Origin: a virus
Direction: 5' to 3' (one strand)
DNA length: 50,252 nucleotides
Virus record (IMG/VR): IMGVR_UViG_3300025138_000064
Location: 1-50,252 of that record
Shown: positions 1-50,252 of the stretch, piece after piece
How positions within the stretch are numbered: the first letter of the stretch is position 1
Layout: the number at the start of each line of letters is the position of its first letter
Program-made: the position numbers and the translations under genes
The notes under the pieces: generated by a model
Database searches by the model: none
What the model was told of the DNA's origin: nothing
The model's input: the letters and a program-made list of their open reading frames with translations, nothing else

Positions 1-420
1 AAGTTAAGTAATATTATTCACCAAAGAACACTAAGAGGTGGAGCTAATTTTATGGTATGTTCTCCAACTGTAGCTACTATTATCGAATCTATTCCAGGAT
101 TTGCTAGTAACTCAGATGGTGATGCTGCTAAAATGAGCTATGCATTTGGTGTACAGAAAGCTGGATCAATGAATGGAAGATACCAAGTTTATAAAAACCC
201 ATATATGACTGATAATACAATTTTATTAGGATATAGAGGTGGACAATTCTTAGAAGCTGGTGCAGTATTTGCTCCATACATTCCATTAATCATGACTCCA
301 TTAGTATACGATCCAACAACCTTTACTCCAAGAAAAGGTTTATTAACTCGTTATGCTAAGAAAATGTTAAGACCAGAATTTTACGGAAGAATTTTCGTAT
401 CAAATCTACAGACACTTTAA
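1..420 (+). CDS. 23: Major capsid protein, T4 gp23-like (3' end only)
   Basis: The reading frame is open from base 1 and ends at TAA 418-420, so only the last 139 residues are present and the true start lies upstream. The C-terminal signature of T4 gp23 is visible: an RGGANF segment, then GRYQVYKNPY, a GYRGGQFLEAGAVFAPYIPL stretch, DPTTFTP and TRYAKK. This is the HK97-fold shell protein that forms the hexamers of the T4-type head. The first ATG in frame (52) is internal and not a real start. A terminator follows directly, so this gene closes the upstream head operon; portal, prohead protease and scaffold genes would be expected before base 1. The family assignment is confident. Confidence 0.93.
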   Translation, partial: KLSNIIHQRTLRGGANFMVCSPTVATIIESIPGFASNSDGDAAKMSYAFGVQKAGSMNGRYQVYKNPYMTDNTILLGYRGGQFLEAGAVFAPYIPLIMTPLVYDPTTFTPRKGLLTRYAKKMLRPEFYGRIFVSNLQTL

Positions 421-447
421 TAGTATCAATTAACATAATAATTAAAG

Positions 448-476
448 AGCCCCGCATTAGCGGGGCTTTTTTTTTT
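448..476 (+). terminator. Rho-independent terminator after gp23
   Basis: A perfect 8-bp stem, AGCCCCGC (448-455) and GCGGGGCT (460-467), encloses the loop ATTA and is followed by nine T residues (468-476). Such a G+C-rich stem is exceptional in this A+T-rich genome. It separates the capsid gene from the amidinotransferase operon. Confidence 0.95.
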
Positions 477-478
477 CT

Positions 479-507
479 TTGGATATCTAATAAATGTTTA
501 GTATATT
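479..507 (+). promoter_or_regulatory. Putative early/middle promoter (TTGGAT-17-TATATT)
   Basis: TTGGAT (479-484) is separated by exactly 17 bp from TATATT (502-507). The same pair with the same spacing precedes the glycosyltransferase (22503) and DNA polymerase (42026) genes. It also fits the Bacteroidota -33 TTTG / -7 TAnnTTTG pattern (TTTG 478-481, TATATTTA 502-509). The -10 side overlaps a partial match to the late-type motif (503-517), so this site may be read in both phases. It lies 34 bp upstream of the amidinotransferase start. Confidence 0.6.
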
Positions 508-540
508 TATACTACGAACAACAATAAAAAGTTTTACAAA

Positions 541-1455
541 ATGAAAGAGACACCCTCACAGTTACCTATTCAGAGTTATATAATGAATTTCCCACATACA
601 TTTTCAACAGATGATCCAAATAATGTTTGGATGAAGGAAATGTCCAATAAAGAGTTAGCAATAAATAGACCAAAAGCATATAAGCAATTTATGGACTTAT
701 ATAATTTTATGGCTGGTCAATCATTAGTACATTTATTACCTGCAGAAGGCAATTTTCAGGATTTAATTTATGTAGCAAATTTAGGTTTACAATTACCACA
801 TATTAAAGATGAAAACCATATTTTATTATCTAATTATACTTCACCCCCAAGACAAGGAGAAGAGTATGTAGGTGAAAAATTCTTTAATCAAATGGGTTAT
901 AAAACTCATATATCTCCTTATAAATGGGAAGGTGAAGCAGATATAAAATATTTAAAAGATAATGTCTATATAGGGGGGTATGATATTCGTTCAAATATTA
1001 AAACATATCATTGGATGGAAGAAAATTTTAATATGAATATTATTAAAGTTAAAATGGTTGATGAGTATATGTACCATTTAGATTGTTCTATTTTTCCGTT
1101 AAATACGCGCTCAACTATGGTTTGTACGGAGCTATATGATAAAACTGAGTTAGCGCAAATTAGCAACTATACTAACATAATAGACATAGATGCCGAAGAC
1201 TCAATGTATGGGATGGCTAATTCTGTTAGATTGGGCAATATGATTTTATGTGCTTCTAATATATCAGAAATGAAACGGGGAGATGAATTTTATGAAGGTG
1301 AAAAACATAAAATTGCTTCATTAGAAAAAATATGTTCTGATGAAGGAATGGAACCTGTAATATTTAATTTATCTGAGTACATGAAATCAGGAGCTATGTT
1401 AAGTTGTATGGTAATGCATTTAAATAGAGTAGATCATTTTAAATCACTTCTTTAA
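541..1455 (+). CDS. Amidinotransferase/DDAH-superfamily guanidino-modifying enzyme
   Basis: A 304-residue protein of the pentein fold that includes arginine deiminase, dimethylarginine dimethylaminohydrolase (DDAH) and glycine amidinotransferase. Visible family features are DLIYVAN (74-80), the acidic WEGEAD segment (129-134), GGYDIR (145-150), the catalytic His in YHLDCSIFPL (His179) and the catalytic Cys near the C-terminus in GAMLSCMVMHLNR (Cys289). Together these supply the Asp/Glu-His-Cys set. The enzyme should attack the guanidinium carbon of arginine or a derivative, either hydrolysing it or transferring the amidino group. The length (about 300) is nearer to DDAH than to eukaryotic glycine amidinotransferase (above 400). 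It heads an operon with psd (1-nt overlap) and phoH. The exact substrate cannot be read from the sequence. It may be linked to the guanidinoacetate-methyltransferase-like gene at 21932. Confidence 0.78.
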   Translation: MKETPSQLPIQSYIMNFPHTFSTDDPNNVWMKEMSNKELAINRPKAYKQFMDLYNFMAGQSLVHLLPAEGNFQDLIYVANLGLQLPHIKDENHILLSNYTSPPRQGEEYVGEKFFNQMGYKTHISPYKWEGEADIKYLKDNVYIGGYDIRSNIKTYHWMEENFNMNIIKVKMVDEYMYHLDCSIFPLNTRSTMVCTELYDKTELAQISNYTNIIDIDAEDSMYGMANSVRLGNMILCASNISEMKRGDEFYEGEKHKIASLEKICSDEGMEPVIFNLSEYMKSGAMLSCMVMHLNRVDHFKSLL

Positions 1456-2174
1456 TGGCTGAAACTTTAGAAGATTGGTTAAACGGAGAAGTAAATGAAT
1501 TATCTAAATTATCAGTAGGAGAATTAAGCAATACATTTTTTTTTAGAGATCCATTAAGATCAACTCATATAGATTATAAACATTTTTATAGCCCAGCAGA
1601 TGGTACTATTTTATATCAAAAAATAGTTCAACCTGGTGAACAAGTTTTAGAAATAAAAGGCATTGATTATACTATTCAAGATGTAATGGGTGATAGTAGT
1701 TACAATAAACCTTCTTTAGTTATTGGAATATTTATGTCATTTTATGATGTACATATAAATAGAATTCCTTATAATGGTGTACTTAGGTATAAGCGTTTGG
1801 AACCTATAGAATCAACAAATAAACCAATGTTAGCAGTAGAAAAGGATATCTTAAATAAGGTAATTAATCCTAATAACATGGCGTATTTAAAATACAATGA
1901 AAGAATGTCTAACAAAGTGTATGTTCCTTCTTTAGATTATACATACCACATAATACAAATAGCCGATGAAGATGTAAATGTAATAGCCCCCTTTAAACAA
2001 CAAGGAGATCTTTGCACACAAAACGAAAGATTTAGTTTAATTAGATGGGGGTCACAAGTAGATTTAGTTCTGCCTTTAGATTCTAGATATAAATTTAAGA
2101 CTATTCTAGATGATACAATGCATGTAAATGCCGGTCTTGATAAACTAATTAAAATAACTTATAATGACATCTAA
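1455..2174 (+). CDS. psd: Phosphatidylserine decarboxylase proenzyme, short type
   Basis: A 239-residue match to short-form (PSD-A type) phosphatidylserine decarboxylase, which makes phosphatidylethanolamine from phosphatidylserine with a pyruvoyl cofactor produced by self-cleavage. Landmarks in order are SPADG (46-50, Asp49), IGIFMSFYDVHINRIPYNG (90-108, His100) and FSLIRWGSQVDLVLP (193-207). The Gly199-Ser200 bond is the expected cleavage site, giving a beta chain 1-199 and alpha chain 200-239; Asp49, His100 and Ser200 fit the known processing triad. No N-terminal membrane segment is seen. The start ATG overlaps the stop of the preceding gene by 1 nt (TAATG), and phoH overlaps its end by 11 nt, so the three are translationally coupled. 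This is a rare auxiliary metabolic gene for a phage and would alter host membrane lipids. The canonical residues argue for an active enzyme. Confidence 0.85.
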   Translation: MAETLEDWLNGEVNELSKLSVGELSNTFFFRDPLRSTHIDYKHFYSPADGTILYQKIVQPGEQVLEIKGIDYTIQDVMGDSSYNKPSLVIGIFMSFYDVHINRIPYNGVLRYKRLEPIESTNKPMLAVEKDILNKVINPNNMAYLKYNERMSNKVYVPSLDYTYHIIQIADEDVNVIAPFKQQGDLCTQNERFSLIRWGSQVDLVLPLDSRYKFKTILDDTMHVNAGLDKLIKITYNDI

Positions 2175-2898
2175 CCACCACGAAGACGAAATATTTAGAA
2201 AAAAAAGGGTAATAAAAAATCCAATTAAATTTAAACTGCAATTAAATGAAGAACAAAAAGAAGCAAAAGCTAAAATTTTAGATAATACTTTAACTATATT
2301 AGCTGGTAAAGCAGGATCAGGAAAAACTTTATTAGCTTGTAATGTAGCTTTAGATGGATTATTAAGAAGACATTATTCTAAAATTATTATTACTCGTCCC
2401 ACAGTTTCAAAAGAAGAAATAGGTTTTTTACCTGGCGATTTAAGAGAAAAAATGGATCCTTGGATACAACCTATTTATCAAAATATGTATTCTCTTTATG
2501 ATAAGGTAAAAGTTGAAAAATTAATTGAAGATGGAAAAATTGAAATAGTACCTTTAGCTTTTATGAGAGGTAGAACATTTTTAGATAGCTGTATTATTGT
2601 AGATGAAGCTCAGAATGTTACTCATGAACAGATGGAAATGATATCTACAAGAATAGGTTTAAGATCAAAAATGGTAGTATGTGGGGATGATCATCAAGTA
2701 GATTTAAGAAGTAAAGCAGATTCTGGTTTTAGATTCTTATATGCAGCTTCAAGAAAAATAAAAAAAATGGCAGGAGTTACTTTAATGAAAAATCATAGAG
2801 ATCCTATAGTTGATAATTTAATTGAAATATATGAAGAAGCTGCTGAAAAGGGAATATTAACTACTTCTGGAAGTAGCGGAAAAAGTAGAAGAAAGTAA
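2164..2898 (+). CDS. phoH: PhoH-like P-loop ATPase
   Basis: A 244-residue PhoH-family ATPase. It shows Walker A GKAGSGKT (48-55), ITRPTVSKEEIGFLPGDL after strand 2 (76-93), Walker B CIIVDEAQN (143-151) and the downstream GDDHQVDLR motif that is typical of PhoH. PhoH proteins are common in marine phages; proposed roles include RNA metabolism and the phosphate-stress response, but the function is not settled. The gene starts inside the last codons of psd and ends before a late-type promoter motif at 2928. The C-terminal tail is Ser/Lys-rich (SGSSGKSRRK) and probably disordered. The family call is secure, the role is not. Confidence 0.92.
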   Translation: MTSNHHEDEIFRKKRVIKNPIKFKLQLNEEQKEAKAKILDNTLTILAGKAGSGKTLLACNVALDGLLRRHYSKIIITRPTVSKEEIGFLPGDLREKMDPWIQPIYQNMYSLYDKVKVEKLIEDGKIEIVPLAFMRGRTFLDSCIIVDEAQNVTHEQMEMISTRIGLRSKMVVCGDDHQVDLRSKADSGFRFLYAASRKIKKMAGVTLMKNHRDPIVDNLIEIYEEAAEKGILTTSGSSGKSRRK

Positions 2899-2927
2899 CT
2901 ACTAAATTTATTTACTTTATTTTTGTG

Positions 2928-2942
2928 ATATTTATAACAAAA
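2928..2942 (+). promoter_or_regulatory. Late-type promoter motif 1 (ATATTTATAACAAAA)
   Basis: An exact copy of the motif that recurs before structural transcription units (7055, 24656, 29434, 31205, 34618, and variants at 26475, 26778 and 30012). It begins 20 bp upstream of the ATG at 2948, at the head of the neck operon. Confidence 0.6.
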
Positions 2943-2947
2943 ATACT

Positions 2948-4282
2948 ATGGCATCAACTGTAACTCCAAATACTTTTCGTGTAAATATAAAAGAAGAGCA
3001 TGTAGTTGGCGGACAAAGAACCGTACATACAAACTTTTATAGAATTCCTAATGTAACTAATTATGACAGAAGAATTGTAACAGTTCCTGCTTTCACTAAT
3101 GTAGATTTAATTAATACTAATGGATTAATTCCAGGTCCTGCTTTATTTCCTTCACATAGTATAGCTTATGGTAGGATAACAAATATGGATGATACAAATC
3201 GTTTAGCAGTAAGTTTTACTTCTTCAAATGGTGAATCTGAAACTGGGAATGTTGGTTCAGATTTAAGTGGGTCTTATACAAGTGGAGGAATAGGAGGCAC
3301 AGCAGGAATTTATTCTAATGTTCCAACTACTACTAATGGTAGTGGAAGTGGAATGCAATTAAGAGTAGTAACAGATGAAACTATAAACTTATCTCCATCA
3401 CTTACATTAACTCCTTTAGCAACTACAGATGCAGCTATAGGAACTTATAATATAGGTTTAAATGGAGGTACAGGAACAGGAGCAAGTGGTTCTGTTGTAG
3501 TAGTAGCTGGAACTGGAAATGATGCTTCAATACCAACTTATACCTCTATAACATTTACAACATCTGGATCAGGTTATACAATAGGAGATCAATTAGTAAT
3601 ACCAACAGGTGCTTTATCTAATGGTAATTTAATAAAATCTAGTACAATAGCTAATATAACAGTTCCTACAGTATCAGTAAATCAAGTAGTAAATAATGTT
3701 CCTCTTACAACATCTACAGGACAAGGAGCAACAGCTACAGTTACATCATCAGGTTTAGTAATTACAACAGTAGTTATTAATGCTGTTGGTTTAGGGTATG
3801 CTGTTAATCAGGATATTACAATAGAAGAATCTATATTAGAAAATTTAGGATTTGGAGCTGTTAGTGGAGATTATTTAGGTAACTTATCAGCAGCAAATAT
3901 GGCTACTTCAGTAGCAAACACATTACCAGCTTTACAAGCAGCAAATATCACAGTTAAACCTACAAATGTAACAATTCAAACAGGAGGAAGTCTTTATAAT
4001 GTAGGAAATACAATATCAGTAGCAAAAGCAAATATTGGTACACCTGCAGATGATTTAGTTTATACTCTTAAAAATGACGATTTTTCTTTAACAGGAACAA
4101 AAAGTTATTGGACAATGGAATGTTTACCAACTTCATCAATAGTATTTTCTAGTCCTAATTGTTCAGGAAGCCAATTTAATGGTGATTTTGAACAAGATAT
4201 AGAATTTATTTCGGTATACGCAATATCCGGAAGTATAGATGTAGAATATGTGCTTGTAAATGCACCAGTAGCAACTAATTAA
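2948..4282 (+). CDS. Virion structural protein with inserted GxGY decoration region
   Basis: A 444-residue protein with no clear named homologue. The two ends look like one split beta-sandwich domain: residues 1-100 include a segment ending SIAYGRITNMDDTNRLAVSFTS, and residues 380-444 continue with SYWTMECLP and SIDVEYVLVN. Between them lie about 280 Gly/Ser/Thr/Ala-rich residues with repeated units such as GSGYTIGDQLVIPTGAL and VGLGYAVNQDITI. The same GxGY unit fills the large insert in the tail sheath protein at 26803. This suggests a small core virion protein that has gained surface-exposed decoration modules. It is the first gene of a late unit, 10 nt before gp13, so a head-neck or tail location is likely. 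It carries no enzyme motif. Confidence 0.6.
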   Translation: MASTVTPNTFRVNIKEEHVVGGQRTVHTNFYRIPNVTNYDRRIVTVPAFTNVDLINTNGLIPGPALFPSHSIAYGRITNMDDTNRLAVSFTSSNGESETGNVGSDLSGSYTSGGIGGTAGIYSNVPTTTNGSGSGMQLRVVTDETINLSPSLTLTPLATTDAAIGTYNIGLNGGTGTGASGSVVVVAGTGNDASIPTYTSITFTTSGSGYTIGDQLVIPTGALSNGNLIKSSTIANITVPTVSVNQVVNNVPLTTSTGQGATATVTSSGLVITTVVINAVGLGYAVNQDITIEESILENLGFGAVSGDYLGNLSAANMATSVANTLPALQAANITVKPTNVTIQTGGSLYNVGNTISVAKANIGTPADDLVYTLKNDDFSLTGTKSYWTMECLPTSSIVFSSPNCSGSQFNGDFEQDIEFISVYAISGSIDVEYVLVNAPVATN

Positions 4283-4292
4283 AAAATAAATT

Positions 4293-5501
4293 ATGGCAAA
4301 CATACCAATTTGGCCCGGTTCTAGTTCATTTCACCCAGGAGATACACCTTTTGGATTTTATGATAATGATATAGAATTTGAAAAAGATGCTAATAAAGTA
4401 GCAAATTTTTGTGCGTTAAGATTAGGATACCCTCTTGTTGAAATTGAATTACAAGAAAAAAACTTTTTTGCTGCATTTGAGGAAGCAGTAACAATATATG
4501 GAAATGAATTATATGCTTATAAAATAAGAGAAAATTATTTAACATTAGAAGGAGTTGATAATAAAATTAACATTAATGAAACTATAGTTACACCAAATTT
4601 AGGACGTATAATAGATTATTCTGAACAATATGGATCAGAAGCTGGAACAGGTGGAAATGTGCCTTGGCATAAAATGGCAGTTCCATTAACAGCAAGTGTT
4701 CAAGATTATGATTTAGATGTACTTGCTGCTCAAAATGGTTTTAATAAAGAAAATGATATTGAGATAATGAGAGTATTTTTTGAAGCTCCCCCAGCATCAC
4801 AATATTGGGCAAATGCCTATGATGGTTTTGGGTTTGGTTTAGGTGGATCTGTAGCAGCAGGACTTAATGGTGTAGGTGGATTAGGTGGATTAGGATATGG
4901 AGGGGGATATTTAATGATGCCTTTAAATTATGATATGCAGATTATTCAACAAATTGAATTAAATGATACTGTTAGAATATCTAATTATTCATTTGAAATG
5001 CATGATAATGTATTAAGGGTGTTTCCAAGACCCCAAGTAATGAATTATCAAGCTCCTGAATCAGGATCAGAATTAGGATGTGGTAATATGTGGGTAGAAT
5101 TTTTATCAAAATCCCAAAGATCATCTGCTTCATTACAATTAGATGAGTTTGATGAAAAAATTAAAACAGTAGCAGAAGTTCCTTATAAAAATCCACATTA
5201 TGAAAGAATAAATTCTATAGGTAGAAGTTGGATATTTGAAATGACTTTAGCTATATGTAAAGAAATGTTAGGATATGTAAGGGGTAAATATGAAACAGTT
5301 CCTATTCCTAATGCTGAAATAACATTAAACCAAGCTGATTTATTACAAGCAGCTAGAGATGAAAAAGCAGCATTATTAGAACAATTAAGAGCATATTTTG
5401 ATGAAACATCAAGAGAAAAATTATTAGAAAGAAGATCTATGGAATCTAATTTTGTGATGGAAGAATTAGATAGAGTTCCAAGAGTAATTTATATAGGATA
5501 A
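4293..5501 (+). CDS. 13: Neck protein, T4 gp13-like
   Basis: A 402-residue homologue of T4 gp13, the head-completion neck protein that joins the portal vertex to the tail connector. The diagnostic N-terminal block is CALRLGYPLVEIELQEKNF followed by FEEAVTIYGNE, corresponding to the LRRLGAP / VELTPDQ / ALELYGEY region of T4 gp13. The C-terminal helix (TLAICKEMLGYVRGKY, then DLLQAARDEKAALLEQL) corresponds to the T4 segment ending EEARLEKEALREEL. It is longer than T4 gp13 (309) because of an N-terminal extension (IPIWPGSSSFHPGDTPFGFY) and a Gly-rich loop (GFGFGLGG to GYGGGYLM, residues about 178-207). It is followed by gp14 with a 1-nt gap. Confidence 0.85.
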   Translation: MANIPIWPGSSSFHPGDTPFGFYDNDIEFEKDANKVANFCALRLGYPLVEIELQEKNFFAAFEEAVTIYGNELYAYKIRENYLTLEGVDNKININETIVTPNLGRIIDYSEQYGSEAGTGGNVPWHKMAVPLTASVQDYDLDVLAAQNGFNKENDIEIMRVFFEAPPASQYWANAYDGFGFGLGGSVAAGLNGVGGLGGLGYGGGYLMMPLNYDMQIIQQIELNDTVRISNYSFEMHDNVLRVFPRPQVMNYQAPESGSELGCGNMWVEFLSKSQRSSASLQLDEFDEKIKTVAEVPYKNPHYERINSIGRSWIFEMTLAICKEMLGYVRGKYETVPIPNAEITLNQADLLQAARDEKAALLEQLRAYFDETSREKLLERRSMESNFVMEELDRVPRVIYIG

Positions 5502-5502
5502 T

Positions 5503-6087
5503 ATGGCGTTATTTGGCACACAAAGAGATGTAAGTCTATTCAGACATATGAGTAGAGAACTGATGGGAGACATCATAACGGAGCAGTGTGCTTTTTACAA
5601 ATATAAATTAGAAGAAACTAAAATAAATTTATATGGAGAAGCAGCTCATGAAAAATATTATATGGGTCCTGTTTTATTAAATACTTTAGTAGAAAGAACA
5701 GATAATATATATCCTGAAACAGACTTAGGTACAGATTATAATAAAGAAATACAATTTAGTTTTTTAAGAGATGATTTACTAGGTAAAAATGAAGATTTTA
5801 ATGGTGAAGGAATGTCATATACAGATACTACAGCTCAATATGGAGCTGATTTAGTTCCACAAGTAGGAGATGTTATTATGTATAATGAAGGATATTATGA
5901 AGTACATGAAACTATTGCAAATCAATATTTTGTAGGTAAAAACCCAGATTATCCAAATGATCCTAACCCAATTAATGCTCCATTAAATGGAGACTTAAGT
6001 AATTATGGTTCTAATATTTCTATTATTTGTAAATCACATTACGTACAAGCAGATAAGTTAGGTTTAACTCAAGCAAGATATATATAA
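5503..6087 (+). CDS. 14: Neck protein, T4 gp14-like
   Basis: A 194-residue protein directly after gp13. It opens with MALFGTQRDVSLFRHMSREL and contains INLYGEAAHEKYY and PQVGDVIMYNEGYYEVHETI, then NQYFVGKN. The last stretch parallels the GDLIYFP...FEINWVEPYDPFYQLGQN segment of T4 gp14. In T4, gp14 assembles on gp13 to complete the neck and permit tail joining. The order gp13, gp14, gp15 is as in T4, which supports the call. Its stop overlaps the gp15 ATG by 1 nt (ATAATGG). Shorter than T4 gp14 (256); the T4 C-terminal tail is missing. Confidence 0.78.
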   Translation: MALFGTQRDVSLFRHMSRELMGDIITEQCAFYKYKLEETKINLYGEAAHEKYYMGPVLLNTLVERTDNIYPETDLGTDYNKEIQFSFLRDDLLGKNEDFNGEGMSYTDTTAQYGADLVPQVGDVIMYNEGYYEVHETIANQYFVGKNPDYPNDPNPINAPLNGDLSNYGSNISIICKSHYVQADKLGLTQARYI

Positions 6088-7037
6088 TGGCAAAACACGG
6101 AAAAATACCAGTACCTAAAACACAAAAAGAAATACTTTTAAATACTCCGGGACAACAACCTTATGTATCTCCTGAAACAGGTGAAACTACAGGTAATCCT
6201 AATAGAGCATTTCCCGATAAAACAAATAGAGGTAATCATGTTTCTTTTAGAGACGATACTACCAAACCATTTTCATTAGGGTTAAAAGAAAATGATGAAG
6301 CTTTATTTTATTATTTAGAAAACATTATAAAACCTACTGTTGTTCAAAATGGTGTAGTTACTAAAGTCCCAGTTTATTATGGTTCACCTGAACGATGGGC
6401 ACAAGTACAAAAGCAAGGTTATTATAGAGATTTAAAAGGAAAAATTATGCTTCCTGTAATAACTTTTAAACGTAATGGTGTTGAAAAAGTTAGAAATATT
6501 GCAAATAAATTGGATGCTAACTATCCAATGAATGTTCAATTGTTTCAAAAACAGTACAGCCAAAAAAATGAATATGATAATTTTAATATTCTTAATAATA
6601 GAATACCAAAAAAAGAATCATATGCCGTAGTAGTTCCTGATTATGTAACTTTAACATATGACTTTATTATATCTACTTATTATGTAGAACAGATGAATAA
6701 AATTGTAGAAGCTATGAATTATGCTTCTGATTCATATTGGGGTAATCCTGAAAGGTTTAAATTTAGAGCACGTATAGATAATTATACAACTTCTGTTGAA
6801 CTTGAAACAGCAGGAAATAGAATTGTTAAAACAGAATTTTCTTTAAAATTACATGGATATTTAATTCCAGATACAATTCAAAAAGAATTAGCTTCAGTTA
6901 AAAAATTAAGCAATGCTACGCAAATTATATTTGATTTAGAAACAGTTAAAACTATACCACATAATGATAACTTTACTAACCCTAGATTATCAATACAATC
7001 AAATAATAATCCTGCAAGTTTTAACGATAAGGTATAA
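6087..7037 (+). CDS. 15: Tail sheath terminator / proximal tail stabilisation protein, T4 gp15-like
   Basis: A 316-residue protein in the gp15 position. Features include a helix followed by VPVYYGSPERWAQVQKQGYY (about 107-126), KIMLPVITFKR, then VTLTYDFIISTYYVEQMNKI and EAMNYASDSYWGNPERFKFR, ending with FSLKLHGYLIPDTI. This layout matches T4 gp15 (IRVPITYASKEHF, FTRYEDDMFQIVEQILPYF, SLTFEVNGWMYP). Gp15 caps the tail tube and sheath and connects to the neck. It closes the four-gene late unit begun at 2948; the next gene has its own late motif at 7055. Confidence 0.82.
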   Translation: MAKHGKIPVPKTQKEILLNTPGQQPYVSPETGETTGNPNRAFPDKTNRGNHVSFRDDTTKPFSLGLKENDEALFYYLENIIKPTVVQNGVVTKVPVYYGSPERWAQVQKQGYYRDLKGKIMLPVITFKRNGVEKVRNIANKLDANYPMNVQLFQKQYSQKNEYDNFNILNNRIPKKESYAVVVPDYVTLTYDFIISTYYVEQMNKIVEAMNYASDSYWGNPERFKFRARIDNYTTSVELETAGNRIVKTEFSLKLHGYLIPDTIQKELASVKKLSNATQIIFDLETVKTIPHNDNFTNPRLSIQSNNNPASFNDKV

Positions 7038-7054
7038 TAAATAATTATTTTACA

Positions 7055-7069
7055 ATATTTATAACTAAA
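7055..7069 (+). promoter_or_regulatory. Late-type promoter motif 1 (ATATTTATAACTAAA)
   Basis: Copy of the recurrent structural-gene motif with one change (CT for CA). It begins 23 bp upstream of the ATG at 7078 and heads the fibre operon (7078-22501). Confidence 0.6.
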
Positions 7070-7077
7070 ATAGAAAT

Positions 7078-9750
7078 ATGTCGATAATTTTAAGACAAAA
7101 TAAAGGATCTGAATTAACATTTGCTGAAGTAGATGATAATTTTCAGTCTCTATTTTACTCAGGTTCCTTAATAGGAACTGATTTAGTTTTTTATTACCCT
7201 AGTAGCAGTTTATCACAATCATTTGATTTATCCTCAATCCCAGGATTTGGTGGAGTAACAGTTCAAGATGGTGGAACTACTATAGTTAATTCAGCAACTG
7301 GGTTAAACTTTACAGGAACAGGAGTTACAGTAACTGCTAATGGGCAAACAGCTACAGTTGATATATCTGGTGGTGGTGGTGGTGGAGGTGATACTTATAC
7401 TTTATCAGCAGGAGCCAAATCAGGAACAAGTGTTCCTTTAAATTTAGATGCAGCTGCAGGATCAGATTCTGTAGTTAGCTTAACAGAAGGAACAGGCATT
7501 ACTCTTACTCAAAATTCAGCAAATGAAATAACTATTGATTCTAGTGGTACAGGTGGAATTTTTGCTCAAACAGGATCTTTTTATGCTACTACTAATAACT
7601 TACAAATAACATCAAGTGGAGCATATCAATCATCAACTTACCCGGGTGGTGTAACAGCAAATCCAAATAATGATGGTAGCGGGGGTAATATAGCTAAATA
7701 TTCATCAATGTTTTCTCAATCTATTTGGCATTATACAGATAATGTAGGTTATCCAACTTCTAAAGCATGGAAAACTGATTTAGCAGGATCTGTTTTTAAT
7801 AGATATGATCAAAATACTGATACAGCAGAAATTATAAGATTTATAGCAACTCAATTAAGTGCTTCATCTCCAGATACTGTTCCTAATACAAGGATTTATG
7901 CAGGTATATCTGAAGATATACGAAATAGTACAACAGAAGTAGCACCAGTAGGAACTGTACCTTCAACTATTGGTAATAGTGTTGTAACTTATTTAAATGG
8001 TCAGGGATTTGCAGGATCAGGTCAAGCTTTATTTGAAGGAGTAGCAACTAGAAAAGAATCTAATGCTTCGTATTTTATTCAATATGATTCAGTAGCAAGT
8101 GGAACAACAGTAGTTACGTCATCTGCTGATGCTGAATTATTTAACTTAGGAGCTATTGGAGTTGTATTTAATGTATCAGGAACAGAAAGAAGAACTTATT
8201 CTGATAATTTTGCACAAACCCAAACAGCTGCTACGGCTTCAACAGCAATTTATACTCAAACAGGGCCTGGAACATCTGCTGATGGTTTAACTATAGGAGA
8301 TATTGATGGAGGATCACAACCAGATACTTTTCAAGATGGAAAATTTGTAGATGTATTAGATACAGCATTATATAATGGGGGAATTTCTTTAACAGCTCAA
8401 GAATCTACAGGACTATATACTATAGCAGCATCTATTGGTATACAATCAGGTTCATCTGTTTTTACAGATGCTAATGCTTCTTCTGCTTATACAAAAACAG
8501 AATCTTTATTTTTTCTACCTAGTGCAGTAACAGGTATACCAAATAATACATTAGCTCAAGGTTTCTTTGGATATGCAATTTCAACAGCTGCAGGAGCTTG
8601 TGTTACACGTTCATTATCATCTGCTCCATATTTACAAGAAGCAAAATGGTCAAATTCAGGATCTGTAACAGGATTATTTGATCCTTTATTTACAGAAACA
8701 CAATATATTTCAAGACTAGATGAAGATAATTCATTTGTAACATTAACAGCTGGTGCTGTTGGTGTTGATTTTAGAGCCTCATGTGTAGGGGGAACTGTAG
8801 ATGGTTCTAATACAATTTTTGATTCAACGGGGACTAGTGCAAGAGCAATAGGAACAGTTCCTCAGTTTAATGATATTTCAAAGTTAGCAGGTTTATTATC
8901 ATTTGATTGTACTACTTCTAATACAGCAACTAATATTACAGAAACTTCTATTAGCCCTACAACATATGGTACTACTTTAAAAGGTAGACTTAGAACAACT
9001 AATGAAATTACAGTAACAACAATAAATGTTCCATTTCATACAGCAGGAGATTTTGGTAAAGCTTCTCAAATGGCTTATTATGGTGCGGGTCAAACATTTG
9101 ATGCTGGATCAGAAACAGGAACTTCAGAAAATTTTTCAGGAGAAAGCTTTAGAGTACAAATTACAAACAATGCATTAATAGGAACTTATACAGGAGCAGA
9201 TTCATGGCCAACAGCATTTAGTTTAGCTGCTTTAGGGGGAAAAGATTTACAAGTAAAACCGGGTTATTTAGTATTCCCAGGAGGATCAAGAGGATATTTT
9301 ATTTCAGATCCAGATTCAGGTCAAGATTATAAATACTATTTAAGAGCATTTAAAAGAAGTTCATCAAGTGCTGCTACAAGTATGGTAGTAAATGTAGGAA
9401 AAAGTAATTTAGTAAATTGGAATACAACTACTAATGGGATATCAGTAGCTATTATATTTGAAAGTGGTGGTAGTGGAAATCAATCTCCACCTAGAATTTA
9501 TGATATAGCTAATTTACTCCAAAACGTTGTAGAAACTGGAATTGCAAATGATGATTTTAAAAATCCATTTAGTACTAATATAGATCTTTATGGAAATACG
9601 GGTGGTGGTTTAAGTGGAACTAATTATACTGTACCTTTGAGAGGAGCTGACGCAATGCAGTTGGATGCTACTAACCAAGGTTATATAGTTATGATACGAT
9701 ATAAAAATGATACAGACCCCGTTGAGGATATTAATATAACAATAAGTTAA
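7078..9750 (+). CDS. Putative tail fibre / virion adhesin
   Basis: An 890-residue protein. The N-terminus (ILRQNKGSELTFAEVDDNF) is the short attachment segment seen at the start of many tail-fibre proteins of T4-type marine phages. It is followed by a Gly run (GGGGGGGD, near residue 100) and a long beta-rich, Ser/Thr/Gly/Ala-rich region without enzyme motifs. I see no C-terminal chaperone domain. It lies 2 nt upstream of the giant collagen-like fibre gene and is likely co-transcribed with it. Probably a tail fibre or fibre-base component; a receptor is not predictable. Confidence 0.65.
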   Translation: MSIILRQNKGSELTFAEVDDNFQSLFYSGSLIGTDLVFYYPSSSLSQSFDLSSIPGFGGVTVQDGGTTIVNSATGLNFTGTGVTVTANGQTATVDISGGGGGGGDTYTLSAGAKSGTSVPLNLDAAAGSDSVVSLTEGTGITLTQNSANEITIDSSGTGGIFAQTGSFYATTNNLQITSSGAYQSSTYPGGVTANPNNDGSGGNIAKYSSMFSQSIWHYTDNVGYPTSKAWKTDLAGSVFNRYDQNTDTAEIIRFIATQLSASSPDTVPNTRIYAGISEDIRNSTTEVAPVGTVPSTIGNSVVTYLNGQGFAGSGQALFEGVATRKESNASYFIQYDSVASGTTVVTSSADAELFNLGAIGVVFNVSGTERRTYSDNFAQTQTAATASTAIYTQTGPGTSADGLTIGDIDGGSQPDTFQDGKFVDVLDTALYNGGISLTAQESTGLYTIAASIGIQSGSSVFTDANASSAYTKTESLFFLPSAVTGIPNNTLAQGFFGYAISTAAGACVTRSLSSAPYLQEAKWSNSGSVTGLFDPLFTETQYISRLDEDNSFVTLTAGAVGVDFRASCVGGTVDGSNTIFDSTGTSARAIGTVPQFNDISKLAGLLSFDCTTSNTATNITETSISPTTYGTTLKGRLRTTNEITVTTINVPFHTAGDFGKASQMAYYGAGQTFDAGSETGTSENFSGESFRVQITNNALIGTYTGADSWPTAFSLAALGGKDLQVKPGYLVFPGGSRGYFISDPDSGQDYKYYLRAFKRSSSSAATSMVVNVGKSNLVNWNTTTNGISVAIIFESGGSGNQSPPRIYDIANLLQNVVETGIANDDFKNPFSTNIDLYGNTGGGLSGTNYTVPLRGADAMQLDATNQGYIVMIRYKNDTDPVEDINITIS

Positions 9751-9752
9751 TA

Positions 9753-12700
9753 ATGGCATTAGATAAAACAAAAAAGTCGAATAGACTACTAGAAAGTAGA
9801 AGGTATACTCATGAAACTTTAGAAAATAATCAAGAAGCATTTACAAGTGTCCTTGATATAAATTCTACAGAGGTATACTCACAGACTAATTTGATTTATG
9901 CCACTGCATTACCTTATAGTGCATCAGGTCAAACTTTAGATGTTTATTATTCTGGTAGTAGTGCAACATATCCAACAGGAAACCCAAGCGGCGATCCTAT
10001 TGCTTTATATTATAATAGACAACGACTTACACCATCTAACGTAGTTAATGGTAGTAAAACTGAAGTATGGTTTTTTGTTTCTTCATCTACAGATCCAAAT
10101 ACACCAGGAACAGCAATTGATCCTCAACTACTAAATGCTAATCAACAAGGTAAATTTATATCACCAAAATATTCAGATGTTTCTTTAGCAAATGCTTTTG
10201 CAGATGATGCTACTCCTGGATATAATGTAACAGTTGAAGTTTCAACAAATAGTGGTGTTGATTGGACAAGACAAAATGCAGCAAATTATCAATTTGATTA
10301 TAGAATGGGTGTTATACAGTTTACTACACAAGCAGTAGCACCATCATCAACAGATTATTTAGCAGTAAGTATTTATCAATATATAGGAAAAACAGTAGCT
10401 GATAGTGGTGGAAGTGGATCATCAGGTTCATCAGGTACTTCAGGTTCATCAGGATCTAGTGGTACATCAGGTAGCTCAGGCTCATCAGGTACAAGTGGTT
10501 CATCAGGATCATCAGGTACTTCAGGTAGCTCAGGTTCATCAGGTACAAGTGGTTCAAGTGGTTCAAGCGGTACATCAGGATCGAGTGGTTCAAGTGGTAC
10601 TTCAGGTTCATCAGGTTCATCAGGAACATCAGGATCATCAGGGTCTAGTGGCACATCAGGATCTTCAGGATCTAGTGGTACATCAGGTTCTTCAGGTTCA
10701 TCAGGTATTTCAGGTTCATCAGGTTCATCAGGAACAAGTGGCTCAAGTGGCTCAAGTGGTTCAAGCGGTTCATCAGGTATTTCAGGTAGCTCAGGATCAT
10801 CAGGTACTTCAGGTAGCTCAGGATCAAGTGGTACTTCAGGTTCATCAGGTTCATCAGGAATAAGTGGTTCATCAGGATCTAGTGGTACATCAGGTTCATC
10901 AGGATCTAGTGGTACAAGTGGTTCAAGTGGTTCATCAGGAACATCAGGTTCAAGTGGTTCATCAGGAACAAGTGGTTCATCAGGATCATCAGGTACTTCA
11001 GGATCAAGTGGATCTAGTGGCACATCAGGTTCTTCAGGTTCATCAGGTATTTCAGGTTCATCAGGTTCATCAGGAACAAGTGGTACAAGTGGTTCAAGCG
11101 GTTCATCAGGTACTTCAGGTAGCTCAGGTTCATCAGGTACTTCAGGTAGTTCAGGATCTAGTGGTACTTCAGGTTCATCAGGTTCATCAGGAACAAGTGG
11201 TTCATCAGGATCTAGTGGTACAAGTGGTTCAAGTGGTTCATCAGGAACAAGTGGTTCAAGTGGTTCAAGTGGTACTTCAGGTTCATCAGGTTCATCAGGA
11301 ACAAGTGGGTCGTCAGGATCAAGTGGTATAAGTGGTTCAAGTGGTTCATCAGGAATAAGCGGTTCAAGTGGTTCAAGTGGTACAAATGGTTCATCAGGAT
11401 CATCAGGTACAAGTGGTTCATCAGGATCATCAGGTACATCAGGTAGCTCAGGATCAAGTGGTATTTCAGGTTCAAGTGGATCATCAGGAACTTCAGGTTC
11501 ATCAGGTTCATCAGGTACAAGCGGTTCATCAGGTTCAAGTGGTACAAGTGGTTCATCAGGATCTAGTGGTACATCAGGATCAAGTGGTTCATCAGGTACA
11601 TCAGGTTCAAGTGGTTCAAGTGGTACATCAGGTTCTTCAGGATCAAGTGGTACATCAGGATCAAGTGGTTCATCAGGTACTTCAGGAAGTTCAGGTTCAT
11701 CAGGTACAAATGGTTCTAATGGGTTATTTGGTGGTATTCCATATAGTTTTAGTACTACAGTAGGTGGTAATACTGCAATAGGAACAATAAGACTTAATAA
11801 TGCAGATGCAGAATTAACAACTCAAGTTATTATTAATAATGAAGATGCAGAAACTGGTGAGCAAGAATCATATTTAGCAACTTTTGATGATGCTGGATTT
11901 ACTAATAATAGAGGTTATTTAGTAATACAAGAAGCAGATGGTGGTGGAGCAAGTTCTCAAGATTTTGCAACATTTATAATAAAATCTATTGCTAGTACAG
12001 CAAATAGTCAACATACATTTGATGTTACTTATGTAGCAGCAACAAATTCAGGAACAGGTAATCCACCGTTTACGGATGCCGATAAAATAGTAATTGCTTT
12101 TTCAGCAACAGGTGTAGCAGGTTCATCAGGATCAAGTGGTACTTCAGGGTCTTCAGGATCAAGTGGTACAAGTGGTTCAAGTGGTTCTTCAGGTACATCA
12201 GGTTCATCAGGTTCATCAGGTACATCAGGTAGCTCAGGTTCATCAGGTACATCAGGTAGCTCAGGTTCATCAGGTACTTCAGGTTCAAGTGGTTCAAGTG
12301 GTACTTCAGGTTCTTCAGGTTCATCAGGTACATCAGGTAGCTCAGGTTCATCAGGTACAAGTGGTTCAAGTGGTTCATCAGGTACAAGTGGTTCATCAGG
12401 TTCAAGTGGTACATCAGGTTCTTCAGGTTCATCAGGAACATCAGGTTCAAGTGGATCATCAGGAACTTCAGGTTCATCAGGTTCAAGTGGTACAAGTGGT
12501 TCATCAGGATCATCAGGTACATCAGGTAGCTCAGGTTCATCAGGTACAAGTGGTTCAAGTGGTTCAAGTGGTACATCAGGTTCTTCAGGTTCATCAGGTA
12601 CTTCAGGATCAAGTGGTTCATCAGGTACTTCAGGCAGCTCAGGTTCATCAGGTACAAATGGTTTAGCGGGTAATTGCGGTAGAAACACGTATACAACATC

Positions 12701-15700
12701 GGGTTCACCATCAGCAGGGCAAGTATCGTTTAGAGATAGTTCTGCTGATCCTACGACAGATGCTGATGAAGTAACTAGATTAACATTTAATAGTACATCT
12801 TCTACATTCTTATTACTTAAAAACTTAGTTATTGGGGATCCAATAACAATAACAGATGACGATGGAGTAGTTGCAAACTATTCATGGCAAGGTAATCCTT
12901 CATCAACTCAGATAGCAGTAACTTATGTAGCGGCAGGATCCGGTACTTGGACTGCAGTTAATCAAGGTGATCCATTTACAATATGCGCTTTTGTTTCATC
13001 AGGATCTTCAGGTTCATCAGGTACAAGTGGTTCAAGTGGTTCATCAGGTACAAGTGGTTCAAGTGGTTCAAGTGGAACAAGCGGTTCATCAGGATCTAGT
13101 GGTACATCAGGTAGCTCAGGTTCAAGTGGTACAAGTGGTTCTTCAGGATCATCAGGTACTTCAGGATCTTCAGGTTCATCAGGTACAAGCGGTTCATCAG
13201 GATCTAGTGGTACATCAGGTAGCTCAGGTTCAAGTGGTACAAGTGGTTCTTCAGGATCATCAGGTACTTCAGGATCTTCAGGTTCATCAGGCACAAGTGG
13301 TTCATCAGGATCTAGTGGTACATCAGGTAGCTCAGGTTCAAGTGGTACAAGTGGTTCTTCAGGATCATCAGGTACTTCAGGATCTTCAGGTTCATCAGGT
13401 ACAAGCGGTTCATCAGGATCTAGTGGAACAAGTGGTTCATCAGGATCTAGTGGTACTTCAGGGTCATCAGGTTCATCAGGAACATCAGGTTCAAGTGGTT
13501 CATCAGGTACTTCAGGATCAAGTGGATCTTCAGGTACAAATGGTGATAGAGGAGGAGTTGAATACGAATATTTTTCATCACCTTTAGTAGACCCAGGAGA
13601 ACTTAATTATTCAACAGGAACATCACAAATTGTACTTAATAAAACTGATGTTAATGGTAATGATCAAAGTAATTGGATAAACAGTTGGAATGATCAAGGA
13701 AATTCAACTACAGGAATAGGTAGATTAACAGTACAAGAAGCAGGAAGTGGTAATGAAATATTAGCAGTAACACTAGCAGCACAAGTAACATTATCAGGAA
13801 ATGTTTATACATTTTCAACGGTATCAGGAACTTTAATAAATACAGGATTTTCGGCAAGTGATAGATTAGTTGTAAGTTTTGCGGCTTATGGTGATTCAGG
13901 TTCAAGCGGATCATCAGGAACAAGTGGTTCATCAGGATCATCAGGTACTTCAGGTTCTTCAGGATCGTCAGGAACAAGTGGTTCATCAGGATCAAGTGGT
14001 ACATCAGGTAGCTCAGGTTCATCAGGTACAAGTGGCTCAAGTGGCTCAAGTGGTACAAGTGGTTCATCAGGATCAAGTGGTACTTCAGGTTCAAGTGGAT
14101 CATCAGGAACTTCAGGTTCTTCAGGTTCATCAGGTACAAGCGGTTCATCAGGATCAAGTGGAACAAGTGGTTCATCAGGATCTAGTGGTACATCAGGATC
14201 AAGTGGTTCATCAGGTACTTCAGGTTCAAGTGGTTCAAGTGGTACTTCAGGATCAAGTGGATCTTCAGGTACATCAGGATCATCAGGATCTAGTGGTACA
14301 TCAGGATCAAGTGGTTCTTCAGGTACTAGTGGTTCTTCAGGATCTAGTGGTACATCAGGATCAAGTGGATCATCAGGTACTTCAGGTTCTTCAGGTTCAT
14401 CAGGTACAACAGGATTAACAGGAAATTGTATTAGTAATACTTTTACAACATCTGGTTCGCCATCAGCAGGTCAAGTATCATTTAGAAATAATTCTTCAGA
14501 CCCAACAACAGATGGAGATGAAGTAACTAGATTAACATTTAACAGTTCTACAGCACCTGGATTTCTATTACTTAAAAACTTAGTTGTTGGAGACCCTATA
14601 ACGATAACAGATGCTGATGGAATTGTCAACAATTATTCATGGGGTGGTAATCCTTCATCAACTCAAATAGCAGTAACTTATGTATCAGCTGGGTCTGGTA
14701 CTTGGACTTCAATTAACCAAGGCGATCCATTTGTAATATGCGCTTTTGTTTCATCAGGTTCTTCAGGTTCATCAGGAACTTCAGGTTCAAGTGGTTCATC
14801 AGGTACATCAGGATCTTCAGGTTCATCAGGTACAAGTGGTTCTTCGGGATCTTCAGGTACAAGTGGTTCAAGTGGTTCAAGTGGAACAAGCGGTTCATCA
14901 GGATCATCAGGTACATCAGGTTCAAGTGGATCTTCAGGTACTTCAGGTTCAAGTGGATCATCAGGAACTTCAGGTTCATCAGGTTCATCAGGTACAAGTG
15001 GTACAAGTGGCTCAAGTGGTTCAAGTGGTACAAGTGGTTCATCAGGATCAAGTGGTACTTCAGGTTCAAGTGGATCATCAGGAACTTCAGGTTCTTCAGG
15101 TTCATCAGGAACATCAGGTAGCTCAGGTTCATCAGGAACAAGTGGTTCAAGTGGTTCATCAGGTACTTCAGGATCTTCAGGTTCATCAGGTACAAGCGGT
15201 TCATCAGGATCAAGTGGAACAAGTGGTTCATCAGGATCTAGTGGTACATCAGGATCAAGTGGTTCATCAGGTACATCAGGTAGCTCAGGTTCATCAGGTA
15301 CAAGTGGTTCAAGTGGTTCAAGTGGTACTTCAGGTTCAAGTGGATCATCAGGTACATCAGGTTCAAGTGGTTCATCAGGTACAACAGGATTAACAGGAAA
15401 CTGTAATAGAAACACGTATACAACATCGGGTTCACCTTCAACAGCTACACAAGTATCATTTAGAAATAGTTCTGCTGATCCTACGACAGACGCTGATGAA
15501 GTAACTAGATTAACATTTAACAGTTCCACATCACCTGGGTTTTTATTACTTAAAAATCTAGTTGTTGGAGATCCAATAACAATAACAGATGACGACGGGA
15601 TTGTTGCAAATTATTCATGGGGTGGTAACCCTTCATCAAATCAAATAGCAGTAACTTATGTATCAGCTGGATCAGGTACTTGGACTTCAGTTAACCAGGG

Positions 15701-18700
15701 TGATCCATTTATAATATGTGCTTTTGTTTCATCAGGTTCTTCAGGTTCATCAGGAACTTCAGGTTCAAGTGGATCTTCAGGTACTTCAGGTTCAAGTGGT
15801 TCATCAGGAACATCAGGTTCTTCAGGTTCATCAGGAACTTCAGGATCTTCAGGTTCATCAGGTACAAGTGGTTCAAGTGGTTCATCAGGTACAAGCGGTT
15901 CATCAGGATCAAGTGGAACAAGTGGTTCATCAGGATCTAGTGGCACATCAGGATCAAGTGGTTCATCAGGAACATCAGGTTCTTCAGGTTCATCAGGTAC
16001 AAATGGCTCAAGTGGTTCAAGTGGTACAAGTGGTACAAGTGGTTCATCAGGATCAAGTGGTACATCAGGTTCATCAGGATCAAGTGGTACAAGTGGTTCA
16101 AGTGGTTCATCAGGAACAAGTGGTTCAAGTGGTTCAAGTGGTACAAGTGGTTCATCAGGATCAAGTGGTACATCAGGTTCATCAGGATCAAGTGGTACAT
16201 CAGGATCAAGTGGTTCAAGTGGTACATCAGGATCATCAGGATCTAGTGGTACATCAGGATCAAGTGGTTCATCAGGTACAAGTGGTTCAAGTGGTTCAAG
16301 TGGTACTTCAGGATCAAGTGGGTCATCAGGTACTTCAGGTTCAAGTGGTTCATCAGGTACATCGGGATTAACTGGAAATTGTGATAGAAACACGTATACA
16401 ACATCAGGTTCACCATCAGCAGGGCAAGTATCATTTAGAGATAGTTCTGCTGATCCTACACAAACCGCTGCTAATGTTACTAGATTAACATTTAATAGTT
16501 CTACAGCATCTGGGTTTTTATTACTTAAAAATTTAGTTGTTGGAGATCCTGTAACAATAACAGATGATGATGGAGTAGTTGCAAACTATTCATGGGGCGG
16601 TAATCCTGCATCAAACCAAATAGCAGTAACTTACGTATCAGCTGGATCGGGTGTTTGGACTGCTACTAGTCAAGGTGATCCATTTGTAATATGTGGTTTT
16701 ATTTCATCAGGTTCTTCAGGTTCATCAGGAACTTCAGGTTCTTCAGGATCAAGTGGTACTTCAGGTTCAAGTGGTTCATCAGGAACATCAGGTTCTTCAG
16801 GTTCATCAGGAACTTCAGGATCTTCAGGTTCATCAGGTACAAGTGGTTCAAGTGGTTCATCAGGTACAAGCGGTTCATCAGGATCATCAGGTACATCAGG
16901 TTCTTCAGGATCAAGTGGTACTTCAGGTTCAAGTGGATCATCAGGAACATCAGGTTCTTCAGGTTCATCAGGTACAAATGGCTCAAGTGGTTCAAGTGGT
17001 ACAAGTGGTTCATCAGGATCAAGTGGTACATCAGGATCTTCAGGATCAAGTGGTACAAGTGGTTCAAGTGGTTCATCAGGAACAAGTGGTTCAAGTGGTT
17101 CATCAGGAACAAGTGGTTCAAGTGGTTCATCAGGTACAAGTGGTTCATCAGGATCTAGTGGTACATCAGGATCAAGTGGTTCATCAGGTACTTCAGGTTC
17201 AAGTGGTTCATCAGGTACATCAGGATCTTCAGGATCAAGTGGTACTTCAGGTTCTTCAGGATCATCAGGTACATCAGGTTCAAGTGGATCTTCAGGTACA
17301 TCGGGTGATAGAGGAGGAGTAAAATATCAATTTGTCACAACAGTTAATTCAGATGGAGAATTTAATTATAATGGTTCAAATACTGTTCAATTTAATAGAG
17401 ATGATGTAAATGGTGTTGACCAAGGAACATGGTTAAATTCATGGAATGATACAGGTGATAGTACAAATGGATTTGGTGTACTTACAGTTCAAAGTGCTGA
17501 TAGTGGAAATAATGTATTAGTTGCTATAGTAACAGCTGTAAATAATTCAATAGGATTATATTTTCAAGCTACTGTTACAGAATTAACATATGATGCTTTC
17601 CAATTAAATGAACAAGTTGTTGTATCATTTGCCCAATTTGGTAATTCAGGTAGCTCAGGTTCATCAGGTACATCAGGATCTTCAGGTTCATCAGGTACTT
17701 CAGGATCAAGTGGATCTTCAGGTACAAGTGGTTCATCAGGATCTAGTGGTACTTCAGGTAGTTCAGGATCAAGTGGTACTTCAGGATCTTCAGGTTCATC
17801 AGGTACTTCAGGATCAAGTGGATCTTCAGGTACAAGTGGTTCATCAGGATCTAGTGGTACATCAGGTTCATCAGGATCATCAGGTACTTCAGGTAGTTCA
17901 GGTTCATCAGGTACAAGTGGTTCAAGTGGTTCAAGTGGTACAAGTGGTTCTTCAGGATCATCAGGTACATCAGGAACAAGTGGTTCATCAGGATCATCAG
18001 GTACTTCAGGTAGTTCAGGTTCATCAGGAACATCAGGTTCAAGTGGTTCAAGTGGTACAAGTGGTTCTTCAGGATCAAGTGGTACTTCAGGATCAAGTGG
18101 TTCTAGTGGTACTTCAGGTTCATCAGGATCAAGTGGAACAAGTGGTTCATCAGGATCAAGTGGAACAAGCGGTTCATCAGGATCAAGTGGAACAAGCGGT
18201 TCATCAGGATCAAGTGGAACAAGTGGTTCATCAGGATCTAGTGGTACATCAGGATCAAGTGGTTCATCAGGTACTTCAGGTTCAAGTGGTTCAAGTGGTA
18301 CAAGTGGTTCTTCAGGATCATCAGGTACATCAGGGTCAAGTGGTTCTAGTGGTACAAGGGGTGAATATGGTGGTGTTCCTTACACATTTAGTAATACAAC
18401 TTCTTCTACAGGAATATCACAAGGGCAAATAAGATTTAATAATGGTACATTAGGAAGTGTTAATACAATCTTTATAAATAATGAAGATAGAAATGGGGTT
18501 AATGTAAGTGCATGGTTAAATACTTATTCAACAGCTGGTATATTCTATGTTAAATCAGCAAATGGTGCAGATGCATCAGTTGGATTATTTACAGTAACAT
18601 CTAGAAGTGTTGGTGCTTCATTTACCACAATAGCAGTATCAAGTCCTTCAGGACAAACATTTGCAAATGGAGAAGAAATAAGTGTAATATTTGCACCAAA

Positions 18701-20174
18701 AGGTAATAATGGTGAATCAGGTTCATCAGGTTCTTCAGGTACTTCAGGTAGTTCAGGTTCATCAGGTACAAGTGGTTCAAGTGGTTCAAGTGGTACTTCA
18801 GGTTCAAGTGGATCATCAGGTACTTCAGGTAGCTCAGGATCTAGTGGTACATCAGGATCTTCAGGATCAAGTGGTACTTCAGGATCAAGTGGTTCAAGTG
18901 GTACTTCAGGTTCTTCAGGATCAAGTGGATCTTCAGGTTCATCAGGTACTTCAGGATCTTCAGGTTCATCAGGTACTTCAGGATCAAGTGGATCTTCAGG
19001 TACAAGTGGTTCATCAGGATCAAGTGGAACAAGCGGTTCATCAGGATCAAGTGGAACAAGCGGTTCATCAGGATCAAGTGGAACAAGTGGTTCATCAGGA
19101 TCTAGTGGTACATCAGGTTCATCAGGATCTAGTGGTACATCAGGTTCATCAGGATCTAGTGGTACATCAGGTTCAAGTGGATCTTCAGGTTCATCAGGTT
19201 CTTCAGGTACTTCAGGATCTTCAGGTTCATCAGGTACAAGTGGTTCAAGTGGTTCAAGTGGTACAAGTGGTTCATCAGGATCATCAGGTACATCAGGTAG
19301 CTCAGGTTCATCAGGTACAAGTGGCTCAAGTGGCTCAAGTGGTACAAGTGGTTCATCAGGATCATCAGGTACATCAGGTTCATCAGGATCTAGTGGTACA
19401 TCAGGATCTTCAGGTTCATCAGGTACTTCAGGATCAAGTGGATCTTCAGGTACAAGTGGTTCATCAGGATCTAGTGGTACATCAGGTTCATCAGGATCTA
19501 GTGGTACATCAGGTTCAAGTGGATCTTCAGGTACAAGTGGTTCATCAGGATCATCAGGTACTTCAGGATCAAGTGGATCTTCAGGTACAAGTGGTTCATC
19601 AGGATCTAGTGGTACATCAGGTTCATCAGGATCATCAGGTACTTCAGGTAGTTCAGGTTCATCAGGTACAAGTGGAGCTACAGGACCTGTAGGAGGATCA
19701 AATACCCAAGTATTATATAATAATAGTGGAGCAGCAGCAGGATCATCTGATATGACATTTTCGAATGGAAGTGGAATCTTAACTGTTGAAAGGCTAAATG
19801 TAGGATTAAGTGCTGGAACTAATAGTACTGATGGTTTAATTAGAGCTGAAAATGATATAATAGCATTTGCAACTTCAGATAGAAGATTAAAAACTAATAT
19901 ATTAACTATACCAAATGCTTTAGAAAAGGTAAGTATGTTAAATGGTGTTAATTTTGATTGGTTAGAATTTGAAGCTAATAAAACACAAGCTATACATGCT
20001 AATGAGGGACATGATATAGGTATTATAGCCCAAGAAGTTGAAGCTATATTCCCAGAATTAGTTACAACAAGAACTAATGGATATAAAGCAGTAAAATATG
20101 ATAAATTAGTAGCTGTATTAATTGAAGCCATTAAGGAATTAAAATCAGAAATTGATGAATTAAAAAAGAAATAA
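9753..20174 (+). CDS. Giant collagen-like tail fibre with S74 self-cleaving chaperone
   Basis: A 3,473-residue protein. An N-terminal globular region (residues 1-221) is followed by nine blocks of Gly-X-Y triplets, mostly (GSS)(GSS)(GTS), totalling roughly 2,190 residues (63%). They alternate with eight globular modules of about 110-127 residues in two families (order B, A, B, A, A, A, B, B). The blocks contain no proline. Residues 3375-3473 are a peptidase S74 / intramolecular chaperone domain: Ser3375 and Lys3380 in SDRRLKTN form the self-cleavage dyad, and the end is the coiled coil IKELKSEIDELKKK. S74 domains trimerise fibres and are then released. Gly at every third residue is the collagen pattern and implies a triple helix; without proline its stability would need another source. 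The neighbouring glycosyltransferase (22554) is a candidate modifier. The reading frame is intact over 10.4 kb, which supports a functional gene. Confidence 0.9.
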   Translation: MALDKTKKSNRLLESRRYTHETLENNQEAFTSVLDINSTEVYSQTNLIYATALPYSASGQTLDVYYSGSSATYPTGNPSGDPIALYYNRQRLTPSNVVNGSKTEVWFFVSSSTDPNTPGTAIDPQLLNANQQGKFISPKYSDVSLANAFADDATPGYNVTVEVSTNSGVDWTRQNAANYQFDYRMGVIQFTTQAVAPSSTDYLAVSIYQYIGKTVADSGGSGSSGSSGTSGSSGSSGTSGSSGSSGTSGSSGSSGTSGSSGSSGTSGSSGSSGTSGSSGSSGTSGSSGSSGTSGSSGSSGTSGSSGSSGTSGSSGSSGISGSSGSSGTSGSSGSSGSSGSSGISGSSGSSGTSGSSGSSGTSGSSGSSGISGSSGSSGTSGSSGSSGTSGSSGSSGTSGSSGSSGTSGSSGSSGTSGSSGSSGTSGSSGSSGISGSSGSSGTSGTSGSSGSSGTSGSSGSSGTSGSSGSSGTSGSSGSSGTSGSSGSSGTSGSSGSSGTSGSSGSSGTSGSSGSSGTSGSSGSSGISGSSGSSGISGSSGSSGTNGSSGSSGTSGSSGSSGTSGSSGSSGISGSSGSSGTSGSSGSSGTSGSSGSSGTSGSSGSSGTSGSSGSSGTSGSSGSSGTSGSSGSSGTSGSSGSSGTSGSSGSSGTNGSNGLFGGIPYSFSTTVGGNTAIGTIRLNNADAELTTQVIINNEDAETGEQESYLATFDDAGFTNNRGYLVIQEADGGGASSQDFATFIIKSIASTANSQHTFDVTYVAATNSGTGNPPFTDADKIVIAFSATGVAGSSGSSGTSGSSGSSGTSGSSGSSGTSGSSGSSGTSGSSGSSGTSGSSGSSGTSGSSGSSGTSGSSGSSGTSGSSGSSGTSGSSGSSGTSGSSGSSGTSGSSGSSGTSGSSGSSGTSGSSGSSGTSGSSGSSGTSGSSGSSGTSGSSGSSGTSGSSGSSGTSGSSGSSGTSGSSGSSGTNGLAGNCGRNTYTTSGSPSAGQVSFRDSSADPTTDADEVTRLTFNSTSSTFLLLKNLVIGDPITITDDDGVVANYSWQGNPSSTQIAVTYVAAGSGTWTAVNQGDPFTICAFVSSGSSGSSGTSGSSGSSGTSGSSGSSGTSGSSGSSGTSGSSGSSGTSGSSGSSGTSGSSGSSGTSGSSGSSGTSGSSGSSGTSGSSGSSGTSGSSGSSGTSGSSGSSGTSGSSGSSGTSGSSGSSGTSGSSGSSGTSGSSGSSGTSGSSGSSGTSGSSGSSGTSGSSGSSGTSGSSGSSGTNGDRGGVEYEYFSSPLVDPGELNYSTGTSQIVLNKTDVNGNDQSNWINSWNDQGNSTTGIGRLTVQEAGSGNEILAVTLAAQVTLSGNVYTFSTVSGTLINTGFSASDRLVVSFAAYGDSGSSGSSGTSGSSGSSGTSGSSGSSGTSGSSGSSGTSGSSGSSGTSGSSGSSGTSGSSGSSGTSGSSGSSGTSGSSGSSGTSGSSGSSGTSGSSGSSGTSGSSGSSGTSGSSGSSGTSGSSGSSGTSGSSGSSGTSGSSGSSGTSGSSGSSGTSGSSGSSGTSGSSGSSGTTGLTGNCISNTFTTSGSPSAGQVSFRNNSSDPTTDGDEVTRLTFNSSTAPGFLLLKNLVVGDPITITDADGIVNNYSWGGNPSSTQIAVTYVSAGSGTWTSINQGDPFVICAFVSSGSSGSSGTSGSSGSSGTSGSSGSSGTSGSSGSSGTSGSSGSSGTSGSSGSSGTSGSSGSSGTSGSSGSSGTSGSSGSSGTSGTSGSSGSSGTSGSSGSSGTSGSSGSSGTSGSSGSSGTSGSSGSSGTSGSSGSSGTSGSSGSSGTSGSSGSSGTSGSSGSSGTSGSSGSSGTSGSSGSSGTSGSSGSSGTSGSSGSSGTSGSSGSSGTTGLTGNCNRNTYTTSGSPSTATQVSFRNSSADPTTDADEVTRLTFNSSTSPGFLLLKNLVVGDPITITDDDGIVANYSWGGNPSSNQIAVTYVSAGSGTWTSVNQGDPFIICAFVSSGSSGSSGTSGSSGSSGTSGSSGSSGTSGSSGSSGTSGSSGSSGTSGSSGSSGTSGSSGSSGTSGSSGSSGTSGSSGSSGTSGSSGSSGTNGSSGSSGTSGTSGSSGSSGTSGSSGSSGTSGSSGSSGTSGSSGSSGTSGSSGSSGTSGSSGSSGTSGSSGSSGTSGSSGSSGTSGSSGSSGTSGSSGSSGTSGSSGSSGTSGSSGSSGTSGLTGNCDRNTYTTSGSPSAGQVSFRDSSADPTQTAANVTRLTFNSSTASGFLLLKNLVVGDPVTITDDDGVVANYSWGGNPASNQIAVTYVSAGSGVWTATSQGDPFVICGFISSGSSGSSGTSGSSGSSGTSGSSGSSGTSGSSGSSGTSGSSGSSGTSGSSGSSGTSGSSGSSGTSGSSGSSGTSGSSGSSGTSGSSGSSGTNGSSGSSGTSGSSGSSGTSGSSGSSGTSGSSGSSGTSGSSGSSGTSGSSGSSGTSGSSGSSGTSGSSGSSGTSGSSGSSGTSGSSGSSGTSGSSGSSGTSGSSGSSGTSGDRGGVKYQFVTTVNSDGEFNYNGSNTVQFNRDDVNGVDQGTWLNSWNDTGDSTNGFGVLTVQSADSGNNVLVAIVTAVNNSIGLYFQATVTELTYDAFQLNEQVVVSFAQFGNSGSSGSSGTSGSSGSSGTSGSSGSSGTSGSSGSSGTSGSSGSSGTSGSSGSSGTSGSSGSSGTSGSSGSSGTSGSSGSSGTSGSSGSSGTSGSSGSSGTSGSSGSSGTSGTSGSSGSSGTSGSSGSSGTSGSSGSSGTSGSSGSSGTSGSSGSSGTSGSSGSSGTSGSSGSSGTSGSSGSSGTSGSSGSSGTSGSSGSSGTSGSSGSSGTSGSSGSSGTSGSSGSSGTSGSSGSSGTRGEYGGVPYTFSNTTSSTGISQGQIRFNNGTLGSVNTIFINNEDRNGVNVSAWLNTYSTAGIFYVKSANGADASVGLFTVTSRSVGASFTTIAVSSPSGQTFANGEEISVIFAPKGNNGESGSSGSSGTSGSSGSSGTSGSSGSSGTSGSSGSSGTSGSSGSSGTSGSSGSSGTSGSSGSSGTSGSSGSSGSSGSSGTSGSSGSSGTSGSSGSSGTSGSSGSSGTSGSSGSSGTSGSSGSSGTSGSSGSSGTSGSSGSSGTSGSSGSSGTSGSSGSSGSSGSSGTSGSSGSSGTSGSSGSSGTSGSSGSSGTSGSSGSSGTSGSSGSSGTSGSSGSSGTSGSSGSSGTSGSSGSSGTSGSSGSSGTSGSSGSSGTSGSSGSSGTSGSSGSSGTSGSSGSSGTSGSSGSSGTSGSSGSSGTSGSSGSSGTSGSSGSSGTSGATGPVGGSNTQVLYNNSGAAAGSSDMTFSNGSGILTVERLNVGLSAGTNSTDGLIRAENDIIAFATSDRRLKTNILTIPNALEKVSMLNGVNFDWLEFEANKTQAIHANEGHDIGIIAQEVEAIFPELVTTRTNGYKAVKYDKLVAVLIEAIKELKSEIDELKKK
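12672..16709 (+). other. Module family A in the giant fibre (four copies)
   Basis: Four closely similar modules of about 110 residues lie at roughly 12672-13001, 14424-14756, 15399-15734 and 16377-16709. Each begins just after GN with a Cys (NCxRNTYTTSGSPS), contains LTFNSS, LLLKNLVVGDPITITDDDG and NYSWGGNPSS, and ends DPFxICAFVSSG with a second Cys. The paired cysteines at the entry and exit could form a disulfide or staple the trimer; this is inference. The strong similarity, including at the DNA level, shows recent duplication. The fold is unknown. Confidence 0.85.
13083..13406 (+). repeat. Three tandem copies of a 108-nt higher-order repeat
   Basis: Within repeat block 3 the DNA itself repeats with a period of 108 nt (four 27-nt units): 13083-13190, 13191-13298 and 13299-13406. 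The copies share the same synonymous codon pattern (for example GGTAGCTCAGGTTCAAGT), with only single-base differences such as ACAAGC/ACAAGT. A fourth copy starts at 13407 and diverges within 30 nt. This marks a recent duplication on top of the older diverged array. Confidence 0.9.
18117..18224 (+). repeat. Four near-perfect 27-nt tandem units (block 8)
   Basis: Units 18117-18143, 18144-18170, 18171-18197 and 18198-18224 are identical except for AGT/AGC at the last codon. The same unit recurs three times at 19008-19088 in block 9, pointing to recent exchange or copying between blocks. Confidence 0.9.
19008..19088 (+). repeat. Three near-perfect 27-nt tandem units (block 9)
   Basis: Units 19008-19034, 19035-19061 and 19062-19088 are the same 27-nt unit as at 18117-18224, including the AGC/AGT variation. 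They are likely products of recent slippage or inter-block recombination. Confidence 0.9.
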
Positions 20175-20177
20175 GTT

Positions 20178-21938
20178 ATGGCTATACCTTCAAATTTAAA
20201 ATTTCAGGAAATAATTGCGGGAATTAAGCATTTTTACTCAGGGAGTGAATCATATCAAGATCCTATCATGGGTAATATGTCTAATATAACAGGATATTGT
20301 GCTAGTTTACCTCCACAGTTTTTTCAAAATACTAATGTTCTCCATGCAGATAATTTAGGTCCATTTTTTTATAATGCTGATGGTACAGCATATGCTAATA
20401 GTGATGCACCTTGTAGATATATGAGGGTTGCTGAACATAATTTAGGAGATATAAATAATATGTTTTTTTGTGCTTTTGCTGGTAATTATACTGTAAGAAC
20501 CTGGAATAATAGTACTTCAGTATATAAAAATGGAAGTTTAGTTTCAACTCCAGCAACAGCAGGAGATACTGTTTCTATAGCTTCATTAGCAGTAGGTGAT
20601 AGAATAGAATTTTCTAAACCTTGCTCATTTTATTTCAATAATGTTGAAGGATTAACAGGTGCTTATGGAGGATATGCTGGTTATTGTTTTGGTTTTAGAA
20701 ATGATAGACAATCAGCTGCTGCTGATCCAAATAGGATTGAAATGTTTGTTATAGATAATAGCGTTGGTCAAGGTCCTGGGGATAATGGTGTAGAATTAGG
20801 TTATACTACTACAGATGATTCAAATGTAACAACAATTACACTTCAATTTAATGAAGCATGGGAGCAAACATATCAAAATTATGGAGATGATTTATCAATA
20901 ACTAGAAACTATGTAGCCCAATCTTCAAGATTAATGTGTTGTTGGAGAGGTAGAGCTACATCTGAAGCTATATATGATGCTTTTCCAATATATCCTATGA
21001 CTACTGAACCTAAATATGGTTGGTATTCACAAGGAGGACATATAATAGCAGCAGCAGGTCCTTATCAAAAAAGAGACGGTTCTAGTACTGGTTATCAAGT
21101 ACAAACACGTACAAATACTACTACTACAAATGAATTTACTGCTACAACAAATGTTGCTGAATGGTTTAGGGGTGATAAAAATACTGGGGCTAATTCAACT
21201 TCCTTTTTTGCAGGTACACCTGCTGTAACTTTTATAGAAGGAGGGGTTAATAGTTCTACAGGTGCAGGACCTATATTTGGTGCAGAATCACAAGGTGATG
21301 GTAATGGAACTGAAATGACATCTCATGTAGGTGAAGCTGCTATGGCAAAATTTACAGTTATTCCGGCTTCAGCTGATTGGGCTGCTTTTATAGCTACAAT
21401 TTCAACAGGTAAAGGAGTAGTTATGAGATTTAATTCAAGTAATACTTGGCAAGAAACTAGACAAATTGATTCTTTTCCTAATACATCTGCTTATAAATTT
21501 GTATGCACTCGTTTTACTAGTACATCAGCTAATGATTCGTTTTGGGCTACAGTCCCTGTTCAGGGTTATTCAGATGTAAATTCAACACAAGATGATGAAT
21601 CTAATTTAATAATGGGCGATGATACAGACTTTTTTACAGCTTCTTCTCGTACTTTAACCTATGATGGTGATATTACAGGTGGTGGTATGGAAGAACAAGA
21701 ACAAGCTTGTGGTGAACAAGGGAACCCTACTACTATGACAGTTTATAAACCCCAAACTGGTAATCCTCAGGTAGGGCATGTATATTTTTCTGATTCAGAA
21801 ATGACTGTACCAATTGAAACCATTAATGGTGGGGATGTTGGAAATTATTATTATAAAATTACAAATGGAAGAAGTAACTTTTCTGTTAGATTTGCTAGTC
21901 CATCTTGTGGAATGATTGATGAAGTTGACGCGTGTTAG
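20178..21938 (+). CDS. Putative fibre-associated virion protein
   Basis: A 586-residue protein of unknown family, 3 nt after the giant fibre gene. It is rich in aromatic residues, Asn, Gly and Thr, with scattered Cys (TGYCASLP, DAPCRYM, AGYCFGF, RLMCCWRG and a C-terminal pair near SCGMIDEVDAC). No signal peptide, membrane segment or catalytic motif is visible. The last 90 residues begin a separate-looking module after EEQEQACGEQGNPT. Its position suggests a fibre tip, receptor-binding protein or fibre-assembly factor. The downstream methyltransferase start overlaps its stop by 7 nt, so the two are translationally coupled. Confidence 0.5.
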   Translation: MAIPSNLKFQEIIAGIKHFYSGSESYQDPIMGNMSNITGYCASLPPQFFQNTNVLHADNLGPFFYNADGTAYANSDAPCRYMRVAEHNLGDINNMFFCAFAGNYTVRTWNNSTSVYKNGSLVSTPATAGDTVSIASLAVGDRIEFSKPCSFYFNNVEGLTGAYGGYAGYCFGFRNDRQSAAADPNRIEMFVIDNSVGQGPGDNGVELGYTTTDDSNVTTITLQFNEAWEQTYQNYGDDLSITRNYVAQSSRLMCCWRGRATSEAIYDAFPIYPMTTEPKYGWYSQGGHIIAAAGPYQKRDGSSTGYQVQTRTNTTTTNEFTATTNVAEWFRGDKNTGANSTSFFAGTPAVTFIEGGVNSSTGAGPIFGAESQGDGNGTEMTSHVGEAAMAKFTVIPASADWAAFIATISTGKGVVMRFNSSNTWQETRQIDSFPNTSAYKFVCTRFTSTSANDSFWATVPVQGYSDVNSTQDDESNLIMGDDTDFFTASSRTLTYDGDITGGGMEEQEQACGEQGNPTTMTVYKPQTGNPQVGHVYFSDSEMTVPIETINGGDVGNYYYKITNGRSNFSVRFASPSCGMIDEVDAC

Positions 21939-22501
21939 AAAATTACACCTTTTTAGAAGATAAACTTCTAGATAAAAACGGAAGAGAGATTATGATGAAG
22001 TGGGAAACTTCATTAATGGAGGAACATGCTAAAGTAGTTACAGAAAATGGAGGGGATATTCTAGAAATAGGATTTGGAATGGGAATATGTTCTAATTTTA
22101 TTCAACAAGCTAATATTAAATCTCATACCATAATTGAAATACATGATGAAGTTTTTACAAAATTATTAGAATGGGCTAAAGATAAACCTAATGTAATTCC
22201 TATAAAAGGTGATTGGTTTGATGTAATTCCTAAAGATAAAAAATATAATGGTATTATGCATGATACGTGGATGGAAGAAAACTTCCATCATTTTTTTTCA
22301 AAAATACAAAATTCATTAAAACCTAAAGGAATAGTTACTTGGTATAATTCTGAAACTGATATTTCATTAAAACATAATTGTAATAATCTTAAATGGGGTA
22401 ATTTATCATTAAAAAAAATTAAAGTAAATCCTCCTATTAAAAATATGAAATATAAATATTATGATAGAAATATTTATTTTGTGCCAAAATTAGCTATTTA
22501 A
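21932..22501 (+). CDS. SAM-dependent methyltransferase resembling guanidinoacetate N-methyltransferase
   Basis: A 189-residue class I methyltransferase. SAM motif I is ILEIGFGMGI (43-52), with IIEIHDEVF (67-75) for the SAM ribose and IKGDWFDV (91-98) after it. The segment IMMKWETSLMEEHA and GGDILEIGFGMGI closely parallel vertebrate guanidinoacetate methyltransferase (VMERWETPYM... then LEVGFGMAI), and HDTWMEEN matches its YDTYP region. Glu25 and Asp111 align with the guanidino-binding Glu and Asp of that family, so a guanidino substrate (guanidinoacetate, or an arginine as in yeast Rmt2) is plausible. The start is GTG at 21932, overlapping the previous stop; an ATG at 21991 would remove residues aligned with the family. 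It ends the fibre operon. Its partner might be the amidinotransferase at 541 or a virion protein. Confidence 0.75.
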   Translation: MLENYTFLEDKLLDKNGREIMMKWETSLMEEHAKVVTENGGDILEIGFGMGICSNFIQQANIKSHTIIEIHDEVFTKLLEWAKDKPNVIPIKGDWFDVIPKDKKYNGIMHDTWMEENFHHFFSKIQNSLKPKGIVTWYNSETDISLKHNCNNLKWGNLSLKKIKVNPPIKNMKYKYYDRNIYFVPKLAI

Positions 22502-22502
22502 T

Positions 22503-22531
22503 TTGGATTATTAATTAATTTATAGTATATT
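22503..22531 (+). promoter_or_regulatory. Putative early/middle promoter (TTGGAT-17-TATATT)
   Basis: TTGGAT (22503-22508) and TATATT (22526-22531) are separated by 17 bp, identical to the sites at 479 and 42026. The spacer also shares GGATTATTAA with the polymerase site. It lies in the 52-bp gap before the glycosyltransferase, separating it from the late fibre operon. Confidence 0.65.
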
Positions 22532-22553
22532 ACCGTTATCTAATAAATTCTAT

Positions 22554-24656
22554 ATGTCTAAACTATTAATTATATGTCCCCATTTATCAACTGGGGGAGC
22601 ACCTCAATATTGCTTAGATTATTTAAAACATCATAAACAAGAATATTCTGAAATTAAACTCATAGAATTTACAGAATTTTCATCGGAATATGTTATACAA
22701 AAAAATAAAATAATTCAACTTTTAGGAGAAGAAAATGTATTTACTTTAGGTGAATATCATTCAAAAACTTTTAATAAAGATAAAGAAAAATTAATTCCTA
22801 TTGTAGAAAATTATTCACCTGATGTTATTTGGATGAATGAAATGCCAGAAGCTTATGAATATAAATTACCACCAAACACAGTTATGGATTTTCTTTATTC
22901 TCTTAAAAGAAAACATAAAATAATAGAAACAACTCACTTTAATGCATTCGATTTTTCTACAAAAACATTTATACCTGATGAATTTCTTTTTTGTTCTCCT
23001 AAACATATAAATGAATCTAAACATTTAAATGTTCCTAAAAAAGTTTGGCAAACTCCAATTGAAAATAATATAAGACCTAATAGAGAAGATACATTAAAAA
23101 ATTTAAATCTAGATCCATCTAAATATCATATATTAAATGTTGGGTTAATTAATAGTAATAAAAACCAAAAATATATTTTTGATCTAGCAGAAAAAACTCA
23201 AAATTTACCAATAGAATATCATTTTATAGGCAATCATTGTTTTATTGAAGATACAGGTATTTCAGATACTCAAAAATCTTTAGCTAACTGTAAATTATGG
23301 GGTGAAAAAGATAATGTAAATCAATTTATGTCTTGTATGGATTTATATTTATTCCCATCTTTAAAAGAATTAAATCCATTAACTGTAAAAGAAGCATTAT
23401 CATGGGATATGGATGTAGTAGCTAATTATGATGAAAATTATACAGATCAATATAAAGATTATAAAAATTTTAATGTAATTCAAGAAATAGATGTAGAAAA
23501 TTTTATTAAATCTAAAATATTATGTCCTGAATTTTTAGTTAGTTTTATAAATGGTCCTAAAATAGAAATAATAGATCCTAACTCAAACAATGAATATTTA
23601 ATAAAATTTATTGATAATAAGACTCACCATAACCATTATGAGACTATTTTAAAAGGAGGTTATTGGGGAGCTTCGGATTTAAAATATTTTATAGATTGGA
23701 AAATTGAAGTTTATAATAATAATAATAAAATTTACGAACATAATTATAATGCTAAAAATAAAAAAATACTTATCAATTTTGATAGTAAGGCAATAGGTGA
23801 TACTTTAGCATGGTTTCCTTATGTTGAAGAATTTAGAAAAAAACATCAATGCAAAGTTGTAGTATCAACTTTTCACAATAGTTGGTTTAAAAACAAATAC
23901 CCAGATATAGATTTTGTAAAACCTGGAGAAATTGTACATAATTTATATGCACAATATAATATAGGTTGGTTTTATAATAATGATGATAGTATAAATTATA
24001 AAAAAGTACCTATTAATTTTAGATTAAATGTTTTAGGAAAAACTTGTTCTAGTACTTTAGGATTAGAATATAAAGAATTAAAACCTTTATTATCATTTAA
24101 TAAAACTTCTCCTATAATAAAAGATCCTTATATTTGCATAGCACCACACGCATCAGCATTAGCAAAATATTGGAATTATTCTAATGGATGGCAAGAATTA
24201 ATAGATTATTTTAATTCTAAAGGATATAAAGTAATGATGATAACAGGTGAACCTTTAGGGGATGATTGGCATGATTCTAAATTAGGAGGAAAATTAAAAA
24301 ACGTAATTGATAGAACAGGAAAAATACCATTTGGTGATATAGCAAATGATTTAATGAATGCTAAAGCTTTTATAGGAGTAAGTAGTGGGTTAAGTTGGTT
24401 AAGTTGGGCATTAGGGTGTAATACTACAATCATATCAGGGTTTACACAACCTTTAACTGAAATGGAAGATTGTAATAGAATTTCAACACCTTTATCTGAA
24501 ATATGTAATGGATGTTTTAGTTATAATAAATTAGATGCTGGGGATTGGGAGTGGTGTCCTGAACATAAAGATACATTTAGACAATTTGAATGTACTAAAT
24601 CCATCCTCCCTTCTACAGTAATTGAGTCACTAAATCAACAATTAAAAATTTCTTGA
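22554..24656 (+). CDS. Fused glycosyltransferase: GT4-like N-terminus + BAHT-type (GT9) protein O-heptosyltransferase-like C-terminus
   Basis: A 700-residue protein with two GT-B units. The N-terminal unit (about 1-320) has HLSTGGAPQ near the start, LNVGLINSNKNQ, and an E-x7-E motif (ELNPLTVKE) typical of retaining GT4 enzymes. After a beta-rich linker (FINGPKIEIID and KYFIDWKIEVYN) the C-terminal unit (about 400-700) shows ILINFDSKAIGDTLAWFPYV, CIAPHASALAKYWNY, NGWQELIDYF and FIGVSSGLSWLSWALG. These and the linker match the bacterial autotransporter O-heptosyltransferase family (TibC/Aah type). Four cysteines, Cys651, Cys654, Cys668 and Cys680 (CX2C-X13-C-X11-C), fit the family's iron-finger. 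Such enzymes O-glycosylate Ser/Thr of repeat-rich surface proteins in the cytoplasm. The adjacent Ser/Thr-rich fibre is the obvious candidate acceptor. It has its own promoter; the sugar donor is unknown. Confidence 0.82.
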   Translation: MSKLLIICPHLSTGGAPQYCLDYLKHHKQEYSEIKLIEFTEFSSEYVIQKNKIIQLLGEENVFTLGEYHSKTFNKDKEKLIPIVENYSPDVIWMNEMPEAYEYKLPPNTVMDFLYSLKRKHKIIETTHFNAFDFSTKTFIPDEFLFCSPKHINESKHLNVPKKVWQTPIENNIRPNREDTLKNLNLDPSKYHILNVGLINSNKNQKYIFDLAEKTQNLPIEYHFIGNHCFIEDTGISDTQKSLANCKLWGEKDNVNQFMSCMDLYLFPSLKELNPLTVKEALSWDMDVVANYDENYTDQYKDYKNFNVIQEIDVENFIKSKILCPEFLVSFINGPKIEIIDPNSNNEYLIKFIDNKTHHNHYETILKGGYWGASDLKYFIDWKIEVYNNNNKIYEHNYNAKNKKILINFDSKAIGDTLAWFPYVEEFRKKHQCKVVVSTFHNSWFKNKYPDIDFVKPGEIVHNLYAQYNIGWFYNNDDSINYKKVPINFRLNVLGKTCSSTLGLEYKELKPLLSFNKTSPIIKDPYICIAPHASALAKYWNYSNGWQELIDYFNSKGYKVMMITGEPLGDDWHDSKLGGKLKNVIDRTGKIPFGDIANDLMNAKAFIGVSSGLSWLSWALGCNTTIISGFTQPLTEMEDCNRISTPLSEICNGCFSYNKLDAGDWEWCPEHKDTFRQFECTKSILPSTVIESLNQQLKIS

Positions 24657-24670
24657 TATTTATAACAAAA
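24656..24670 (+). promoter_or_regulatory. Late-type promoter motif 1 (ATATTTATAACAAAA)
   Basis: An exact motif copy that overlaps the last base of the glycosyltransferase stop codon and begins 30 bp upstream of the fibre gene at 24686. Confidence 0.6.
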
Positions 24671-24685
24671 TAAATATTTTTAAAT

Positions 24686-26446
24686 ATGCCATCTAATAAT
24701 CAATTTTCAAACACAGGAGTAGCAGACGGGCAACCTGTAGAAGCTTTTCAAGTATCACAATCTTTTGATGCATTTACAAAACAAAAAGATTATGATATAA
24801 CACTATCAGGTTCTTTAAATTTAACAGGCTCATTATTAATGACAGGTTCATTAATAAATGAATTTTCAGGACAATTTAAAACTTTAGGTTTAGGAGTAAC
24901 AGCTCCAAGTGAACCTACTATGCTTCATGTTAAAACATCAGATTCATCTAATGATCCACTTGTACTTATAGAAAGTGATGTAGCAACTGGTGATTCTATG
25001 ATATATGCTAAAAATCCAGATACAGAATGGAGATATGGTTTATCAGGAGCAAATTCAGATTCTTTTATAATACAAGAAAGTAAAGGTGGAACAGTTTATA
25101 TTCCTTTTAATATAGGAACAACAACACCAGATTATACATTTCAAATATTTAATGGAATTTTAGGTGTTGGATTAGGTACTGCATTTACTTCTAACCCATC
25201 AAGTTTAGACCCAGGTTCAATTCAGGCTTTAAATGTAATAAGTGGTAGTTTAGTTCAGGGAGTAACTATATCAGCAAGTGCAGCTGGTGAAAATATACAT
25301 GGTACATCTTCTTTTGCAAGTGAAGCAGTTATAGCTAATACTTCCTCATATATGCAGTTAGGAAATATAGATATGAGTGGGGGTAATGTAGCTGCATATT
25401 CTGCAAGTGGTAATTTTAATACTATCCATAATATAGTTACTACAGCAACTTCATCATTTAGTAGAGCTGCAATAAAAGGAGCAGGGATTGAGGGTAATGA
25501 TGGTTACCTAGTAATAAGTGGATCCTATAATCAATTATTTTTAGGAAACCCTGAACAAGCTGCAGGATCTGGTTTAAGAATGGAAATTGATGATAGTAAT
25601 GCTGAAGTTAGAATAAATGCAAGTGTTGCAAGTGGAGCAGGAAAGCTTTTAGTTAATGATCTTATAAGATCTAAATCATTAATAGCATCTGGTTCATCAA
25701 CTCCATCTTTAAGAGTAGGACCAAATACAACACAATTTACAAATGCATCATCAGCTTCTTTATTTACAAATGCTTTACAATTACATTATAATAGTGATGT
25801 GTATGTAGGTAACTATAGTGCAGGAACAAATGCTAAACTTAATTTAGTTATGGGTGGAACATCAAACCCAGTATTAACTATATCATCATCTAAAGATGCA
25901 ACTTTTCCAAGTAATACAGTTACATTTGATAGTACTAAAATTGGTGGTACTGCATTAACAGCAACAGGTTCATTATTTAAATTAAGTCAAGGAACAGTTG
26001 ATGCTAATAGAATAATGCAACAGCAAACTTTTAGAATGGCTTATCATCAATTAGCAGCAGCAGGTCCTGTTGTAGAAATTTTTCAATTAAATATGAACCC
26101 TTCAGTTGATCGTGAACCTACAATTGATCTAACAAATCTTTCAGGAGGTATAATTACTCTTAAAGCTACTATAGTAGGATCTACAAGTAATGTTGGGGAT
26201 AAGGGAGTTTCATATATTATTGCTCAAACATATAAAGTAGATGATAATGGAAATACTGCTCAAATTGGAACAAATACTATTATTCACAGCCAAGTTAGCT
26301 CAGGATTAAATCCAACAACAGCTGTAATAACTAATTCTTCAACAACAAGTCTTCTTAAAGTTAGAGTAAGTTCTGATAGTACATTAGCTTTAAGATATGG
26401 AGGGTTTGTAGAATGTACTTATCTTGCATTTGCAGTTGGTGCATAA
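24686..26446 (+). CDS. Putative tail fibre / virion structural protein
   Basis: A 586-residue beta-rich protein without a recognised domain. The N-terminus (DGQPVEAFQVSQSFDAFTKQKDYDITLSG in parts) is followed by short repeated Gly-Ser hydrophobic strands (SGSLNLTGSLLMTGSL), typical of a triple-stranded beta-helical or fibre shaft. The middle and C-terminal regions are rich in S, T, N and G (GSSTPSLRVGPNTTQ; SGLNPTTAVITNSSTTS). No enzyme or S74 domain is seen at the end. It forms a single-gene unit between a late motif and the small gene at 26504. A fibre or baseplate-decorating role is inferred from composition and neighbours. Confidence 0.55.
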   Translation: MPSNNQFSNTGVADGQPVEAFQVSQSFDAFTKQKDYDITLSGSLNLTGSLLMTGSLINEFSGQFKTLGLGVTAPSEPTMLHVKTSDSSNDPLVLIESDVATGDSMIYAKNPDTEWRYGLSGANSDSFIIQESKGGTVYIPFNIGTTTPDYTFQIFNGILGVGLGTAFTSNPSSLDPGSIQALNVISGSLVQGVTISASAAGENIHGTSSFASEAVIANTSSYMQLGNIDMSGGNVAAYSASGNFNTIHNIVTTATSSFSRAAIKGAGIEGNDGYLVISGSYNQLFLGNPEQAAGSGLRMEIDDSNAEVRINASVASGAGKLLVNDLIRSKSLIASGSSTPSLRVGPNTTQFTNASSASLFTNALQLHYNSDVYVGNYSAGTNAKLNLVMGGTSNPVLTISSSKDATFPSNTVTFDSTKIGGTALTATGSLFKLSQGTVDANRIMQQQTFRMAYHQLAAAGPVVEIFQLNMNPSVDREPTIDLTNLSGGIITLKATIVGSTSNVGDKGVSYIIAQTYKVDDNGNTAQIGTNTIIHSQVSSGLNPTTAVITNSSTTSLLKVRVSSDSTLALRYGGFVECTYLAFAVGA

Positions 26447-26474
26447 CAGTAATATAATTTTAAAGAAAAAATTA

Positions 26475-26489
26475 ATATGTATAACCGTA
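26475..26489 (+). promoter_or_regulatory. Variant of late-type motif 1 (ATATGTATAACCGTA)
   Basis: Differs from the consensus ATATTTATAACAAAA at the fifth base (G) and in the tail. The same T-to-G change occurs at 30012. It begins 29 bp upstream of the ATG at 26504, the spacing seen for exact copies, so it may be a weaker promoter. Confidence 0.4.
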
Positions 26490-26503
26490 ATAAAAATTAA
26501 AAA

Positions 26504-26758
26504 ATGAGTGAAAAAAAAGTTTTATCCCAAGAAGAAATTTCTGAATTAAAAGAATTACAAACTACTTTTAAAAATTTAACTGAAGTTTCGGGCGTTGTAG
26601 AAATGCAAAATTACAACATACAAATAAAAAAAGAACAATTGAAGTCAAGTTTACAAGAATTACAAAGAAAAGAATCTGATCTTGCTAAAAAATTAGAAGA
26701 TAAATATGGTCAGGGAAGCATTTCTTTAGAAACAGGTGAATTTTTACCAAGTAAATAG
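26504..26758 (+). CDS. Small coiled-coil protein of unknown function
   Basis: An 84-residue protein rich in Glu, Lys, Leu and Gln. Heptad-like spacing of Leu/Val/Ile runs from about residue 8 to 68 (EEISELKELQTTFKNL; QLKSSLQELQRKESDLAKKL), so it is predicted to be almost entirely coiled coil, ending in a short ISLETGEFLPS tail. It sits alone between two late motifs, just upstream of the sheath gene. It may be a tail-assembly helper or scaffold-like factor; no family is recognised. Confidence 0.7.
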   Translation: MSEKKVLSQEEISELKELQTTFKNLTEVSGVVEMQNYNIQIKKEQLKSSLQELQRKESDLAKKLEDKYGQGSISLETGEFLPSK

Positions 26759-26777
26759 ACTTTTGAAAAAATTTAGT

Positions 26778-26792
26778 ATATTTATCATAAAA
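26778..26792 (+). promoter_or_regulatory. Late-type motif 1 variant (ATATTTATCATAAAA)
   Basis: One or two differences from the consensus, beginning 25 bp upstream of the tail sheath ATG. It is preceded by TTTAGT, as at the 479 site (TTTAGTATATTTAT), but no TTGGAT box lies 17 bp upstream. Confidence 0.5.
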
Positions 26793-26802
26793 ATAACATA
26801 AA

Positions 26803-29418
26803 ATGGCAGAAACATTAATTTCCCCAGGAGTATTAGCAAGAGAAAACGATCAATCTCAAATTACTTCACAACCAGTACAGGCCGGAGCGGCTATCGTTGG
26901 TCCTACTGTGTTAGGTAAAAAAGGAATCCCAAAACTAGTAACTAGTTATTCAGAATATTTAGCCAATTTTGGAAGTACATTCCAAAGTGGTTCAGACGAA
27001 TACACATATTTTACTTCCGTATCGGCATATAACTATTTTAATAATGGAGGAACTTCATTATTAATAGATAGAGTTAACTCTGGATCATTTAGTCCAGCAG
27101 TTTCATCTTTAATCCCAGCTGTAGAAGCCGAAAGTGGTGCTCTAACAGTAGGTGCAAATATTTTAACTAGCTTAACAAGTGGCGGAACTGGTGGTACAGC
27201 AGCAACTTATTCTGATAAAGATCTTGCTACGGTAACTGGAACAGGTAGTGGTGGAAAAGCAGATCTTGTTGTATCTACTGCTAATGGAAAATTAGTAACA
27301 ACTGTAGACGATTTATTAGGTGAAGTTCAAACAGGAACAGCAGCTACATTAATGTCAGATGCTACTTACACAGATGTTGTATTAACACAAGGATCAGTAG
27401 TATCGGGTAAAGCAACTATTACAGTAACAGGTAATTCAGTAGTTTCTCCAGTAACAGTAACAACAGCAGGATCAGGATATGCAGCTGGAAACATAACAAT
27501 TGCAGCAGGAGCATTAGGAGCAGGATTATTTGTAGCAGGAACAGGCCCAGTACCAACAGGTACAGGAGCTGGTTATGCCGTAGGTGGTATACCAACAGCT
27601 TCAGGAGCAATTACAATTACAGCAGGTATGGTATCTGGTGGAGGAGAAGGTGGTACAATTAATTTTACCACAGATGCAGCAGGAGCAATTGCTTCATGTG
27701 TGTTAGCAATTGGAGCTAGTAAAAATTATACAGCATCATCTGTAATTACAGTTGATGCAGTAACATTAGCAGGGTCTTCATTAAATGCAGCTGGTACAGG
27801 AACAGCAGTAGTAACTTTATCATCATCAGAAGTACAAGATTCAGCTGGAGTAACAGTAGCAATAATAGCAGCTAACTTACTAACAGAAGTTACAGCAGCA
27901 ACAATAGACACAGCAGGATCAGGATATGCAGTAAATGACCAAGTACAAGTAGTAGCTGCCGATTTAGGTGGTGGTTCAGCAACAAATGCAGTATTTACAA
28001 TTACAGCAGCTGATTTAACAGACACAAATGTATTTACATTAGAATCAATTTCAGAAGGTAATATTATGAATAATACCGGAACTGAATCAGCTAATGGAGC
28101 ATTAATATCAGGTTCAAGAAATAATATTAGATGGGAAATACAAGCTCCTAATACAGGATCAGGTACATTTAGTTTAATTATTAGACAAGGTAATGATAAC
28201 TCAAAATCAAAATCAATATTAGAAATTTTCCCTAATGTTTCATTAGATCCAAAACAATCTAACTATGTAGCAAGAATTGTTGGTGATATGACAGAACAAT
28301 TAAGAGGATCAGGTACTGATTTATATGTTCAAACAACAGGATCTTATGCAAACGCATCTAGATATGTAAGAGTATCATCAGTTAATTTAAAAACTCCAGA
28401 CTATTTTGATAATAGTGGAATTGCAAAAGCAGAATTTACAGGATCTATTCCATCTGCTGCAAGTGGAACAATGGGTGGTGCAACAGGAGTGATAGTAGCA
28501 GCTAATCAAAATTACTACGATAAAATAAGTAATACAGATACTCAAGGTATTGATTCAGCAGCAATGGACGGTTACACAGATGCATTTAATTTATTAGCAA
28601 ATAAGGATGATTATAGATATAATATATTAACAGCCCCAGGATTAGTTTATGCTAATTCAGCAGCAGCAACTCCATTAAATACAGCAATTTCAAATGTGCA
28701 AGGTAGAGGAGATGCAATTTTTATAGTAGATTTAGAAAATTACGGATCAACAGTAACAGCAACTATAGGAACAGCAGCAAGTATAGATAATTCATATGCA
28801 GCAGCTTATTGGCCATGGTTACAATTAGCAGATCCAGATTCAAGACAATTAGTATGGGTGCCAGCATCAACGTTAATGCCTGGAGTATACGCGTATAACG
28901 ACAAGTCAGCTGAAGCATGGTTTGCTCCGGCGGGTATTAATAGAGGTGGTTTAGGTACGGTAGTACAAGCAGAAAGAAAATTAACTCAAACTAATAGAGA
29001 TGATTTATATACAGGAAAAGTTAATCCAATAGCTACGTTCCCAGGAAGAGGAGTTGTAGTATTTGGTCAGAAAACATTACAATCACAAGCATCAGCTTTA
29101 GATAGAGTAAATGTTAGAAGACTATTAATTGAACTTAAATCTTATATTTCACAAGTTGCTGATAATTTAGTATTTGAACAAAATACAGCAGCAACAAGAA
29201 ACGGATTTTTAGCTCAAGTAAATCCATATTTAGAGTCAGTACAACAAAGACAAGGTTTATACGCGTTTAAAGTTGTAATGGATGCTTCAAATAATGGCCC
29301 GGATGTTGTTGATAGAAACCAAATGGTAGGTGCAATATATTTACAGCCAACTAAAACAGCTGAATTTATTTACCTAGACTTTAACATTTTACCAACAGGA
29401 GCTCAGTTTCCATCGTAA
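26803..29418 (+). CDS. 18: Tail sheath protein, T4 gp18-like, with large decorated insert
   Basis: An 871-residue contractile sheath subunit. The N-terminus (TLISPGVLARENDQSQI and GAAIVGPTVLGKKGIPKLV), YFNNGGTSLLIDRV, and the C-terminal core (FAPAGINRGGL, NPIATFPGRGVVVFGQKTL, RVNVRRLLIELKSYI, FLAQVNPYL) are standard for T4-type sheaths. It is about 210 residues longer than T4 gp18 (659). Most of the excess is an Ala/Thr/Gly/Val-rich region at about residues 105-415 (27115-28050) holding GxGY units (TAGSGYAAGNITIAAGAL; TAGSGYAVNDQVQVVAADL) of the type also found in the virion protein at 2948. The insert follows the first sheath strands and should lie on the outer surface. A late motif precedes it and the tube gene follows. 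Confidence 0.95.
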   Translation: MAETLISPGVLARENDQSQITSQPVQAGAAIVGPTVLGKKGIPKLVTSYSEYLANFGSTFQSGSDEYTYFTSVSAYNYFNNGGTSLLIDRVNSGSFSPAVSSLIPAVEAESGALTVGANILTSLTSGGTGGTAATYSDKDLATVTGTGSGGKADLVVSTANGKLVTTVDDLLGEVQTGTAATLMSDATYTDVVLTQGSVVSGKATITVTGNSVVSPVTVTTAGSGYAAGNITIAAGALGAGLFVAGTGPVPTGTGAGYAVGGIPTASGAITITAGMVSGGGEGGTINFTTDAAGAIASCVLAIGASKNYTASSVITVDAVTLAGSSLNAAGTGTAVVTLSSSEVQDSAGVTVAIIAANLLTEVTAATIDTAGSGYAVNDQVQVVAADLGGGSATNAVFTITAADLTDTNVFTLESISEGNIMNNTGTESANGALISGSRNNIRWEIQAPNTGSGTFSLIIRQGNDNSKSKSILEIFPNVSLDPKQSNYVARIVGDMTEQLRGSGTDLYVQTTGSYANASRYVRVSSVNLKTPDYFDNSGIAKAEFTGSIPSAASGTMGGATGVIVAANQNYYDKISNTDTQGIDSAAMDGYTDAFNLLANKDDYRYNILTAPGLVYANSAAATPLNTAISNVQGRGDAIFIVDLENYGSTVTATIGTAASIDNSYAAAYWPWLQLADPDSRQLVWVPASTLMPGVYAYNDKSAEAWFAPAGINRGGLGTVVQAERKLTQTNRDDLYTGKVNPIATFPGRGVVVFGQKTLQSQASALDRVNVRRLLIELKSYISQVADNLVFEQNTAATRNGFLAQVNPYLESVQQRQGLYAFKVVMDASNNGPDVVDRNQMVGAIYLQPTKTAEFIYLDFNILPTGAQFPS

Positions 29419-29433
29419 AAATTAAAAAATTAG

Positions 29434-29448
29434 ATATTTATAATAAAA
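29434..29448 (+). promoter_or_regulatory. Late-type promoter motif 1 (ATATTTATAATAAAA)
   Basis: A one-base variant (T for C) of the recurrent motif, beginning 29 bp upstream of the tail tube ATG at 29463. It gives the highly expressed tube gene its own start between the sheath gene and a downstream terminator. Confidence 0.6.
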
Positions 29449-29462
29449 TAAAATAAAAGAAA

Positions 29463-29951
29463 ATGGCAGTATTAAACCCAAACGAAATATTTTTCACAGC
29501 TTTTGAACCAAAAGTAGCTAATAGATTTATAATGTATGTGGACGGAATTCCAGCTTATATCATAAAAGGTATTAGTGGAATGGGTTTCGCACAAGATGAA
29601 ATCGTACTTAATCATATCAATACTTATAGAAAAGTAAAAGGTAAATTAAGATGGAATGATATCACAATGCAATTATTTGATCCTATTACTCCTTCAGGAG
29701 CACAAGCTGTAATGGAATGGACAAGATTACATCATGAATCAGTAACTGGTAGAGATGGTTACTCAGATTTTTATAAAAAAGATCTTACAATTGATGTACT
29801 AGGTCCTGTAGGTGACGTAGTTTCTGAGTGGATTGTTAAAGGAGCATTTATTAAAGATGCATCATTTGGTGATTTTAACTGGGATACTGATGGAGAAGCA
29901 CAAAACATCGATCTAACAATTGGAATGGATTATTGTGTATTAAATTTCTAA
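29463..29951 (+). CDS. 19: Tail tube protein, T4 gp19-like
   Basis: A 162-residue protein, almost the exact length of T4 gp19 (163). It shows the expected pattern: NRFIMYVDGIPAYIIKGISG, IVLNHINTYRKVKGKLRWNDITMQLFDPI, MEWTRLHHE, and the closing strands VVSEWIVKGAFIKDASFGDF and EAQNIDLTIGMDYCVLNF. Gp19 hexamers stack to make the inner tube through which DNA passes. The gene lies directly after the sheath gene as in T4, flanked by a late motif and a terminator, consistent with high independent expression. Confidence 0.94.
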   Translation: MAVLNPNEIFFTAFEPKVANRFIMYVDGIPAYIIKGISGMGFAQDEIVLNHINTYRKVKGKLRWNDITMQLFDPITPSGAQAVMEWTRLHHESVTGRDGYSDFYKKDLTIDVLGPVGDVVSEWIVKGAFIKDASFGDFNWDTDGEAQNIDLTIGMDYCVLNF

Positions 29952-29977
29952 AAAACAAATTAAATATTTTAAAGAAT

Positions 29978-30004
29978 AGCTTGGCTTCGGTCAAGCTTTT
30001 TTTT
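29978..30004 (+). terminator. Rho-independent terminator after the tail tube gene
   Basis: An 8-bp stem (AGCTTGGC at 29978-29985 with GTCAAGCT at 29990-29997, one G-U pair) closes a stable cTTCGg tetraloop and runs into a T tract (29998-30004). Confidence 0.93.
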
Positions 30005-30011
30005 ATATTAT

Positions 30012-30026
30012 ATATGTATAATAAGA
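30012..30026 (+). promoter_or_regulatory. Variant of late-type motif 1 (ATATGTATAATAAGA)
   Basis: Resembles the 29434 copy apart from T-to-G at the fifth base, the same change as at 26475. It begins 42 bp upstream of the ATG at 30054, just after the tube terminator, where a new promoter is needed. Confidence 0.4.
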
Positions 30027-30053
30027 AATTAAGTTATAACAAATAAAATTTAT

Positions 30054-30851
30054 ATGGATAATACGCCAAAAACACCAATTCCTGCTGCCCCTTCACAAGC
30101 AGCACCGTCAAAACCAAAATTTAAATTCCCAACTGAATTTGTTGATTTACCTTCAAACGGGATAGTTTATCCTAAGAGTAACCCATTATCATTAGGTAAA
30201 TTAGAAATGAAATATATGACAGCTAAAGAAGAAGATATTATAACAAATCAGTCATACATTTCAAAAGGAATTATTATTGATAAATTATTAGAAGCATTAA
30301 TAGTTACTGAAGGAGTTGATGCTGGAGATCTTATTGTTGGTGATAAAAATGCGTTATTAGTCGCATCACGTGTGTTAGGATACGGTGCCCTTTATAAGTT
30401 CACATATGGCGGTGAGGATTATGAGTCTGACTTATCTACGTTGGAAAATAAAATAATTGATGAGTCTCTTTTTATAAAAGGAGAAAATAAATTTTCATTT
30501 CAAACACCCCATGGAGAAAATTTAATTGAATTCCAATTGATGACTGATAAAATAGATAAAAAAGTTGAAGCTGAATTAAGAGGATTAAAAAAGATTAATA
30601 AAAATGCTTCTCCTGAAATGTCTACTAGAATGAAACATATGATATTATCAGTAGATGGAAATTCAGATAAAAAAGAAATTAGAGATTTTGTTGATAATTA
30701 TTTCTTAGCAAGAGATGCAAAAGCCTTACGAGATCATATAATAGATTTCCAACCCGATGTGGACTTCTCGTTTGAACGGGAATTAAGTAACGGAGAAATA
30801 GAAGAAATTGACATTCCAATAGGTGCCAACTTTTTTTTCCCTGACGCCTAA
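30054..30851 (+). CDS. 26: Tail assembly / baseplate hub protein, T4 gp26-like
   Basis: A 265-residue protein similar to the T4-type baseplate hub assembly family. After a Pro/Ala-rich leader (TPIPAAPSQAAPSKPKF) it has FVDLPSNGIVYPKSNPL, LEMKYMTAKEEDIITNQSYI and GIIIDKLLEALI, the family hallmark block, then an alpha-helical C-terminal half (MSTRMKHMILSVDG; FVDNYFLARDAKALRDHI). The gene lies between tail tube and tape measure, the position of tail assembly chaperones in long-tailed phages. Its last codons include a run of eight T (30831-30838) and overlap the next reading frame by 29 nt. A frameshift could therefore make a longer fusion product, as with lambda G/GT. A late motif variant lies upstream. 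Confidence 0.75.
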   Translation: MDNTPKTPIPAAPSQAAPSKPKFKFPTEFVDLPSNGIVYPKSNPLSLGKLEMKYMTAKEEDIITNQSYISKGIIIDKLLEALIVTEGVDAGDLIVGDKNALLVASRVLGYGALYKFTYGGEDYESDLSTLENKIIDESLFIKGENKFSFQTPHGENLIEFQLMTDKIDKKVEAELRGLKKINKNASPEMSTRMKHMILSVDGNSDKKEIRDFVDNYFLARDAKALRDHIIDFQPDVDFSFERELSNGEIEEIDIPIGANFFFPDA

Positions 30852-31197
30852 CCAAGCTGCAGAATACAGACAAAACTTATTTACTCAAATCCATGAAATA
30901 GTATTTCATGGGGGTGGTGGTTATGATTGGGATACTTTATATAGTATGCCTATTTGGTTAAGAAATTTTACATTTAAAAAAATATCAGACCATTTTGAAG
31001 CTAAAAATAAAGCTGAAAGTAATAATTCTACAAATGATTTAGAAAAAGGAAGAGACATATTAAAACAAGCTCAAAGAAATGATCCTGCAAATGCTCAACA
31101 AAATAAATACATGGATAAGTTTTCTTCACCTTCCAAAACCTCTTCACCAAAAATAAAAACACCTGACTTTGTTACAAGTAAAGCTAAAAAGGCATAA
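30823..31197 (+). CDS. Tail assembly chaperone second frame (possible frameshift extension of gp26-like)
   Basis: An open frame of up to 124 residues, +1 relative to the preceding gene. The only in-frame start near the overlap is GTG at 30823, without a ribosome-binding site; otherwise every in-frame start lies well inside the conserved part. The conserved-looking core begins at once after the overlap (LTPNQAAEYRQNLFTQIHEIVFHGGGGYDWDTLYSMPIWLRNFTF in pieces), then a Lys/Asn/Ser-rich disordered tail. The YDWDTLYSMPIWLR segment is helical and recurs next to gp26-type genes in T4-like phages as far as I recall. The position between tube and tape measure plus the T8 run suggests it is made as a gp26-fusion by frameshifting, though independent GTG initiation is possible. 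Likely binds the tape measure. Confidence 0.7.
   Translation: MPTFFSLTPNQAAEYRQNLFTQIHEIVFHGGGGYDWDTLYSMPIWLRNFTFKKISDHFEAKNKAESNNSTNDLEKGRDILKQAQRNDPANAQQNKYMDKFSSPSKTSSPKIKTPDFVTSKAKKA
30829..30842 (+). promoter_or_regulatory. Candidate programmed frameshift site (T8 run)
   Basis: The sequence ACTTTTTTTTCCCT sits 3-4 codons before the gp26-like stop (frame reads AAC TTT TTT TTC CCT GAC GCC TAA). A +1 (or -2) slip on the T run would carry ribosomes into the frame of the next gene, bypassing the stop at 30849-30851. Homopolymer T runs are slippery; no downstream structure was evaluated. Confidence 0.5.
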
Positions 31198-31204
31198 TTT
31201 ATTA

Positions 31205-31219
31205 ATATTTATAACAAAA
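31205..31219 (+). promoter_or_regulatory. Late-type promoter motif 1 (ATATTTATAACAAAA)
   Basis: An exact copy, beginning 24 bp upstream of the tape measure ATG at 31229. Confidence 0.6.
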
Positions 31220-31228
31220 TGCTTCTAA

Positions 31229-34200
31229 ATGGCAAGTAAGAAAGAACTTCAAGAAATTCAAAGGCTATTAAATGATATTGATAGGCAATATAAAGCTCTA
31301 AATAAAACTTCTCCTTTTAAAGGACAAGATGCAGCATTATTTGTTAAAGGGTTTAAAAGTGCATCTGATGCTATAAATTCTGCTAATATATCTCTTAAGG
31401 CAATGAGAGCTGATGTAGCCGGTATGGAAACTGGTTTAGATGGTTTAAGAGAATCCTTTAGAAATATTGCTAAAGAATTAGGACAAATTTCCGACCCTTT
31501 AAAGGACATGGAAAAAAGTTTTTTTAAAATTAAAGGTTTAGCTGAAAAATTAAATGATGTTCAAGAAGATTTAAGTAAATCATCTGCAGCTGAAATAAGA
31601 AATATAAAAAGAAAAACAAATTTAGAATTTCAAAGATTAAGTCGTAATGTTAAATTATTAGAAATAAAACATGAACAACTCCATGCTGAAAGAAAATCAT
31701 TAGTAGTAGCTGGAAAAAGCACAAAAGAAGTAGATAAACAATTAGGAAAATCTTCAGAATTATTAGCATTTGCTCAGGATGAAGCTGAGATTATGGAGGA
31801 AAAAGTAGGACATCAAAAAGAATTTAATTCTGTCGCTGATAAAACTCTAAAACAAGTAAAAAATATAAAAGCCGCAACAGGTTTAACTGGTTCTATTATA
31901 AAATCTTTAGGAGGTGCTGCTGAAAAATTAGGTTTTGGAGATATGAGTGAAACCTTAACTGGGATTACAGATGAAATGTCTGACCAGGCTGCTTCTTTAA
32001 CTGATAATGGTAAACATGCAGCTTCATTAGGAGACCAATTTAAAATAATGGGTACTGGTTTAGCAGGTTTAGGAACAGCTTTAATGGATCAGTTATCAGA
32101 CCCTCTTGTTATTATAACAATGATAGTTAAATCAGTAAAATTCTTAGTAGGAATATTTTCTCATGTTTTAAAATTAACAAACAAAATAGGTCAATCTGTA
32201 GGAATAGCAGGTGCAGCTGCTGAAAATTTAAAAGCACAAATTCATGCTGCTGGTGATTTATCTGGTGATATATTTTATAACACAGAAGAAATGATTGGGG
32301 CTTATGATAAACTTAATAAAGCAGCTGGGATGAATTTAAGGTTTAATGCTGAAAATGCTAAAACCTTTCAAGATTTAACTTTATACATGGGTGTAAGTGA
32401 AGATGCTGCAGCTCAATTATTTAAAATATCAGCTCAAACCGGAAAATCATTTGAGGGAATGTATAATCAAGTTAGAGATATAACCCAATCCTTAAATGAA
32501 ACTTCTGGTTATTCTATTTCTACACAAGATGCTATTGAAGCTATAGGACAATCTAGTGGAACTGTAAGATTTAATATTAAAGGTGGAACTGAAGGATTAG
32601 TTAAAGCAGCACATACAGCCTCTAGATTAGGTATGACAATGAATGAAATCGCGGCAGCAGCTGAAACACATTTAGATTTTGAATCATCAATTGCTAAAGA
32701 AATTGAAGCAGAAATGTTCCTTCAAAAAGACTTAAATTTAGATAAATTAAGATATGCAGCTTTAACTGGAAATACTGCATTAGCAGCTAAAGAAGAAGCA
32801 AGACTTATTAAAGAAAATTATAAAAGTTTAAAAGGTAATGTATTAGCTCAACAAGCATTCGCAGCAGCTACAGGTATATCTATGGAAAATCTAGGAGATG
32901 CTATGTCTAGACAAGAAGAGTTAGAAGGTCTAAGTGGACAAGCTTTAAAGGATAAATTAGCTGAAATGGATGCCCAAAAGAAATTAGGACAAGATGCAGT
33001 AGCTTTTGATAGAACAATAGCTAATTTAGTATTACAAATAAAAGCAATGTTAGAACCTATAGCAAAAGTTGTAGGTCCTATGATTATGGGTATAGCTAAA
33101 TCTTTGGGACCAATGTTAAAAGCAATTGGAGCATTTGCCTCTTCAGCAGCTGGAAAGTTATTATTAGGAGTAGCAGGTGCCGCAATTGGTTTTAAAGTAG
33201 CTAAAGGTGTAATTGGTAAAATGAAAAGTTTCTTTGGACTTGGTAAAGGAAAATTAGGATCTTCACCATTAAACCCAATGCACGTTACTGGTATGGGAGG
33301 TGGTAGTAATGCAACTGATTTGCTTAGTAATGTTTTAGGAAAGCGAGGTATAATAGGAGGTAAATTCTTTAAATCATTATCTAAAGTATTTGGTGGTAAA
33401 AGTTCAATGGTAGGTAGAACATTAAGAAACTTCTCAGCTATGAACTTTAAAAGAAGTTCTATGTTAAATCAAATGGTTGCAAAAGGGCCAAGTTGGTTAA
33501 AAAAGGCACCAGGCTTAAGTAAAATGAGTACTTTAAATTCAGGAGTAGCTCCAGGTACTGCTAAAGTTTTAAAAGGAGCACAGGCCATGTCAAAAACTAC
33601 AAAAGTATTAGGTGCTATAGCTTCAAAAGCAGGACCTATAATGGCTGTAGCAGATTTAGTAATTGGTGGGTTTACAGGATCAGGTCAAGCAAATATGTCA
33701 GCTGCTGAACAAAAAGCAGCTGGAGTAGAAGAAGGAATTGGAAAAGGAAAAGCAATTGGTTTAGGAGTATTAACAGGTGGTGCTGAAAAAGGATCAATGT
33801 TTAGTGAAACCTTAGGTATTGAAAAAGGTGGTGCAGGAGATGAGGCTTTAGGTGTAGCAGGTGCAGCTGGTAGAGGTGCATTAGTAGGTGCTGCAATTGG
33901 TTCAGTAATACCTGTAGTAGGAACAGCTGTTGGAGCTGCCGTAGGTGGTATTGTAGGAACTGTATCAGAAGGATTTAAAATACTATCAGATCCTAATTCA
34001 GCAATGAGAAAAAGTATTGCAAGTATAGGAAATGGAGTAAAAGATTTTGCCAAAAAGGCTGGAACAACTATTAGTGGTTGGGCTTCATCCGCAGGAGAAA
34101 CAATTGGTGGTTGGGCTTCATCCGCAGGAGAAGCTATGAGTGGTTGGGCTTCATCCGCAGGAGAAACTATGAGTGGTTTCTTTTCAACAGCTGGTGAAGG

Positions 34201-34615
34201 CATATCAAATTTTGCAAGTTCTGCATTTGAATCATTAAAATCATTAGCTTCCGGAGCAAGAGATATGGTTGGAAAAGCAGCAAATTATGTAAGAAACAGT
34301 GTTGTTGGTAAAGCATTTTCAGCAGTAGGTGGAGCAATTAGTAGTGGTTATAGTAGAGCTAAAGAATGGATTGGACTTAATGATGGTGGAACAGTACCTG
34401 GTGGTCCTCCATATGTTGATAGAATACCAGCTATGCTTACACCTGGTGAAGTTGTTGTGCCGAGAGAACAAGTTAATAATGGTGGTGGAGCAGGAAATAG
34501 TGAAATGACAAAATTATTAAAAGACTTAATAAGTGCAGTAAATAAAGGAGGAGATGTTTTTCTAGATGGAAATAAAGTAGGTTATACATTAGCATTGCAA
34601 TCTTCTAAAATGTAG
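31229..34615 (+). CDS. Tail tape measure protein
   Basis: A 1,128-residue protein. It has long amphipathic helices and coiled coils (about 1-215), a hydrophobic segment (LVIITMIVKSVKFLVGIF, about 293-310), further helical parts with GAIAS/AVADLVIGG-type hydrophobic stretches, and a Gly/Ala-rich region (GVAGAAGRGALVGAAIG; VGTAVGAAVGGIVGTV). The C-terminus GGTVPGGPPYVDRIPAMLTPGEVVVP is a hallmark of phage tape measure proteins. These span the tube lumen, set tail length and are ejected ahead of the DNA; hydrophobic parts may insert into the host membrane. It is about twice the length of T4 gp29 (590), so a tail longer than that of T4 is expected. It has its own late motif and follows the tail chaperone frames. 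Confidence 0.9.
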   Translation: MASKKELQEIQRLLNDIDRQYKALNKTSPFKGQDAALFVKGFKSASDAINSANISLKAMRADVAGMETGLDGLRESFRNIAKELGQISDPLKDMEKSFFKIKGLAEKLNDVQEDLSKSSAAEIRNIKRKTNLEFQRLSRNVKLLEIKHEQLHAERKSLVVAGKSTKEVDKQLGKSSELLAFAQDEAEIMEEKVGHQKEFNSVADKTLKQVKNIKAATGLTGSIIKSLGGAAEKLGFGDMSETLTGITDEMSDQAASLTDNGKHAASLGDQFKIMGTGLAGLGTALMDQLSDPLVIITMIVKSVKFLVGIFSHVLKLTNKIGQSVGIAGAAAENLKAQIHAAGDLSGDIFYNTEEMIGAYDKLNKAAGMNLRFNAENAKTFQDLTLYMGVSEDAAAQLFKISAQTGKSFEGMYNQVRDITQSLNETSGYSISTQDAIEAIGQSSGTVRFNIKGGTEGLVKAAHTASRLGMTMNEIAAAAETHLDFESSIAKEIEAEMFLQKDLNLDKLRYAALTGNTALAAKEEARLIKENYKSLKGNVLAQQAFAAATGISMENLGDAMSRQEELEGLSGQALKDKLAEMDAQKKLGQDAVAFDRTIANLVLQIKAMLEPIAKVVGPMIMGIAKSLGPMLKAIGAFASSAAGKLLLGVAGAAIGFKVAKGVIGKMKSFFGLGKGKLGSSPLNPMHVTGMGGGSNATDLLSNVLGKRGIIGGKFFKSLSKVFGGKSSMVGRTLRNFSAMNFKRSSMLNQMVAKGPSWLKKAPGLSKMSTLNSGVAPGTAKVLKGAQAMSKTTKVLGAIASKAGPIMAVADLVIGGFTGSGQANMSAAEQKAAGVEEGIGKGKAIGLGVLTGGAEKGSMFSETLGIEKGGAGDEALGVAGAAGRGALVGAAIGSVIPVVGTAVGAAVGGIVGTVSEGFKILSDPNSAMRKSIASIGNGVKDFAKKAGTTISGWASSAGETIGGWASSAGEAMSGWASSAGETMSGFFSTAGEGISNFASSAFESLKSLASGARDMVGKAANYVRNSVVGKAFSAVGGAISSGYSRAKEWIGLNDGGTVPGGPPYVDRIPAMLTPGEVVVPREQVNNGGGAGNSEMTKLLKDLISAVNKGGDVFLDGNKVGYTLALQSSKM
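34076..34174 (+). repeat. Three 33-nt tandem repeats in the tape measure gene
   Basis: Units 34076-34108, 34109-34141 and 34142-34174 encode GWASSAGETIG, GWASSAGEAMS and GWASSAGETMS. A fourth, degenerate unit follows (GFFSTAGEGIS, 34175-34207). The 11-residue period is that of a helical (hendecad) repeat. Copy number changes here would alter tape length by about 11 residues per unit. Confidence 0.88.
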
Positions 34616-34617
34616 TG

Positions 34618-34632
34618 ATATTTATAATAAAA
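34618..34632 (+). promoter_or_regulatory. Late-type promoter motif 1 (ATATTTATAATAAAA)
   Basis: Identical to the 29434 copy, 3 bp after the tape measure stop and beginning 34 bp upstream of the ATG at 34652. It heads the baseplate/hub unit (34652-42023). Confidence 0.6.
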
Positions 34633-34651
34633 CAATTAAAAACTAAAAATT

Positions 34652-34948
34652 ATGGCAGAATCAATTTTAAAATCATTTGATGCAGATGGCTCAAGATTAG
34701 CAGTACCAGTTTCTCCTGCTGATGGAACTATTAACAATGATATCAGTATGCAGGGTAAATCATTATTACATAATGAATATTCTAATATTGGTGATCCAAA
34801 CTTAACAGCTCCAGCTTATAATAATATGGGTGCAGCAGCTATGGGATACACAAATCCAAATCCTTCAGCTTTAGGTAAAAGAACACAACTTTATCAAGAA
34901 CCATCATCAAGATATAAAAATAACGCCCCAGAAGGAAGATCATTCTAA
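34652..34948 (+). CDS. Small hypothetical baseplate-region protein
   Basis: A 98-residue protein of unknown family. It is polar and low in predicted structure, with Asn/Pro/Tyr-rich stretches (NEYSNIGDPNLTAPAYNNMG; TNPNPSALGKRTQLYQEP). There is no signal peptide or catalytic motif. It is the first gene of the late baseplate unit, 10 nt before the large tube-initiator-like gene, so it may be a small tail component or assembly partner. Confidence 0.6.
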   Translation: MAESILKSFDADGSRLAVPVSPADGTINNDISMQGKSLLHNEYSNIGDPNLTAPAYNNMGAAAMGYTNPNPSALGKRTQLYQEPSSRYKNNAPEGRSF

Positions 34949-34958
34949 AAACTAGCTG

Positions 34959-37808
34959 ATGCCTTTAATAACTTCTACTACAGCTCTCAACAAACTGAAG
35001 TGGGGTAACGATAGATTTAATGCTGGTATGACTAACGGCAGTAACCAACCTTATATCAAACGCGATATCCCAGGAGTTAATGTTGATAACCCAAATCCCA
35101 CACTTTTTAATGATGGCGGAGATCTTCCTGCAAAAACAGGGATTGACGTTTTCTTAAGAAATGGTTTTAGGGCTCCAGCAGATGCAATAAGAGATGTAAG
35201 TAGACTAACACAAATGATGTTCGATACTAGAACTCCTAATGGTCTATTATTTATAGCAGCTCAAAATGCATTATCAAGAACGGCAGTTAAAACAGAAGCA
35301 TCTTATGGAGTAGGTTATGGTGGAACAACTCCACCAAATTTTATAACTGGAAGAGGTGGAGGAGCATTAAATGCAGGTATTTATAATCCTTTAGGTACAT
35401 TAGCTCAAGCCGGTGTTGGATTTGCAGGTACACATTTAAATTTAATGGGATTAGATCCTACTTCACCTATGACAGGGGTAGTACAAGGGGGGTTGTTCCC
35501 AGGAGCAGGATTAAATACTTACTCAGGAACTATAAAGGCTTTAAACAATGATGCTTCTTATTCAACAAAAATAGAAACTTATACTAAAAAGATACCAAAT
35601 CCTTTATATCCTGTTTTTAATAATTTACCTTTAATATTAGGAAGTGAAGGTCAAGGTCAAGGTGGACCTGAACCTGCATATATAGATAAAGAATTAACAA
35701 GAAGGGTAGCTAATGATCAGGGTGATTTTGATAATAGATTAGCAAGTCTTTTAAGAACAAAAATAGATACAAAAACTAATGATGTTGATATTATATCGTA
35801 TACTGGAGGACCTGGATCTATATTAGGTGTAGGAGATACAAAAATTAGATTTGCAGATCAGAGAACAGGTATAAATAATCCTTTATATGTAAAAGATCCT
35901 GAATATTTTTTAGGAACTAGTGGTAAAAATAATTACAATTTAAATCCACAATCTGAAATATTTACAGATAAATTAGGTGCATCTATACAAGCTCAAAAAG
36001 TACTTAGAACAGAATTAGATAGAAATTCTCTTTCTTTTGAAGAAATTGATAATGTAACACTTGCTAAAGTAAATAATTTTCAATCAACTATTAGAAATGC
36101 TGAATTAGCAAATAATGCTTTTTTTGATATTGATAATCAAAATCTTTTTACTACAAATCAAAATAATAATTTTAGCATTTTCTACAGACCTGATGTAGCT
36201 CAAATTACATATACAAACAAATTAGGAGCTTCTCCAATTGCATTAGCGACACTCCCATTATCAGATAGTGATATAACAGAATTAGGAGAAGATTTAGATC
36301 AAAACAAATTATCTAATGAAAATATAACTCAATCTACAGTTAAAAATGCTAAAATAGATAGTTTAGGATTTTTTACAGTAGGTGATAATACTCCAAATAA
36401 TTACTCTGTATTTTTTCTACCAGCAGTTGATATTGATTATACAACAAAATTAGCAACTTCACTTAAAGCAGAAGCTTTATTTCCAGAGGGTAGTGATGAA
36501 TATAATACTTTAATAGCAGCAAAAGAACAAGGAGTACTTAGTGCTGAAAATTCTCCTCAATCAGCAATAAGAAATGCAGAATTAACTAACGGTGCATACC
36601 AAGGATTTTTTGAAGCAGGAACACCTGATAACTACTCAGTATTCCAAAGAAATCCTCCAGTTTATAATGCTGAAATGTTAGCAAGAATTTATAATGTAGG
36701 AGTTTCTTCTAAATTTATAGAAGCATTTGAAGATTCAAAACCTTCCATAGAAGAAGGTCTTAATACTGATACTGATGGTAGTCTTTATAGATTTTCTTCT
36801 AATGTTTATCAAGGCAATTTAGTAAGTGTAGGAAAAGGAGCTAATGGGCGCCAATATGATCAAAATACATGGACTTATACACAAGCTCAATTAGAAGCAT
36901 TTGAATCAACTCAATCACCTAATGTTGTAGCAGATCCTGAAGTACAAGATTTTAGAAAAACTATAATTGATGAAAATAATATAACTGAATCCAGTGTTTT
37001 ATCATTTGGTCCTAGTTATACAACTAAATTAGCAAATAGAAGAGTTAATAGAGGTGATCCTGGAAAGAAAAAAAATGTATTTAATTATGGTTTACCTGCT
37101 GATTCTTTAGCACCATTAGATAAACTAGCAGCTATGCCTATGTATGATGGTACTGGTCCTAATGCAAATTATGCTATTAATGATTTTTGTAAATTTAGAA
37201 TAGCAGCTATAAATAATGAACCTGATGCCTTAGGAAGTGCCGTTTATATGCACTTTAGAGCCTTTATAGATTCATTTAATGATAATTACACTGCTGGGTG
37301 GGATCCTATTAAATACTCAGGAAGGGGAGAAAATTTATATAATTACACAGGATTTGAAAGAAGTATTAATATGTCATTTACGTGTTATGCTCAGTCAAAA
37401 GCAGAATTAATTCCAATGTATAAAAAATTAAACTATTTAGCTTCAACTTTAGCACCAGATTATACTAATGCTGGGTTTATGAGAGGAAATTTAGTAAGAT
37501 TAACAATGGGAGGTTATTTATATGAACAACCTGGATTTATATCATCTTTAACTTATGATATTCCTCAAGAAACAACTTGGGAAATAGCTATTAATGAAAA
37601 TGGTGATTTTGATAGTAGTGTTAAAGAATTACCACATATGATTAAAGTATCAAATTTAGTATTTACACCAATTCATAACTTTTTACCTCAAAAACCAAAT
37701 GTAGCTAATAATCCAAATGAAAGATATATAGCATTAGCTAATGCATTTAATTCAAGAGGAAATTATGCAGATGAATATAGTGTACAATTAACTGATTCAA
37801 CATCTTAA
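34959..37808 (+). CDS. Large tail/baseplate structural protein with tube-like C-terminal domain
   Basis: A 949-residue protein. The N-terminal segment holds GIDVFLRNGFRAPADAIRDVSRLTQMMFD and NGLLFIAAQNALSRTAVKTE. A long Asn/Asp-rich central part contains three diverged repeats of a 'TTKLGASxxA...LxxxxxxSxENxxQSxxxNAEL...FF...NYSVF' type (about residues 325-575). The C-terminal 200 residues (FERSINMSFTCYAQSK, KKLNYLASTLAPDY, GNLVRLTMGGYLYEQPGFI, TWEIAINENG, MIKVSNLVFTPI) resemble the beta-barrel fold shared by tube and tube-initiator proteins. I infer a tube-initiator/baseplate cap role comparable to T4 gp48/gp54, supported by its place before gp53 and the hub. The gene name is not assigned. 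Confidence 0.6.
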   Translation: MPLITSTTALNKLKWGNDRFNAGMTNGSNQPYIKRDIPGVNVDNPNPTLFNDGGDLPAKTGIDVFLRNGFRAPADAIRDVSRLTQMMFDTRTPNGLLFIAAQNALSRTAVKTEASYGVGYGGTTPPNFITGRGGGALNAGIYNPLGTLAQAGVGFAGTHLNLMGLDPTSPMTGVVQGGLFPGAGLNTYSGTIKALNNDASYSTKIETYTKKIPNPLYPVFNNLPLILGSEGQGQGGPEPAYIDKELTRRVANDQGDFDNRLASLLRTKIDTKTNDVDIISYTGGPGSILGVGDTKIRFADQRTGINNPLYVKDPEYFLGTSGKNNYNLNPQSEIFTDKLGASIQAQKVLRTELDRNSLSFEEIDNVTLAKVNNFQSTIRNAELANNAFFDIDNQNLFTTNQNNNFSIFYRPDVAQITYTNKLGASPIALATLPLSDSDITELGEDLDQNKLSNENITQSTVKNAKIDSLGFFTVGDNTPNNYSVFFLPAVDIDYTTKLATSLKAEALFPEGSDEYNTLIAAKEQGVLSAENSPQSAIRNAELTNGAYQGFFEAGTPDNYSVFQRNPPVYNAEMLARIYNVGVSSKFIEAFEDSKPSIEEGLNTDTDGSLYRFSSNVYQGNLVSVGKGANGRQYDQNTWTYTQAQLEAFESTQSPNVVADPEVQDFRKTIIDENNITESSVLSFGPSYTTKLANRRVNRGDPGKKKNVFNYGLPADSLAPLDKLAAMPMYDGTGPNANYAINDFCKFRIAAINNEPDALGSAVYMHFRAFIDSFNDNYTAGWDPIKYSGRGENLYNYTGFERSINMSFTCYAQSKAELIPMYKKLNYLASTLAPDYTNAGFMRGNLVRLTMGGYLYEQPGFISSLTYDIPQETTWEIAINENGDFDSSVKELPHMIKVSNLVFTPIHNFLPQKPNVANNPNERYIALANAFNSRGNYADEYSVQLTDSTS

Positions 37809-37810
37809 TA

Positions 37811-38134
37811 ATGAACCGTTATAATAACATAAAACAAATAAGAAATACAAATGAGTTTGTAGGAACATTAGGAGACTTATATTATAAAACAGTAAGTTAT
37901 CCTGAGGTTGTTCCTACAGAAACAGATATTTATGTTGAGACCGAGTTTGGGGATAGATTAGATTCAATTGCTAATCAATTTTATGGAGATGTTACTTTAT
38001 ATTGGATTATAGCAATTGCAAATCCTAATACTATAAGTTTAGGTTCACTATTTCCACCAGTAGGAACACAATTAAGAATACCAGTAGATATAAGTGGTAT
38101 AATAGATAGTTATAATAGATTAAATGCGTTATAA
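37811..38134 (+). CDS. 53: Baseplate wedge protein, T4 gp53-like with LysM-type fold
   Basis: A 107-residue protein. The core GDRLDSIANQFYGDVTLYWIIAIANP (about residues 47-72, quoted in part) is the LysM-like motif of gp53 proteins (T4: PEELANAIYGNPQLYWVLLMCN), followed by LGSLFPPVGTQLRIP, a LysM-type closing strand. Gp53 clamps neighbouring baseplate wedges in T4. It is shorter than T4 gp53 (196), lacking the C-terminal part. Lies 2 nt after the tube-initiator-like gene and 2 nt before the hub gene. Confidence 0.78.
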   Translation: MNRYNNIKQIRNTNEFVGTLGDLYYKTVSYPEVVPTETDIYVETEFGDRLDSIANQFYGDVTLYWIIAIANPNTISLGSLFPPVGTQLRIPVDISGIIDSYNRLNAL

Positions 38135-38136
38135 AA

Positions 38137-41100
38137 ATGAACATAACACAACAACCTTTTGCACCTTGGGTAACTGAGCAAATTAATACAAGACAAAGAT
38201 CTTTAGGTAATAGTACTAACTTAACTACTACTAATTTACTTTACCAAAATTCAAAAACACCCTGGTTAAGATTAGCAAGTTCAGTAAATATTAATCAATC
38301 TCCTGAAAATGATGGGGTTTTTAATAAATTATTAAATTTGGGGTTTGATGGTTCTCAATTAAGAGGAGATAATGTTGCTCGAAATTTTATATTACAAGGA
38401 GGAGTATCTAAAATAGTATCTACACAACCAGATAATTTTGTAGAATTACCTACAAATACCGGTACACCTAATTTTGGTTTAAATTCAAAAAATGAATTAT
38501 TTAATGGTGCTTATGGTTGGGGTGGTTTAGATCAAAGAGGATATGTCCCAATGCCAGGAATATTAGGTGCAGATGTTAAATATTATAAAAGTGGAGCTTT
38601 ATCAAAAGCTACTATTAAAATGAAATGTTTTTCAAGGAACCAATTAGCTTTAATGGATGTTCTTTACATGAGACCTGGTTATAATCTACTTTTAGAATTT
38701 GGGTGGAGTCAATATCTAGATAATGAGGGAAATTTACAAACATTTGATAATTTTTTCTCACCAGCATTAAGTTTTGTATTTGATCCTTATGTTGGGAATA
38801 GTTCTTCACCTAACCATTATGATGTTTTAAACCTTATTCAAAAAGAAAGGTATGCTAGAAGAGGTAATTATGAAGGTGTATTTGGTAAAGTGTCTAATTT
38901 TAAATGGTCATTTAACCCAGATGGAAGTTATGATTGTTCTGTAGATTTAACAGGTATGGGGGATATGATGGAATCTCTTAAATGTAATATTAAACTTCCT
39001 TCTAATAAAGATGATGATCAATCATTTAATAATGGGGCAGTTGGATCAACTGATCAACCACCACTAATTGCTAATAAAAATAAAACAACATTAAATAAAG
39101 TTTTATATAATCTTTATGAACAAACTAGTGGAGATAGAGATAATGATACTTATTGGAATGTAAAATTACCCAATTTCCCATTAGTAGATTCAACTATTGA
39201 TTCAGATGGTAATGTTACAACTGTAGCAAAACGAGAAGATATTACAATAAAAAAAGGAATGTTATCAATACAGGACACTACAACTGATGAAGATAATAAT
39301 GAAAGTCCTCAAGTATATATTACTTTTGGAACTTTTATAGCTATAATTCAAAAATATTTGCTTGTTTATAATAATGAACAAGATAAAGTACCACTATTTT
39401 CATTTGATATTGATTTTAAAAATATAGAAAAAGATGAAAATTATATAGTAAAAATCCCAGGTCAATTTTCTGCTAATCCTTTAGTATGTCTTATACCTTA
39501 TACAGGAGTAAATCTTGAAAACATTACAGATATTAAATATCCGGAAACAGCTACTAATAACACAATGAGTAAAATATCTACTAATTGGGATTATCAAACA
39601 TATTTAGGAAGACTAGCTCATATTTATTTAAATATTAATAATATAGCTACTATTTTAAATGATTCTCCTAGAGAGGAAGATGGAAGTTTATCATTATTAA
39701 GTTTTTTAAATTCTGTAATGGATTCATTTACAGCATCTTTAGGAGGAATTAATTTGCTTTCAATTAAAGTAGATGAAGTAACAGGACAGGTTAAATTTTT
39801 AGAAAATTCTCCACAAAGATTTGATAATGAACCCTCAAACCAAACTTTTGCAAGACTTAATACATTTGGGGTTAAACCTGACACAGAAGGAAGTATTGTT
39901 AGAAATATAGTAATGGGTGGAGAATTAGGACCTAAATATGCTTCATTAATAGTTATTGGGTCTCAAATTAGTGGGAATAAGCTATCAGCTAATGCTACAG
40001 GGTTTGCTGCTTATAATAGAGGTCTTGAGGATAGAGTTATTAAACAAAAAGTAAATGCTGATTATGATGAAGGAGATACTGAAGAGGAAGTAGAAGCTTC
40101 TGAAGAAGAACAAATATCAGATCTTTGGAATAACCAAATACACGATGAATTTATTAGAGATAGTTTTTTTGATTCATTGTTTGAAAATATCTATGATGAT
40201 AAAGACTTTCTTAATGAAGATATAAAATGTTTAGAAGAACTTCTTTATAATTATTTAAGTTTAATATCTGGAAAATTAGTTAAAGATAAACAACTACAAT
40301 CACCATCATTTTTACCATTTAATTTAAGTCTTGATATTGATGGTTTATCTGGAATAAAATTATTTGAAAAGTTTTTAATTGATGATGCTGTTTTACCCCC
40401 TTCGTATGGAGAAGGAAATGTAGATTTAATGGTATCTGCTTTAAACCATACTGTATCTCCAGCATCTTGGATAACTCAAATAGATACTCAAGCATCACCT
40501 CATAGTAAAATGAGTAGAGTTTCATCACCAACTACTTTAAAGTCAAAAACAACTAAGCAAAAATCAGCAGGAGGAGAAGATAATTATGGTGCCGGAGCAG
40601 GAGAAGGTGATGATTTTTCATTAACATCTGGTTTTCCATTAGAAGCTCCAACTAAAAATAAGAAAATTTATTGGGATGTTGAAACACCTAAAAAACAAAT
40701 TTATGTTCATCATACAGCAGGACATACTAAGTCACCAGGTAAATCTATTGCAGGTTGGGCTAAAAGAACAGACCACGTTGCAACTCATTATATAACAAAT
40801 AATTTAGGAGATAAAGAACAAGTATTTGCAGATGAATATTGGGCAAATCATTTAGGTATTCCTTCAAGTACATTTAACTCTGAAGGTATTCCTTATCAAA
40901 ATTTAAATAAAGTAAGTTTAGGTATTGAAATGCAAGCTATGGGTCCTTTAAAATTAAAAAATGGAAAATATTACACCTATCCTAGTAATTTTAATAATGG
41001 TACTATTTCTGAAGATAGAGTAGCAAGACCTGTTGATAAAAATGGTAATCCATCAACATATAAAGGTTATTCTTATTATGAAAAATATAATGCAGCAAAC

Positions 41101-41328
41101 ATTGCTCATGTAAAAACAATAATAACAGGATGGATGAGTAAATATGGTATACCTTTTGTATATGATTATGATGTATTATTCCCAAATAGAAAACCATTAT
41201 CTAAAGCAGCACTTAGTGGAACCCCAGGAGTATATACTCACAACTCTGTTAGAACGGGTAAATCAGATGTATTCCCACAAGCTGAATTAATAACAATGTT
41301 TAAATCAATAGCAACAACAATTAGATAA
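38137..41328 (+). CDS. Baseplate hub protein with C-terminal N-acetylmuramoyl-L-alanine amidase
   Basis: A 1,063-residue hub-type protein. The N-terminal part (ALMDVLYMRPGYNLLLEFGWSQY in pieces; NFKWSFNPDGSYDCSVDLTGMGD) looks like a hub/gp27-type scaffold. The C-terminal 220 residues are an amidase_2 / PGRP domain: IYVHHTAG (first zinc His, His858 or His859), VATHYITNNLGDKEQVF, NKVSLGIEMQAMG, and THNSVRTGKSDVFPQ, supplying the second zinc His and acidic ligand. It should cut the peptide-sugar amide bond of peptidoglycan during tail penetration, the role T4 gives to the gp5 lysozyme domain. A Ser/Lys-rich linker (about 787-840) with acidic stretches precedes the domain. Its stop overlaps the next ATG by 1 nt. 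Confidence 0.85.
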   Translation: MNITQQPFAPWVTEQINTRQRSLGNSTNLTTTNLLYQNSKTPWLRLASSVNINQSPENDGVFNKLLNLGFDGSQLRGDNVARNFILQGGVSKIVSTQPDNFVELPTNTGTPNFGLNSKNELFNGAYGWGGLDQRGYVPMPGILGADVKYYKSGALSKATIKMKCFSRNQLALMDVLYMRPGYNLLLEFGWSQYLDNEGNLQTFDNFFSPALSFVFDPYVGNSSSPNHYDVLNLIQKERYARRGNYEGVFGKVSNFKWSFNPDGSYDCSVDLTGMGDMMESLKCNIKLPSNKDDDQSFNNGAVGSTDQPPLIANKNKTTLNKVLYNLYEQTSGDRDNDTYWNVKLPNFPLVDSTIDSDGNVTTVAKREDITIKKGMLSIQDTTTDEDNNESPQVYITFGTFIAIIQKYLLVYNNEQDKVPLFSFDIDFKNIEKDENYIVKIPGQFSANPLVCLIPYTGVNLENITDIKYPETATNNTMSKISTNWDYQTYLGRLAHIYLNINNIATILNDSPREEDGSLSLLSFLNSVMDSFTASLGGINLLSIKVDEVTGQVKFLENSPQRFDNEPSNQTFARLNTFGVKPDTEGSIVRNIVMGGELGPKYASLIVIGSQISGNKLSANATGFAAYNRGLEDRVIKQKVNADYDEGDTEEEVEASEEEQISDLWNNQIHDEFIRDSFFDSLFENIYDDKDFLNEDIKCLEELLYNYLSLISGKLVKDKQLQSPSFLPFNLSLDIDGLSGIKLFEKFLIDDAVLPPSYGEGNVDLMVSALNHTVSPASWITQIDTQASPHSKMSRVSSPTTLKSKTTKQKSAGGEDNYGAGAGEGDDFSLTSGFPLEAPTKNKKIYWDVETPKKQIYVHHTAGHTKSPGKSIAGWAKRTDHVATHYITNNLGDKEQVFADEYWANHLGIPSSTFNSEGIPYQNLNKVSLGIEMQAMGPLKLKNGKYYTYPSNFNNGTISEDRVARPVDKNGNPSTYKGYSYYEKYNAANIAHVKTIITGWMSKYGIPFVYDYDVLFPNRKPLSKAALSGTPGVYTHNSVRTGKSDVFPQAELITMFKSIATTIR

Positions 41329-42023
41329 TGTATATACCTAAAAATAGAATAAAAACTAATTTATATACTTCTGGGGGAGAATATGTAATTAAACTTACAG
41401 ATGAAGAATATAGTGGCTATTATCATAGTTTTTATACTGGTCAAAAATTTACAGGTAAAACACAAAATGATTCTAATATAAGAGAAATTATACCATTTTC
41501 CCCAGAAGGAGGTCTTGGTACTAATGATAAACCTCTTAGTGAAGAATCAACAAATACTATAGCATTATTTTTAAATGATCCTGATCCAGAAATAACTAGC
41601 CCAGCTAGCTTAACAATGGAAGAGTCAGATGAATATTGGAATCAAGGAGAAATTGTAACTTATTTAAAAACAAGAGGAGAAAGTACAATTGATGATCAAC
41701 CTAGACAAATGCCTCAACAATTTTACCCAACTCCTACGGAAGATGATTATATGTTAGGCTCATTTACAAGATATTTTGCTGTTAAAATAAATGAAATTAA
41801 ATATATAGAATTAAATGAAAAAACATTTAAAAAAATGCAAAAAAAGGATGCTAATTTAGTTTGGGAATTATTTAGTGTTTTTTCAATTCAATGGACTTTA
41901 ACTGGGGATATAGATAAAATTAGAATTACTAATAGAAACCAAATTCTAATAGCTGAACAAAAAAATAAAAGACTAGGTTTAGATTTATTTTTAAAAAATA
42001 ATTATTTAGCTTTTTATAAGTAA
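41328..42023 (+). CDS. Conserved-looking tail region protein of unknown function
   Basis: A 231-residue protein opening with MYIPKNRIKTNLYTSGGEYV and a Tyr-rich segment (EYSGYYHSFYTGQKFTGKT), and ending with a helical part (KTFKKMQKKDANLVWELFSVFSIQW). No enzyme motif is visible. It is translationally coupled to the hub gene (1-nt overlap) and is the last gene of the late baseplate unit before an early/middle promoter. A baseplate or fibre-connection role is inferred from position only. Confidence 0.55.
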   Translation: MYIPKNRIKTNLYTSGGEYVIKLTDEEYSGYYHSFYTGQKFTGKTQNDSNIREIIPFSPEGGLGTNDKPLSEESTNTIALFLNDPDPEITSPASLTMEESDEYWNQGEIVTYLKTRGESTIDDQPRQMPQQFYPTPTEDDYMLGSFTRYFAVKINEIKYIELNEKTFKKMQKKDANLVWELFSVFSIQWTLTGDIDKIRITNRNQILIAEQKNKRLGLDLFLKNNYLAFYK

Positions 42024-42025
42024 AA

Positions 42026-42054
42026 TTGGATTATTAAGTTTATTTTCATATATT
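42026..42054 (+). promoter_or_regulatory. Putative early/middle promoter (TTGGAT-17-TATATT)
   Basis: TTGGAT (42026-42031) and TATATT (42049-42054) with a 17-bp spacer, matching 479 and 22503. It starts 3 bp after the last tail gene and precedes the DNA polymerase gene by 17 bp. Confidence 0.65.
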
Positions 42055-42071
42055 AGTCCAAAATAATAGTT

Positions 42072-43331
42072 ATGTTTTGGTTAGTTGAAGATGATGATCA
42101 ATTAGAGGTGTTTCAAAACTATTGTAAGGGAGATGCATTTGTAGAAATAATTCCTTATGATAATAGAGAACACCCAACTCAAAATGGTATTTGTGCGATT
42201 TATATCCACCCGTTAAATTCAACGAAAGGGTATATGTTACCCACATCCCATAGTGAAACATTGAACATTGATTTATACGCCGTAAAACGTGTATTAGACA
42301 ACATAAACAACATATATGTACGTGATAAAAAAGAATTTTTACATTATTTAATTTTCAAAAACCTTTTAGACACAACACTAAATTCGCCTACGTATATACC
42401 AGAATTAACTAAAACACATAATTATTTTTACAGTAAGTACCCTAATAATAAAAAAATAAATAGAATAATACCTATAGTTAAACATTATGAGTATTGTGAA
42501 AAATTATATAATGAATTAAAAGAAAGAATAAATGAGCCAATCAATGACTTTTACAACAACAAAGCCACAGTGGTTTTCAACGCCGTGGAGCGAAGTGGAA
42601 TACAAATTAATCGAGAAGAATTTGAATCGCACTTTCACCCTATCGATAGTAACATCACCTACACGCAGTACAACTTTAAAACACTAACAACAAGACCTTC
42701 AAATAAATTTAATGGAGTTAATTATGCAGCACTTAATAAAGATAATGGATGTAGGGAGAGTTTCATTCCACGTAATGATTCATTTATTGAGTTGGATATT
42801 AGTGCTTATCATCCTACTCTTTTGGGGTTGTTGGTGGGGTATGATTTTGGTGATAAAGATATTCACCAATCTTTTGCAAAAATGTATGGTGTGGATTACC
42901 AAAAATCTAAGGAATTAACGTTTAAACAACTATACGGAGGAGTATTTGAACAGTTTAAAAATCTGGAATTTTTTCAAAGAGTACAAATATATGTAGATGA
43001 TTTGTGGGAAAAATTTAACAAAGAGGGCTACATAGAGTGCCCTATTTCAAAATATCAATTTAAAAAAGAAAATTTAGATGATATGAAACCCCAAAAATTA
43101 CTAAATTACTTACTTCAAAACTTGGAGACAGCAATGAATATTCGTATATTATGGGATATATTTAAGTCATTAAAAGGACGTAAAACTAAGTTAGTGTTAT
43201 ATACTTATGATAGTTTTTTGTTTGATTTTGATAAAAGTGAGAGAGATTTGATTGATGAAGTCAAGCAAATAATTAATAATAATAAGTTACAAATAAAAGA
43301 AAGTTATGGAGACACCTACAATTTTAAATAA
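42072..43331 (+). CDS. Divergent family A DNA polymerase (compact)
   Basis: A 419-residue protein carrying the palm/fingers motifs of DNA polymerase I in order: a TTRPSNKFNGVNYAAL segment like the TGRLSS/NLQNIP region (about 206-221), motif A ELDISAYHP (240-248, catalytic Asp242), motif B SKELTFKQLYGG (279-290, Lys280 and Tyr288 of the O-helix), a LLQNLETAMNI helix, and motif C TYDSFLFDF (378-386, catalytic Asp380). The N-terminal 160 residues do not show clear DEDD exonuclease residues, so proofreading is doubtful. It is much shorter than T7 polymerase (704) or Pol I. T4-type phages normally use a family B enzyme (gp43), so this is probably the replacement replicase, although a repair role is possible. 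It starts the replication cluster. Confidence 0.8.
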   Translation: MFWLVEDDDQLEVFQNYCKGDAFVEIIPYDNREHPTQNGICAIYIHPLNSTKGYMLPTSHSETLNIDLYAVKRVLDNINNIYVRDKKEFLHYLIFKNLLDTTLNSPTYIPELTKTHNYFYSKYPNNKKINRIIPIVKHYEYCEKLYNELKERINEPINDFYNNKATVVFNAVERSGIQINREEFESHFHPIDSNITYTQYNFKTLTTRPSNKFNGVNYAALNKDNGCRESFIPRNDSFIELDISAYHPTLLGLLVGYDFGDKDIHQSFAKMYGVDYQKSKELTFKQLYGGVFEQFKNLEFFQRVQIYVDDLWEKFNKEGYIECPISKYQFKKENLDDMKPQKLLNYLLQNLETAMNIRILWDIFKSLKGRKTKLVLYTYDSFLFDFDKSERDLIDEVKQIINNNKLQIKESYGDTYNFK

Positions 43332-43341
43332 ATCGATTAAT

Positions 43342-43779
43342 ATGTATACCATAGACGATTTTAGCGAATTTGCTAAATTAAATTTAAATGATTTGAATAA
43401 TAAATTATTTTGCACCTTTACTACATTAGAGGAGTTAGATTCATTAATAAAGAATCTGACAACTACTTATAACATTATGTATAACAAAATATTTGTTTTG
43501 CATGTTAAAAGTAATGATGAGTATGTGTGTACCTATAATATTGATCAAGCAAATTTAAACACACTCCCAGATAATACAATTTTAGTACATAGGAAAAAAG
43601 AATCAAATACTTTATATACTATTAATGCTTTAAATGAATTAATTAAAAGATTAAATGGTGGGGTAGTTGATACTAAATTCCCAATAACATGGGAACATTA
43701 TAAAAATACAATACTTCTTACTCAAAGAGATGAGTTAAAAGAATTAAAAACAAAAATCTACAAGATTCTTGAAGTATAG
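43342..43779 (+). CDS. Conserved hypothetical protein in the replication cluster
   Basis: A 145-residue protein from ATG 43342, 10 nt after the polymerase stop; an upstream in-frame ATG at 43306 would add 12 residues and overlap the polymerase by 26 nt. Segments include MYTIDDFSEFAKLNLNDL, LDSLIKNLTTTYNI, IFVLHVKSNDEYVCTYNID, TILVHRKKESNTLYTINAL and KFPITWEHYKNTILL. It appears alpha/beta and cytoplasmic without recognisable catalytic motifs. Its place between polymerase and SSB suggests a replication or regulatory accessory role, which is not shown by the sequence. Confidence 0.65.
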   Translation: MYTIDDFSEFAKLNLNDLNNKLFCTFTTLEELDSLIKNLTTTYNIMYNKIFVLHVKSNDEYVCTYNIDQANLNTLPDNTILVHRKKESNTLYTINALNELIKRLNGGVVDTKFPITWEHYKNTILLTQRDELKELKTKIYKILEV

Positions 43780-43780
43780 T

Positions 43781-43809
43781 TAGGCAAACCGAACATTCGT
43801 TCGTATATT
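43781..43809 (+). promoter_or_regulatory. Putative promoter with internal palindrome upstream of SSB gene
   Basis: TATATT (43804-43809) with a weak -35-like TAGGCA (43781-43786) 17 bp away. An inverted repeat, CGAAC (43790-43794), ATTC, GTTCG (43799-43803), fills the spacer and abuts the -10 box, a position suited to an operator. The ATG lies at 43853. Confidence 0.5.
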
Positions 43810-43852
43810 CATCACATTAATAAACGTTATAAAACAAAAAAAGTTATCTATT

Positions 43853-44671
43853 ATGGATTTAAATGCAATCAAAAATCGCTTGGAACAAATGAACAAGCAA
43901 ACAACTGCCAACAGCACAGGTGGTAAATCATTATTTTGGAAACCATCAGTTGGAAAAGAAGTAGTTAGAGTAGTACCTAACAAACACAATAAACAATTTC
44001 CTTTTACAGAAATGTTATTTTACTATGGTATCGGACAAAGAGTTATGGCCTCTCCTCAAAATTGGGGTGAAAAAGATCCAATTCAAGAATTTACTAAACA
44101 ACTACGTAACAGTGGTGATAAAGATAATTGGAGATTAGCTAAAAAATTAGATGCTAAAACACGTATTTTTGCTCCTATTGTAGTAAGAGGTGAAGAAGGT
44201 GAAGGTGTTAAATTATGGCAGTTTGGTAAAAAAGTATATCAAGATTTTTTAAATATGGCTGCTGATGAAGAAATTGGTGATTACACTGATATTGTAGGTG
44301 GTAGAGATATTAAATTAACTACTGTAGGACCTGAAGTAACAGGAACTCCTTACAATGATACATCAGTAGGACCATCTCTTAAAACATCAACATTATCATC
44401 AGATGATAAAATAGCTGAAAATTTACTAAATAATCAACCAAATCCACTTGATGTATTCAAGAAATTTACATTTGATGAGGTAAAAGCAGCATTACAAGAT
44501 TTCTTATCAGATGGAGAAACTGAAGTTTCAACTACAACTACAACAAATACATCAACTTCGACTCCAGCTTCAAGTAATTATTCACTTGATACTAATAAGT
44601 CTAAATCTAAAGCAGATCAATTTGATGATCTATTTTCAGATGATAAGAAAAAGGATGATTTACCGTTTTAA
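43853..44671 (+). CDS. 32: Single-stranded DNA-binding protein, T4 gp32-like
   Basis: A 272-residue gp32-type SSB. It has a basic N-terminal arm (IKNRLEQMNKQ) for cooperative binding, the core starting SLFWKPSVGKEVVRVVPNKHN and NWRLAKKLDAKTRIFAPIVVRGEEGEGVKLWQFG (read in parts), and an acidic C-terminal tail (FDDLFSDDKKKDDLPF) for partner contacts. Thr/Ser-rich linker before the tail (TTTTTNTSTSTPASS). It contains no cysteine at all, so the zinc-binding site of T4 gp32 is absent. Gp32 coats the lagging strand and recruits the replication and recombination machinery. UvsX follows 12 nt downstream. Confidence 0.92.
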   Translation: MDLNAIKNRLEQMNKQTTANSTGGKSLFWKPSVGKEVVRVVPNKHNKQFPFTEMLFYYGIGQRVMASPQNWGEKDPIQEFTKQLRNSGDKDNWRLAKKLDAKTRIFAPIVVRGEEGEGVKLWQFGKKVYQDFLNMAADEEIGDYTDIVGGRDIKLTTVGPEVTGTPYNDTSVGPSLKTSTLSSDDKIAENLLNNQPNPLDVFKKFTFDEVKAALQDFLSDGETEVSTTTTTNTSTSTPASSNYSLDTNKSKSKADQFDDLFSDDKKKDDLPF

Positions 44672-44683
44672 TAAATAAAATAC

Positions 44684-45760
44684 ATGGCGAAAAAGAAAAA
44701 AACACTAGGGGAAGCAGTCTCTAAAGAAATACAATCAAATTTCAATTTAGATGCTTTTAAAACCAAAAAAGGTTTAAAATCTAATATTAAATTTAAGGAT
44801 CAGGACTGGATTCCAATTTCGTCAGCGTTCCAAGAGGTAACTTCAATTCCAGGTATTCCTATGGGGCATATTGTGCTCCTTAGGGGTCACTCGGATACTG
44901 GAAAAACTACCGCTCTTTTGGAAGCAGCTGTTGCAGCTCAAAAACGAAACATTATGCCTGTATTTATTATTACAGAGATGAAATGGTCGTGGGATCATGC
45001 AAAAATGATGGGGTTAGAAGTTGATGAGGTAAAAGATCCAGATACTGGAGAAGTAGTAAATTATGAAGGTAACTTTATTTATGTAGATAGAGAAACTATT
45101 AATTCTATTGAAGATGTTGCTGGGTTTATTTTAGATTTAATTGATGAACAGAAAAAAGGTAATTTACCTTATGATTTATTATTTTTATGGGATTCTATTG
45201 GATCAGTTCCTTGTGAGATGTCTATAAAATCTAATAAAAACAACAATGAGTGGAATGCAGGTGCAATGTCAACTCAGTTTGGTAATAGTGTAAATCAAAA
45301 AATAACATTATCTAGAAAAGAATCATCACCATTTACTAATACATTAGTTTGTATTAATAAGGTTTGGACATTAAAAGCTGAATCTCCTATGGGACAACCA
45401 AAACTAATGAATAAAGGTGGTTACGCTATGTGGTTTGATTCTACATTTGTAGTTACATTTGGGAATGTTATGTCAGCTGGAACTTCTAAAATTAAAGCTA
45501 TTAAAGATGGTAAACAAGTTGAATTTGCTAAAAGGGTAAATATTCAAATTGATAAAAACCATATTAATGGTGTTACTACTAGAGGAAAAATTGTTATGAC
45601 ACCTCATGGGTTTATTTTAGATAATGACCGAGATCTTAAAAACTATAAAGATGCTAGAAAAGATGATTGGGCTGCTATTTTAGGTGGTGGTGATTTTAGA
45701 GTAGTTGAAGAAGGTCAAGCATTTACAGATATAACATCTTTTGAAGACGAGCCGCAATAA
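44684..45760 (+). CDS. uvsX: UvsX-like RecA family recombinase
   Basis: A 358-residue UvsX/RecA protein. Walker A GHSDTGKT is at residues 68-75, preceded by TSIPGIPMGHIVLLR; FIITEMKWSWDHAKMMG carries the catalytic Glu region; Walker B is YDLLFLWDSIGSVP; the loop after NNEWNAGAMSTQFGNSV and LVCINKVW complete the core. It catalyses strand invasion for recombination-dependent replication on gp32-coated DNA. The length is close to T4 UvsX (391). Directly downstream of the SSB gene, presumably in one operon. Confidence 0.95.
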   Translation: MAKKKKTLGEAVSKEIQSNFNLDAFKTKKGLKSNIKFKDQDWIPISSAFQEVTSIPGIPMGHIVLLRGHSDTGKTTALLEAAVAAQKRNIMPVFIITEMKWSWDHAKMMGLEVDEVKDPDTGEVVNYEGNFIYVDRETINSIEDVAGFILDLIDEQKKGNLPYDLLFLWDSIGSVPCEMSIKSNKNNNEWNAGAMSTQFGNSVNQKITLSRKESSPFTNTLVCINKVWTLKAESPMGQPKLMNKGGYAMWFDSTFVVTFGNVMSAGTSKIKAIKDGKQVEFAKRVNIQIDKNHINGVTTRGKIVMTPHGFILDNDRDLKNYKDARKDDWAAILGGGDFRVVEEGQAFTDITSFEDEPQ

Positions 45761-45763
45761 ATT

Positions 45764-45791
45764 TTGATACCCGGGATATTTTTCGTATATT
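45764..45791 (+). promoter_or_regulatory. Putative promoter upstream of RNase H/FEN gene
   Basis: TTGATA (45764-45769) and TATATT (45786-45791) with a 16-bp spacer. An imperfect inverted repeat, ATACCCGG (45767-45774) and CCGGTAT (45792-45798), brackets the -10 box. The ATG lies at 45811. The phrase TTCGTATATT also occurs at the SSB promoter. Confidence 0.5.
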
Positions 45792-45810
45792 CCGGTATAA
45801 AACAAATTAA

Positions 45811-46845
45811 ATGAAACAGAAAGAATTATTTAAACTCCTGGATAATATCCAAGAGCAAGGGGAAGGTACTGTAGTAAATAGTGAAAGAGTTCTATTAATA
45901 GATGGATTAAATCTATTTTTTAGAAACTTTGCAATGATGAATATGGTTAACCCTGATGGAGTTCATGTAGGAGGTTTAGGTGGTTTTTTCCGTTCATTAG
46001 GTGCTTTAATTCGTCAGATAGATCCAACACAAGTGTATGTTGTATTTGATGGAGCTGGATCAGCTAATAATCGAAAAAATATAATACCTGAATATAAATC
46101 AGGTAGAGATTTACAACGTATTACTAATTGGGATGCTTTTGATGATTTAGAAGATGAGCATGATGCTAAGGTAGATCAAATGGTAAGAATAATTCAATAT
46201 TTAAAAACACTACCAGTTAAAACTTGTAGTATTGATAAAGTAGAAGCTGATGATATTATTGCTTATTTTAGTAAAGTTATTCCAAAAGACCCTCTTGATA
46301 AAATATTTATAGTATCTTCTGATAAGGATTTTATTCAATTAGTAAATGAAAATGTTATTGTATATCGTCCTATGGAAAAAGAATATTATACAGAACAAAC
46401 AGTAATTGATAAGTATAAAATGTCCCCTAAAAATTTTATTTTACACAAAACTCTTTTAGGTGATAATTCTGATAAAATTAAAGGTGTTAAGGGGTTAGGT
46501 GAAAAAGGATTGTATAAAAAATTCCCGGAATTAACAGAACGAGATATGGATTTAAAAGATATATATAATATTTGTGAATCTAAATTTAAGGAGCATGTAG
46601 TTTATGCTAGGATAATTCAAAATTATGAGGAATTAGAAAAAAATTACAAAGTTATGGATTTAGATAATCCTATGATTAGTAAAGATGATGAAAAATATTT
46701 AAATGAGGTTGTAAATTCAAAAACACCTCCATATATTCCAGAGCAATTCGTAGCGTTTTATAATCAAGATAAACTTGGTGGTATGATACGAAATGTTGAG
46801 TTTTGGGTAAAAGAAATTTTTGAAAAATTAGTTATAAAAAAATAA
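45811..46845 (+). CDS. rnh: 5'-3' exonuclease / RNase H, T4 Rnh-like (FEN family)
   Basis: A 344-residue FEN/PIN-fold nuclease. The metal-binding acidic clusters appear in order: LLIDGLNLFFRNF (Asp31), VYVVFDGAGS, KVEADDIIAYF and IVSSDKDFIQL. The helix-hairpin region LLGDNSDKIKGVKGLGEKG binds the DNA substrate. T4 RNase H (305 residues) removes lagging-strand RNA primers; the same job is expected here, next to the helicase gene. The extra N-terminal 25 residues (KELFKLLDNIQEQGEG) precede the usual start. It has its own promoter-like site and is followed 5 nt later by the helicase gene. Confidence 0.93.
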   Translation: MKQKELFKLLDNIQEQGEGTVVNSERVLLIDGLNLFFRNFAMMNMVNPDGVHVGGLGGFFRSLGALIRQIDPTQVYVVFDGAGSANNRKNIIPEYKSGRDLQRITNWDAFDDLEDEHDAKVDQMVRIIQYLKTLPVKTCSIDKVEADDIIAYFSKVIPKDPLDKIFIVSSDKDFIQLVNENVIVYRPMEKEYYTEQTVIDKYKMSPKNFILHKTLLGDNSDKIKGVKGLGEKGLYKKFPELTERDMDLKDIYNICESKFKEHVVYARIIQNYEELEKNYKVMDLDNPMISKDDEKYLNEVVNSKTPPYIPEQFVAFYNQDKLGGMIRNVEFWVKEIFEKLVIKK

Positions 46846-46850
46846 GTTAT

Positions 46851-48215
46851 ATGACGTTGTTAAATTTAAACCAATATGGTCCTCATTTTCAAATTAAGGC
46901 CATTTCTTCATTACTAACACATAAGCAATTTCTAATTAGCATACATGATGTTTTAAGTGATGAATATTTTGATAATCAAGCACATAAGTGGATTATTAAT
47001 GAAATATTAAGATATTATGATAGGTATCATACAACCCCTTCAATGGATATTCTTAAGGTTGAAGTTAAAAAAATTGATAATGATGTCTTAAAATTATCAG
47101 TTAAAGAGCAGTTAAGAGAAGCATATCAAGCATCAGAGGAAGATTTAGAATATGTTCAGGAAGAATTTTCTTTATTTTGTAAAAATCAACAACTTAAAAA
47201 AGCTTTACTTAGTAGTGTTGATTTATTAAAAGCAGGAGATTTTGATGGTATTAAACACTTAGTAGAATCTGCTTTAAAAGCAGGTAATGATAAAAATGTT
47301 GGACATGAATATAATAAAGATATTGAAACAAGGTTTAGAGAAGATGCAAGAACTACTGTTGCAACCCCGTGGAATAGGATTAATGAATTATTACAAGGCG
47401 GATTGGGAAATGGAGATTTTGGTCTTATATTTGGTAATCCAGGAGGTGGTAAATCTTGGTCATTAGTAGCATTAGGAGGACATGCTATAAAAATGGGTTA
47501 TAATGTAATTCATTATACTTTAGAATTAGGTGAAGCATATGTCGGAAGAAGATATGATGCTTTTTTTAGTCAAGTACCAGTTGATAAAATCTTACAAAAT
47601 AGAGAAAAAATAGAAGAAATAATTCCTCAACTACCAGGAGAATTAATTATTAAAGAATTTCCAACAGGACGCGCAACAATGTCTACGATAGAATCACACA
47701 TTGCTAAAGTTGGAGACTCTGGAGTTAAACCAGATTTAATAATTATTGACTATGTTGATCTTTTAGGAACAAAAAAGAAAACTGCTGATCGTAAGGGTGA
47801 AATAGATGATATTTATACAAGCACTAAGGGATTAGCTAGAGAATTAGACATACCAATTTGGTCAGTTTCTCAAGTTAATAGAGCTGGTGCAAAGGATGAC
47901 ATCGTAGAGGGGGATAAAGCAGCAGGATCATATGATAAAATTATGATAACTGACGTGTGTATTTCTCTTTCAAGGAAAAAAGCAGATAAAGTAAACGGAA
48001 CAGGAAGATTTCACATTATGAAGAATAGATATGGTATTGATGGTTTAACATTTGGTGTAAAAGCTAACACATCTACAGGTCATTTTGAAGTTGTAGATTA
48101 TAATCCAGAAGATTATGAAAATGATACTCCACAACCCACAAATAGTTTTAATAATGAGTTAGATACTTTTGATAAGCAGTCCTTAAAAAGCAAATTTTTT
48201 GAACTAAATTCATAA
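46851..48215 (+). CDS. 41: Replicative DNA helicase, T4 gp41 / DnaB-like
   Basis: A 454-residue DnaB-type helicase. A helical N-terminal domain (FDNQAHKWIINEIL...) is followed by a RecA-like motor: Walker A GNPGGGKS (195-202), IHYTLELGEAYVGRRYDA (with the catalytic Glu), Walker B LIIIDYVDLL (296-305), and the SVSQVNRAGAKDD switch with the arginine-containing region beyond it. T4 gp41 (475) is a hexamer that unwinds the fork and works with primase gp61, which is not in this window. The acidic/Asn-rich C-terminus (about 420-454) is probably flexible. Confidence 0.94.
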   Translation: MTLLNLNQYGPHFQIKAISSLLTHKQFLISIHDVLSDEYFDNQAHKWIINEILRYYDRYHTTPSMDILKVEVKKIDNDVLKLSVKEQLREAYQASEEDLEYVQEEFSLFCKNQQLKKALLSSVDLLKAGDFDGIKHLVESALKAGNDKNVGHEYNKDIETRFREDARTTVATPWNRINELLQGGLGNGDFGLIFGNPGGGKSWSLVALGGHAIKMGYNVIHYTLELGEAYVGRRYDAFFSQVPVDKILQNREKIEEIIPQLPGELIIKEFPTGRATMSTIESHIAKVGDSGVKPDLIIIDYVDLLGTKKKTADRKGEIDDIYTSTKGLARELDIPIWSVSQVNRAGAKDDIVEGDKAAGSYDKIMITDVCISLSRKKADKVNGTGRFHIMKNRYGIDGLTFGVKANTSTGHFEVVDYNPEDYENDTPQPTNSFNNELDTFDKQSLKSKFFELNS

Positions 48216-48231
48216 CTTTAAAAACATTAAT

Positions 48232-49218
48232 ATGGCAAAAACATCTTTATTAAAAGAACGTATAGTATATAAACCTTTTGAATATCAAGAAGCATCTGAT
48301 TATTGGTTACAACAGCAACAAGCTCATTGGTTACACACAGAAGTACCTATGATGTCTGATGTTAATGATTGGAAACAAAATTTAACAGATAATGAAAAAA
48401 ATATAATTGGTACTATACTAAAAGGATTTGCTCAAACTGAAACTGTAGTAAATGATTATTGGTCAACATTAGTTACAAAATGGTTCAGAAAACCCGAAGT
48501 AATTAAAATGGCTGTTACATTTGGCGCATTTGAAACAATTCATGCTGAAGCATATTCATTATTAAATGAAGAATTAGGATTAGATGATTTTAGTGAGTTT
48601 TTAGAAGATGAAGCTACAATGGCTAAAATTGATGCTTTAACAACTGTAAGAGATTCTCATGATGGTACTCCTAATTGGCATGAAAGAGCTAAATCATTAG
48701 CTATATTCTCAGCATTTACAGAAGGGGTTAATTTATTCTCTTCTTTTGCAGTTTTATTATCATTTAAACTAGATAATAAACTTAAAGGTGTGGGACAAAT
48801 AGTTGAATGGAGTATTAGAGATGAATCTTTACATTCAGAAGCTGGTTGTTGGTTATTTAGAACACTAATGCAAGAACATCCTGAATTTAACACCCCAGAA
48901 TTAAAAGCAGATATTGAAGAAGCAGCATTATTATCTTTAAAATTAGAATTAGATTTTATTGATAAAGTATATGAAATGGGTGATTTAAAAGGATGTCCAA
49001 AATATGATTTAGTGTCATTTATTAAACATAGAGTAAACACTAAGATGAGTGATTTAGGATATGGATCAATTGTAAATGGTATAGATAAAGATGCAGTACA
49101 AAGAATGAAATGGTTTGATAGTTTATCAGCAGGAAAACAACACACAGATTTCTTTGCAAATAGAGTTACTAATTATTCAAAAGGTGTTCAAGATTGGGAC
49201 GCTAATGCAATATTTTAA
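48232..49218 (+). CDS. nrdB: Aerobic ribonucleotide reductase beta subunit (class I)
   Basis: A 328-residue R2 protein. The di-iron and radical-bearing motifs are complete: MSDVNDW (48-54) with the first Asp, ETIHAEAY (the E-T-I-H-x3-Tyr motif, including the Fe ligands and radical Tyr), FTEGVNLF and RDESLHSEAG (second Glu/His set). It supplies the tyrosyl radical to NrdA for dNTP synthesis. Shorter than E. coli NrdB (376), mainly at the ends. The NrdA gene starts 3 nt after its stop. Gene order is nrdB-nrdA, opposite to the usual nrdA-nrdB order. Confidence 0.95.
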   Translation: MAKTSLLKERIVYKPFEYQEASDYWLQQQQAHWLHTEVPMMSDVNDWKQNLTDNEKNIIGTILKGFAQTETVVNDYWSTLVTKWFRKPEVIKMAVTFGAFETIHAEAYSLLNEELGLDDFSEFLEDEATMAKIDALTTVRDSHDGTPNWHERAKSLAIFSAFTEGVNLFSSFAVLLSFKLDNKLKGVGQIVEWSIRDESLHSEAGCWLFRTLMQEHPEFNTPELKADIEEAALLSLKLELDFIDKVYEMGDLKGCPKYDLVSFIKHRVNTKMSDLGYGSIVNGIDKDAVQRMKWFDSLSAGKQHTDFFANRVTNYSKGVQDWDANAIF

Positions 49219-49221
49219 AAT

Positions 49222-50252
49222 ATGGAAAATAACGCACTACAAGTAGATTATACAAATTGGGAAGCTGGAAAACAATACCCAGAATGGATGGATGAAGTTT
49301 CTTTAGCAACAATTTCAAAAGGATATTTATTACCTGGAGAAACAGTTAGAGTAGCATATAAAAGAGTATCAAATGCTGCAGCTGTAAGACTTAAAAAACC
49401 AGAATTAGCAAATAAATTCTTTAAAATAATGTGGAATGGTTGGTTAGGTCTAGCATCTCCCGTCTTATCAAATATGGGAACTGATAGAGGTTTACCAATT
49501 TCATGTTTTGGGGTTGATACACCTGATTCTATACGTGGTATAGGGTTAACTAACGCAGAACTAATGAAATTAACAGCATCTGGTGGAGGAGTAGGTATTT
49601 CATTATCTCGCATTAGAACACGTGGAGTAGAAATTACAGGAAATGGTAAAAGTGAAGGAGTAGTACCATGGGCTAAAATATTTGATTCATCAATAATTGC
49701 AACTAATCAAGGTAATGTTAGAAGAGGTGCAGCATCAGTTAATTTAGATATTGAGCATGGAGATATAGATGAATTTTTACAAATTCGTAGACCTAAAGGA
49801 GATCCTAATAGACAATGTTTAAATTTACATCAATGTGTTGTTGTAGGTGATTCATTTATGAGAAAATTAGAAGCAAGAGATCCTGAATCAATGAATAGGT
49901 GGGCTACAGTTTTAAAATCAAGAATGGAAACCGGAGAACCTTATATAATGTATAAGGATAATGTTAATAAAGATAATCCAATTGCTTATAGATTAAATAA
50001 TCTAGAGGTAAGTATGACTAACATATGTTCTGAAATAACATTATTTACAGATGAAGAACATTCATTTATATGTTGTTTATCTTCTATGAATTTAGCAAAA
50101 TATGATGAGTGGAAAGATACAGACACAGTTGAATTAGCTACTTGGTTTTTAGATGGTGTAATGCAAGAATTTATAGATAAATCTAATGGTAAGGATTCAT
50201 TAAGAAGAACTCATTTTCATGCTAAAAAGGGAAGAGCATTAGGTTTAGGTGT
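49222..50252 (+). CDS. nrdA: Aerobic ribonucleotide reductase alpha subunit (class I), 5' part
   Basis: The frame opens at ATG 49222 and runs off the window after 343 codons. It begins ALQVDYTNWEAGKQYPEWMDE and reaches the catalytic barrel within about 60 residues, so the N-terminal ATP-cone allosteric domain of E. coli NrdA is missing or very short. Active-site features are SNMGTDRGLPISCFG (redox Cys), SGGGVGISLSRIR, NICSEI (the N-x-C-x-E triad with the thiyl-radical Cys) and CCLSSMNL (second redox Cys). It reduces ribonucleotides to deoxyribonucleotides with NrdB. The C-terminal redox cysteines lie beyond the window. Confidence 0.94.
   Translation, partial: MENNALQVDYTNWEAGKQYPEWMDEVSLATISKGYLLPGETVRVAYKRVSNAAAVRLKKPELANKFFKIMWNGWLGLASPVLSNMGTDRGLPISCFGVDTPDSIRGIGLTNAELMKLTASGGGVGISLSRIRTRGVEITGNGKSEGVVPWAKIFDSSIIATNQGNVRRGAASVNLDIEHGDIDEFLQIRRPKGDPNRQCLNLHQCVVVGDSFMRKLEARDPESMNRWATVLKSRMETGEPYIMYKDNVNKDNPIAYRLNNLEVSMTNICSEITLFTDEEHSFICCLSSMNLAKYDEWKDTDTVELATWFLDGVMQEFIDKSNGKDSLRRTHFHAKKGRALGLG

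Follow-up and report, generated by a model that had tools for sequence, protein, structure and literature searches.

A phage gene of the phosphatidylserine decarboxylase superfamily paired with an arginine dihydrolase-like gene: a possible two-gene route from arginine to putrescine

Two overlapping genes between the capsid gene and phoH

The stretch of DNA analyzed here (the window) comprises 50,252 nucleotides, positions 1 to 50,252 of the IMG/VR virus record IMGVR_UViG_3300025138_000064. Close to its start, two open reading frames (ORFs) overlap by the A of a TAATG sequence, which is common to both. The gp23 major capsid gene is located upstream of this pair and a phoH gene downstream (Table 1). 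Relatives of the second ORF, ORF 1455-2174, are encoded in at least 188 IMG/VR stretches; together with the flanking gp23 and PhoH genes, this establishes that it is a real viral gene. A mis-assembled host fragment, the objection raised in the earlier note on this DNA, was excluded, since the same synteny is present across many viral contigs.

Table 1. Positions of the genes, codons and motifs discussed in the text.
Feature	Position	Strand	Basis and remarks
Hairpin resembling an intrinsic terminator, followed by a T run, between capsid gene and pair	444..471	+	12-pair stem, 7 GC; consensus match only
Arginine dihydrolase-like protein (phrog_12759), predicted L-arginine to L-ornithine + CO2 + 2 NH3	541..1455	+	304 aa; NCBIfam, PDB sequence search, Foldseek, active site
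Codon Asn80 (= ArgZ Asn71)	778..780	+	Alignment to 6jv0/6juz; invariant
Codon Cys289 (= ArgZ nucleophile Cys264, by motif)	1405..1407	+	Invariant; Cys264 mutant complexes in PDB titles
PSD-superfamily pyruvoyl decarboxylase, soluble subfamily (phrog_12670)	1455..2174	+	239 aa, ATG start; PF02666, subfamily tree, N-terminal hydropathy, genomic pairing
Codon Asp49 (= E. coli PSD D90)	1599..1601	+	Invariant; mapping after PMC7952604
Codons Asp98-Val99-His100 (= E. coli D142-Y143-H144)	1746..1754	+	H100 invariant
QIADEDVN motif, residues 168-175, possible pocket for the side chain of a cationic substrate	1956..1979	+	Alignment and tally
Codons Gly199-Ser200, predicted self-cleavage site (Ser200 to pyruvoyl)	2049..2054	+	Invariant; followed by subfamily-specific Gln201
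PhoH-like ATPase, 244 aa	2164..2898	+	PF02562, 213 bits; start overlaps end of PSD-like gene
MATE-family transporters beside the bacterial pair	L166 7729-9069; L173 7767-9095; L163 7830-9215; L164 7750-9144		

The catalytic residues of a self-processing decarboxylase are conserved

The product of ORF 1455-2174 matches the Pfam family PF02666 (PS_Dcarbxylase) with 85 bits and an E-value of 7e-24 (cut-off 22), which rules out a chance match to the phosphatidylserine decarboxylase (PSD) family. No other Pfam family was matched, and no homology to AdoMetDC was detected by this search; a further match was to phrog_12670, a family without a name. Self-cleavage of E. coli PSD involves D90/D142, H144 and S254, of which H144 also takes part in decarboxylation (PMC7952604). 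Alignment of the phage protein onto this enzyme assigns these residues to D49 (SPADG motif), D98 and H100 (FYDVH) and S200 (WGS), showing that the Asp-His-Ser set and the Gly-Ser site described in the earlier note are indeed present. All 95 sequences compared (74 from phages, 21 from bacteria) have D49, H100, G199 and S200, and D98 is kept in 73 of the 74 phage and all 21 bacterial rows; it is replaced by Ser only in Bacteroides phages, whose protein also lacks R103. Comparisons with relatives gave dN/dS values of 0.08-0.17, and the gene is under purifying selection.

A PDB search with the single sequence gave no match, and a profile search of the PDB returned the E. coli PSD beta chain only. 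The AlphaFold2 model, for which phage sequences alone were used as input, had a pLDDT of 37.5 and was unusable. As judged from its residues, ORF 1455-2174 apparently encodes a phage version of a self-processing pyruvoyl decarboxylase of the PSD superfamily that is predicted to be active. The location of the gene between the capsid gene and the neck genes would also fit a non-catalytic or virion-associated protein, a reading that we regard as very improbable. It is at odds with the invariant catalytic residues and the low dN/dS, with the occurrence of the gene in bacteria outside a phage context, and with the Flavobacterium phages 'immuto', which have other genes in this slot and in whose records relatives of the pair were not found.

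The phage protein falls into a subfamily of its own, apart from canonical PSD

The best score of ORF 1455-2174 against the NCBIfam PSD equivalogs was 77.8 bits, far under the cut-off of 183. Maximal hydropathy over 19 residues upstream of the PADG motif does not exceed 0.45 in the subfamily, compared to 0.71-2.17 in canonical PSDs, so the subfamily appears, from its sequences, to be devoid of the hydrophobic, membrane-associating N-terminal segment of the canonical enzymes. Phylogenetic analysis placed the phage and bacterial members together in a single group, distinct from the canonical PSDs encoded by these genomes (support 95/91); the tree was rooted at the midpoint and has long branches and a small sample of canonical PSDs, leaving the inner order unsure. 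The row of the Campylobacter phages lies outside all other members, and the following fork is modestly supported (87/57). Of the 20 bacterial genomes searched that carry the PSD-like gene, 16 encode a distinct canonical PSD in addition (137-211 bits).

Compared to the short form of PSD/archaetidylserine decarboxylase (PF02666; PRK05305, TIGR00164), the phage protein has the same superfamily fold signature, the SPADG and D-V-H-x-N-R-x-P motifs, the G-S self-cleavage site and, as predicted, the pyruvoyl cofactor. The phage subfamily differs from the short form in its N-terminus, in about 40 additional residues in the middle of the protein, in the sequence GSQ at the cleavage site, in its arginine dihydrolase-like gene partner and in its coexistence with canonical PSD. 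In addition, alignment and tally show that QIAG-x-x-ARR of the short form is replaced by QIAD-x-D-V-D/N. Acidic residues here take the place of basic ones, an exchange that, we infer, would favour a cationic substrate, for example ornithine.

The earlier note interpreted the gene as a PSD that makes phosphatidylethanolamine during infection and thereby remodels membranes, which would leave the pairing with an arginine enzyme incidental. This interpretation can draw on the PF02666 score above cut-off, on the intact D-H-S set and GS site, on Campylobacter phage records annotated accordingly and on an ocean survey in which pssA and psd are treated as viral genes, with negligible abundance of psd (PMC11360552). 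The position in a separate subfamily, the lost hydrophobic N-terminus, the canonical PSD present alongside in most of the bacteria and the near-obligate ArgZ-like partner described below all speak against it. Moreover, E. coli PSD uses its N-terminal helices for membrane binding and to support maturation, and it is inactive on serine analogues without acyl chains (PMC7952604). We consider a true PSD improbable at this locus, and the lipid-remodelling reading of the gene is probably wrong. Neither is a viral gene of this type unusual, as had been supposed, since the gene is already annotated as PSD in genomes of Campylobacter Fletchervirus.

The upstream gene encodes a protein related to arginine dihydrolases

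Relatives of ORF 541-1455 in Campylobacter phages are annotated as 'amidinotransferase', the name that the earlier note also used for this neighbour. The neighbours were correctly recognized insofar as both phoH and ORF 541-1455 adjoin the PSD-like gene; the product of ORF 541-1455, however, matches arginine dihydrolases best. The top NCBIfam matches were to arginine dihydrolase/ArgZ, with 84.9 bits against Arg_dihydro, under the cut-off of 450. Both proteins of the pair thus score under the equivalog cut-offs of their nearest named NCBIfam families, and judged by sequence ORF 541-1455 is at best a distant member of the ArgZ-type arginine dihydrolase family. A sequence search of the PDB returned Alr4995/AgrE and Sll1336/ArgZ as the only matches, with 21-22% identity to the solved structures. 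Foldseek was run with a predicted model of the protein (pLDDT 69), and ranks 1-13 were all ArgZ/AgrE chains (E-values 6e-14 to 1e-11), followed by DDAH, with agmatine deiminase and amidinotransferases far lower. An amidinotransferase identity was rejected, since ArgZ/AgrE are the best matches by both sequence and fold and SxtG and HsvA rank much lower; ORF 541-1455 is probably not an amidinotransferase.

The ArgZ residues N22, N71, R90, E118, R139 and H168 align to N28, N80, R104, E130, R150 and H179, and C264 was assigned to C289 from its motif, as the pairwise alignment does not extend to this position. All seven active-site positions that were checked are invariant in phage and bacterial rows. 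According to PDB titles, structures of the ArgZ active-site mutants N71S, with bound intermediate, and C264, with bound substrate, are available. In the ArgZ/DDAH superfamily, the equivalents of R90 and R139, here R104 and R150, presumably bind the alpha-carboxylate of the substrate. Since both arginines are kept, the substrate of ORF 541-1455 would be an amino acid, arginine, rather than agmatine. ArgZ/AgrE (Sll1336, Alr4995) of the cyanobacterial ornithine-ammonia cycle thus have the fold, the seven active-site positions and the predicted conversion of arginine to ornithine in common with the phage protein. In contrast to them, the phage protein is a stand-alone protein of 304 amino acids without an ornithine cyclodeaminase domain, and its partner is a decarboxylase.

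The two genes occur together in distant phages

A search of 50,697 phage records identified the PSD-like gene in 45 of them and the ArgZ-like gene in 46, all from Campylobacter (39-40) or Bacteroides (6) phages; the one surplus record with an ArgZ-like gene contains a short partial match only. The genes are adjacent in the Bacteroides phages, among them Bacteroides thetaiotaomicron phage DAC16. In Campylobacter phage CPX they are located about 93 kb apart, and yet both are present, showing that the pair is retained together without linkage. In Campylobacter phages, a gene for a homing endonuclease of the Hef type overlaps the PSD-like gene at its end (L002 6740-8185 in CPX), and a GroES-like gene is located upstream. 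Mobile endonucleases may have helped to split the pair there.

IMG/VR loci identified via the PSD-like gene contain both genes in 78 of 80 cases, separated by at most 15 bases; in the remaining two the contig starts at the PSD-like gene. PhoH adjoins the PSD-like gene in 79 of the 80 viral loci and is not located beside it in Campylobacter phage CPX. It is a constant downstream neighbour in the aquatic phages and probably stands outside the pathway.

As judged by tail sheath and replicative helicase, the closest cultured phages are the immuto phages, in which the interval from capsid gene to PhoH is filled by other genes. Since no relative of the PSD-like or ArgZ-like gene was found in the records of these phages, the pair behaves as a cassette. 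A contig of a Flavobacteriales metagenome assembly (NZWA01000018.1) is evidently a phage contig and encodes proteins 90-94% identical to those of the pair. This contig and the similarity to Flavobacterium phages suggest a host in this group for the virus from which the window derives.

Bacterial relatives are paired as well

A scan of bacterial genomes yielded 22 cellular loci with PSD-like homologues (44-53% identity), distributed over Verrucomicrobia, Saccharothrix, Sulfurimonas, Sedimenticola, KSB1, Latescibacterota, Eisenbacteria and a gammaproteobacterium. An ArgZ-like gene (40-52% identity) follows directly downstream in 20 of them. Of the two exceptions, one locus (L183) lies at the end of its contig, and in KSB1 the ArgZ-like gene is encoded on another contig. 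In one Verrucomicrobial order with 142 genomes, a count that ignores relatedness, both genes are adjacent in the same four genomes and neither is present in the other 138. The functional tie to gene 541-1455 that the earlier note had suggested is supported by a near-obligate pairing across phages and bacteria; what the PSD-like gene is tied to is an arginine dihydrolase-like gene, not phospholipid genes.

The decarboxylase gene comes first in bacteria and the ArgZ-like gene first in phages. The bacterial order would agree with a reversed sequence of reactions, in which the PSD-like enzyme converts arginine to agmatine and the ArgZ-like enzyme agmatine to putrescine, and a pyruvoyl arginine decarboxylase is indeed present in pelagiphage HTVC201P (PMC9992855). 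The opposite order in phages detracts from this argument. The ArgZ-like protein is, moreover, closer to ArgZ than to agmatine deiminases in fold and sequence and keeps both arginines assumed to bind the alpha-carboxylate. A reversed pathway is therefore improbable in our view.

In the Verrucomicrobiales checked, a gene for a PotD-like spermidine/putrescine-binding protein lies near the pair as a neighbour, not as part of one strict operon. A MATE transporter gene is located near the pair in the same Verrucomicrobiales as well as in Sulfurimonas, Sedimenticola and Chthoniobacterales. This transporter may export putrescine, or the product of the pair could be a different, exported compound. More generally, the pair might make another amine or guanidino-derived compound, for export or for modification of nucleic acids or proteins, from a substrate other than ornithine or arginine. 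Such a role would be in line with the MATE efflux gene in several phyla, with the catalytic diversity of guanidino-modifying enzymes, amidinotransferases being found lower in the same Foldseek list, and with the phages themselves, since no spermidine synthase-family gene was detected in nine related phage records. We nevertheless consider it unlikely, because the ArgZ-like active site is fully conserved and the phages and bacteria were not seen to have a constant third biosynthetic gene in common, so that two steps should suffice to reach the product.

Seven Verrucomicrobiales genomes with the pair encode one PF02784 protein each, which is LysA-like (42-46% identical to a protein above the LysA cut-off), and matches to OKR-type decarboxylases in these genomes were at most weak or borderline. 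These Verrucomicrobiales may therefore have no other ornithine or arginine decarboxylase. SpeA is present in three other bacteria carrying the pair, which shows that the pair does not always fill such a gap, and the support from missing decarboxylases is partial. Putrescine consumers resembling deoxyhypusine synthase were found in only four of the 20 bacterial genomes, and PF01564 matches too broadly in bacteria to be interpreted with respect to spermidine synthase.

A proposed pathway from arginine to putrescine

We propose that the two overlapping genes constitute a compact pathway by which the phage makes putrescine from L-arginine, consisting of a dihydrolase and a soluble, PSD-derived pyruvoyl ornithine decarboxylase; on balance, we hold this to be narrowly probable. 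In the first step, the dihydrolase encoded by ORF 541-1455 would convert arginine and water to ornithine, CO2 and two ammonia. The soluble PSD descendant encoded by ORF 1455-2174 would cleave itself at Gly199/Ser200, turning Ser200 into the pyruvoyl group, and would then decarboxylate ornithine to putrescine via a Schiff base, with His100 acting as H144 does in E. coli PSD. In this way, the phage would obtain putrescine without PLP and bypass the regulated host decarboxylases. Putrescine might serve to neutralize the charge of the packaged DNA, support translation or supply the spermidine synthesis of the host. With no spermidine synthase-family gene in the nine phage records, any use beyond putrescine would depend on the host.

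Superfamily, catalytic residues, purifying selection, loss of the N-terminus, separate subfamily and near-obligate ArgZ-like pairing are computed results. We infer from the overall picture that ornithine is both the product of the dihydrolase and the substrate of the decarboxylase and that the phage benefits; an error is most likely in the assignment of the decarboxylase substrate.

SpeD-derived pyruvoyl decarboxylases for ornithine and arginine have been described in phages (PMC9992855, PMC10407285), and these two papers do not mention PSD or arginine dihydrolase. A phage survey sought arginase homologues as a source of ornithine and found none in phages (PMC9992855). The SpeD-derived enzymes resemble the one proposed here in being PLP-free pyruvoyl decarboxylases, as predicted, that serve putrescine formation in phages and bacteria. 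The phage enzyme described here differs in belonging to the PSD and not the AdoMetDC superfamily, and it brings along its own predicted ornithine-supplying enzyme. A virus-encoded multi-step route from arginine to putrescine is also known from chlorovirus PBCV-1, an algal virus; that route requires three enzymes and proceeds via agmatine, compared to two genes in the phage pair (PMC9992855).

Within the PSD family, the fungal PsiD-type L-tryptophan decarboxylases act on a free amino acid and not on a lipid. They are a precedent for an amino acid-decarboxylating member, but they are fungal and use an aromatic substrate. A literature search of partial coverage retrieved no paper describing a PSD-derived ornithine decarboxylase in phages, and a description may exist elsewhere.

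From their genomic context, ORFs 541-1455 and 1455-2174 are predicted to belong to phage auxiliary polyamine metabolism. The evidence is evenly balanced as to whether a pyruvoyl-dependent ornithine decarboxylase arose independently from PSD and forms, with a stand-alone arginine dihydrolase, a two-gene pathway common to distant phages (Flavobacteria-type, Bacteroides, Campylobacter) and scattered bacterial phyla, misannotated in public records as lipid synthesis and amidinotransferase. If true, a gene called a membrane-lipid enzyme in dozens of Campylobacter phage genomes would be a polyamine enzyme, and the PSD superfamily would hold an amino acid decarboxylase common to phages and bacteria. 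The virosphere would contain a new two-gene route from arginine to putrescine and a new way of taking over the polyamine supply of the host. For metagenome surveys, this calls for caution, as a viral 'psd' need not indicate lipid remodelling.

Further genes in the window

The 871-amino acid tail sheath is encoded at 26803-29415, and tail-sheath families cover only its C-terminal part (PHROG from residue 392). Since the immuto sheath also matches the N-terminal end, the large N-terminal extension is at least partly common to Flavobacterium phages. After the tail sheath region, positions 38137-41328 encode a protein of 1063 amino acids with a C-terminal N-acetylmuramoyl-L-alanine amidase domain (PF01510, 27.1 bits against a cut-off of 26), possibly a virion-associated lysin. 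The ORF at 9753-20174 encodes 3473 amino acids. Most of its product is made up of triplet repeats of the collagen type (PF01391, 900 bits), and an endosialidase-chaperone domain (PF13884) forms the end. It is probably a giant self-cleaving collagen-like tail fibre, and its repeats generate many long spurious ORFs on the antisense strand.

Follow-up and report, generated by a model that had tools for sequence, protein, structure and literature searches.

The window, that is, the whole 50,252-nt stretch of viral DNA analysed here (IMG/VR record IMGVR_UViG_3300025138_000064), contains at positions 22554–24656 a single uninterrupted open reading frame (ORF) with an ATG start, which codes for a protein of 700 amino acids. 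The earlier note had placed a fused GT4-type and BAHT-like glycosyltransferase at these coordinates, which proved exact, and profile matches and catalytic residues confirmed that both units are real, intact and directly joined in one chain. The features of the locus, with the evidence for each in parentheses, are as follows:

9753–20174, + strand: collagen-like fibre gene, 3473 aa, candidate substrate (739 Gly-X-Y triplets, 96% Ser/Thr at X and Y)
21932–22501, + strand: SAM-methyltransferase-like gene, 189 aa (comparable gene upstream of the GT operon in the loci L006 and L175)
22503–22531, + strand: flavobacterial-type promoter-like element TTG-N20-TATATT, termed early-type (motif match)
22554–24656, + strand: GT4-BAHT fusion gene, 700 aa (ORF, Pfam, NCBIfam, TibC match)
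22554–23513, + strand: GT4 unit, GT-B and retaining-type, residues 1–320 (Pfam, HepE fold match, homology to operon heads)
23367–23393, + strand: E-x7-E motif, E272 to E280 (conserved in 46/46 sequences)
23529–23753, + strand: N-terminal beta-barrel of the BAHT, residues ~324/326–400 (structural alignment with TibC, DSSP strands)
23754–24653, + strand: BAHT (GT9-like) catalytic unit, residues 401–700 (TIGR04414, TibC Z 38.2)
23799–23801, + strand: Asp416, equivalent of the TibC catalytic base Asp110 (alignment)
24339–24341, + strand: Ile596, replacing the adenine-contacting Arg286 of TibC (alignment)
24504–24593, + strand: iron-finger cysteines C651, C654, C668 and C680 (alignment)
24655–24665, + strand: ATATTTATAA element, termed late-type, before the next structural-type gene at 24686 (motif match)

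Architecture of the fusion protein

Pfam matches above the cut-off were obtained for residues 177–318 (Glycos_transf_1, 5.6e-7) and 497–624 (Glyco_transf_9), and the NCBIfam family TIGR04414 (hepto_Aah_TibC) covered residues 343–694 with 296.6 bits (cut-off of 200). The BAHT half was matched by TibC (4rap, 4rb4) at 3e-52, while PHROGs gave no match for either the fusion protein or the upstream methyltransferase. Domain-wise structure prediction, a check suggested in the earlier note, placed the BAHT half on TibC and the GT4 half on a GT-B fold of the HepE type. The AlphaFold model, computed with 29 window and relative sequences, had a mean pLDDT of 83 and a pTM of 0.62, with values mostly above 90 in the BAHT half and lower ones in the GT4 half. 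Residues 324–700, barrel included, superposed on residues 21–390 of TibC with a Z score of 38.2 (2.5 Å over 359 residues), and residues 1–327 matched GT4-type GT-B enzymes, for example HepE with a Z score of 17.4. The E-x7-E (272–280) and CX2C-X13-C-X11-C motifs were found exactly as previously described, and each unit keeps its catalytic residues when aligned, the loss from both that the earlier note had raised not being seen. The architecture, comprising the fusion, the motifs and the fold of both halves, is secure.

The GT4 half resembles retaining GT4 enzymes such as HepE, PglA, BshA and WaaG with regard to its GT-B fold (Z 15–17), its E-x7-E motif, its glycine-rich N-terminal loop and Lys203; it differs from them by its membership of a phage subfamily in which the motif PHLSTGG is conserved. 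Residues G14, G15, H128, K203, E272 and E280 are invariant among 46 aligned sequences. The closest GT4 (68%) belongs to a 1009-aa protein (L259, 1551–4580), and it is fused to a BAHT that has kept the catalytic Asp and lost all four iron-finger cysteines. A GT4 protein of the PHLSTGG type with 1140 aa was also noted at position 3248 of a 735-kb phage (L083, LR756501), in addition to a separate GT4-BAHT fusion at 6819–9035.

For a residue-by-residue comparison of the BAHT half, 95 viral BAHTs were aligned with TibC. The window BAHT has in common with TibC and AAH (BAHT, TIGR04414) the beta-barrel and GT-B unit, the catalytic Asp, Lys and Trp, and a four-cysteine iron finger, at 30% identity. 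Asp416, Lys538 and Trp615 (Asp110, Lys230 and Trp305 in TibC) and the four cysteines were present in 95/95 viral BAHTs, although the spacing between the second and third cysteines is X13 in the window protein and X15 in TibC, where these residues are C339, C342, C358 and C370 (PMC4358343). Within the donor site, Lys230 and Trp305 correspond to Lys538 and Trp615, Thr226 is conservatively replaced by Ser534, and Arg286 is replaced by Ile596. In TibC, Arg286 contacts the adenine, and the R286A exchange abolished or largely diminished activity (PMC4358343); because this residue is Ile596 here, the donor of the window enzyme may not be ADP-heptose. An arginine at this position was kept in 84 of the 95 viral BAHTs, the exceptions being mainly GT4-fused or GT4-paired proteins. 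Pro300 of TibC, a stereoselectivity position that is occupied by Ser in AAH (PMC4358343), is Ser in the window protein as well. The donor could plausibly be supplied, an ADP-heptose synthesis gene (TIGR02199) having scored above the cut-off in both Bacteroidota genome bins checked (2/2).

A further difference concerns oligomerization. In TibC, Phe265 and Val266 on a hydrophobic beta-hairpin thumb build the dodecamer, and the corresponding Asp mutants are dimeric and inactive. The alignment showed a gap at these thumb-tip residues in 95/95 viral sequences, and the AlphaFold model has a helix (571–576) in the thumb region. Since the thumb tip is absent while profile, fold and catalytic residues match, we describe the unit as BAHT-type rather than as a TibC-like dodecameric BAHT; judging from alignment and model, it probably does not form such a dodecamer. 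The window BAHT also differs from TibC in being phage-borne and fused to a GT4 unit. A partner autotransporter, described as frequent but not universal in BAHT loci, was not identified nearby, the neighbours in the window being fibre, methyltransferase and tail genes. The replacement of Arg286 and the missing thumb, together with the cysteine loss in L259, could indicate that catalysis in the BAHT half has been lost or changed and that this half acts as a scaffold or docking partner of an active GT4. We consider this improbable, given that the catalytic base is retained along with Lys538 and Trp615 and that other phage BAHTs, too, vary at the Arg286 position while retaining the remaining residues.

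Linked and fused GT4-BAHT enzymes in phages

Relatives of the fusion protein were encoded in 129 viral-contig stretches, the best of them matching over the BAHT unit only, and the 80 loci taken from these stretches carried nearly exclusively standalone BAHT genes of ~400 aa. TIGR04414 matches were also found in 17/42 phage records that had been picked by the tail sheath alone. A search with the GT4 unit alone yielded 75 further phage loci, 65 of which contained a BAHT within the fetched flanks; in 18 of these 65 the BAHT was in the same ORF as the GT4, in 47 it was downstream on the same strand, and in none was it elsewhere. The two genes were separated by at most 10 nt, and often overlapped, in 20 of the 47 downstream cases. 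In five loci (L136, L141, L143, L147 and L148), a GT4 gene of 360 aa overlaps the BAHT gene by 11 nt, and these neighbouring genes are the unfused form of the window gene.

Other phages carry operons made up of separate genes, namely a GT4-GT25-like gene of ~890 aa, a GT4 gene of ~315 aa, an FkbM methyltransferase gene and a BAHT gene of ~400 aa. They share with the window the genomic slot, the promoter type and homologous GT4 and BAHT genes, in particular the operon heads, to which the window GT4 unit is homologous (37% identity, 1e-49); in contrast, the window has a single GT4 unit, fused to the BAHT. A carbamoyltransferase gene was observed within one GT-BAHT operon (L048, 6317–7945), and a gene of equal length occupies this position in L051 and L053. 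The window gene is no isolated case but belongs to an extensive family of phage GT4-BAHT enzymes, either linked or fused. No paper describing BAHT enzymes in phages was found in the literature searched, a search that most subscription literature lay outside.

The fused proteins are diverse. GT4-BAHT fusions of 738 aa (L083) and 762 aa (L099, L124) were found, as well as a protein of 1003 aa in which an N-terminal unit of ~310 aa precedes GT4 and BAHT (L173). The order GT4-GT2-FkbM-BAHT occurs in L164 (1321 aa) and L167, and GT4-GT2-BAHT-FkbM in L168; the fusion of L171 has 1549 aa, that of Microcystis phage Mel-JY01 (L082) 1226 aa, and BAHT fusions overall reach 1556 aa. A methyltransferase is fused to the BAHT in L006 and L175. 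In two further proteins (L111, 2792–6523, 1243 aa; L120, 5026–8772), GT4 and BAHT are followed by a C-terminal PIG-L-type deacetylase unit. The multi-unit phage fusions (L173, L164, L171, L111, L083) thus have GT4 and BAHT in one chain, as in the window, whereas most of them carry additional GT, methyltransferase or deacetylase units, the window protein being the minimal form. Phage GT4-BAHT proteins offer a set of natural, putatively multi-enzyme glycosyltransferases with differing module orders.

In a quick tree of 49 BAHT units, whose change counts cannot tell gain from loss, the fused state changed at least eight times, at least five of these changes being forced by supported branches. The window protein was placed beside the standalone BAHTs of L002 and L004, and its nesting among standalone genes therefore points to fusion as a repeated and, in the window, recent event. 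Four strongly extended BAHT fusions are filed under bacterial genomes (L175, L182, L183 and L195). The neighbouring genes on their contigs look phage-like, and the sequences probably come from phages that were binned with bacteria; hence, no clear chromosomal BAHT fusion was found among the bacterial genome contigs searched, in which a few other copies were moderately extended at the N terminus.

Genomic slot and promoter-like elements

In close relatives, the slot has the order fibre gene, GT cassette, TNTG-type gene, 84-aa gene and tail sheath gene. The phage BAHT is mostly a gene of its own (~400 aa) in this slot. The nearest isolated phage is Flavobacterium phage immuto (51% identity in the sheath, 52% in the helicase), which did not appear when the phage collection was searched for BAHTs. 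The host of the virus is probably to be found among the flavobacteria.

Promoter elements were derived by comparing upstream regions within the phage. This approach replaced a scan with the E. coli sigma-70 model, which is unsuited to this phage and showed no excess (60 sites vs. 72 expected). The early-type element TTG-N20-TATATT, which is similar to TAnnTTTG, the -7 box of flavobacterial sigma-A (PMC9723704), had five matches in the intergenic DNA of the window compared with 0.10 expected. Four of them lie upstream of genes at 541, 22554 (the fusion gene), 42072 and 45811 (exonuclease); the fifth, at 29981, is inside a terminator-like hairpin and is probably a chance match forming part of the terminator. 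Among relatives, an element of this type was present at 18/29 heads of GT4 operons (0.8 expected) and in 50/475 other gaps (5.3 expected), where the 40 examples listed mostly belonged to one gene, the one that follows the 29981 hairpin in the window. It also precedes the standalone BAHT gene in the sister phages L002, L004 and L005.

A second element, ATATTTATAA, precedes seven structural-type genes (2948, 7078, 24686, 26803, 29463, 31229 and 34652) at a spacing of 11–25 nt and is located at 2927–2937, 7054–7064, 24655–24665, 26778–26787, 29433–29443, 31204–31214 and 34617–34627, respectively. It may serve as a late promoter in this group of phages. The T4 late promoter TATAAATA was not enriched. 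With regard to the promoter of its own that the earlier note had attributed to the fusion gene, a promoter-like element common to early-type, and not to structural, genes is present, whereas early expression is what we infer from it.

The collagen-like fibre as candidate acceptor

BAHTs are known from bacteria, where they hyperglycosylate autotransporter adhesins; TibC hyper-heptosylates serines of repetitive adhesins, and the BAHTs studied so far modify protein hydroxyls (PMC4358343). In the phages analysed here BAHTs are widespread, linked or fused to GT4 units and often beside giant fibres rich in Ser/Thr and Gly, which offers a concrete and testable route to O-glycosylated phage fibres. 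Sequence features and structural models make bifunctional glycosylation by the window protein likely. Our preferred reading, to which we assign a probability of roughly 0.55, is that it builds a short O-glycan on the adjacent collagen-like fibre and is present before this late protein is made. Using a nucleotide donor, and with Asp416 as the base, the C-terminal BAHT unit would attach heptose or a sugar related to it to Ser/Thr hydroxyls, and the N-terminal GT4 unit would add a second sugar with retention; by analogy with TibC, the BAHT would act as initiator and the GT4 as extender. The most likely acceptor would be the phage's own Ser/Thr-rich fibre, encoded just upstream, and the host-type promoter would let the enzyme accumulate ahead of it.

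The fibre is the best candidate by virtue of its position, its Ser/Thr content and the promoter type of the enzyme gene. The mere presence of a Gly-X-Y protein was uninformative, as such proteins occurred in 33/49 loci with a BAHT and in 9/10 without one (counting loci that have a sheath gene and sufficient DNA upstream), a co-occurrence that was not significant (Fisher p = 0.25). Where a Gly-X-Y protein is encoded, however, the Ser/Thr fraction of the fibre was higher in phages with a BAHT (Mann–Whitney p = 0.0004, uncorrected for relatedness). Two observations speak against a strict rule joining fibre and BAHT: the phage with the closest backbone (L085, 87% sheath identity) encodes a Ser/Thr-rich fibre while its 10-kb contig lacks a BAHT, and the BAHT of L136-type phages adjoins the sheath, with no Ser/Thr Gly-X-Y repeats in the sequence examined.

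These comparisons also bear on other acceptors. An early-acting enzyme might instead alter the surface of the host, such as its LPS, its capsule or its surface proteins, and thereby exclude rival phages or keep released virions from adhering to debris. The early-type promoter fits this reading at least equally well, a role of this kind has been suggested for the glycosyltransferases that pelagimyophages encode in their host-recognition region (PMC7029224), and phages without a BAHT have comparable fibres. Nevertheless, the BAHTs studied act on protein hydroxyls, the gene occupies the slot between fibre and sheath in close relatives, and fibres are richer in Ser/Thr where a BAHT is present, so that we regard host-surface remodelling as rather unlikely. 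Another virion protein, such as the tail sheath, the tube or the TNTG protein at 24686, might be glycosylated in place of the fibre, as suggested by the arrangement in L136-type phages and by the glycosylated capsid and tail proteins reported for mycobacteriophages (PMC11256854, PMC12619734), whose virion glycosylation (Che8, Rita; PMC11256854) is likewise linked to phage-encoded glycosyltransferases. In the sister phages L004 and L005, however, a lone BAHT gene directly follows the gene of a Ser/Thr-rich Gly-X-Y fibre protein, and we hold a different virion acceptor to be distinctly unlikely. Transfer to phage DNA bases, as in T4, is stated for some phage glycosyltransferases (PMC7029224) but is very improbable here, as protein is the substrate of BAHTs, the cassette is genomically tied to fibre genes, and the scan of window genes brought up none recognisable as a base-modification gene.

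The joining or adjacency of GT4 and BAHT in many aquatic phages suggests that sugar chains are placed on their own giant Ser/Thr-rich fibres. In a broader version of the fibre reading, which we put forward tentatively and at slightly less than even odds, aquatic phages would carry a modular glycan assembly line around a BAHT initiator, yielding mucin-like fibres with O-glycans on Ser/Thr collagen-like repeats. With the same reservation, its units would be GT4, GT2, GT25-like, methyltransferase, carbamoyltransferase and deacetylase modules, encoded as neighbours or fused. Glycosylation of the fibres, if true, would bear on protease resistance, on host recognition and on the glycosyltransferase islands found beside fibre genes.

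Elsewhere in the window, a phosphatidylserine decarboxylase-like gene (1455–2174; Pfam, 7e-24) was observed beside phoH.
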